Below are positions 1 through 64,000 of a stretch of 64,000 bases of DNA, in pieces. The notes under the pieces were generated by a model. The model did not search any database, was not told the origin of the DNA, and was given only the letters and a program-made list of their open reading frames with translations. This DNA is from Saccharopolyspora phatthalungensis (GTDB taxonomy: Bacteria; Actinomycetota; Actinomycetes; Mycobacteriales; Pseudonocardiaceae). Each line of letters opens with the position of its first letter. Positions within the stretch are counted from its first letter, which is position 1. Made by a program: the position numbers and the translations under genes. The stretch covers positions 5,129,501 through 5,193,500 of the forward strand of contig NZ_JACHIW010000001.1 of NCBI RefSeq assembly GCF_014203395.1, given 5' to 3'.

Positions 1-1065
1 GTCGGCATCATTTCTCCCTTCAATTTCCCGGCGATGGTGCCGATGTGGTTCTTCCCCATCGCGATCGCCGCGGGCAACACGGTCGTGCTGAAGCCCTCGG
101 AAAAAGATCCGAGTGCGTCGCTGTGGCTTGCCGAACTGTGGAGCGAGGCCGGTCTGCCTCCAGGCGTGTTCAACGTCCTGCAGGGAGACAAGACCGCCGT
201 TGACGCGCTGCTGGAGAGTCCCATCGTGCGGGCGGTCAGCTTCGTCGGGTCGACACCGATCGCGCGGTATGTCTACTCGCGGGCAGCGGAACATGGCAAG
301 CGGGTACAGGCGCTCGGGGGCGCGAAGAACCACGCCGTCGTGCTCCCCGACGCGGACCTGGAGCTTGCCGCCGATGCCATGGTCAACGCGGGCTTCGGGT
401 CCGCGGGACAACGATGCATGTCGATCTCGGTCGTCGTCGCGGTCGGTTCGGTCGCTGACGACCTCGTTGCGAAGATCGCGCAGCGTGCTCAGTCGCTTGA
501 GGTCGGTGATGGAACGAAGGACGCCGATATGGGGCCGCTGGTCACCCGGCAGCACCGCGACCGGGTCGCGTCCTACATCGATGCAGGCGAGGCGGCCGGA
601 GCGAAGGTAGTCGTCGATGGCCGGCTCGTGGCGGTGCAGGACCGCACTGATGGGTTCTGGCTTGGGCCGACGCTGCTGGACCACGTCCGCCCAGGCATGT
701 CCGTCTACGACGACGAGATCTTCGGCCCCGTGCTCTCGGTGGTCCGGGTGGACACCTATGAGCAAGCCCTCGCACTGATCAACGCCAACCCCTACGGCAA
801 CGGAACGGCGATCTTCACCAGCGACGGTGGTGCGGCGCGACGGTTCCAAACCGAGGTGGAAGTGGGCATGGTCGGCATCAACGTGCCGATCCCGGTCCCG
901 ATGGCTTACTACAGCTTCGGCGGCTGGAAGAACAGTCTCTTTGGCGATACCCATGCCCACGGCATGGAAGGCGTCCACTTCTTCACCCGCGGGAAGGCGG
1001 TGACGGCACGCTGGGCCGATCCGAGCCGCCGTGGACTCGATCTCGGCTTCCCCAGCAACCACTGA
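1..1065 (+). CDS. mmsA: Methylmalonate-semialdehyde dehydrogenase (CoA-acylating), 3' part
   Basis: The frame is open from base 1, so the gene is cut by the window edge; 354 residues are visible of a family usually near 500. The visible part starts in the substrate/NAD-binding region (SPFNFPAMVPMWFFPIAIA), has the catalytic Cys in GQRCMS at about visible residue 139, and carries the EIFGPVLSV stretch of the aldehyde dehydrogenase superfamily. The PMWFFP and CMS context is that of MmsA, which oxidises malonate or methylmalonate semialdehyde to acetyl- or propionyl-CoA with NAD and CoA in the cytosol. A dehydrogenase gene follows almost directly, so the two probably act in sequence (alcohol to semialdehyde to acyl-CoA). 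Other CoA-independent aldehyde dehydrogenases cannot be fully excluded without the N-terminus. Confidence 0.85.
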   Translation, partial: VGIISPFNFPAMVPMWFFPIAIAAGNTVVLKPSEKDPSASLWLAELWSEAGLPPGVFNVLQGDKTAVDALLESPIVRAVSFVGSTPIARYVYSRAAEHGKRVQALGGAKNHAVVLPDADLELAADAMVNAGFGSAGQRCMSISVVVAVGSVADDLVAKIAQRAQSLEVGDGTKDADMGPLVTRQHRDRVASYIDAGEAAGAKVVVDGRLVAVQDRTDGFWLGPTLLDHVRPGMSVYDDEIFGPVLSVVRVDTYEQALALINANPYGNGTAIFTSDGGAARRFQTEVEVGMVGINVPIPVPMAYYSFGGWKNSLFGDTHAHGMEGVHFFTRGKAVTARWADPSRRGLDLGFPSNH

Positions 1066-1069
1066 CCGG

Positions 1070-2242
1070 ATGAATGGCGCGATGACAACTCAACTTTCTT
1101 TCCCGCGATTCACCCGGATCGGCGCCGGGGCAGTCGACGAGCTGGGCACTGTCCTTACGCACCTGGGCCTGAAGCGGCCTCTGGTGGTGACCGATTCTTA
1201 TCTGACCACGACGGGTACCGCCGAGCGGCTCACGAAGGCCCTGGTCCGTGCGGGGCTCTCGCCACGGCTGTTCTCCGGGACGGTGCCTGACCCGACCACC
1301 GCGTCTCTCGAGGCTGGGCTCGACGTTGCCGGAGCACATGACGCGGACAGCGTGATCGGCTTCGGCGGTGGGAGCCCGATCGACACGGCCAAGGCGCTGG
1401 CGGTGCTGGCTGTCAACGGCGGTCGGATGCGCGACTACAAGGCTCCGCATGTCTACACCGGTCCCGCGCTGCCGATCATCGCGGTACCCACGACTGCCGG
1501 CAGTGGCTCCGAGGCTACGCAGTTCAGCGTGATCAGTGACAGCGAGACCGATGAGAAGATGCTGTGTCCGGGACCATCGTTTCTTCCCATCGCCGCGATC
1601 GTCGACTTCGAACTGACCATGTCGATGCCGGCCCGGCTGACCGCGGACACCGGCGTCGACGCGCTGACCCATGCGATCGAGGCCTACGTCAGCCGTAAGG
1701 CGAACCCGGTCTCCGATGCGCTCGCGTTGTCGGCGATCCGCACGATCGCCGGCAACCTCGAGACGGCCTATCGCGATGGCCAGGACCGGGGCGCCAGGGA
1801 GGCGATGATGGTCGCTTCGACGCAGGCAGGGATGGCGTTCTCCAATTCCAGTGTCGCTCTCGTCCACGGCATGAGCCGCCCGATCGGCGCGCATTTCCAC
1901 GTCGCGCACGGCTTGTCGAATGCCATGCTGCTGCCCGCGGTGACGCGATTCTCGGTCTCGGGCGCTGTCGGCCGCTACGCCGACTGTGCCCGCACGTACG
2001 GGGCCGCGGGCGACGCGGACCCGGACGGCGTAGCGGCCGACAAGCTGGTCGAAGCTGTGACGCGGCTGTGCCGGGAACTCGATGTGCCCACGCCGAAGTC
2101 GTACGGAATCGACCGGCGCGAGTGGGACAGCCTCATCCTGACGATGGCCAAGCAGGCCGTCGCCTCCGGGTCGCCGGCCAACAACCCGAGAGTTCCAGGC
2201 ATTTCAGACATCGAGGAGCTCTACCGGAACGTATTCGACTGA
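1070..2242 (+). CDS. Iron-containing (group III) alcohol dehydrogenase
   Basis: A protein of about 390 residues of the Fe-ADH family, which oxidises primary alcohols or hydroxy acids with NAD(P). The nucleotide-binding motif GGGSPIDTAKALAV and the metal-binding histidines in THAIEAY, LVHGMSRPIGAHFH and HVAHGLSNAM are all visible. I chose ATG 1070, four bases after the mmsA stop; a GTG at 1031 would overlap mmsA, and ATG 1082 is also possible. Tight spacing after mmsA suggests co-transcription, and the pair could convert a 3-hydroxy acid to its semialdehyde and then to acyl-CoA. That substrate is inferred from context only; the family covers 1,3-propanediol, butanol, lactaldehyde and maleylacetate reductases. 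The 237 bases that follow hold no gene. Confidence 0.82.
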   Translation: MNGAMTTQLSFPRFTRIGAGAVDELGTVLTHLGLKRPLVVTDSYLTTTGTAERLTKALVRAGLSPRLFSGTVPDPTTASLEAGLDVAGAHDADSVIGFGGGSPIDTAKALAVLAVNGGRMRDYKAPHVYTGPALPIIAVPTTAGSGSEATQFSVISDSETDEKMLCPGPSFLPIAAIVDFELTMSMPARLTADTGVDALTHAIEAYVSRKANPVSDALALSAIRTIAGNLETAYRDGQDRGAREAMMVASTQAGMAFSNSSVALVHGMSRPIGAHFHVAHGLSNAMLLPAVTRFSVSGAVGRYADCARTYGAAGDADPDGVAADKLVEAVTRLCRELDVPTPKSYGIDRREWDSLILTMAKQAVASGSPANNPRVPGISDIEELYRNVFD

Positions 2243-2479
2243 CCACCTCGCGCGGTTCGGCGGCGCAGCGCGTTACGCGGGCGGCGCGGCCGTCTACGCT
2301 CTACCGGCAACTATTGCAGCCAGATCGTTTACGCAGTACAGAGCCTTGTCGTTAACATCCATAAAACATGAGATGGGCACGAGTTACGTCGGCGCAATAC
2401 ATCGCGAGAGTCAACGAAACTGCGGGCTCATAGCCTCACGGACGTGACTTCAGAGCTTTCGCGACCGAAGGGAGCCGAA

Positions 2480-4303
2480 GTGGCCAACGAAGCCTTCACT
2501 GCGGCGAGTGTCCAGTTCGAACCGACACTGTTCGACAAGGACCGGAATATCAGCCGGCTGCTCGACCTGGTGGAACAGGCCGCTCATGCCGGGGCGAAGC
2601 TGGTGACGACGCCTGAGATGGCGACCACGGGCTACTGCTTCTTTGACGAAGCCGAAGCCGAGCGGATGGCAGAGCCGATTCCAGGCTCTACAGTGGACAG
2701 GTTCGCGGCCTTGGCTTCGGCCCACGGCATCCACGTCGTGCTCGGCATGCCGGAGCGGGACGTGGACAGCGGACTGCTGTACAACGCGGCTGTGCTGATC
2801 GGCCCCGACGGCGTCATCGGTACCCATCGCAAGTCCCACTCCTACATCGCCGAGCCGAAATGGGCGGCCCCGGGCAACCATGGCCACCAGGTCTTCGACA
2901 CCGCTGTGGGCAGGATCGCGGTGCTGATCTGTATGGACCTCCACTTCATCGAGACCGGCAGGCTCGTTGGCCTGGAGGGGGCCGACGTGATCTGTCACCT
3001 CAGCAACTGGCTCGCCGAACGGACACCGGCTCCTTACTGGATCAGCCGCGCCTACGAGAACGCGAGCTACCTGATCGAGAGCAACAGGTGGGGACTGGAG
3101 CGCGGCGTCCAGTTCAGTGGCGGGTCCTGCGTCATCGGTCCCGATGCCACGATCTTGGCGAGCCGGGACAGCGGTGACGGGCTCGTTTTCGCGACGATCG
3201 ACCCGGCCGCCGCGCGCGCGGCCAAACGCGCCGCCGATTCGTCGCTGTCACGGCGCAGGCCCGAGCTTTATCGAGAGCTGCAGAAGAACACGTACCTGTG
3301 GAACCCGTTGGAGTTCTTCCCCCTGTATGGCCGCAGCCCCCTTCCGCCAGGACGCGAAAGCGTCGTGACGGTGGTGCAGGAGAAGTTCACCGCGACCCCG
3401 GCGCACAACGCCGCCAAGATCATCGAATACGCCGACAAGGTCCACGCGCGCGATCGCGGCGAGCTGATTGTCTTTCCTGAGCTCGCGCTCTCCGGTGGCG
3501 CCGCGGCCGGTGGGCAGCTGCGATCTCTGGCCCGGGAATCCGCCAGGCAGGTAGACCTCCTTCTCGGTGCCTGTGCACGGCTGGGCGTATGGATGTTGGT
3601 CGGCATGTACGAGTCCGATGAGGACGACGATCGGGTGCACAACACCCTGTTCCTCCTCGGCCCTGGGGGTGTCGCCGCAAGGCATCGGAAAGTGCACTTG
3701 GCGGAAACGGAATCCGCGGTTGCCGCCGGTGATGTTTTCACCACGGTCGACACACCGTTCGGAAGAGTTGGCATCGCGCACGGTGACGATATCTGGCAGC
3801 CGGAGACCGGGCGCATTCTCGCGTTGCGAGGCTGTGATCTGGTGGTCGCTGGCGCAGACCTCCAGCACCGAATGACGCAAGGCCATGACGGCAGCACGAT
3901 CGAGCACGGGTATCCGATTCCGCACGGGGCCGACCCGGTGCATTGGCACCATATTCGGGTACGCGCGGGTGAGAACAATGTGTACCTGGCGTTCGCCAAC
4001 ACGCCGGCGGTGGGCGCGAGTGGCATCTTCGGGCCGGACACGTTCGCGTTTCCCCGAATCGAGCGTATGGCCGGCCGCGATTCGACCTGGGTATCCATGG
4101 TGGTGGACACCCGAGATGGCGGCGGGCGCTATCCGGCCACGACGGTTCGGCGCAAGGACCTGGTGTCGATGCGCCTCCCGCACCACTACGGGGCCCTTTC
4201 GGCGCCGACGCCCACCGAAGCGCCTCGTACCGGCGATGTGGAGGAGCGCGATGTCGCGTCCCACGACTCCGGTAAAGAACGCCAGTCGCTCGACGTGGGC
4301 TAG
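2480..4303 (+). CDS. Fused double carbon-nitrogen hydrolase (nitrilase/amidase fold), second domain catalytically impaired
   Basis: About 607 residues contain two nitrilase-superfamily domains in tandem; most members have one domain of about 270-350 residues. Domain 1 has the complete triad: Glu46 (PEMATTGY), Lys118 (HRKSHSY) and Cys151 (LICMDLHF). Domain 2 keeps Glu334 (FPELALSGG) and Lys404 (HRKVHLAE), but the nucleophile position is Gly435 ([11 protein letters not shown]), so it should not hydrolyse by the family mechanism. I chose GTG 2480 because GAAGGGAG lies 5 bases upstream; GTG 2444 in the same frame lacks a clear ribosome site. The gene precedes nitrile hydratase by 65 bases, so the likely job is to convert the amide from that enzyme to an acid, or to hydrolyse a nitrile directly. 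Substrate unknown. Confidence 0.82.
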
Positions 4304-4368
4304 CCGGAACTCCATTATCGGATTCCGCGAATTCGTTGAAATATCGCTATTGCAGGGAGTTGGAAACT

Positions 4369-4995
4369 ATGGATCAAATCACTCGTAGTGATGGCTACAC
4401 CCAGCCGCCGCCCTACGTGGCGCTGCGCATCAAGGCGATTCAATCGCTGCTTGTGGAAAAGGGTTTGGTCGCCCAGGACGCGCTCGACGAGGTCGTTGAC
4501 ATCTATGAGAACCGTATCGGGCCGAAGGACGGCGCAGCGGTGATCGCACGGGCCTGGGTAGAACCAGAGTTCAAGGCGCGGCTCCTCGAAGATGGAATCG
4601 GGACGCTCGCTGAGCTCGGCATGACCGGGTTCGAGGGTGCGCATGTGCTGTTCGTCGAAAACACCGATCAGGTACACAACGTCGTGGTGTGCACACTGTG
4701 CTCGTGCTACCCGTGGGCGGTGCTCGGCCTACCGCCGGCCTGGTACAAGGCCCCGCAGTACCGGTCCCGCGTGGTGCTGGAGCCACGGAAGGTCCTCGCG
4801 GAGTTCGGCACCACGGTCCCGTCGGAGAAGGAAATCCGCGTGTGGGACAGCACGGCTGAGATCCGGTACATCGTCATACCACAACGCCCGTCGGGAACCG
4901 AGGGGCTCTCGGTCGATCAGCTCGCCGAGCTGGTCAACCGCGACTCCATGATCGGGACCCGCTTCGCCACGCCTTATGAAGGAGCAGCGGCATGA
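4369..4995 (+). CDS. nthA: Nitrile hydratase alpha subunit, cobalt type
   Basis: A 208-residue protein, the normal length for NHase alpha, which hydrates nitriles to amides in the cytoplasm. The metal-binding claw reads [10 protein letters not shown]; Thr in this motif (Ser in iron enzymes) marks the cobalt type, and its cysteines are post-translationally oxidised in the family. The downstream LGLPPAWYK and YRSRVV stretches are typical. I chose ATG 4369 with AGGGAG 9 bases upstream; a TTG at 4336 is less likely. The stop overlaps the next start (ATGA), implying translational coupling. Gamma subunits of thiocyanate hydrolase and ToyJ of toyocamycin hydratase share this fold and motif, and the split beta genes next door make those the closest organisational relatives. 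Confidence 0.93.
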
Positions 4996-5315
4996 ACGGC
5001 ATCCACGACGTCGGGGGCGAACACGGATTCGGCGCGGTCACGACCGAGGCGAACGAGCCGGTATTCCACGGCCAGTGGGAGCGGGACGTGTTCAGCGTGA
5101 TCGGAATCTACTTCGCCGCCGGGCTGTGCCCGCTCGACGAGTTCCGCCACTCGATCGAAGTGATGGATCCCGCCGAGTACCTCTCCACGCCCTACTACGT
5201 CCACTGGCTCCGCGCCGCGGAGAACCTCGCTTTCTGGAACGGCCTGTTCACCCCGGAGGAACTGCAGGCTCGTATCGAGGAGATCGAAGCGCACGAGAAG
5301 AGGGAGAGTGCCTGA
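4992..5315 (+). CDS. Nitrile hydratase beta subunit, N-terminal half as separate gene
   Basis: A 107-residue protein starting [14 protein letters not shown], the hallmark N-terminus of NHase beta. It then has the helical part ([24 protein letters not shown]) and stops where the beta chain normally continues into its SH3-like C-terminal half. The missing half is the next gene, in a different frame and with its own start (TGATG overlap at 5313-5317). This is the arrangement of three-subunit enzymes (thiocyanate hydrolase; toyocamycin nitrile hydratase ToyJ/K/L), where this piece is one full subunit. The ATG overlaps the alpha stop, so the subunits are translationally coupled. An artefactual split is unlikely because both halves have natural starts. 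Confidence 0.88.
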
Positions 5316-5674
5316 TGAGGTTGCTGCAAGCCAACGAGGTCTACGACGCGATCCGGACACCCACGAACTTCACCCGCGAGGAGACCGAACCGCCGCGCTT
5401 CACCGTCGGCCAGGAGGTCGTGGTCCGCAACCTCAATCCCAGGGGACACACCCGGCTTCCCCGATACGCCAAGGGACGCGTCGGTGTGATCGAGCGGCAC
5501 CACGGCTGCTTCGTCTTTCCCGATACAATGGCGCACGGTAAAGGGCCGCACCCTCAGCACCTCTACAACGTGCGGTTCACGCTCACCGAGCTCTTCGGCG
5601 ACCATGACGGTAACGCCGCGGACACCGTCTACATTGACATGTGGGAGTCCTACTTGGACCCGGTGACGTCATGA
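5315..5674 (+). CDS. Nitrile hydratase beta subunit, C-terminal half as separate gene
   Basis: A 119-residue protein corresponding to the C-terminal, SH3-like half of NHase beta: FTVGQEVVVRNLNPRGHTR, then LPRYAKGRVGVIERHHG, YNVRFT and a terminal VYIDMWESYL, all conserved in the family. It begins at ATG 5315 within the TGATG overlap with the upstream half-beta gene and ends in an ATGA overlap with the activator gene. With the two preceding genes it makes a three-polypeptide hydratase. Known enzymes of that layout act on thiocyanate or on the nitrile of toyocamycin; which substrate applies here cannot be told from sequence. Confidence 0.88.
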   Translation: MRLLQANEVYDAIRTPTNFTREETEPPRFTVGQEVVVRNLNPRGHTRLPRYAKGRVGVIERHHGCFVFPDTMAHGKGPHPQHLYNVRFTLTELFGDHDGNAADTVYIDMWESYLDPVTS

Positions 5675-6144
5675 CGCACTTCCTCGCTCCGGAAGAGAAT
5701 CCGGATAACAGTTTCGACCAGCCATGGCAGGTCGAGGCGTTCGCCACCGTTGTTTCACTCACTCGCCGTGGCGTCTTCACCTGGCCGGAATGGGCCGAAA
5801 CGCTCGCTTCGATCGCCGCCGAGCAACCCGCGGCTCCGGGGGAGACCATCACCACCGCCTACTACCGCCAGTGGACGGTGGCGCTCGAACGTCTCCTCGA
5901 CAAATACCTCGGCATGAGTGCTCCGCAACTCGACGAGCGGGTCGAACTATGGCGCCGCGCCTATCTCGGCACTCCGCACGGCCGGCCGATCGAGCTCGGC
6001 AACTACACCAACTGCCCGACGCGGCTTGCCGAGCACCATGACGAGCACGAGCACGGGCACGAGCATTTCATGATCAGCCGGGAAGAGCTTCTCGCGAAGG
6101 CGAAGCCGGTCGCCATAGACCGCGCGCGAAAAGCGTCCGTGTGA
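5671..6144 (+). CDS. Nitrile hydratase activator / cobalt-insertion accessory protein
   Basis: A 157-residue protein beginning at ATG 5671, overlapping the preceding stop. The N-terminal part (QPWQVEAFATVVSLTRRGVF, WPEWAETLA) resembles the helical N-terminus of NHase beta, as in the family of NHase accessory proteins (P14K/NhlE type), which form a complex with the alpha subunit and deliver oxidised, metal-loaded alpha. Near the C-terminus is a His/acidic run (HHDEHEHGHEH), suited to binding cobalt. Position directly after the structural genes is standard for Co-type hydratases. A GTG at 5641 would add ten residues and overlap the upstream gene more deeply. Confidence 0.82.
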   Translation: MTHFLAPEENPDNSFDQPWQVEAFATVVSLTRRGVFTWPEWAETLASIAAEQPAAPGETITTAYYRQWTVALERLLDKYLGMSAPQLDERVELWRRAYLGTPHGRPIELGNYTNCPTRLAEHHDEHEHGHEHFMISREELLAKAKPVAIDRARKASV

Positions 6145-6198
6145 CTGAAGAAAGCATCGACAGCCAAGTGGACCCCTGACCGCTCCGGAGCGTGCCCC

Positions 6199-7626
6199 TT
6201 GTCCCTGCGCATGTATTTCACCGGGCCCACCACCAGTTTGGACGACCAGGTCGAAAGCTATGCGACCTCGCGCGTACCAGCAAGCCAGCGGTGGCCCCGC
6301 CCAGCGGTGCTGCTGGTATTGACGGCGAACGTCACGGCGATGTTCTGGTTCTCTCTGGGCGGGCAGTTGGGTTTCCTGCTCGGCTGGCCTGGCATGCTAC
6401 TGCCGCTGGCGTACATGGTGCTGCTCGCGACCGTCTTCGGCAGCCTCATCATGCGGATCTCCAGCCGTGAGGGACTGTCGGTGCCCCTGCTCACCCGTGG
6501 CCTCGGCTTCGGCAGCAAGGGCGCGGCCGTGGCCTCTGTGGTTTACGGGTTCAACTACGTCTTCTACTTCCTGTTCGAAGGCAGCATCGTCGCGCACTCG
6601 CTGAGCCAGTTCTTCCACATATCGATCAACTCGTTCGCCGCGACCGCCGTGTTCGCGCTTGTCGGGTTGGCGGCCGTGGTTTTCGCGTGGCGCGGCATGC
6701 ACTCGATGAACCTGTTGCAGCGCTGGGGTACTCCGGTCTTCCTGGTTCTGTTCGTCGTGGGCATGATCATGCTGGCGCGCGGCTACGTGCTGGTCGGCCC
6801 TGGTCAGTGGGAAGCCACCGGCGGGGTGACATCGACCGCGCTGTGGCAAGGCTTCAACCTGGCCAACGGGCAGATCATCTTCCAGGCTCTGATCGCGACC
6901 GACTACGGCCGCTTCATCAAGAAGAGCGTCGGATACCGAGGCACCGGCGTGGTGATGCTCGTCGAGCTGCTCATGATCGCTGTCGTCATGCTCGTCGGAG
7001 CGCTGATCAGTTTCAGCCTCGTTCCCCATCTGGGCGATACATCATTGGCCACGGACCCCGGGGTCTATTTCGTCGCCTTCATGGGCCTGATCGGGGTGAT
7101 CTTCGCGGTCGTCACCCAGGTCCGGATCAACGTGGTCAACCTCTACTCGGGCTCACTGGCGCTATCCAACGCCTGGGACGCGGTCGCGCCGAGGAAGATC
7201 GGCCGCCAGTGGTGGATGCTGGCCCTGTTCATGGTGGGAATCCTGGGCTACCCGATCAACATCCTCAACTACACCGACACGTTCCTTGCCGTCACCGGGA
7301 TCATGACCAACACCTGGATCTTGATCCTGCTGGCCGACTACTTCGTCTGCCGCAAGCTGTGCAAGCGCGCCCCGACCGAGAACATCGATTACGAAGAAGA
7401 CCGGGTCCGGGCATGGAACCCCTGCGGCCTGATCTCCATGGCAGCGGGCGTGATCGTCGGTGCGCTCGGTGTCTTCGAGGTGTACCCGACCTACTACGCC
7501 TCGTTCTTGGCCATGATCATCGGGCCGGCCGTTCACATCCCGCTCACGTTGGCGACCCGCGGCCGATTTTACCTGCCGCGCAGCGCCCAATCGGCGGCCA
7601 CGAAGCAGGTGATCGCTTCACCGTAG
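6199..7626 (+). CDS. NCS1-family permease (cytosine/purine/allantoin type)
   Basis: A 475-residue integral membrane protein with about twelve hydrophobic segments, typical of nucleobase:cation symporter-1 (CodB-like) transporters. After a hydrophilic N-terminus (PTTSLDDQVESYATS) come the first membrane helix and the SVPLLTRGLGFGSKGA loop; PINILNYTDTFLAV and LILLADYFVCRK fit later family motifs. The start is TTG 6199 with GGAG 8 bases upstream; ATG 6211 is the alternative. It follows the hydratase activator by 54 bases in the same direction and may import the nitrile, amide or related N-containing substrate of the operon, which is inference. Confidence 0.8.
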   Translation: MSLRMYFTGPTTSLDDQVESYATSRVPASQRWPRPAVLLVLTANVTAMFWFSLGGQLGFLLGWPGMLLPLAYMVLLATVFGSLIMRISSREGLSVPLLTRGLGFGSKGAAVASVVYGFNYVFYFLFEGSIVAHSLSQFFHISINSFAATAVFALVGLAAVVFAWRGMHSMNLLQRWGTPVFLVLFVVGMIMLARGYVLVGPGQWEATGGVTSTALWQGFNLANGQIIFQALIATDYGRFIKKSVGYRGTGVVMLVELLMIAVVMLVGALISFSLVPHLGDTSLATDPGVYFVAFMGLIGVIFAVVTQVRINVVNLYSGSLALSNAWDAVAPRKIGRQWWMLALFMVGILGYPINILNYTDTFLAVTGIMTNTWILILLADYFVCRKLCKRAPTENIDYEEDRVRAWNPCGLISMAAGVIVGALGVFEVYPTYYASFLAMIIGPAVHIPLTLATRGRFYLPRSAQSAATKQVIASP

Positions 7627-7734
7627 GCCCCGCGGTCGCGTCGAGCGCACAACACCGCAACCAGGACCATCCCGTTCGAACGACACACAGGCCGGACGTC
7701 CCGGCGGCCTGATCAAGAGCAAAAGGAGCTGGCC

Positions 7735-8367
7735 ATGACCGCACAGTCTGAGATGATCGCGCCACCTGCCGCCACCCCGATCGTCGCCGCGCCGTCGGGG
7801 AATCCGATCATCGCCGGGCTGCCCGGATTCGTCATCGGGTCGATCGCACTGGCCCTGCAGCTGCTGGGTTTCGTGCCGGCGGATGCCGCGACGGTCGTAC
7901 TGCCCATCACCTTCGGTGCGAGTGCGATCAGCACCCTCGTGGCCACTTTGTGGGGGGTACGAGCCGGGGAGAACGCCGTGGCGGTCATTTTCGTCACCTT
8001 CACCGGGTTCTGGGTCAGCTACACCCTGCTCGTGATGGCCCTGACCCACAACTGGCTGGCGATTCCCGCCGAGCACGCCGGGCGCGCACAGGGGCTGTTC
8101 CTGCTCAGCTGGCTCGTCGTGATCGGGACCCTGACGATCGGATCGCTGCGCCTGCCCAAGACGTTCACCGCGGTCCTGCTCCTCGTCGACCTGTGCCTCG
8201 CGTTCAACCTCATCGCCGCGCTCGGCGGGAGCAGCTGGGCGGGAACCCTTGCCGGCGTGTCCGCCCTCGGTTTCGCGTTGATCGGCGCCTACTTGCTGAC
8301 CGGTGCGGTGATGGAGTCCGGCGGGGGTAAGCCCTTCCCCGTCGGGAGTCCCCTTCTGCGTCGGTGA
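7735..8367 (+). CDS. GPR1/FUN34/YaaH-family transporter (acetate/succinate type)
   Basis: A 210-residue membrane protein with about six hydrophobic segments. NPIIAGLPGF just before the first membrane helix matches the NP-x-GL-x-GF signature of the AceTr family, whose members move acetate, succinate or ammonium. The start ATG 7735 has AAAAGGAG upstream; the 108 bases after the permease contain no gene. The stop overlaps the next reading frame. In this operon it could handle the carboxylic acid released by nitrile and amide hydrolysis; this is inferred from position. Confidence 0.72.
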   Translation: MTAQSEMIAPPAATPIVAAPSGNPIIAGLPGFVIGSIALALQLLGFVPADAATVVLPITFGASAISTLVATLWGVRAGENAVAVIFVTFTGFWVSYTLLVMALTHNWLAIPAEHAGRAQGLFLLSWLVVIGTLTIGSLRLPKTFTAVLLLVDLCLAFNLIAALGGSSWAGTLAGVSALGFALIGAYLLTGAVMESGGGKPFPVGSPLLRR

Positions 8368-8393
8368 CCGGTATCTCGGCGAGAGGAGCGGCC

Positions 8394-9470
8394 GTGAACG
8401 CACTGGCGACCACCTACGGCGGCTGGACGCGATCCGAAAGGCTTCGCCTCGGCGGCATCATCGGCGCCATCGTCGCGCTGCACATCGTCGGCTGGACCCT
8501 GTACCTGTGGCAATCGGGTGGCGTTGGCGCGGCGACCGGTTTCGCCGGGGCCGGCACGCTGGCCTACGTGCTCGGCATGCGGCACGCCTTCGACGCGGAC
8601 CATATCGCGGCCATCGACGACACGACCCGCCTCATGCTGCTGCGCGGCAAACGGCCCGCCGGGGTCGGCTTCTTCTTCGCTTTGGGCCACAGTTCGGTTG
8701 TCTTGATGTTGGCCGTCATCACCGCGGTGGCTTCCTCGCAGCTCACCGGAGCCGGTCTCGAGGAAATCCGGTCGGTGGGGGGCGTGGTGTCGGTCTTCGT
8801 CGCCATCGCGTTCCTCCTGCTCGTCGCCGTGCTGAACATCGCCGTGCTACGTGGCCTTATCGGGCTGTGGCGGCAGTACCGCGCGAGGACGCTCAACAAG
8901 GACGACATCGACGTACTGCTCCTCAACCGCGGGCTCATGAACCGCATTTTCGGCGCCCGGGCCCGGATGCTCACCCGGTCTTCCTGGCACATGGCTCCGG
9001 TCGGCTTCCTCTTCGGCCTCGGACTCGAAACCGCGAGCGAGGTCACCCTGCTGACGCTCTCCGCCTCGACCGCATCGGAAGGCCACCTGCCATTCCTCGC
9101 GGTTCTCTCCCTGCCCCTGCTTTTCGCCGCCGGGATGTCGATGTTGGACACCGCGGACAGCCTGCTCATGACTCGCGCCTACTCCTGGGCGCACCGCAGT
9201 CCGGGCCGCCGGCTGTACTACAACGTCGCCACCACAGGTGTCACGGTCGTCATCGGGCTGTTCGTCGCGTCCGTCTATCTGGCCGGCGTGGTGGCCGAGC
9301 ACCTGCACGTGGGATGGCTCGACGAATACGCCTCGCTCGCCGATCAGTTCGAATTCCTCGGTTACATCATCGTCGCGGTGTTCGGCGTCGCGTGGCTCGC
9401 AGCGGTGCTCCTGTGGAAGTTCCGGTACGGACGCCACGACGAAGAAGGGTCGCATGGAATCGATCGGTGA
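8394..9470 (+). CDS. nhlF: Nickel/cobalt permease (NiCoT family, NhlF-like)
   Basis: A 358-residue membrane protein of the HoxN/NixA/NhlF family. The metal-selectivity signature HAFDADHIAAIDD lies in helix II, and the family motifs FGLGLETASEVTLL and LFAAGMSMLDTADSLLM follow. GTG 8394 is chosen because GAGAGGAG sits 5 bases upstream; an in-frame GTG at 8364 overlaps the previous stop. NhlF of Rhodococcus is the cobalt importer encoded with low-molecular-mass nitrile hydratase, so its presence in the same operon as a VCTLCSC alpha subunit strongly supports cobalt uptake for this enzyme. It is the last gene of the block. Confidence 0.9.
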   Translation: MNALATTYGGWTRSERLRLGGIIGAIVALHIVGWTLYLWQSGGVGAATGFAGAGTLAYVLGMRHAFDADHIAAIDDTTRLMLLRGKRPAGVGFFFALGHSSVVLMLAVITAVASSQLTGAGLEEIRSVGGVVSVFVAIAFLLLVAVLNIAVLRGLIGLWRQYRARTLNKDDIDVLLLNRGLMNRIFGARARMLTRSSWHMAPVGFLFGLGLETASEVTLLTLSASTASEGHLPFLAVLSLPLLFAAGMSMLDTADSLLMTRAYSWAHRSPGRRLYYNVATTGVTVVIGLFVASVYLAGVVAEHLHVGWLDEYASLADQFEFLGYIIVAVFGVAWLAAVLLWKFRYGRHDEEGSHGIDR

Positions 9471-9869
9471 GATCTCTCAAGTGCGGTCGCGGTGACCGAT
9501 CTGGACGCCAGTACCCGGTGGTATTCGAAGGTGGACCACTCCGGTGATCTTGGAGGCCGTCTGATCTGGGATTGTTATGCCCAACGAGGCTGGCCGCGGA
9601 AGCGGCCTGGCCGGCTCACCTCTGCACATCGAGTTCGACGTGGTGCACGGCGGTGGGCCGGACCACTCGATGCGGTCGCTTGGCTCCACGTTGCGCATTG
9701 ACCCCGGCACGGGTGTCGATGCGCCACCCAGTGGTGACCATGTCGCGCGCCTCGTGCGACACGACACCTACAGGCGAACCTTGGATGCGTTGGTTTACCG
9801 TAGTAGGAGCGAACTCGGTCGGGCAGCTTCTGCAGGCGGTGGAGGAAGGAGCGCACCGCTTGTTACAGC
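9471..9869. other. Gene-free stretch with relics
   Basis: No intact gene is visible in these 400 bases. At 9480-9533 (+) a short reading (SAVAVTDLDASTRWYSKV) looks like the first beta-alpha unit of a VOC/glyoxalase-family protein, then loses similarity. Bases 9773-9869 (-) encode the tail of an IS630-type transposase, described separately. The rest has no recognisable coding or RNA signal. Confidence 0.4.
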
Positions 9870-9875
9870 TCGGTT
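9773..9875 (-). pseudogene. IS630-family transposase relic, C-terminal end
   Basis: On the minus strand this encodes QAVRSFLHRLQKLPDRVRSYY, the conserved C-terminal helix of IS630 transposases, preceded by an in-frame TAA. It is the downstream part of the same gene whose middle lies at 13104-13295. The IS21 element separates the two, and deleting it plus one TCGGTT copy joins them in the same frame. Confidence 0.68.
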
Positions 9876-10065
9876 TGTTTATGCCGGGTAGTTCCGGCCC
9901 CGGTTGTCCGGTGAGTTCTGGCCCCGGCTGAGTTCGTCCGGTGGGTTTTGGCCCCACCGTGTCCGATGTGGACACGCCCACGATGGTGTGAAGGACCGGT
10001 CTTCCCCCGTTGGTACGGGCAACGATGTGCGCCTTGAATCCAAGCGGTCGTGTCGGAGGCCGGAG

Positions 10066-11772
10066 TTGTCGTTGTCGCGCGTTGAGTTGTTCGCACGCAT
10101 ACGCCGTGATCGGCGGTTGGAGCCGGACCTGTCGGTCCGGGCGTTGGCCGAGCGGTATGGGGTGCACCGCCGGACGGTGCGGGAAGCGCTGGAGTCTGCG
10201 GTGCCCAAGGAACGGAAGAAGCCGCCGCCGCGCCGCTCGGTGCTGGAGCCGGCTTATGGGTTGATCGACGAGATGCTGCGCGCGGATCTGTCGGCGCCGC
10301 GCAAGCAGAAGCACACGACCGCGCGGATCTACCAGCGGCTGATCACAGAGCATGGGTTCACCGCAGCGGGCCGGACCGTGGTCTACGAGTACGTCGCCCG
10401 GCGGCGGCCGGAGCTGGTGGCCGAGCTGCGCGAGGAACAGCGGCACCTGCAGGGCATGGTGCCCCAGCAGCATCAGCCCGGCGAGGAAGCCGAGGTCGAC
10501 TTCGCCGACGTGTGGGTCCGCGTCGCGGGCACGGTGCTGAAGTGTCACCTGTTCACGCTGCGGCTCAGTTTCAGCGGTCGCGCGGTGCACCGCGTGTTCC
10601 TGTCCGAAGGGCAGGAGGCGTTCATGGAAGGCCACGTCGAGGCGTTCCGGGCGCTGGGCGGGATCCCGACCCGCCACATCCGCTACGACAACCTGCGACC
10701 CGCGGTCCAGCGGGTCTGCTTCGGCCGCTCTCGCGTCGAGTCCCAGAACTGGGTCAAATTCCGTTCACACTTCGGTTTCGATGCCTTCTACTGCATCCCG
10801 GGCAAAGACGGCGCGCACGAAAAAGGCGGCGTCGAGCAGGAAGGCGGCCGGTTCCGCCGCACGCATCTGGTCCCGGTCCCGGAGGTCGCCAGCCTGACCG
10901 AGCTGAATGAGAAGATCGCCGCGATCGACCTGGCCGAGGACGAGCGGATCCTGCACGGACAACGGGTCAGCATCGGGTTCAACTTCGCCCACGAGGCCGA
11001 GCTGCTCGCGCCGGTCCCGTTCGAGGAGTTCGACACCGGCAGCACGCTGACCCCGAAGGTCGGCCGGGATTCGCGGATCACCGTGCGGCAGTCGCAGTAC
11101 TCGGTGCCGGCGCGGTTCATCGGCCGGAAAGTGCGAGTCTCGTTGCGCGCCAACGAGGTGCTGGTGTTCGACCGCACCACGATCATCGCCCGGCACGTCC
11201 GGCTCACCCGCCGCGGCGAGTCGCATGACGAGCTGGATCACTACCTGGAGATCCTGCTCGGCAAGCCCGGCGCGCTGGCGGGGTCCACCGCGCTGGCCAC
11301 CGCCCGCGCCGAGGGCACCTTCACCTCGGCGCACGAGGCGTTCTGGTCGGCCGCTCGCGCCGCGCACGGCAACGGCGACGGGACCCGTGCGCTGATCGAG
11401 GTCCTGCTGCTGCACCGCCGCCTGCCCGCCGAGGCGGTGATCACCGGCATCACCACCGCGCTGGACGCCGGGTCGACCAGCCCGGAGCTGGTCGCGATCG
11501 AAGCCCGCAAGGCCGCCGCCAGCACCGCCCGCGACCAGCCGCTGCTCGACGATGCCGACCTGTCCGACCTCGGCATCGACACCACGGTGATCCCGAAGAT
11601 CATCGACGACACCCCTGATCCCCGCGAGCACGCCCCACCCACGCCGGTGAGCACCGCTGCACCGGTGATCTCCCTGCGTTCGCGCCGGGAACTGCCCGCG
11701 ACCTCGACCCCGCTGCCCTCGGTGGCGATCTACGACCAGCTGCTTCGCCGCACGAAAGGCACCTCCGCATGA
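10066..11772 (+). CDS. istA: IS21 transposase IstA
   Basis: A 568-residue DDE transposase. It begins with a helix-turn-helix (LSVRALAERYGVHRRTVREA) and has the catalytic acidic residues in AEVDFADVWV, RYDNLRPAV and AHEKGGVEQEGG, then a beta-barrel-like C-terminal part (YSVPARFIGRKVRV). Start TTG 10066 is preferred because GGAGG lies 6 bases upstream and the protein then begins MSLSRVELFARIRRD, as in relatives; the frame is open back to 9904. The stop overlaps the istB start (ATGA). It cuts and joins element ends together with IstB. Confidence 0.92.
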   Translation: MSLSRVELFARIRRDRRLEPDLSVRALAERYGVHRRTVREALESAVPKERKKPPPRRSVLEPAYGLIDEMLRADLSAPRKQKHTTARIYQRLITEHGFTAAGRTVVYEYVARRRPELVAELREEQRHLQGMVPQQHQPGEEAEVDFADVWVRVAGTVLKCHLFTLRLSFSGRAVHRVFLSEGQEAFMEGHVEAFRALGGIPTRHIRYDNLRPAVQRVCFGRSRVESQNWVKFRSHFGFDAFYCIPGKDGAHEKGGVEQEGGRFRRTHLVPVPEVASLTELNEKIAAIDLAEDERILHGQRVSIGFNFAHEAELLAPVPFEEFDTGSTLTPKVGRDSRITVRQSQYSVPARFIGRKVRVSLRANEVLVFDRTTIIARHVRLTRRGESHDELDHYLEILLGKPGALAGSTALATARAEGTFTSAHEAFWSAARAAHGNGDGTRALIEVLLLHRRLPAEAVITGITTALDAGSTSPELVAIEARKAAASTARDQPLLDDADLSDLGIDTTVIPKIIDDTPDPREHAPPTPVSTAAPVISLRSRRELPATSTPLPSVAIYDQLLRRTKGTSA

Positions 11773-12590
11773 CCGCCACCCTGCCCGCGCCCACCACCTC
11801 TGCCACCGCGGCGACCGTTCCGGCCGTCGCGCCCGGCGTCGACAGCATGGACGCCCTGATCGACCAGGCCTGCCGCACGCTGCGGTTGCCCACCATCGGC
11901 TCCCGGTTCGAGGAACTCGCCGCCGCGGCATTGCGGGAACAGGCGTCCTACAAGGCGTTCCTGCTCACCCTGCTCGACGCCGAATGCGAGCACCGCGACG
12001 AACGCCGCAAGATCCGCCGCGTCCGCGAGGCGAACTTCCCCCGCTCGAAGCGGCTCGACGACTTCGACTTCGCCGCCAACCCGAACGTCGTTCCCGAGGT
12101 CATCAACACCCTCACCACCCCAGGCTGGGTCAACGCCGGGCAGCCGCTCTGCCTGATCGGCCAGTCCGGCACCGGCAAGTCGCATCTGCTGATCGGCATC
12201 GGCACCGCGATCGCCGAATCCGGGCTGAAAGTCCGCTACACCACGACAGCGAACCTGGTCAACGAGCTCGCCGAGGCCGCCGACGACCGGCAGCTGACCC
12301 GCGTGCTCAACCGCTACAGCAAGGTCGACCTGCTCTGCTTGGACGAATTCGGCTACCTCGACCTGGACAAGGCCGGCGCGAAGCTGCTGTTCCAGGTCTT
12401 CACCGACCGAGAGGAACGCAGCGCGATCGCCATCGCCTCCAACGCCCCGTTCTCCGAATGGGACCAGACCTTCACCGACAAACGGCTCTGCTCCGCGATC
12501 GTCGATCGGCTCACCTTCAACGGCAACATCATCGAGACCGGCGCCGAGTCCTACCGGCTGCGCGCCACCCAGCAACGCCCGCGCGGCTGA
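11769..12590 (+). CDS. istB: IS21 helper ATPase IstB
   Basis: A 273-residue AAA+ ATPase of the IstB/DnaC type, which loads on DNA and directs IstA to target sites. The Walker A motif GQSGTGKSHL and Walker B motif DLLCLDEFGYL are intact, followed by sensor-like residues in AIASNAPFSEW. The N-terminal stretch has the usual AAALREQASYKAFLLTLLD helix. Translation is coupled to istA by the ATGA overlap at 11769. Nothing suggests decay. Confidence 0.93.
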   Translation: MTATLPAPTTSATAATVPAVAPGVDSMDALIDQACRTLRLPTIGSRFEELAAAALREQASYKAFLLTLLDAECEHRDERRKIRRVREANFPRSKRLDDFDFAANPNVVPEVINTLTTPGWVNAGQPLCLIGQSGTGKSHLLIGIGTAIAESGLKVRYTTTANLVNELAEAADDRQLTRVLNRYSKVDLLCLDEFGYLDLDKAGAKLLFQVFTDREERSAIAIASNAPFSEWDQTFTDKRLCSAIVDRLTFNGNIIETGAESYRLRATQQRPRG

Positions 12591-12597
12591 CCCGCTG

Positions 12598-12846
12598 ATG
12601 CCGCAACTCTGGATCGGCGACGAACCACCCGACGACCTGTCCGTCGCTGACCCGGCCGAGGGGCCGAGCCGGTCGCACCTGCTCGAGCTCCTCGGCGTCT
12701 GCGCGGACTTCCTCGGCACCGCCAGCCCCGCGGTGCACCACGAGCTGCGCGTGTTCCTCATCGCCCGCGGAGATCACGCCATCGCCGGGCTGCCCGCGTT
12801 CCTCGACCAGCTGGCCCTCACCGCCGCCGCTCAGCCAAGGCCCTAA
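12598..12846 (+). CDS. Small third ORF of the IS21 element, function unknown
   Basis: An 82-residue ORF starting 7 bases after istB and lying inside the element. It is acidic and helical (SRSHLLELLGVCADFLGT, FLDQLALTAAAQ) with no recognisable motif. Position and direction suggest it is part of the IS transcript. It may be a conserved passenger of actinobacterial IS21 elements or a non-coding remnant. Confidence 0.45.
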   Translation: MPQLWIGDEPPDDLSVADPAEGPSRSHLLELLGVCADFLGTASPAVHHELRVFLIARGDHAIAGLPAFLDQLALTAAAQPRP

Positions 12847-13103
12847 ACGAAAAAGGGCCGACTGCTCACGGATCCAGCCTTGTCGGAGGCGGAGCCATGA
12901 ACACCCGGCGAGCAGAACGCTAGCTCTCCACCCCGTTCACCGGAGCGCACACCACTCGGCACCCGCGAAGTTTCACCCATCCAGGGGCGGGGCCAAAACT
13001 CGCCGGACACCGTCAGCCCCCGGCGGCCCAGCCCGCCGGACACACCCGGCACCGGAGCCTGAACAACCCGGACCAACGGGTCCAGAAAACACCGGCAAAA
13101 ACA

Positions 13104-13295
13104 TCGGTTCGGGATTTCGGGGCTGTGTCGGTGGACACGGTCCGTTTGAGGTCGGCGTTGAGGATTTCGTCCGGGTTGAGTTCGGGGCTGTATCCGGGCA
13201 GGAAGTGCATCTCAATCGCCTCGGCGTGCTTGTCGATCCTCTGCCGGACGGTCTTGCGGCGGTGGAGGGGGTAACCGTCGACGATCGCGCGCCCC
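13104..13295 (-). pseudogene. IS630-family transposase relic, central part
   Basis: The minus strand reads RAIVDGYPLHRRKTVRQRI, then HFLPGYSPELNPDEILNADL and KRTVSTDTAPKSRT, the final catalytic region (D..E) of IS630/DDE_3 transposases. The reading stops at the IS21 right border, and the N-terminal half is absent beyond about 13295, where an unrelated plus-strand fragment begins. The gene was therefore already truncated, then split by IS21. Confidence 0.8.
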
Positions 13296-13297
13296 TC

Positions 13298-13360
13298 ATG
13301 TTCGACGTGATCATTGCCGGGTGCGGGCCGACTCGCGCGATGCTGGCCGCCGAACTGCGG
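13298..13360 (+). pseudogene. FAD-dependent monooxygenase N-terminal fragment
   Basis: From ATG 13298 the sequence reads MFDVIIAGCGPTRAMLAAEL, close to the dinucleotide-binding start of aromatic-ring hydroxylases (usual GGGPTG; here GCGPTR). Similarity fades after about 20 residues and no gene of useful length follows. It abuts the IS630 relic, so it is probably a cut-off gene end. Confidence 0.4.
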
Positions 13361-13577
13361 TTCCCCGCCTCATGGCCGATCGATATCGGACGCCGGGGTA
13401 CCGACATCGATCGGCACCCCACCGACCGGGCGAGCCCTGCGCCTGCGTCCGCCGGACACGTTGCGGCGCGGATCTCGGGCCACCGTAGGCAAGCCGGGGC
13501 AGCCGATCGGCGCATGCGGAGCAGGCGACCGGATTTCCCTTGATTGCGTAGTCAGAGTGGTTGATTAGGAGGTAGTG

Positions 13578-13736
13578 ATGCAGTCGCAGAGCACTGCACC
13601 TGCGAGCGACCGGCCGCAGAACGGTGCGCACGGGTACGAGCGGCCGACAATCGTCGCGACGTTCGCCAAGAGCGACCTTGCCGACGAGTTGCCCGAGGAC
13701 CTGACACCGCACGTGCACGCGACGCAGAACAGCTGA
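13578..13736 (+). CDS. Small 52-residue peptide, possible RiPP-like precursor
   Basis: A short ORF with a very good ribosome site (AGGAGG, 4 bases before ATG 13578). The peptide begins polar and Ser/Gln/Pro rich, then has YERPTIVATFAKSDL and an acidic segment ending HVHATQNS. The Y..P.I....F spacing faintly recalls lasso-peptide leaders (Y..P.L...G.F), but the Gly is missing, the spacing is two residues short, and no maturation genes are nearby. I do not recognise it; it could also be an orphan small protein. It converges with the DivIVA-like gene. Confidence 0.45.
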   Translation: MQSQSTAPASDRPQNGAHGYERPTIVATFAKSDLADELPEDLTPHVHATQNS

Positions 13737-13749
13737 CAGGCAGCGGTTT

Positions 13750-13775
13750 CGAGTGTGAGCAGTGATCACAGCTCG
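13750..13775. terminator. Possible convergent terminator hairpin
   Basis: CGAGTGTGA and TCACAGCTCG can pair with one bulged base across a 7-base loop, between the end of the small peptide gene (+) and the end of the DivIVA-like gene (-). There is no U tract on either side, so this is tentative. Confidence 0.3.
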
Positions 13776-14689
13776 GACAGGAGGGCGCAGCCAGTCAGCG
13801 CGGCATCGGCCTCCGAATCCTGTGCTGGTCGACTGGAGTACTGAGCCCTGGTGTCCCGTTCGTGCGCTCGCGGGCTCGGCAAGGACGGAGCGAGTTGTGG
13901 TTGCGGTTCCTCGGCGTCCAGACTGGTCAGGATCTCGGTCACGAGACGCTGGGCCTCGCTGAGTTGATCACGGACCGCGTCCCGGACCCGACGCAGCCGG
14001 TCCACCTCGTCGCGCAGTGCTCCGATGTGGCCTTCGAACTCGGTGTCGGCGTTGGTGCGACGCTGCGTGAGTTCGGCTTCCAGCTCGGCTCGGCGCGCGG
14101 ACATCGCCAGGTCGAAATCGGTCTGCGCCTGCTCGCGCAGTTGGGCGGCACGCTGGTCGAGCATGTCGCGACGCTGGTGGGCCTCGCGTGTCATGCGGTC
14201 GATGTCGGCGCGTGCCCGCGTGATCAGGTCGGTGTGCTCGGCTTCCAGCTCGCGACGCCGCTGGTCGAGTTCGGTGAGTAACTCGCGGTGGCGTTCGGTC
14301 AGCCGCGCGGCGGTGTGTTCGGCGTGGCGCCAGGTTCGGTCGGCGGCGGCCTGGGCTCGTCGGGTGATGTCGTCGGCTTCGGCCGTGGCTAGCTCGACCA
14401 TGCGTCGTAGCCGCTGCGAGAGCGCGGCGGGGTCGATCGGGGTCCGGCAGAGCCGATCGTTGGTGGCCTGCAACTCGCGGATCATCGCGCGTGCCGCGTC
14501 GAGCTGTCGGGCCAGGTCCTCGGCCTGGCTGAGCGCGGCATCGCGGTCAGCGACCAGCAGTTGGGTGTCGCGTTCGGTAACGTCGACATAGTGCCGCACC
14601 TGATCGCGGTCATAACCGCGCAGCACGGTATCGAAATCGACTGTCAACGGGACGAGATCGCGCGCGGTGGTGGATGCGGTGTCGTGCAT
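13766..14689 (-). CDS. DivIVA-like coiled-coil protein
   Basis: A 307-residue protein with an N-terminal DivIVA-type motif (VDFDTVLRGYDRDQVRHYVD), followed by long heptad-like coiled coil to about residue 250 rich in Glu, Arg, Ala and Gln. The C-terminus is low-complexity (PQPQLAPSLPSPRAHERD). DivIVA/Wag31/Scy-type proteins organise polar growth or septation in actinomycetes; this one lacks other domains. It is transcribed in the same direction as the Hsp18 regulator upstream, with 47 bases between them, and may be co-transcribed. Its link to the heat-shock genes is unknown. Confidence 0.65.
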   Translation of the reverse strand: MHDTASTTARDLVPLTVDFDTVLRGYDRDQVRHYVDVTERDTQLLVADRDAALSQAEDLARQLDAARAMIRELQATNDRLCRTPIDPAALSQRLRRMVELATAEADDITRRAQAAADRTWRHAEHTAARLTERHRELLTELDQRRRELEAEHTDLITRARADIDRMTREAHQRRDMLDQRAAQLREQAQTDFDLAMSARRAELEAELTQRRTNADTEFEGHIGALRDEVDRLRRVRDAVRDQLSEAQRLVTEILTSLDAEEPQPQLAPSLPSPRAHERDTRAQYSSRPAQDSEADAALTGCALLSEL

Positions 14690-14736
14690 GGCGTTCCCGT
14701 GGTGTGCGTCTGCGTGTGTGGCGGGTTGGCGGCCGG

Positions 14737-15375
14737 TCAGTCGTGCCCGGCCGGATGGCGGTTGTGGACGGTGGTGCGGCGGCGCTGGTCGGCGTCGGCG
14801 GTCACGGTGGTGATCCGGTCGGCCAGCGCGGGATGCTCGTCGGCTAGGTGCGCGCGCAGGTCGGTCAGCGGGCCGAGCAAGCTGGCGGGGTCATTGCCGG
14901 CCAGTTCGGCGTGGACCCGCTCCGCTTCGCGTTGCCCGGCCGCGCTGAGCCCGCCCACGGCGCTGACCTGGCCGGCGAGCTGGCGTAGCTCGGCGGAGTT
15001 TTGCCGGGCCCAGGCGGTTACCGCGCGGTCACCGGCGCGGCGGTCTCGGGTGGCCTGCACCCGGGCTTCCATGGTCGTCTCGGGGCCGCCGGTGGATTGC
15101 AGGCGCAGGTAGCGGCGTTCGGCGGCCTGCCGGCTGGCCACCCCGAGCGCGGGCGCCAACTGTGCCCAGCTCGCGCCCGCGCGCCGGGCGGCGGCGATCA
15201 GCTCGGGTTCCCACCCGGCCAGCTCGGTCCGCAGCTCGCGCAGCAGGGTCAAGCCGTCCAACACACGTCCGACCCCGTCGTCGTCTGTGCCCACGTCCGT
15301 GTCCTGGCGCGTTCGGATGCGCTCCAGCAGCGCGGTCAGGTGGCGTAGCGCCTCGCTCGGCGAATCCTGGCTCAT
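14737..15375 (-). CDS. Putative Hsp18 transcriptional regulator
   Basis: A 212-residue protein with a central helix-turn-helix-like segment (GASWAQLAPALGVASRQAAE followed by RRYLRL) and helical flanks. It diverges from an hsp18 gene, and similar proteins in that position are annotated as Hsp18 transcriptional regulators in actinomycetes. The 99-base gap to the Hsp18 start contains a near-perfect palindrome (15401-15419) lying in the spacer of the predicted hsp18 promoter, a plausible operator. Whether it represses or activates is not evident. Confidence 0.6.
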   Translation of the reverse strand: MSQDSPSEALRHLTALLERIRTRQDTDVGTDDDGVGRVLDGLTLLRELRTELAGWEPELIAAARRAGASWAQLAPALGVASRQAAERRYLRLQSTGGPETTMEARVQATRDRRAGDRAVTAWARQNSAELRQLAGQVSAVGGLSAAGQREAERVHAELAGNDPASLLGPLTDLRAHLADEHPALADRITTVTADADQRRRTTVHNRHPAGHD

Positions 15376-15399
15376 GTCATCCTTCCGCTGACACTTATA

Positions 15400-15428
15400 T
15401 TGTCATCCGATGGACGACATGATAGAAC
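15400..15428 (+). promoter_or_regulatory. Predicted hsp18 promoter with overlapping palindrome
   Basis: TTGTCA (15400-15405), a 17-base spacer and TAGAAC (15423-15428) fit a vegetative-type promoter 46 bases before ATG 15475. Within it TGTCATCC/GGACGACA (15401-15408, 15412-15419) forms an inverted repeat with one mismatch around GAT. Its position would let a bound regulator block polymerase. Confidence 0.5.
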
Positions 15429-15474
15429 GAGATCGCGTATTGACACCAGACAGCAGCTGACAGGGAGGAAACCG

Positions 15475-15966
15475 ATGTTGATGCGCGCCGAACCAGCGCC
15501 GTGGTTCGACCGGTCCGCGTGGCCGGGCACGTGGTCTCAGCCCGTGCCACTGGCCGTGGACGTGGTCCGCGCCGCTGAGGAGTTCGTGGTCATGGCCGAT
15601 CTGCCCGGGGTGAGCGCGGACGCCGTCGACATCGATGCGACCGCGACCACCCTGACCGTGCGGGCCGAACGCCGGCCACCGCAGTTCGGCGCGGGGGAGC
15701 GGTTGTGCGCGTCCGAACGCCGGTTGGGGGTGGCCGCCCAGCATCTCGTCTTCGACGAACCCGTCGATGTCCAGCGCGTCAACGCTGTCCTGGACGCCGG
15801 TGTGCTGACCATCCGTCTGCCGCTCGCGAACCGGACCACTCGCCGCCGGATCACGATCACCACCACCGGCACCACCACCGCTGGCACCGGCACAGCCGGC
15901 ACCGCAACTGCCGCCCCGGCCACCGCCGCGCCTGCCGGCGAGCGACCCGAGGACGGTGCGGCGTGA
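15475..15966 (+). CDS. hsp18: Small heat-shock protein Hsp18 (Hsp20/alpha-crystallin family)
   Basis: A 163-residue ATP-independent holdase. It begins MLMRAEPAPWFDR like mycobacterial Hsp18, has the alpha-crystallin core (FVVMADLPGVSADAVDID to VLDAGVLTIRLPL), and ends in a Thr/Ala-rich tail (TTTGTTTAGTGTAGT) longer than usual. The start is ATG 15475 with GGGAGG upstream; the frame is open from 15400. The next gene overlaps the stop (GTGA). A second Hsp18 lies at 17821; that copy has a shorter, normal C-terminus. Confidence 0.9.
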   Translation: MLMRAEPAPWFDRSAWPGTWSQPVPLAVDVVRAAEEFVVMADLPGVSADAVDIDATATTLTVRAERRPPQFGAGERLCASERRLGVAAQHLVFDEPVDVQRVNAVLDAGVLTIRLPLANRTTRRRITITTTGTTTAGTGTAGTATAAPATAAPAGERPEDGAA

Positions 15967-16445
15967 CCACCAGCCTCGCTGACCACCCCAGCGAAACCCA
16001 CACCGAAACCCCCGCAGAGTTCACCACAGAGTTCGATGTGGACGTCGAGTTCCGGTTCCACCGGGCGCTGCGCGGCTACCTGGCCGCCACGGCCGGCCAC
16101 CTCGGCGTGGGACTGGAATCGTGCACGGTCGATCTGGACCTACCCACCTCGGCGTATCTCGCGGTGAACCGCAGGCTGCCGGAATTCCCCGATCGGGACC
16201 TGGCCCTGCTCTGGGACGAGGTACACGGCTGGGCCGCCGCGATCGAGACCCACTCCGGCGAAGACCTCATCGTGGTGTCCTATCTGGACACCACGACCGC
16301 CACGCCGCCCCCGCAGCGGGTCGCGCGGTTTCTCCAGGATCTGTGCGCCGGGCGGTCTGGTCTGGGGCGGCCCGATCCTCCGGGGCTGCGGGTGGCCGGC
16401 GATCACGCGGTGCTCGCCCGGGATCTGGATGCCGCCTGCGAGTAG
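15963..16445 (+). CDS. DUF6292-like protein
   Basis: A 160-residue protein starting at GTG 15963 inside the Hsp18 stop, hence probably co-translated. The core contains HRALRGYLAATAGHLGVGLE, LPTSAYLAVNRRLPEFPDRD and LALLWDEVHGWAAAIETHSG, a pattern I associate with the actinobacterial DUF6292 family. No enzymatic motif is visible; the function is unknown. Coupling to Hsp18 suggests a stress-related role. Confidence 0.6.
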   Translation: MTTSLADHPSETHTETPAEFTTEFDVDVEFRFHRALRGYLAATAGHLGVGLESCTVDLDLPTSAYLAVNRRLPEFPDRDLALLWDEVHGWAAAIETHSGEDLIVVSYLDTTTATPPPQRVARFLQDLCAGRSGLGRPDPPGLRVAGDHAVLARDLDAACE

Positions 16446-16474
16446 CTCCGAGCGGAGTGAGACCCGTGCAGGAG

Positions 16475-16795
16475 CTAGTCGGAGGGACGCTGGTCGAGTT
16501 GGGCGCGCAGGTGGGTGATCGTGTTCTCGGCGTCGGCGAGCTGGTCTTGCAGGCCGATGATGCGGGCGGCGGCGGTGAGGGTGTGGCCCTCGTCGAGTTG
16601 TTCGCGTAGCCGTACCACGAGCGTGAGCTGGCGGCGCGAGTAGCGCCGGTGTCCGCCCTCGGACCGCTGCGGGCGCACGAGGTCCGCGGTGTCCAGGCTG
16701 CGTAAGAACGCCTCCTGCACGCCCAGCATCTTCGCGGCCTGCCCGGTGGTGTAAGCCGGATAGTCCTGATCGTCGAGGTTGCCCAGACCGGCCAC
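16475..16795 (-). CDS. HspR-like MerR-family regulator
   Basis: A 106-residue protein with a MerR winged helix-turn-helix (YTTGQAAKMLGVQEAFLRSL), a GGHRRYSRRQL wing, and a short C-terminal coiled coil. The segment GHTLTAAARIIGLQDQLADAE parallels HspR (GVNLAGIKRIIELE..), the repressor of actinobacterial heat-shock genes. GTG 16795 follows a GGAGGAG ribosome site; the frame is open to ATG 16843. It diverges from a strong promoter overlapped by a CTTGA-N7-TCAAG repeat, so autoregulation or control of the small-Hsp genes is likely. Confidence 0.7.
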   Translation of the reverse strand: MAGLGNLDDQDYPAYTTGQAAKMLGVQEAFLRSLDTADLVRPQRSEGGHRRYSRRQLTLVVRLREQLDEGHTLTAAARIIGLQDQLADAENTITHLRAQLDQRPSD

Positions 16796-16887
16796 CTGCA
16801 CCTCCTCCGCGAACGGTCGCGTTCGCACGCTACCTGTGACCATGACAGATTAACCCGATAGTCGGAACAGATTATCTGGAATAAACG

Positions 16888-16917
16888 CTTGACACAATCT
16901 CAAGTGCAGACTATAGA
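16888..16917 (+). promoter_or_regulatory. Consensus promoter with HspR-like inverted repeat
   Basis: TTGACA (16889-16894), a 17-base spacer and TATAGA (16912-16917) form a near-consensus vegetative promoter. CTTGA (16888-16892) and TCAAG (16900-16904) make an inverted repeat over the -35 box, with half-sites like those of the HspR operator HAIR but with closer spacing. Upstream is a direct repeat ACAGATTA at 16845-16852 and 16867-16874. Confidence 0.65.
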
Positions 16918-16981
16918 TTTGGATAGACGCGGTACATGACCTGGTATCGAGCACAACGACGTTGCCGGGAAGTGATCGAGG

Positions 16982-17326
16982 ATGCTGGACATCACAAGTC
17001 GGGAATCACCACAGCCGGGTGCCACCCGTGATGCGGACGCCGACACAACGGCGACCAGCGGGTTCGCCGAGCTGGTCTGCTCCGATCCAGTGTGGGTGGA
17101 CGCGGAGTTCGACGCGATCATGACCGCCAACTTCGGAGCACTCCAGCCGGGTCCACCGCCCCTTCCGCCGAAGCCGCGGCCGGGTTCCACCGGTCCGCGC
17201 CGGCTACGCCGCGCGCCCCGGGCGACCAACCCCAGCGACTGGTTTCTCGGCGGGACACGGGGTAGACGACCGGGGTGGCGTCGGCAGCGTTCCCCTCCGC
17301 GGACCGGCGTGCCCGGTGTTCGGTGA
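16982..17326 (+). CDS. Hypothetical protein, 114 residues
   Basis: The N-terminal half is acidic (ELVCSDPVWVDAEFDAIMTA) and resembles short actinobacterial proteins with an ELLC-D-x-W-x-AEFDAI pattern. The C-terminal half is Pro/Arg-rich and probably disordered. It starts at ATG 16982, 64 bases after the consensus promoter; the ribosome site is weak. I assign no function. The reading may be shorter than annotated, since the Arg-rich end is of low coding quality. Confidence 0.5.
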   Translation: MLDITSRESPQPGATRDADADTTATSGFAELVCSDPVWVDAEFDAIMTANFGALQPGPPPLPPKPRPGSTGPRRLRRAPRATNPSDWFLGGTRGRRPGWRRQRSPPRTGVPGVR

Positions 17327-17820
17327 ATGCGAGAGTGATCAGTGAAAGGCAGGTGATGACGCGGGTCACGCCTGGAGTGCGCCGAGTCCGTGGTTGGGAC
17401 ATGGTCCGCTCGCCGGGCGGGAATGCCGGTGTCGACATGCGGCCGAGGAGACCCTGATAGTGGTCCCGGCCCCGCGTCTCGCGACGCACCTGCGCGGCAG
17501 CCCCGCCCCCGAGCCGAGTACTGGAGCGGACAGGCCCCAGGAGTGACCCACTCGCGAGGACGCTGATCGCAGTACGTGAAAGCAGTACATCTCGACAACC
17601 CTCCCTTCATCCGAACCGGTTCCGGTCCCGCCGCCTGACGCGTGGCGGGGCCGGAACCCCGAGAGTCACACCACGGTCATCATCGAACTGGAAAAATCTC
17701 CACTCACGGGAACAGAAAAACTGAGTCGGTCGTTATCAAGTTGAGTACAGGTTGACCGAGCCGCCTCCGGCCCACCAGCACGCCGGGAGGCGGTGTGTAT
17801 GGAAGGAGACAAGGAGGCGC
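17327..17820. other. Intergenic stretch without a gene
   Basis: About 490 bases with no convincing ORF. It contains a strong hairpin (17618-17658) and, just before the second hsp18, half-site-like words TCAAG (17736-17740), TTGAGT (17741-17746) and GTTGA (17751-17755). Nothing else is recognisable. Confidence 0.5.
17618..17658. terminator. Strong hairpin, probable terminator
   Basis: GGTTCCGGTCCCGCC (17618-17632) pairs with GGCGGGGCCGGAACC (17644-17658) over 15 positions with one T/G wobble and an 11-base loop. There is no U tract, which is common for actinomycete terminators. Confidence 0.55.
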
Positions 17821-18258
17821 ATGGCTATGTTGATGCGGACGGACCCGTTCCGGGAGCTGGACCGGCTGACCCAGCAGTTCTTCGGTACCCACGGCACCAC
17901 GGCGCGTCCGGCGGTGATGCCGATGGACGCCTACCGGTTGGGCAACGACTACGTTGTTCAGTTCGACCTGCCCGGGGTGGCACCGGACTCGATCGACCTG
18001 GACGTGGAGCGCAACGTGCTCACCGTCAAGGCCGAGCGCACGCCCAGCTATGACGAGGGCGCCGAGGTCCAGGTGGCCGAACGGCCCCGCGGGGTGTTTT
18101 CTCGGCAACTGTTCCTGGGCGACACCCTCGACCCGGACAACATCAAGGCCGACTACGACGCCGGTGTGTTGACCCTGCGGGTGCCCATCGCCGAGCAGGC
18201 CAAGCCCCGCAAGATCGCCATCAGCGGCGGCGGCCAGGCCAAGCAGATCAACGCCTGA
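17821..18258 (+). CDS. hsp18: Small heat-shock protein Hsp18, second copy
   Basis: A 145-residue Hsp20-family holdase: [20 protein letters not shown] at the N-terminus, core from [19 protein letters not shown] to [14 protein letters not shown], and a short end [11 protein letters not shown] containing the I-x-I type tail. AAGGAGG ends 3 bases before ATG 17821 and 9 before ATG 17827, so the protein may start at either. It is followed by a clear terminator hairpin and is probably monocistronic. It is closer to the classical Hsp18 than the copy at 15475. Confidence 0.92.
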
Positions 18259-18287
18259 ACCATCCTGATCCTGGCTCGGCCAACACC

Positions 18288-18351
18288 CTGGCCCCGCCCA
18301 CGGCAGCGATACCGCGTGGACACGGTGTCGACCGCCCACGGGCGGGGCCAG
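18288..18351. terminator. Terminator-like inverted repeat after hsp18
   Basis: CTGGCCCCGCCC (18288-18299) is a perfect 12-base inverted repeat of GGGCGGGGCCAG (18340-18351), separated by 40 bases. It lies 30 bases after the Hsp18 stop. Confidence 0.6.
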
Positions 18352-18434
18352 CGTCGTTCCCGGTGGGGCTGCACCGCCGAGCTACCGGCCAGCACAGCAG
18401 GGCAAGCCAGGGTCGAACCAGGGAGGTGAGCACG

Positions 18435-18662
18435 ATGGCCGACAGCACACTGACCACCAGTTCCGCGACCAGCATGGGCACGGAGCGCGGGGCTGGCCGC
18501 GCACCACCGACAGTGCGTGAACAGCTGGACCAGGCCAGCGGCAACCTCGCCGCCGCCGAGAGTGTCCTCACCACGCAGGTACCCGAACCGGCCGCACTCT
18601 ACGACGCCGTGGACGGCACGACCAGCCTGGCCAACAGCCTGGCCAGGCTGGTGCCACCCTGA
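18435..18662 (+). CDS. Hypothetical protein, 75 residues
   Basis: Starts at ATG 18435 with GGGAGGTGAG just upstream. The Ser/Thr-rich N-terminus is followed by a helical segment (VREQLDQASGNLAAAESVLT, DAVDGTTSLANSLARLV). It has no known motif and lies in the small-Hsp island. In the alternative frame from about 18735 the sequence LRALHGCLTTGALLLA also looks coding, so an extra small gene or a frameshift between 18660 and 18860 is possible. Confidence 0.5.
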   Translation: MADSTLTTSSATSMGTERGAGRAPPTVREQLDQASGNLAAAESVLTTQVPEPAALYDAVDGTTSLANSLARLVPP

Positions 18663-18858
18663 TCGCCAGGACCCGGCCAGCCTCGACCACAGTTCGAGCG
18701 CTGGCCCGAGCACTGGGCCGATCCGCGGTGAGTTGCAGGCCGAACTGCGCGCCCTGCATGGGTGCCTGACGACCGGCGCGTTGCTGCTGGCCCCGGCCCG
18801 CGACGGCTTGCACCGCCTCGGCACCCACGAGGTCACCGTCCAGCAGGCGCGAGCGACC

Positions 18859-19089
18859 ATGACCGAGGATCATGCCTTGGCTGCTCCCGCTGACGAGGTC
18901 CCCATCTGCGAGGCGGCCGACCATGATGTCGCCGGCCAGCGGCGCCCGGCGCGCCCCGAGCCGACCGACGACCAGGACCCCCAGCAGGACCTCGACGGCG
19001 TCGGGGAGGTGCTGGAAGCCGATCCAGCCGATATCGCCGATCAGCGCCGCGACGCCCCGGTCCTCGATGAGACCGAGCCCTGGCCCTGA
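18859..19089 (+). CDS. Hypothetical acidic protein, 76 residues
   Basis: The C-terminal VLEADPADIADQRRDAPVLDE resembles a motif (EADPADxAEQ) found in short acidic actinobacterial proteins of unknown role. ATG 18859 is the first good start in frame; the frame continues upstream to 18517, with coding-like sequence from about 18735, so the true start may be a TTG near 18735. No function is assigned. Confidence 0.5.
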   Translation: MTEDHALAAPADEVPICEAADHDVAGQRRPARPEPTDDQDPQQDLDGVGEVLEADPADIADQRRDAPVLDETEPWP

Positions 19090-19133
19090 TCCGGACCACC
19101 CTGGCACAGCACGGGACAAGGGAACACAACGCC

Positions 19134-19553
19134 ATGACCAGCACCCGACGGCGACCAGCCACCATCGCCAGCGCCCTGGCCACCGCGACCCGCGATATTC
19201 GACGCGCGGTCCACGCCGCTGACCCGGCGTGCGCGCCGGATCTGGTGACGCTGCGTGACGCCGGCTGGCAGCTCACCCAGCTCCCCAGCGTATTGAGCGA
19301 CCTGGTCACGCTGGTGGCCGAGCACACCGGCCACCACACCGAGCACGCCGACCAAGTCCGCCGCGTCGACGGTGAGCCGGCTGCCGACCAGTTGGCCCGC
19401 GCGTGCCGGGACCTCGCCGCGCTGCGGCGCGCGCTCGACACCGCTCACACCGCGGCGCGGGGCTACTACACCGCGGTCAGCCACCTTGCTCCCGCCCACA
19501 CCCCGCCCCGACTAACGCCTGAACAGCCCCATGAACAGCGCCCTGAGTTCTGA
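19134..19553 (+). CDS. Hypothetical helical protein, 139 residues
   Basis: Predominantly helical, Ala/His-rich (LVTLVAEHTGHHTEHADQVR, LARACRDLAALRRALDTAH). It ends in a Pro-rich tail that overlaps the start of the J-domain gene. No motif is recognised. Similar short helical proteins occur in actinobacterial conjugative or accessory islands, but this is only an impression. Confidence 0.55.
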   Translation: MTSTRRRPATIASALATATRDIRRAVHAADPACAPDLVTLRDAGWQLTQLPSVLSDLVTLVAEHTGHHTEHADQVRRVDGEPAADQLARACRDLAALRRALDTAHTAARGYYTAVSHLAPAHTPPRLTPEQPHEQRPEF

Positions 19554-19875
19554 TCAGCCCGACCCGTACGTGGTGCTCGGCGTGGACCCTGGCGCCAGCA
19601 GCGCCGAGATCACCGCCGCCTACCGGCGCGCGGTCCGTGCCTGCCACCCCGACACCCCCGACCCCGACCGCGACCGACTCGCCGCCGTGATCGCCGCCTA
19701 CCACCGCCCCCGTGACCAGTTCCGCGAGCAGGAGGAACATCCGCCGGCCAGGGGTCACCCGTGGTCCTCCGCGCGTGGTGTCGAGATCCCTGTGCGCGTC
19801 CACCCTCGCGACCCGCCACCGGCCGAGCCGGACCTGCGGGCTGGACCCGTCCGGCGGCATCCTCCACAGCGCTGA
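19531..19875 (+). CDS. Short J-domain (DnaJ-like) protein
   Basis: A 114-residue protein whose first 70 residues form a J domain: PYVVLGVDPGASSAEITAAY, then RRAVRACHPDTPD with the HPD triad that stimulates Hsp70 ATPase. There is no G/F or zinc-finger region, and the C-terminal tail is Pro/Arg-rich. ATG 19531 lies inside the preceding gene (22-base overlap). It fits the heat-shock character of the island and presumably partners a DnaK encoded elsewhere. Confidence 0.75.
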   Translation: MNSALSSDQPDPYVVLGVDPGASSAEITAAYRRAVRACHPDTPDPDRDRLAAVIAAYHRPRDQFREQEEHPPARGHPWSSARGVEIPVRVHPRDPPPAEPDLRAGPVRRHPPQR

Positions 19876-19897
19876 ACCCGCTACGGTGGGAAACACG

Positions 19898-20203
19898 ATG
19901 GTCGAAGCCAGACACCAGGAGATCATCAGCGCGATCCACGCGTTCGCGGACGCCGAGGGCACACCGCTGGCCATGCGCCACGTCTGCGGGTCGTGCGTCG
20001 GCGTGCGGGGTGCCGATGGAGCCGCGCTGTTCCTGGCCAGCCACCGGCTGCGCTTGGCATATGAGCCGGTGGTCCTCCCCGAACCGATGGCCCGCGTGCA
20101 ACTACCCAACTCGACCACGCCACCGCAGCCACCCGGGCCGACTTCCTCCACCCGAAGATCGCGTCGACGGACTGCTCGTCCTGCTCTATGCCCAATGGCC
20201 TGA
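19898..20203 (+). pseudogene. Truncated GAF-type regulator fragment
   Basis: ATG 19898 opens MVEARHQEIISAIHAFADAE, then LAMRHVCGSCVGVRGADGAA and LFLASHRLRLA, like the start of actinobacterial GAF(-ANTAR) stress regulators. After about residue 70 the frame turns into Pro/Arg/Ser-rich sequence and ends at 102 residues, far short of the family's 230-250. Probably a 3'-truncated gene next to the recombinase relics. Confidence 0.5.
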
Positions 20204-20312
20204 CGCGCGAGCAGTTCCAACCCCGACGCGCCTGTTTCCGTGGCTGCCGGACAACGCCGCGGTTCGCGCGGAACTTCTGGGACTTGCGGGCGCGCTTTCG
20301 GGACTCCCTGTA

Positions 20313-22079
20313 TTAACCTTCGGAATCGTGGGGTGTGGACCGCAGTGGCTCGCCGGTTGAGGGGTCCGTGAGGCCGGTGCGAGCCAGGGCTAAATCTAAA
20401 ATGTCGCGGATGACGTCGGGGCTGATTCTGCGGCGCTCCGCGCCGAATTGGCGTTGGAATAGCAACGGAGATGGTGGCAGCCATACACATTCCTGCCAGT
20501 CGTAGGCGGCGATCAGCGGGATCTTCCCGGTGTGGTCGCGGACGCGGTGGATGATATCGCGCTGAGAACCTCTGCGAGGTCTGGTGAGACGACAAGGAGT
20601 CGCTCCTCGCCGGTCTTGGATGGGATGATCTGGAGCAGCGGCACGAGTTCGCCGGTGGTGGGCAGCTTGTATTGAACGAAGCTGTGATGGGAAAGCTCCA
20701 GCAACTCCTCGACGCGGATGCCGGTCGCCCTCAAGACTTCCACGGTCGCCCAAACCCAGAAGGCGTGGTCTTCTTCGAGTTCGAGGTCGCGACGCTTGCC
20801 GGTGGCATGGTCGTCGGCCCATACCTTGCTGGCGACGCCGTGACGGATGACCGTACGGACGAGTGTTTGCCCGGCAGCGGCAAACGACTGGCCGGGCTGG
20901 GCCTGGCGGGCCGCCTGCAGCAGCGTCTCCGCGGCCTTCCGGTGCTCGTTGACCTCACGAACCAGCATCGGCAGGACGGGAAGCCGTTATCGGGTGCGGG
21001 CGTCCATACGCGATTTGCGGTGTCGCCGGACCTTGCGCCGGTTGACCTCGTCTTTTTTGGCAGGGCAGGGAGCCGCCCATTGCGCCCAGCGCCCGGGATC
21101 GTCAACGGCCCACTGAGCCAGGTCCAGATAGAACGCCCGCACTGGGATCAGGCACTCGCGGTAGTTCAGCCGCGGGACGTCGACCGTGATCTTCTCGCCG
21201 GTCTCCGACGTGATCGTCTTGCGTTTGGTGCGCAGCCGTTGTTTCCAAGCGGCGGCGACCTCGTTCGGCAGACGCAGGCTGTCGATGCCCGGATGGTGGA
21301 TCTCCAGGTCCCGCCAGAACCGTGACCCGAGGTTGCATGCGAGACTTTCCATGCTGGAGTAGTCCAATGTGGACTGGCGTTCCTTCAGATAGTCCACCAG
21401 CAGGTCGCGGACCCGGCGGCAGGCCAGGCCGTAGCGGACGATTAGCTCCTCGGGCGTGCACGGCCCGGCGGTGCCGCGTACCTGGCGCAGCGTGGGCGGC
21501 GTGTCCGGGCCAAAGACCCCTGCCGTGCGCAGAATCCGGTAGAACACGGCGGCATCGCCGGGCTTTCCAACGAGCGTGTCCAGCTCGACGTCCAGCAACT
21601 CCAGGACGTCCCCGACGGAGACGTCAGCAACCGCACCGCCCTTGGCCGCAAGAATCTCTGCGGTGCGATAGAGAGTATGGCTGCCCGACACGGCAGAAAC
21701 GTGAGGATCGGCGTCACATAGGGCCACGCAGCCGGGCGAACCCGTCGGAGTCACGAGTCCGCCACCGGGCGGGGATTTTCCGCCATCCGCGACCGGCGCT
21801 GTCAGCGCCGGTCGCCGTCCACCGTTCCTGCCAGGTCGAGCCGGGTTGGGCTTCCAACCAGTCCAGCAGGTGGCCCAGCCCCCAGCGCCGGACCTTCATT
21901 GTGTGCTCGTTGGCGTCGATGAACGGTGCGCTAGCGAACCACACTCGAACATCCTCCCTGGCCAGCCCGGTTGCTTGCCAGGTGGCGGGAACAGGCCGAG
22001 GTGGGAAACGCGCCCGCGCCACTTCTCGTCCTCTGGGCGCCGCCTGCGGCCGGACTGCCTCGTCGATCGTCGTGCTCAT
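20313..22079 (-). pseudogene. Large tyrosine recombinase (second of a tandem pair), decayed
   Basis: Pieces in two frames together make a protein of about 580 residues. Segment 1 is 22079-21714 (MSTTIDEAVRPQ..LLDWLEAQPGS). Segment 2 is 21754-20987 (VSAVSGSHTLYRTAEILA..). A TAA at 20987-20989 interrupts the same frame before segment 3 (FVQYKLPTTGELVPLLQIIP, containing the Arg-I region GIRVEELLEL). A frameshift near 20558 shifts into VRDHTGKIPLIAAYDW. It ends at PHD, just before the catalytic C-terminal box, so the catalytic Tyr is lost. It begins in an ATGA overlap with the upstream recombinase, the coupled layout of Tn554-like integrase sets. Confidence 0.75.
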
Positions 22080-23187
22080 CGCTGCCCGTTCTGGAACAGC
22101 ACGTCCAGCGTCTCCGGCCGGTATCCTGCTGCCGGGGCCGGACGAGTCCGCTCTGCTGCTTTCCGGGTCTGCTCGACGTGATGAGCCAGCACCCGCCGGA
22201 TCACGTCTTCCTTGCGCGGCGTCAGATAGATCTGCGTTGTGGTCAACTGCGCATGACCTAAAACGAACTGGACATCAGTGAGCGGCAACGTCGGATCCTG
22301 CGCCATCCGATAGGCGGCGGTGTGCCGCAAGGCATGCAGCGTCGCTGTCGTGCCGGCCTGCTGGTTGACCCGCTCGAACATGTGGTGCACGGCGTGATAC
22401 GTCAGCGGACGGACCGGGTTCCGCAGCGTCCACCACAACGGCTGCCGACGCCCTCGGGGGATGAGATCGCCCATCTCCACCTGATACAACCGCAGCCACA
22501 CGAATGCGTCCGTCGATGCCAGCAACTCCTGCAACTCGCGAGTTCCCTTGCGGACCACCGTGATCAACTGCCGACCGGGGTCCACCCCCGCCAGCGTAGC
22601 CGACAGCAACTCGGAGGCTCGCGCGCCGGTTGATACGTAGAAGGCGACCAGCGCCCGGTCACGATGCGACGCAGCCGGGCGAAGATCTCGTTGAACTCGC
22701 TGTCCGAGATACTCCGCGGGATCCGGCCAGGCACTCTGGGCCGATACAGACCACTGCGCTCGTCTCCCTGCTTTTCCATGGGATTTCGATGCGCGTGTGC
22801 CCGACCGGCGCGACGAGACCTGTCCAGCGGAAACGGGTTGATGATCGGCCCGGTGCCCGCGTCCCGGTGAAACTCATAGAACGACCGCAACACCGTCTCA
22901 CAATGCGCGCGCACCGCCGGCGCGAACGCCTGACCGTGGGCCCGGTCCAACGAGCCGCCACCTGCTGACGCGCGCCAATGCGGCCGAGGCCGCTTGCCAG
23001 CGACCTGCATCCACCGGCTGAAATCACGAGCCTCGACCCGGGTAGCCCGATCCCAGACGACATCGACGCCCTCGGCCCAAAGGAACCGAAACCACCGCGA
23101 AAGGTCCATCCCATACGAGCGGACGGTCAACTCCGCTCGCCCCGCCGCCGGCAGTTCCCGGAAATAGGTCGTGGCGGCTCGCACCGA
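22076..23187 (-). pseudogene. Tyrosine recombinase (first of a tandem pair), frameshifted and 5'-truncated
   Basis: The N-terminal core-binding part ([35 protein letters not shown]) is read down to FARLRR. The catalytic part continues in another frame as DRALVAFYVSTGARASELLS, then HALRHTAAYRM and VLGHAQLTTTQIYL, supplying the Arg, HxxR, His and Tyr residues. One missing base at about 22666 (expected RRHRDRAL) explains the shift. About 50 N-terminal residues appear lost at the junction with the ISL3 fragment near 23190. The similarity is to TnpA-type integrases of Tn554-like elements. Confidence 0.8.
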
Positions 23188-23189
23188 AC

Positions 23190-23984
23190 TGATTCGATGT
23201 TCGCCGGATCGCTCATGAGCCAGCCCACGACCCGCCGAACCGACGGCGGTTTACCACGCGGCTCGGGAACGCGGCCTGCGGCATTCAGGCATTTCTGGTG
23301 TCGGGCCACCGTGCGCTCTACCGCGCCGGCGAGGTTGTTCCACACGTGCCACCTGTCGGCTACCTGCAGCGCGTCCGGTGCGCCTGCGCGGGCGCCCTCG
23401 GCGTAGGCGCCGGCGCGGTCCCGGCAGACGATCTCCACACCGGGATGGGTCTTTAACCACGCGGTCAGTGTCTCGGCGGTGCGGTCGGCCAGCATGTCGA
23501 CCGGGCGGCGGGACTCGAGGTCGATCAGGATCGTGTCGTAGTGGTGTCCCCGGCGCAGGGCGAAGTCGTCCACACCCAGCACCCGAGGAGTCGTGTATTC
23601 GGGGTCGGGCAGGGCGCGAATCAGGCGCAGCAACGTCATCCGGCTCACCGCAGCGGCCAGGCGCTGGGTCAACCGCGCCCCGGCGCGACCACCCAGCGCC
23701 AGCGCGACCGCGCACAACACCCGCTCCAACGCCGTGGTGCGCCGGCCATAACGAGCCGCCAACTCAGGCACCGCTTCGGCGAAGGTCTTCTTGGCACACT
23801 CGGGGTTATCGCAGAACAACCTGCGGACTCGCAGGCCAATCAGCACCCCCCGACCCGATATCGCGCTATCGGACAACCGTCGTTCATATCGGCTGTGCAC
23901 CCGATCGGACAGCGCCCCGCAGCCAGGACACGCCACGCGCCCGGCCAGCGTGCTCGCCTCGATCCGCACCACCGCTCCCGCAGC
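23190..23984 (-). pseudogene. ISL3-family transposase, both ends missing
   Basis: Reads [20 protein letters not shown] (zinc-finger start), [25 protein letters not shown], then the catalytic ITDVF-like core [20 protein letters not shown] and [16 protein letters not shown], ending [14 protein letters not shown]. About 20 N-terminal residues and the C-terminal half with the last catalytic Glu are missing. It is joined directly to the recombinase relic at about 23190, so a deletion probably fused them. Confidence 0.82.
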
Positions 23985-23999
23985 ACGCGGCCTGGGTCT

Positions 24000-24439
24000 C
24001 GGTGTCGGCCCAGACCCGGGCCACGATCGATCCCGACCGTGCGCCAGGCGATCCGCATCAGCTCACACACCGCCGATTTCGAGCAGTGCACCGCCAGCCA
24101 TGCCACCGTGGCATCAAAGGCATAGGTATGTCCGGCACCGTGGCGTGCCCAGGGCAGCCGCGCCACGGTGGGACCGTGCTCGGCGCAGCGCACCCGGGGC
24201 GCCTCGATCTCCGCCGCCACCTGGATGGTGCCCAGATCAAGGGCCTGCCACCGGCGGCGGCCCTCGCCCCGGTCATACCGCCCGGACGGCCGCCAGCGAC
24301 GCCCGCAGAGACCCTTCCTGCGTTTGCGGGGACGCACATGCACCACCACCCGCTCGCCGGCTTCGTCGAACTCCACATCCTCGATCACCGTGCGCCTTTC
24401 GACCCCCACAAGCGCACGCCATAAACTGGTATCCGGCAC
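24000..24439 (-). pseudogene. Second ISL3-family transposase, N-terminal part only
   Basis: From GTG 24439: LWRALVGVERRTVIEDVEFD, ALDLGTIQVAAEIEAPRVRC, TVARLPWARHGAGHTYAFDA and [15 protein letters not shown], the DNA-binding half of an ISL3 transposase from a different subgroup. A single extra base after WRTVG shifts the frame (continuing as [13 protein letters not shown]), and the sequence then runs into the other ISL3 fragment. No catalytic part remains. A possible IS end (GGCTCTTGTGACG on the minus strand) lies near 24560. Confidence 0.75.
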
Positions 24440-24517
24440 GCCGTTGTCCGTTTCCTTTGGCCTTCGACAAGCCAGAAACCTAGACACAGCAACGGCGCGC
24501 CCCATCTTCGGGGCCAA

Positions 24518-24787
24518 ACCAGCTGCTCACGCCACCCATGGACACGTCACAAGAGCCATATTTCACCGTATTGGAGCAAGAGCTTCCGGGTAGGGCGCGG
24601 ATATGATCGGCTGCGTCCGCTGGAATCCTGGGGACGGCCACGCGAAGATACGACCCGGTCACGATCCGGGAATAAAGGTTCGAAATCGTTGCCACTCTTG
24701 TCGCCGCCGAATTGCGGTGCAGCGTCGCTGCGCGGTTCGGTCGTGGCGGACGCGTTAATAATGCCGACCCGGCCAAAGGAGGTGCCG
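24518..24787. other. Intergenic stretch without a recognised gene
   Basis: About 270 bases between the ISL3 relic and the oxidoreductase relic. There is no credible ORF or RNA. A ribosome site (AAAGGAGG) near 24775-24782 serves the next reading frame. Confidence 0.4.
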
Positions 24788-25090
24788 GTGTCACCATCAC
24801 GACGTCTTCGAGTTGGCGTGATCGGCTGCGGTGCGGTCGCGCAGATTATGCACCTTCCCTACCTGCGAAGCCTTCCCGACAAGTTCGATATAGCCGCCTT
24901 GAGCGACCTCTCGCCGGGCTTGCTCGACCTGCTCGGCGAGCAGTACGGCGTTCCCGCTGAACGCCGCTTCCCGGACTACCGCGAACTGCTGGACGGCGAG
25001 GTCGACGCTGTGCTCGTGTTGAGCAGCGGCAGCCACCCGCCGCAGGTCATCGCGGCTGCCGAGGCCGGGCAAGCACGTACTGGTCGAGAA
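24788..25090 (+). pseudogene. Gfo/Idh/MocA oxidoreductase, N-terminal fragment
   Basis: GTG 24788 follows AAAGGAGG. The product begins SPSRRLRVGVIGCGAVAQIM (NAD(P)-binding GxGxxA) and continues FPDYRELLDGEVDAVLVLSS and IAAAEAG. One extra base near 25069 shifts the frame; corrected, it reads KHVLVEKP, the conserved Glu-Lys-Pro of this family, and stops being similar there. The remaining two thirds of the gene is replaced by an unrelated ligase tail. Confidence 0.75.
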
Positions 25091-25352
25091 GCCAGACATC
25101 ATCTATGGCACCCGTAGCCCCGTGGTGATCTTCCGGGTGATCAACCCAGCGACCGGTGAGCAGGTCGAGTACGGCACTCGCGGCCAGGTCGTGATGAGCC
25201 ACGTCAGCAAGGTCATGTTTCTGCCGAACAATTTGGAGCGCGACACGGCGATCCGGGTGCGGGCACCGGAGGGCCACGTCGGCGACTCGGTGTCCGCGCC
25301 CCAGCCGGTCAAGACCTTCGCCGGCGAAGCCGTCATCGAAGGCATCTGCTAA
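25091..25352 (+). pseudogene. Acyl-CoA ligase-like C-terminal fragment
   Basis: [20 protein letters not shown], then [31 protein letters not shown] and [11 protein letters not shown] resemble the end of AMP-dependent phenylacetate-CoA-ligase-like enzymes. There is no start of its own except an internal GTG (25122), and the adenylation core is absent. It is joined to the oxidoreductase fragment and ends 32 bases before the first PKS gene. Confidence 0.65.
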
Positions 25353-25384
25353 CCCACCCGCCCCGACCGACCAAGGAAGTCACC

Positions 25385-28300
25385 GTGTCGACGACGGAAC
25401 CGATCGCGATCATTGGCATGTCGTGCCGCCTGCCCGGTGCGCCAGACGTGCGTTCCTTCTGGCGGTTGCTGCGCGACGGCGCCGACGCACTGTCCCAGGT
25501 GGACGGTGTGTGGGCCGGTCGGGTGCCCGACACCGGCCATTTCGAGCCGGAGTTCTTCGGCATGTCACCGCGTGAGGCGGCGGCGACCGACCCTCAGCAG
25601 CGCCTGATGCTCGAACTGGCCTGGGAAGCGCTCGAACACGCCGGCGTGGTGCCGCTCGCGCAGCGGGACAGCGACCTCGGCGTGTTCATCGGCGCCATCT
25701 GGGACGACTACGCGACCCTGGCCCACAGACAGGGCGCGATCAGCCACCAGAGCCTGACCGGGCTGCACCGGGGCATCATCGCCAACCGCGTGTCGTACAC
25801 GCTCGGCGTGCACGGCCCCAGCATGACCGTGGACACCGGGCAGTCCTCGTCGCTGGTCGCGGTGCACCTGGCCTGTGAGAGTCTGCGCGCGGGTGAGTCT
25901 GCGACAGCGGTCGCCGGCGGCGTGAACCTGAACCTCGCGGCGGAGAGCACGCGGGTGATGACGGAGTTCGGCGGCCTGTCGCCGGACGGGCGCTGCTTCA
26001 CGTTCGACGCGCGCGCCAACGGTTTCGTCCGGGGTGAGGGCGGCGGTCTGGTCGTGCTGAAGCCGCTGTCGGCCACGCTGGCCGACGGCGACACCGTGTA
26101 CGCGGTGATCGCCGGAAGCGCGATCAACAACGATGGTCGCAGCGAGACGCTGACGACGCCGAGTGCGGCGGCGCAGTCTGCTGTCATCGCGCGGGCGTAT
26201 CAGCGCGCGGGCATCGACCCCGCCGAGGTTGGCTACGTCGAGCTGCACGGCACGGGCACGAAGGTCGGTGACCCCATCGAGGCCGCAGCCCTGGGCACGG
26301 TGCTGGGCCGCGCGGGTAAGCCGCTCGCTGTGGGCTCGGTCAAGACCAATATCGGTCACCTCGAAGGTGCCGCGGGCATCGCCGGCCTGCTCAAGGTCGT
26401 ACTGTCGCTGCACAGCCGCGAGATCCCGGCGAGCCTGAACTTCGAGGCGCCGAACCCGGAGATCCCGTTCGACGACCTGAACATCCGCGTGCAGCGGGAA
26501 CTCGCTCCATGGCAGGGTTCGCTGGTCGCCGGTGTCAGCTCGTTCGGTGTCGGTGGCACCAATTGCCACGTCGTGGTTCGCTCGGGGCCCGATGCCGCTG
26601 AGGGCTCCAGCTCGGAGGGGAGCTCGGGCCCGTTCGTCCTTTCCGGACGGACGGAGGCGGGTCTTCGTGCTCAGGCGGAACGTCTGCTCGCGTACCTCAA
26701 CGACGAGCCGTCGGTCTCGCTGGCCGATGTGGGATTCTCGCTGGCCACGACACGGACGAGCCTGCGCCACCGGGCGGCTGTGGTCGGTTCAGACTTGCTA
26801 GGCGGGTTGGCGGCGCTGGCATCCGGTGAGGTAGCCGCCGAGGTTGTGACTGGTGTCGCGGACGAGGTTCACCGGCCGGTGTTCGTGTTTCCTGGTCAGG
26901 GTTCGCAGTGGGTTGGTATGGCGTTGGAGTTGTTGGGGTCTTGCGAGGTGTTTGCGGGTTGGATGGGGGAGTGTGCGGGGGCGTTGTCGGAGTTTGTGGA
27001 TTGGTCGTTGTTTGAGGTTTTGGGTGATGCGGTGGCGTTGGAGCGGGTTGATGTTGTTCAGCCTGTGTTGTTTGCGGTGATGGTGTCGTTGGCGGAGTTG
27101 TGGCGGTCGTATGGTGTGGAGCCTTCTGCGGTGGTGGGGCATTCGCAGGGTGAGATTGCGGCTGCGTGTGTGGCGGGTGCGTTGTCGTTGCGGGATGCGG
27201 CGCGGGTGGTTGCGTTGCGGTCGAAGGCGATTGTGGCGTTGTCTGGTCGTGGTGGGATGGTGTCGGTTCCGTTGTCGGTGGATGGGGTGGTGTTGCCGGA
27301 GGGTGTTGGGGTTGCGGCGGTGAATGGTCCGTCGTCGGTGGTGGTGTCGGGTGATCCTGGGGGGCTTGCTGCGGTGTTGGCGGGGGTGGAGGGGGCGAAG
27401 GTGGTCCCGGTGGATTATGCCTCGCATTCGGCGCATGTTGAGGTGCTCAGGGAGGAATTGTTGGAGGTGCTGGCGCCGATCGAGCCTTGTGTGCCGCGGG
27501 TGCCGTTTTTTTCGACGGTGACGGCTGGTTGGCTGGATCGTTTGGTGGATGCGGAGTATTGGTACCGGAATCTGCGGGAGACGGTGCGGTTCGAAGAGGC
27601 TACGCGGGCGTTGGTCGAGCAGGGTTTCGGGGTCTTCGTCGAAGCGAGTGCGCACCCGGTTCTTGTCGCCGCTGTGCAGGAGACCGCGTGCTCGGCCGTG
27701 GTCGTCGGGTCGTCCAGGCGCAACGACGGGTCACTCGGCAGGTTCATGTCCTCGCTCGCGGAGCTGCACGTCAACGGTGTCGCCGTCGATTGGTCCTCGG
27801 TGTTCCCGGGCGGGCGTCGGATCGCGCTGCCGACGTATGCGTTCCAGCGCCGCCGGTTCTGGTTCGATACCGTGGAGGAAATCGCTGAGTCGGAGCCGGT
27901 CGTCGTCGAGGACTTCGACGCGCTCGGACTCGTGCGTGCCCACGCGGCGGTCGTGCTCGGCACGTCGCGGGCGTCCGTCGAGTCGCACCTGACGTTCAAG
28001 GACCTCGGTTTCGACTCGCACATGGCGGTCGAACTGCGCAACCGGCTGAGCAAGGCCATCGGCCGGTCGTTGCCGCACACGGCCCTGTACGACTACCCGA
28101 CGCCGACCGCGCTGGCCGGGGCGCTTAGCACGCCGGAGGAGTCGACGCAGGTGCGTGCGGCGTCGAAGGCATCAGACGACCCGATCGCGATCGTGGGGAT
28201 GAGCTGCCGCCTCCCTGGTGGCGTGCGCAGTCCGGAAGATCTCTGGGCCCTGGTAGCCAACGGGGTGGATGCGATCTCCGGCTTCCCGACCGATCGTGGC

Positions 28301-31300
28301 TGGGACCTGGAATCCCTGTACGACCCCGACGGCGAGCGATTCGGGTCGAGCTACACCCGCAGCGGCGGCTTCCTGCACGACGCGGCGATGTTCGACGCGG
28401 ACTTGTTCGGTATGAGCCCGCGTGAGGCGCTGGCGACCGATCCGCAGCAGCGGCTGCTACTGGAGACCTCGTGGGAGGCGCTGGAGCGCGCGGGCATCGA
28501 CCCGAAGTCGCTGCGGGACAGCGACACCGGCGTATTCGTCGGCGCGATGGCCCAGGACTATCTGCCGCAGCTGCACGAGGTGCCTGAGGGCTTCGACGGC
28601 TACGGCCTGACCGGCAGCACCAGCAGTGTGGCGTCCGGCCGTATCTCGTACGTGCTCGGCCTGCAAGGTCCCGCTATGACCGTGGATACGGCGTGTTCGT
28701 CGTCGTTGGTGGCGTTGCATCTTGCGGTGCAGGCGTTGCGTAGTGGTGAGTGTTCGCTTGCGTTGGCTGGTGGTGTGACGGTGATGTCGACGCCGGGTGT
28801 GTTTGTGGAGTTTTCGCGGCAGCGTGGTTTGTCGGTTGATGGTCGGTGTAAGGCGTTTGGTGCTGGTGCGGATGGGACTGGTTGGTCTGAGGGCGTTGGT
28901 GTGTTGTTGTTGGAGCGGTTGTCGGATGCTCGGGGTAATGGTCGTCGGGTGTTGGCGGTGGTTCGTGGTTCGGCGGTGAATCAGGATGGTGCGTCGAATG
29001 GTTTGACGGCGCCGAATGGTCGGTCGCAGCAGCGGGTGATTCGTCAGGCGTTGGCGAATGCTGGTCTGTCTGCTTCGGATGTTGATGTGGTTGAGGCGCA
29101 TGGTACTGGTACGGCGTTGGGTGATCCGATCGAGGCGCAGGCGATTATCGCGACTTATGGTCAGGATCGTGATCGTCCACTGTGGCTTGGTTCGTTGAAG
29201 TCGAATATCGGTCATACGCAGGCGGCTGCTGGTGTCGGTGGTGTGATCAAGATGGTGGAGGCGATGCGGCACGGGATCATGCCTCGGACTCTGCACGTCG
29301 ATGTGCCCTCGCCCAAGGTGGAGTGGTCTGCGGGTGCGGTGTCGCTGTTGACGGAGAATGTGCCGTGGGAGGTCGATCGTCCTCGTCGTGCGGGTGTGTC
29401 GTCGTTTGGTGTGAGTGGCACGAACGCGCATGTGATCGTCGAGCAGGCTCTGGAGGTAGTGGAGCCGGCGCGGTCTGAGCATGGCGGTGTTGTGTTGTGG
29501 CCGGTGTCGGGTCGGTCCGAGCGGGCGTTGCGTGATCAGGCCCGGCGGTTGCGGGAGGTGTTGGAGGCGGGGGCTGCCGTTGCGGACATCGGGTACTCGC
29601 TGGCGACTACGAGGACGGCGTTCGAGCATCGTGCGGTGCTGATGGGTGAGGACAGTGCGGATTTCTGCGAGGCGTTGGATGCGGTCATCGGTGAGAGGCC
29701 GTCACCGCGTGTGCTGCGGGGGAGCGCACAGGGCCGCGGTAAGACTGTGTTCGTGTTTCCTGGTCAGGGTTCGCAGTGGGTTGGTATGGCGGTGGAGTTG
29801 TTGGGGTCTTGCGAGGTGTTTGCGGGTTGGATGGGGGAGTGTGCGGGGGCGTTGTCGGAGTTTGTGGATTGGTCGTTGTTTGAGGTTTTGGGTGATGCGG
29901 TGGCGTTGGAGCGGGTTGATGTTGTTCAGCCTGTGTTGTTTGCGGTGATGGTGTCGTTGGCGGAGTTGTGGCGGTCGTATGGTGTGGAGCCTTCTGCGGT
30001 GGTGGGGCATTCGCAGGGTGAGATTGCGGCTGCGTGTGTGGCGGGTGCGTTGTCGTTGCGGGATGCGGCGCGGGTGGTTGCGTTGCGGTCGAAGGCGATT
30101 GTGGCGTTGTCTGGTCGTGGTGGGATGGTGTCGGTTCCGTTGTCGGTGGATGGGGTGGTGTTGCCGGAGGGTGTTGGGGTTGCGGCGGTGAATGGTCCGT
30201 CGTCGGTGGTGGTGTCGGGTGATCCTGGGGGGCTTGCTGCGGTGTTGGCGGGGGTGGAGGGGGCGAAGGTGGTCCCGGTGGATTATGCCTCGCATTCGGC
30301 GCATGTTGAGGTGCTCAGGGAGGAATTGTTGGAGGTGCTGGCGCCGATCGAGCCTTGTGTGCCGCGGGTGCCGTTTTTTTCGACGGTGACGGCTGGTTGG
30401 CTGGATCGTTTGGTGGATGCGGAGTATTGGTACCGGAATCTGCGGGAGACGGTGCGGTTCGAAGAGGCTACGCGGGCGTTGGTCGAGCAGGGTTTCGGGG
30501 TCTTCGTCGAAGCGAGTGCGCACCCGGTGCTGACCATGGCCCTGGGGGAGACGGTCGAGGATGTCGAGGCCTCGGCGTACGCGGTCGGCACCCTGCGGCG
30601 CAATGACGGTGGCCTGCCGAGGTTCGTCAACGCGCTGGCGGAAGCCCACGTGCGTGGCGCCGTCCTCGACTGGGGCGCCGTGATCCCTGCCGGCCGGCGG
30701 ATCGCGCTGCCGACCTACGCCTTCCAGCACGAACGTTACTGGCTGACCGCTAAGCGGCCCCGCCGACAGGTCGGCGCGACTGACGACTGGCGCTACCGAG
30801 TCACCTGGCGTCCGCTGGACATCCGGGACGACAATGGGCCGTCTGGAACCTGGCTGCTGGTCGTGCCGGCGAACTACACCGAAGATCCGCTGGTCGAGGC
30901 GTGCGCCCACGGGCTGGGTACCGACGTCGTGCGGCTGGTCGTCGACGGCGAGACGGTGGCGCTACCCGAGATACCGGTCGCTGGCGTGCTATCCCTGCTG
31001 GGCCTCGACGAACGCCGCGAGCCGGGCCAGTCGGCCAGCCGAGGGTTCGCCGCGACGGTGAACCTGCTCCAGTCGGCACCGGAGGTGCCGGTGTGGCTGG
31101 GTACGCGTGGTGCGGTCGCGGTCGACCGTGACGACCCGCTCGACCACCCCGAGCAGGCGCTCGTCTGGGGGCTGGGCCGGGCATACGCCTTGGAACGGCC
31201 GGACCGGCGTGGTGGCCTCGTCGATCTCTCCGACGACGTGGCCGCGCTCCGGAAGGCCCTCGCGGGCGCGGACTTCGAAGACCAGGTCGCGGTCCGGGGG

Positions 31301-34300
31301 AAGCAGGTCTACGCGCGCCGGCTCGTCCGCGCCGCACCGGCGACCGTGTCCAAGCCCTGGCAGCCGGGCGGAACCGCGCTGATCATCGGCGGTACGGGTG
31401 CGCTGGGTGCGCATGTTGCCCGCCGGCTGGCGGAGTCCGGCGTCGAGCACATTGTCCTGACGAGCCGTCGCGGCGAGCAGGCCGACGGCGCCTCCGAACT
31501 CGTGGCCGAGCTCTCGTCGCTAGGGGCCTCCGCCACGGTCGCCGCCTGCGACGCCGCCGACCGCGCGCGGCTGGCGGAACTCCTCGATTCGCTGCCCGAC
31601 CTGCGCGTTGTCGTGCACGCGGCCGGCACGCTGGTCGAGGCGCCGATCGAGGACGTCACCGTCGAGCAGATCGAGAAGGTGCTGCGGCCCAAGGTCGCGG
31701 GTGCACGCAACCTCGACGAGCTGACCCGTGACCGCGACCTCGACGCGTTCGTGTTGTTCTCCTCGGGGTCGGGCATCTGGGGGAGCGCGGGCCAGGGCGT
31801 CTACGGTGCCGCGAACGCCTACCTGGACGGACTCGCCAAGCACCGCCGCGACCTGGGTCTGCCCGCCACCGCTGTCGCCTGGGGTGCCTGGGGCGGCGGC
31901 GGAATGGGTGCCGTCGACGGTCAGGAGGACAAGTGGCGGCGGCTCGGCGTGCTCGCGATGTCGCCGGAGACGGCGATCACCGCGCTGTGGCAGGCCGTCG
32001 AGGCCCGGGACATCACGCTGACGGTCGCCGACATCGACTGGCAGCGGTTCGGACCGGCGTTCACCTCGGCCCGGCCGCGCCAACTGTTGGCCGACCTGCC
32101 TGAGCTGCGACGCGTCCTGAGCGCAGACGAAAACAGTCCGCGCGGTGAACTGGCGGCGAGCCTGCCCAGACTGTCCGATGTGGACCGTTCGCGGGCACTG
32201 CTCGACCTCGTGCGTGGGCACGCGGCTGCCGTGCTCGGTCACCGGGACGACACCGCCGTGCAACCGTCGCGGGCGTTCAAGGAGATCGGCTTCGACTCGC
32301 TGACCTCGGTGGAGCTGCGCAACAAGCTCGTCACCGCGACCGGCCGCAAGCTGCCAGTGTCCCTGATCTTCGACTATCCGACACCGCAGGCGCTGGCCCG
32401 CTTCCTCGACGGCGAACTGTTCGGCACCACGACGGAGACGGCAACCGCGCCGGCCGTCGTCGCACTGGACGAACCTGTCGCAATCGTGGCCATGGGATGC
32501 CGTTTCCCCGGTGGCGTGCGCAGCCCGGAAGACCTATGGGACCTGGTCGCCGGTGGCGTGGACGCGATCTCCGACTTCCCGTCCGACCGTGGCTGGAACG
32601 TCGACTCCCTCTACGATGCCGACCCCGGAGTGCCCGGCAAGTCCTACACCCGCAGCGGCGGCTTCCTGCACGACGCGGCCCTGTTCGACGCCGACTTCTT
32701 CGGCATGAGCCCGCGTGAGGCACTGGCGACCGATCCGCAGCAGCGGCTGCTACTGGAGACCTCGTGGGAGGCGCTGGAGCGCGCGGGCATCGACCCGGAC
32801 TCGTTGCGGGGCAGCGACACCGGTGTGTTCGTCGGCGCGATGGCCCAGGATTACGGCCCCCGGATGCACCAGGCACCACAGGATCTCGAAGGCTACATCC
32901 TCACCGGCAACATCGGCAGCGTCGTGTCCGGTCGCATCTCCTACACGTTCGGGCTGGAAGGCCCGGCGATGACCGTGGATACGGGGTGTTCGTCGTCGTT
33001 GGTGGCGTTGCATCTTGCGGTGCAGGCGTTGCGTAGTGGTGAGTGTTCGCTTGCGTTGGCTGGTGGTGTGACGGTGATGTCGACGCCGGGTGTGTTTGTG
33101 GAGTTTTCGCGGCAGCGTGGTTTGTCGGTTGATGGTCGGTGTAAGGCGTTTGGTGCTGGTGCGGATGGGACTGGTTGGTCTGAGGGCGTTGGTGTGTTGT
33201 TGTTGGAGCGGTTGTCGGATGCTCGGGGTAATGGTCGTCGGGTGTTGGCGGTGGTTCGTGGTTCGGCGGTGAATCAGGATGGTGCGTCGAATGGTTTGAC
33301 GGCGCCGAATGGTCGGTCGCAGCAGCGGGTGATTCGGCAGGCGTTGGCGAATGCTGGTCTGTCTGCTTCGGATGTTGATGTGGTTGAGGCGCATGGTACG
33401 GGAACGGCGCTGGGTGATCCGATCGAGGCGCAGGCGATTATCGCGACTTACGGTCAGGACCGTGATCGTCCACTGTGGCTTGGTTCGTTGAAGTCGAATA
33501 TCGGTCATACGCAGGCGGCTGCTGGTGTCGGTGGTGTGATCAAGATGGTGGAGGCGATGCGGCACGGGATCATGCCCAAGACCCTGTACGCCGATGAGCC
33601 CTCGCCGCATGTCGACTGGTCCGAGGGACGGGTGTCGTTGCTGGCCGAGGCCCGGCCGTGGGAAGGGACCGACCGGCCGAGGCGGGCGGGTGTCTCGGGC
33701 TTCGGCGTCGGCGGGACGAACGCGCACGTGGTGCTGGAGCAAGCCCCCGAGCAGCCGGAGATCGAGACATCGGAGGTCGGTGACGGTCCGGTGCCGTGGG
33801 TGCTGTCCGCGAAGTCGCCGGAAGCGCTCCGGGACCAGGCCGCGCAACTCAGGTCGGTCGAAGGCTCGCCGCTGGACATCGCCTACTCGCTGGCGACGAC
33901 GCGCACGGCGTTCGAGCACCGCGCGGTGGTGATCGGTTCGGATCGCGCCGACTTCGACGCGGGCTTGGCCGCACTGACGGCAGGCGAATCCGTTGCGGTG
34001 AGCGGCGCCGGTCGGCCGGTGTTCGTGTTTCCTGGTCAGGGTTCGCAGTGGGTTGGTATGGCGTTGGAGTTGCTGGAGTCTTCTGTGGTGTTTGCGGGTT
34101 GGATGGGGGAGTGTGCGGGGGCGTTGTCGGAGTTTGTGGATTGGTCGTTGTTTGAGGTTTTGGGTGATGCGGTGGCGTTGGAGCGGGTTGATGTTGTTCA
34201 GCCTGTGTTGTTTGCGGTGATGGTGTCGTTGGCGGAGTTGTGGCGGTCGTATGGTGTGGAGCCTTCTGCGGTGGTGGGGCATTCGCAGGGTGAGATTGCG

Positions 34301-37300
34301 GCTGCGTGTGTGGCGGGTGCGTTGTCGTTGCGGGATGCGGCGCGGGTGGTTGCGTTGCGGTCGAAGGCGATTGTGGCGTTGTCTGGTCGTGGTGGGATGG
34401 TGTCGGTTCCGTTGTCGGTGGATGGGGTGGTGTTGCCGGAGGGTGTTTGGGTTGCGGCGGTGAATGGTCCGTCGTCGGTGGTGGTGTCGGGTGATCCTGG
34501 GGGGCTTGCTGCGGTGTTGGCGGGGGTGGAGGGGGCGAAGGTGGTCCCGGTGGATTATGCCTCGCATTCGGCGCATGTTGAGGTTCTCAGGGAGGAATTG
34601 CTGGAGGTGCTGGCGCCGATCACGCCGCAGGTGTCGACGGTGCCGTTCTACTCCGCGGTGACCGGCGCCGAGTTCGACGCCACCGGTCTGACCGCCGAGT
34701 ACTGGTACACGAACCTGCGGGAGACGGTCCAGTTCGAGCGGACAACGCGAGCGCTCGTCGAGGAGGGTTTCACTGCCTTCGTCGAGGTGAGCGCGCACCC
34801 CGTGCTCACCGCCGCGATAGGGGAGACGGTCGACTTCGCTGTTGGCACCTTGCGGCGTGACGACGGCGGGCTGCGGCGGTTCCTCACGGCCGCGGGCGAG
34901 CTTTACAGCCGTGGTATCGACGTCGACTGGTCGCCAGTGCTGGCCGGTGGCCGGAAGGTCGCGCTGCCGACGTATGCGTTCCAGCGCAAGAGGTTCTGGC
35001 TCGACCCGGCCGCTCCGGCCCCGACGGGCGGTACGGATCACCCGATGCTCAGCGCCGCGCTCCCCGTGGCCGAGTCGGACGAGGTGCTGCTGTCCGGTGA
35101 GCTGTCCCGGCACGCCCAGCCCTGGCTCACCGACCACGGCGTCTTCGACACGGTGATCGTGCCGGGCACCGCCTTCGTCGAACTGGCGCTGCGCGCGGCC
35201 GAGGAGGCGGGCTGCGACCGTCTCGACGAACTGACCCTCCAGGCGCCGATCGTGCTGCCGGACCAGGGATCGGTGACGGTGCAGGTGCTCGTCGGCGCAC
35301 CCGACCAGCGGCAGCGGCGTGCGGTCACGATCCACTCCCGACCGGGCGCCGACCGGCCGTGGACCAAGAACGCGGCGGGCACGCTCAGCCCTGGCGAGGA
35401 CCAAGTGCCGGCCGGCCTCACCGAATGGCCGCCGGCCGGTGCCGAACAGGTGTCGATCGCGGGCTACTACGAAGCGCTGGCCGACATGGGCTACCACTAC
35501 GGCCCAGTCTTCCAGGGGCTGCGCACGGTCTGGCGCGCGAGCGACGACCTGTACGCCGAGGTCGCGCTGCCCGACGATCAGCACGAACAGGCCGCCCGGT
35601 TCGGACTGCACCCGGCGCTGCTCGACGCGTGCCTGCATGCGGTCGGCCTCAGCGACGTCCTCGCGCAGGGCATCCGACTGCCGTTCAACTGGTCGGGCGT
35701 CGCGCTGCACGCCGTCGGCGCCACCTCGCTGCGGGTTCGCCTGCACGTGACCTCGGACGACTCAGTGTCGCTGCTGGCCACGGATACGAGCGGCACACCC
35801 GTCGCCGAGGTGGACAACCTCGTGCTGCGACCCGCCTCCGCCGACCAGATCGACGCACGGCCAGAGCTGCGCGACTCGCTGTTCAACGTGGTGTGGACGC
35901 CGGTCCCGGTGGGGCAGACTGCCGACCTGCCCGAGGTGCTGGACTTCCGGCCGGTCGACGGTGACGTCGTCACCGAGGCGCACGCGGCGACCACCCGGTT
36001 GCTGGAGCTCCTGCGTGACCGTACCTCTGAGGACAAGCTCGTCGTGCTGACGCACCGCGCGATCGGTGACGACCTGCTCGACCTCGCCCACTCCACACTG
36101 TGGGGGGCCGTGCGGTCCGCGCAGACCGAGAACCCCGGCCGGTTCGTGCTGGTCGACACCGACGACGACCCTACGTCCGCCGACGTGCTGGCCAGCGCGG
36201 TCGCGCTCGACGAACCGCAGGTCGCACTGCGTGCGGGCACTGTGCTCGTGCCGAGGCTCGCACGACCTAAAGGCACCGCGCCCGCTCGGGAACTTAACCC
36301 CGACGGCACCGTGCTGATAACCGGTGGCACCGGCACCCTCGGTGGCCTGCTCGCCAAGCACCTCGTCACCGCGCACGGCGTGCGGAACCTTGTGCTCACG
36401 AGCCGTCGTGGTTCGGAGGCCGACGGCGCGGACGACCTGCACGCCGAGCTCACCGGGCTGGGTGCGTGGGTGCGGATCGTCGCCTGCGACGCCGCCGACC
36501 GCGACCAGCTCGCGGCCGTGCTCGCGGACATCCCGGCCGAGCACCCGCTGACCGCCGTCGTGCACACCGCGGGCGTCGTGGACGACGGTGTGCTCGGGTC
36601 GCTGACCTCCGACCGGGTCGGCCCGGTACTGCGTCCCAAGGTCGACGCGGCGATCGCACTGCACGAACTGACCAAGGACCTCGACCTCGCGGCGTTCGTG
36701 CTGTACTCGTCGGCGTCGGCGACCTTCGGAACCGCCGGACAGGCCAACTACTCGGCCGCCAACGCTTTCCTCGACGCGCTGGCGCACCACCGCCGCGCGC
36801 AGGGTCTGCCGGCCGTCTCGATGGCTTGGGGCTACTGGGAACAGCAGAGCGAACTCACCCGCGGTCTCGGCGCGGGCGACCTCGACCGGTTGGCCCGCAC
36901 CGGGCTTCGACCGCTCACCAACGACCACGGCCTCGCCCTGTTCGACGCGGCCCTGCGCCTGGACGAGCCGCTGGCCGTGACCGTGCCGCTGGATCTCGCC
37001 GCACTGCGCAACGGGCCGGTCCCGACCGTCCTGCGAGGCCTGGTCCGCGGCCGGCAACGTCGGGTCGCACGGTCCGCGCAGACCAGCGTGACCGGGCTCG
37101 CTCGTACCCTCGCCGACCTCACTCCGGAGGAGAGGCGGGCGGCGGTGTTGGACGTGGTCCGCACGCATGTCGCCGCAGTGCTCGGACACAGCGGTGCCGG
37201 TGGCGTCGCGGCAGAACGTCCGTTCAAGGACAACGGGTTCGACTCGCTGACCGCGGTGGAACTGCGCAACCGGCTCAACGGTGTCACCGGGCTGGCGCTG

Positions 37301-40300
37301 CCCGCCACCCTGGTCTTCGACCACCCGACACCGCTCGCACTGGCCGACCACTTGGTGTCCGAACTGGCCGGTGAACCGGTCGAGGTCGCGGCCGTCGTGG
37401 ACGCGGTCGCCACCGACGAGCCGATCGCCATCGTCGCCATGGCCTGCCGCTACCCGGGGGACGTCCGGTCGCCGGAAGACCTGTGGCAGTTGGTGTTCGA
37501 CGGCCGTGACGCCGTCGGGGAGTTCCCGACCGACCGCGGTTGGGACCTCGACGGCCTCTACCACCCTGACCCCGAGCATGCCGGTACCTCGTACACCCGG
37601 CACGGCGCGTTCCTCGCCGACGCCGCCGAGTTCGACCCCGAGCTGTTCGGCATGAGTCCCCGTGAGGCACTGGCCACCGACCCGCAGCAGCGGCTGCTAC
37701 TGGAGACCACGTGGGAGCTGTTCGAGCGTGCGGGCATCGACCCGACGTCGGTCAAGGGCAGCCGGACCGGTGCGTTCGTCGGCGTCATGTACAACGACTA
37801 CGCCTCCCGCGTCCACGATGTCCCGGAGGCCGTGGAAGGGCAGCTGCTCACTGGCAGCGCCGGCGCGGTCGCGTCCGGCCGACTGTCCTATGTGTTCGGT
37901 CTGGAGGGGCCGGCCATCACCGTCGACACCGCGTGCTCCTCGTCGCTGGTCGCGATGCACCTTGCGGCACAAGCACTGCGCAACGGCGATTGCACGATGG
38001 CATTGGCTGGCGGTGTCGTGCTGTTGGCGAGTCCTGGCTTGTTCGTCGAGTTTTCGCGGCAGCGCGGGCTTTCTGCCGACGGGCGCTGCAAGTCCTTCGG
38101 TGCTGGCGCCGACGGCACCGGTTGGGGCGAGGGCGTCGGCATGCTGCTGTTGGAGCGGTTGTCGGATGCTCGGCGCAATGGTCATCGGGTGTTGGCGGTG
38201 GTTCGTGGTTCGGCGGTGAATCAGGATGGTGCGTCGAATGGTTTGACGGCGCCGAATGGTCCGTCGCAGCAGCGGGTGATTCGTCAGGCGCTGGCGAACG
38301 CTGGTGTGTCCGCTTCGGATGTTGATGTGGTTGAGGCGCACGGCACGGGAACGGTGCTGGGTGACCCGATCGAGGCGCAGGCGATCATCGCGACCTATGG
38401 TCAGGACCGTGACCGTCCACTGTGGCTTGGTTCGTTGAAGTCGAACATCGGTCACACGCAGGCGGCCGCCGGTGTCGGTGGTGTGATCAAGATGGTGCAG
38501 GCGATGCGGCACGGGGTTCTTCCGCGCACTCTGCATGCGAACGAGCGGTCGCCGCACATCGACTGGTCGGCCGGGGAGCTCTCACTGCTGACCGAGGCCC
38601 AGCCGTGGGAAGGCCCGATGCGTGCCGGTGTGTCGTCGTTCGGTGTGAGCGGTACGAACGCCCACGTGATCATCGAAGGTGCGGCGCAGGTGGAAGCCTT
38701 GCCGACGCCTGAGACCACGACACCGGTGCCGTGGGTGCTGTCCGCAAAGAGCGAGCAGGCGCTGAAGGACCAGGCCGCACGGCTGAAGGCGGTCGAAGGG
38801 GCGCCGTTGGACATCGGTTTCTCCCTTGCCACGACCCGGGCGGCGCTGGAATACCGCGCGGTGGTGATCGGCCAGGACATTGACGGATTCCGGCGCGGGC
38901 TCGACGCGGTCGCCGAAGGTCAGGGCATCACGGGGCGGGCCGAGCCACGCGGTAAGACTGTGTTCGTGTTTCCTGGTCAGGGTTCGCAGTGGGTTGGTAT
39001 GGCGGTGGAGTTGTTGGGGTCTTGCGAGGTGTTTGCGGGTTGGATGGGGGAGTGTGCGGGGGCGTTGTCGGAGTTTGTGGATTGGTCGTTGTTTGAGGTT
39101 TTGGGTGATGCGGTGGCGTTGGAGCGGGTTGATGTTGTTCAGCCTGTGTTGTTTGCGGTGATGGTGTCGTTGGCGGAGTTGTGGCGGTCGTATGGTGTGG
39201 AGCCTTCTGCGGTGGTGGGGCATTCGCAGGGTGAGATTGCGGCTGCGTGTGTGGCGGGTGCGTTGTCGTTGCGGGATGCGGCGCGGGTGGTTGCGTTGCG
39301 GTCGAAGGCGATTGTGGCGTTGTCTGGTCGTGGTGGGATGGTGTCGGTTCCGTTGTCGGTGGATGGGGTGGTGTTGCCGGAGGGTGTTGGGGTTGCGGCG
39401 GTGAATGGTCCGTCGTCGGTGGTGGTGTCGGGTGATCCTGGGGGGCTTGCTGCGGTGTTGGCGGGGGTGGAGGGGGCGAAGGTGGTCCCGGTGGATTATG
39501 CCTCGCATTCGGCGCATGTTGAGGTGCTCAGGGAGGAATTGTTGGAGGTGCTGGCGCCGATCGAGCCTTGTGTGCCGCGGGTGCCGTTTTTTTCGACGGT
39601 GACGGCTGGTTGGCTGGATCGTTTGGTGGATGCGGAGTATTGGTACCGGAATCTGCGGGAGACGGTGCGGTTCGAAGAGGCTACGCGGGCGTTGGTCGAG
39701 CAGGGTTTCGGGGTCTTCGTCGAAGCGAGTGCGCACCCGGTGCTGACCATGGCGCTGGGGGAGACGGTCGACATCGCGGTCGGTACCTTGCGTCGCGACG
39801 ACGGTGGGCTCCAGCGGTTCCTTACGGCCGCGGGCGAACTCTACAGCCGTGGCGTCGAGGTCGACTGGTCGCCAGTGCTGGCCGGTGGCCGGAAGGTCGC
39901 GCTGCCGACGTATGCGTTCCAGCACAAGCGGTTCTGGCTCGACGCCGGGAAGTCCGGGCACGGCAACGTCGCAGCGGCCGGGCTGACCTCGGCCGGGCAC
40001 CCGTTCTTGGGGGCCATGGTGGCACTGCCCGCGTCCGGCGGATTCCTCTGCACAGGAAGGGTCTCGCTGCGCGAACACCCTTGGCTCGCCGACCACGGCG
40101 TGCTCGGCACCGTGATGCTGCCCGGTGTGACCTTCGTCGAACTGGCGATCCACGCCGGTGACCAGGTCGGCTGCGACCTGCTCGAAGAACTCGTCCTCGA
40201 AGCACCGCTGACCCTCACCGACACCACTGACGTGCGGATCCAGCTGGAAGTCGGCGCCGCCGACGACAACGGCCGGCGCACGCTCTCCGTGCACTCCCGT

Positions 40301-43300
40301 ACCGGTGACGACGAGGAATGGACCCGGCACGCGACCGGTGTGCTGGCCAACGCCACCGACCGGCCGGGCCAGGACCTCGCCCAATGGCCGCCCACCGGCG
40401 CCGACCCGATCGACGTCACCAGCTTCTACCAGGACATGGCTGATCGCGGCTACGGCTACGGCCCGGCGTTCCGGGGCGTGAAGGCGGCCTGGCGCAGCAT
40501 CGACGACGTGTACGTCGAGGTCGAGATGCCGACCGAACAGGACGTCACCGGCTTCGCCCTGCACCCGGCGCTGTTCGACGCCGCCCTGCACGGGATCGGC
40601 CTCGGCACCGACGGCCAGGCGCTGCTGCCGTTCTCGTGGAGCGGGGTGTCGCTGCACGCGGCCGGCGCCACCGCCGCGCGGATCCGGGTCCGGTTCATCG
40701 GGGAGAACGCGGCAGCACTGGACATCGCGGACGCCACCGGCCTGCCGCTTGCGTCGATCGGGACGCTGGAGATCCGGCCGATGTCCGCCGACCAGGTCCA
40801 GCGCGACAAGGTCCCCGACAGCCTGTACCACGTGCGCTGGCAGGCCAGGACCGTCACGGCCCAGACCAGCGACAACCACTACGTGGTCATGGGGCCGGAC
40901 GCCATCGGCCTGCGCGAGGCCCTGGAGACGGCGGGTGCCCTGGTCAGCGCCTGCCCGAGCCTGGAGCAACCGGACTGGGGCGTCACCGAGGGCACCGCCG
41001 TGCCCGATGTCGTGCTCAACGTGGGTGCGCTCGATCTCGGCGTCAATGCCGCCGACCGGACGGTCGACGCCACGCACGAGGCGCTGGGGCTGATCCGGTT
41101 CTGGTTGGCCGACCAGCGGTTCGCTGAGACTCGGTTGGTGTTCGTGACGACTGGTGCGGTCGCTGTCGGTACGCAAGACGACGTGCGAGACCTCGCCGGA
41201 GCCGCCGTCTGGGGCCTCGTGCGGACCGCGCAGTCGGAGAACCCGGGCCGGTTCGTGCTGCTCGACCTTGACGGTGGCGACGCGTCCACCGCCGTGGTCC
41301 CGGCCGTGATCGACGCCGGTGAACCGCAGGTCGCGGTCCGCGCGGGTACAGCGTACGTCCCGCAGTTGGCGACGCTCGCCAGCAACGGTGCACTCCGCTC
41401 GCTGGCAGGGGAATCCACGTGGCGAATCGATGTCTCCGCCGTCGGCACTCTGGAGAACCTGGCGTCGTTGCCGGCCCCGCAGGCTCTCGCGCCGCTGGAG
41501 CCGGGACAAGTGCGGATCGCGGTACGGGCCGCCGGCCTGAACTTCCGTGACGTCCTGGTCGGGCTCGGCATGTACCCCGGTGTGGCGATTATGGGCAGCG
41601 AAGGCGCCGGCGTGGTGCTCGAAGTAGGCCCAGGGGTCACCGGATTCGCACCGGGCGACCGCGTGTTCGGCCTGTTCATCGAGGGCGCGTTCGGTCCGAC
41701 GGTCGTCGCCGACCACCGGCTGGTGGCCAAGATGCCGGTGGGCTGGTCGTTCGCCGAGGCCGCGTCGGTACCGGTCGTGTTCCTCACCGCGTACTACGGT
41801 CTCGTCGACCTGGCCGGCCTCCGGGTCGGCGAGTCGGTGCTGATCCACGCGGCGACCGGCGGTGTCGGCATGGCGGCGCTGCAACTGGCCCGGCACCTCG
41901 GTGCCGAGGTCTTCGCCACGGCCAGCCCCGCCAAGTGGCCCACGCTGCGGGAACTCGGCCTCGACGACGACCACATCGCCTCCTCCCGTGACCTCACGTT
42001 CGAACACCACTTCATGGCCACGACCAACGGCCGGGGCGTCGACGTAGTCCTGGACTCGCTGGCCAAGGAGTTCGTGGACGCGTCGCTGCGACTTTTGCCG
42101 CGCGGCGGGCGGTTCAGCGAGATGGGCAAGACCGACATCCGCGACGCCGACGAGGTCGCGGCCACCCACCCAGGTGTGGCCTACACGGCGTTCGAGCTGA
42201 TCAGCGCGGGTCCGGACCGCATCCAGCAGATGCTGTCTGACCTGCTCGCGCTGTTCGACAGCGGCGCGCTGTCGCCCGCCCCGGTCACGGTCTGGGACGT
42301 GCGGCACGCACCGGAGGCGCTGCGATTCCTCAGCCAGGCCAAGCACATCGGCAAGATCGTGCTGACGATCCCGGCCCCGCTCGACCGCAACGGCACCGTG
42401 CTGATCACTGGCGGGACCGGCACGCTCGGCGCCGAGGTGGCACGGCACCTGCTCGTCACCGAGCGGGTCGGCCACGTGGTACTGGCCAGCCGCAGCGGCG
42501 CACGGACCGAGGAAGCCCAGCTGTTGCAGGCAGAACTTGGTGAGCGCGCCACGTTCGTCGCGTGTGACGTGGCCGATCGCGGGCAACTCGCCGACCTGGT
42601 GGCCTCGATCCCGGCCGACCGCCCCCTGACAGCGGTCGTGCACGCGGCAGGTGTGCTGTCGGACGGGCTCGTGCAGTCCCTGACCACGGAGCAGGTGAAC
42701 ACCGTCCTGCGGCCCAAGGTCGCCGCCGCGTGGCACCTGCACGAGCTGACCAAGGACATGGACCTGGCCGCGTTCGTGCTGTTCTCCTCGGCGGCGGCCA
42801 CCCTGGGCAGCGCCGGTCAGGCCAACTATGCGGCGGCCAACGCCTTCCTGGACGGGCTCGCCCAGCACCGCAGGGCCGCGGGCCTGCCGGCGACCTCGCT
42901 GGCGTGGGGGTTCTGGGCCCAGCGCGGCGGCATGACCGCCCACCTGGACGACGCCGACGTCGCCAGGATGACCCGCTCCGGCATCGCCGCACTATCCACT
43001 GAGGACGGCCTAAAGCTGTTCGACGCCGGCAGCGCGGCGGAGAACGCCGCGCTCGTGCCGGTACGACTGGACGTGGCGGCACTGCGGTCGGCGACCGGTG
43101 AGAGCTCACCGCTGCTGCGCGGCCTGGTCCGCACGCCTGCCCGCCGTGTCGTGCAGACCGTGCAGGCCGGCGCCTCGACGCTGACGGACAAGCTCGCCGC
43201 GATGAACCCCACCGAGCGCGAACGATTCCTGGTAGACCTGGTCCGCGGGCACACCGCGACCGTGCTCGGCCACGACGGCACCGACTCCGTGCCGGGCGGC

Positions 43301-43678
43301 AAGGCATTCAAGGAACTCGGGTTCGATTCCCTTACCTCGGTCGAACTGCGCAACAGACTCAACGCGACCACCGGACTGCGGTTGCCGGTGACGCTCGTGT
43401 TCGACCACCCGACACCGAGGGCGCTGGCGGCCAAGCTGCTCGCTGACCTCGCGCTCGTCGACGACACCCAGCCTGCCGTCACCACGGTGGCCAGCGAGCT
43501 CGACCGGCTGGAGGCCGCGTTCGCCGCGTCCTCGGACACCGAACTGGACCGGGCGGAATTCGCCGCCCGGCTGCGTGCCCTGCTCGACCTCGTCGAACGG
43601 CCCGCCGACACCGGCGCCGACGAGCTGGGCGACGACGTCACCGCCGAGGAGCTCTTCGCCATCCTCGACGGCGACTGA
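25385..43678 (+). CDS. Modular type I PKS 1: loading module (KSQ-AT-ACP) and modules 1-3
   Basis: 6097 residues; GTG 25385 has AAGGAAG 5 bases upstream. Loading: KSQ with Gln153 in VDTGQSSS in place of Cys, AT (Ser587, YASH 678-681), ACP Ser878. Module 1: KS Cys1104, AT Ser1543, KR Tyr2140 with Trp2132 and no LDD (A type), ACP Ser2305. Module 2: KS Cys2535, AT Ser2967, DH His3251/Asp3414, KR Tyr3789 (VDD, B type), ACP Ser3954. Module 3: KS Cys4184, AT Ser4614, DH His4904/Asp5065, ER about 5346-5656 ([11 protein letters not shown]), KR Tyr5815, ACP Ser5982, then an acidic docking tail. All four ATs have GHSQGE and YASH, the methylmalonyl signature. Predicted work: decarboxylate methylmalonyl to a propionyl starter, then add mm with OH, mm with C=C, mm fully reduced. 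This equals the first half of the herboxidiene backbone (HerB-like). Confidence 0.93.
26879..27660 (+). repeat. Methylmalonyl AT block, copy 1 (loading module)
   Basis: First of five near-identical AT-coding blocks using T-rich codons. G+C is 34 of 60 at 26881-26940, against 45 of 60 at 26581-26640 just upstream. It encodes ELLGSCEVF and EGVGVAA, the variant shared with modules 1 and 3. Confidence 0.9.
28681..30451 (+). repeat. KS-linker-AT block, module 1 (pair with module 5)
   Basis: A block of about 1.77 kb nearly identical to 49134-50904, starting exactly at the KS active-site codons (GTGGATACGGCGTGT). The AT part, which starts at 29747, stays identical to the loading-module copy through 30528. 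Confidence 0.9.
32974..33575 (+). repeat. KS block, module 2 (third copy)
   Basis: About 600 bases nearly identical to 28681-29282 and 49134-49735, starting at the same active-site position. One base makes the residue before the Cys Gly rather than Ala. Confidence 0.88.
34019..34621 (+). repeat. Methylmalonyl AT block, module 2
   Basis: Shares the block up to the codons for LAPI, then diverges to GC-rich sequence. It carries the ELLESSVVF and EGVWVAA variants also found in module 5. Confidence 0.88.
38960..39768 (+). repeat. Methylmalonyl AT block, module 3
   Basis: Near-identical to the loading and module 1 copies ([16 protein letters not shown]). It extends a little further with module 1 (codons for LTMALGETV) before diverging. 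Confidence 0.9.
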
Positions 43679-43725
43679 CCGCCCCATCGACCAGCAACCC
43701 GTACCGACCCATCCACGAGGCGATC

Positions 43726-63804
<20,079 letters not shown>

Positions 63805-63813
63805 GGAACGACC

Positions 63814-64000
63814 ATGACCGACCAGAAGATCGTCGACGCGCTCCGGGCCACACTCAAGGCCAACGAGCGGCTGCGCGCGCGCAACGACGAACTCACCGAG
63901 ATGGCGCGGGAACCGCTCGCGATCATCGGCATCGGCTGCCGGTTCCCTGGCGGTGCGGACAGCCCCGAACAGCTGTGGGACCTGCTGGCCGCTTGCGCCG
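63814..64000 (+). CDS. Modular type I PKS 3, N-terminus (cut by window edge)
   Basis: ATG 63814 lies 9 bases after the PKS2 stop, with a GAGGAA ribosome site. The first 30 residues are a docking coiled coil ([20 protein letters not shown]), followed by the KS start [20 protein letters not shown]. By collinearity it should be module 8: a malonyl AT with a reductive set able to make the 3-oxygen or 2,3-ene needed for a tetrahydropyran, and a thioesterase. None of that is visible here. Confidence 0.88.

Follow-up and report, generated by a model that had tools for sequence, protein, structure and literature searches.

A putative herboxidiene-type biosynthetic operon in Saccharopolyspora phatthalungensis

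The closest described system to the locus considered here is the her cluster of Streptomyces chromofuscus ATCC 49982 / A7847, which makes herboxidiene (GEX1A). The two loci share the predicted chain, the loader, the module pattern, a single terminal module with a thioesterase, and the set of epoxidase, methyltransferase and P450. They differ in host, Streptomyces as against Pseudonocardiaceae here, and in what is left of a further P450 gene at the end of the present operon; the likeness is one of domain pattern.

Herboxidienes are counted as one of three bacterial polyketide families that impair the spliceosome (PMC8163091), and the producers named in the excerpts cited are all Streptomyces (PMC5004037, PMC8163091, PMC13206506). 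A second system of this kind is the pld cluster of Streptomyces platensis, the product of which likewise hits SF3b. As described in the relevant part of that report, it has a KSQ loader, a modular cis-AT PKS, a P450 and an epoxidase, PldD, likened to the MonCI type; it differs in having four PKS proteins, 10 or 11 modules (both numbers appear in the paper), an acyltransferase, its own LAL regulator and a macrolactone product (PMC8163091). Herboxidiene-type clusters are already known from Streptomyces; the present one, very probably for herboxidiene or a near relative of it, lies in an unusual host. A complete-looking cluster in the Pseudonocardiaceae would give a second, distant enzyme set with which to study how the pyran closes, how the epoxide forms and how the late hydroxyl is added, and would point to a possible new herboxidiene producer.

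Organisation of the polyketide synthase genes

The window is the whole stretch of 64,000 nucleotides that was analysed (G000:C1:5129501-5193500), from a genome of 8.54 Mb in 6 contigs. The next 20 kb of the same contig (L009) was read past the window end, its overlap with the window being identical; continued window coordinates are used throughout, such that the L009 position equals the continued coordinate minus 63800. PKS gene 1, the P450 gene and every gene between them share one strand, and the intergenic gaps measure 47, 9, 13, 41 and 24 bases when the methyltransferase start is placed at 71128. Only the first 187 bases of PKS gene 3 (63814..64000) fall inside the window.

Table 1. Features of the locus, in window coordinates continued past position 64,000.
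Feature	Position	Strand	Remarks
ISL3-type transposase pieces, two overlapping ORFs	23127..24517	-	DDE_Tnp_ISL3, Zn_ribbon_ISL3, HTH_Tnp_ISL3; left cluster border
PKS gene 1	25385..43678	+	6097 aa; loader and M1-M3; ORF without internal stop
Loader KSQ-AT(mm)-ACP	about 25385-28165	+	PKS gene 1; approximate limits
M1 KS-AT(mm)-KR-ACP	about 28175-32419	+	PKS gene 1; approximate limits
M2 KS-AT(mm)-DH-KR-ACP	about 32462-37354	+	PKS gene 1; approximate limits
M3 KS-AT(mm)-DH-ER-KR-ACP	about 37418-43474	+	PKS gene 1; approximate limits
PKS gene 2	43726..63804	+	6692 aa; M4-M7; ORF without internal stop
M4 AT(mal)-DH-KR	about 43825-48600	+	PKS gene 2; approximate limits
M5 AT(mm)-DH-KR	about 48640-53520	+	PKS gene 2; approximate limits
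M6 AT(mm)-KR	about 53563-57750	+	PKS gene 2; approximate limits
M7 AT(mal)-DH-ER-KR	about 57823-63675	+	PKS gene 2; approximate limits
PKS gene 3 (M8), docking-KS-AT(mal)-DH-KR-ACP-TE	63814-69672 (L009:14-5872)	+	1952 aa; one module
FAD monooxygenase, probable 14,15-epoxidase	69686-71086	+	466 aa; Lsd18/LasC and MonCI matches
SAM methyltransferase, probable 17-O-methyltransferase	71128-71988	+	286 aa; MitM match
P450, probable 18-hydroxylase	72013-73281	+	422 aa; PikC match
Second P450, truncated	homology 73297 to about 74214 (L009:9497 on)	+	operon end
Transposase C-terminal remnant, DDE_Tnp_1_4	74220-74516 (to L009:10716)	+	PF13701, E 3.7e-22, profile 335-431 of 435

Nine KS domains were found across the three PKS genes with the Pfam KS model. 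The active site of the loader KS reads VDTGQSSS, as in a KSQ, whilst the other eight carry the active cysteine. Methylmalonyl-type AT motifs (GHSQG/YASH) are present in six of the nine ATs, those of the loader, M1, M2, M3, M5 and M6, and malonyl-type motifs (GHSVG/HAFH) in the remaining three (M4, M7 and M8); substrate and domain classes were assigned from known sequence motifs. The extender order from M1 to M8 is thus mm, mm, mm, mal, mm, mm, mal, mal, and the reductive domains run KR; DH-KR; DH-ER-KR; DH-KR; DH-KR; KR; DH-ER-KR; DH-KR, both series matching the pattern deduced from the structure of herboxidiene. The methylmalonyl modules M1, M2, M3, M5 and M6 correspond to the methyls at C16, C14, C12, C8 and C6 in herboxidiene numbering, and these are the positions named in a published discussion of methyl substitution, which also gives a C17,C18-diol monomethyl ether (PMC13206506). 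Some motifs are non-canonical: the M2 DH has HxxxDxxxxP in place of the textbook HxxxGxxxxP, and the LDD motif of the KR is VDD in M2, LSD in M3 and LRD in M7.

The first-pass annotation, made within the window, had listed a KSQ-AT(mm) loader and the AT and reductive domains of seven modules, and motif reading agreed with it at every position, loader included. It had further forecast that a single malonyl module with DH and KR and a thioesterase would lie past position 64,000, and that epoxidase, P450 and methyltransferase genes would come after it. PKS gene 3 proved to be KS-AT(malonyl)-DH-KR-ACP-TE, ending in a thioesterase domain (PF00975, E 5.7e-24), and the three tailoring genes follow directly on the same strand; the outcomes named as contrary to the forecast, namely a third PKS gene of several modules, a methylmalonyl AT in the next module or missing tailoring genes, did not occur. 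As the forecast preceded the reading of the downstream sequence, this was a genuine test and not an after-the-fact fit, and a backbone predicted from a partial cluster and then confirmed on sequence unseen by the predictor makes a clean case.

The proposal that the cluster makes herboxidiene or a close relative is therefore supported by the domain pattern of the loader and eight modules, the thioesterase, the tailoring genes, the short intergenic gaps and the fingerprints described below, and we consider it highly likely that the operon encodes a herboxidiene-type pathway, product identity resting on colinearity. On the other side stand the non-canonical motifs of M2, M3 and M7, the weak call for KR6, the broken second P450 and the lack of a regulator immediately next to the operon in the ORFs scanned. 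Gene order, domains, AT, KR and ER classes and enzyme families are read directly; the chemistry of each step, the position of each tailoring reaction and the expression of the pathway are inferred. In the proposed route the KSQ loader would decarboxylate a methylmalonyl unit to the propionyl starter, M1 would install the C16-methyl and C17-hydroxyl, M2 the C14-methyl and C14=C15 alkene, and M3 the C12-methyl next to a saturated C13. The diene at C10=C11 and C8=C9, together with the methyl at C8, would come from M4 and M5. M6 would then set the C6-methyl and C7-hydroxyl, and M7 the saturated C4-C5, before M8 adds C1-C2 and its KR and DH generate a 2,3-alkene. Addition of the C7 oxygen to this alkene would close the pyran and the thioesterase would release the acid, with the flavin enzyme expected to form the 14,15-epoxide, the P450 the 18-hydroxyl and the methyltransferase the 17-methoxy group.

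A macrolide of the pladienolide/FD-895 type addresses the same target class, and its cluster resembles the present one in the KSQ loader and in an epoxidase like MonCI, but the four PKS proteins, 10 or 11 modules and acyltransferase PldC described in the cited part of the pladienolide report (PMC8163091) contrast with the eight modules in three proteins found here, and no free-standing acyltransferase gene is present among the nine ORFs scanned from PKS gene 3 onwards. Such a product is extremely improbable, and we regard it as ruled out by the module and gene count.

Stereochemical fingerprints and closure of the pyran

Herboxidiene has the configuration 3R,6S,7S,12S,16R,17R,18R, and the classes of ketoreductases and enoylreductases follow fingerprint rules. 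When the descriptors are converted by hand and these rules applied, C16/C17 becomes a (2R,3S) unit that would require an A1 KR in M1, C6/C7 a (2R,3R) unit that would require a B1 KR in M6, and C12 a 2S methyl that would require the tyrosine in the ER of M3. KR1 has Trp141 and Gln146 and lacks LDD, as expected of the A1 type; ER3 carries the tyrosine (GMYPG); and KR6, which has LDD and, in place of Pro144, A144, is probably of B1 type, this being the weakest of the three calls because N148 (Asn148) is present. All three classes thus appear to agree with herboxidiene. The chance of such agreement is about 1/32 if classes are taken as equally common, which they are not, and so serves only as a guide. 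KR4, KR5 and KR8 have LDD and KR2 has VDD, which fits trans alkenes.

PKS gene 3 contains a single DH-like region, and so dehydration and pyran closure may both fall to the DH of M8. We hypothesise that dehydration followed by oxa-Michael closure is the simplest route to the ring. In ambruticin biosynthesis AmbDH3 is reported to perform both steps (PMC4979870). AmbDH3 is a cis-AT DH, and its dual role is the one that the M8 domain would need to play without a helper enzyme; however, when solved structures are ranked by kinship to the M8 DH, AmbC comes only seventh of 34 matches. In this domain alone of the six DHs, a tyrosine replaces the aspartate just before the catalytic histidine, yet its nine unique residues do not stand out from the six to nine counted in the other five.

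Tailoring genes and the downstream end of the operon

The best relatives of the flavin enzyme among solved structures, nearly full length, are Lsd18/LasC (E 3.8e-118) and MonCI (E 1.5e-105). Both serve polyether pathways; by contrast, a single epoxide is expected here, and no polyether cyclase family was matched among the nine ORFs scanned from PKS gene 3 onwards. The nearest solved structure to the methyltransferase is MitM (E 2.1e-62), a longer ORF from 70600 having no match before residue 188, and that to the P450 is PikC (E 6.1e-99). The three families all adjoin the PKS genes, the matches being at family level, and the same nine ORFs contain no other intact tailoring gene directly after the PKS genes.

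A second P450 gene starts 15 bases past the first and retains P450 homology up to about residue 306, beyond which lies the transposase remnant. As this gene is truncated, the tailoring set has changed. It is accordingly possible, if the less favoured outcome, that the same C19 backbone is tailored differently to give a congener of herboxidiene, such as one hydroxylated elsewhere or one in which a tailoring step is missing: family-level matches cannot give the site at which each enzyme acts, and GEX1 congeners exist according to the excerpt cited (PMC5004037). Against this, the three enzyme types that herboxidiene needs lie directly after the PKS genes, unaccompanied by other intact tailoring functions. 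We judge herboxidiene itself, as opposed to a close congener, to be the rather likely product. More speculatively, an earlier form of the operon may have carried a pair of P450 genes at its end and yielded a more highly oxidised herboxidiene until a transposase event cut the second, leaving a simpler compound or a new congener today, with the M8 DH perhaps performing both dehydration and pyran closure; we hold this combined history to be doubtful.

The adjacency of the truncated P450 to a transposase remnant, the transposase pieces on the left border and the lack of a regulator directly beside the operon, in the flanking ORFs scanned on both sides, might also suggest a silent or decaying pathway that yields no product. 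This is unlikely, as the three PKS frames extend for about 44 kb without an internal stop and active-site motifs are intact in all eight extender KSs, nine of nine ATs and eight of eight KRs. About 8 kb past the P450, on the opposite strand, is a LuxR-type HTH regulator of 774 aa (L009:17479-19803, 81279-83603 in continued coordinates), which also has weak AAA/NB-ARC matches.

Distribution, genomic setting and history of the acyltransferases

No second her-like cluster was detected in the genome searches and no epoxidase relative exceeded 54% identity, hence the cluster looks rare in the collections searched, which were samples or partial listings. This ceiling applies to the matches listed, 80 of 236 loci, in a search that may omit records of the organism's own or a very near genome, and to 392 genomes sampled from the genus of S. 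physcomitrii (locus L018; G025), seven of which pass E 1e-135. Within the host genus (22 genomes, own included) no epoxidase relative exceeds 47% in the nine other genomes with a match, and within the family none exceeds 53%, with 62 of 390 genomes passing E 1e-100, own included. Three of the family genomes, G257, G264 and G105, have their epoxidase match at a contig position that agrees to a few bases with the one in Kutzneria sp. 744 (L025), Lentzea alba (L012) and Saccharothrix sp. ALI-22-I (L011), respectively, and Kutzneria is a member of the Pseudonocardiaceae. The 16S gene, compared with 12 named genomes, is at best 91% identical over its full length (Actinoplanes), seven of the 12 giving no match. 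Methyltransferase relatives in the family are at most 48% identical (5 of 390 genomes pass 1e-60, own included). Among 92 loci (L010-L101), the combination of PKS-TE, epoxidase, methyltransferase and P450 was found at E 1e-10 only in L090, from the organism's own genome, these loci spanning at most 10 kb per side for the epoxidase search and about 1.5 kb for L090-L101, such that a split arrangement would be missed. In Goodfellowiella coeruleoviolacea (L071:10001-16533), a PKS with a thioesterase, a P450 and a related epoxidase adjoin, with no methyltransferase match. A plasmid collection searched with the opening 8 kb of PKS gene 2 gave 102 matching records, none over more than 80% of the query, and the 20 listed were 71.5 to 75.6% identical, which we read as ordinary PKS kinship. 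Neither these records nor the loci of the broad epoxidase search included one recognised as the her cluster of S. chromofuscus.

Published 'herboxidiene' cluster matches are reported at 2% in Amycolatopsis (PMC12282000) and in isolate 8K308 (PMC12187853), at 7-8% in strains DHE 17-7, SHP 22-7 and DHE 7-1 (PMC8227522), at less than 50% of genes in Saccharomonospora (PMC7990883), and with no percentage given in Lentzea waywayandensis (PMC9120177). These are taken as weak similarity; the L. waywayandensis locus compared here (L030) has an epoxidase relative with no PKS-TE, methyltransferase or P450 match. Titles and abstract openings among the open-licence matches listed announce no full herboxidiene cluster outside Streptomyces.

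Upstream of the PKS genes are a match to a Mu-type transposase C-terminal domain (9904-11772, + strand) and a weak phage-integrase SAM-like match (22564-23184, - strand). A set resembling nitrile or amide utilisation genes occupies 2444-9470 (+ strand), and comprises a carbon-nitrogen hydrolase, the alpha and beta subunits of a nitrile hydratase, a cytosine/purine-type permease, a Gpr1/Fun34/YaaH protein and a NicO-type nickel transporter. The GC content of the PKS genes is 69.4%, as against 65.0% in 1-9000 and 65.2% in 74971-83800; this is a hint of foreign origin, and is also usual for PKS genes.

Five of the methylmalonyl ATs contain near-identical stretches of DNA, at 26879-27660 (loader), 29747-30528 (M1), 34019-34621 (M2), 38960-39741 (M3) and 50200-50903 (M5). 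The loader sequence is 99.9% identical to those of both M1 and M3 over 782 bases, and 99.0% identical to that of M5 over 704, while M2 and M5 share 99.5% over 603; identity is 92.2% over 791 bases between loader and M2, and 91.3% over 818 between M1 and M2. Such near-identity likely reflects recent gene conversion among the methylmalonyl ATs, from which that of M6 stands apart, having no match to the other ATs at 90% over 200 bases. The same genome has two more large regions of modular PKS genes, at G000:C2:841245-879620, with nine KS matches, and at G000:C2:1037986-1085828, with 11.
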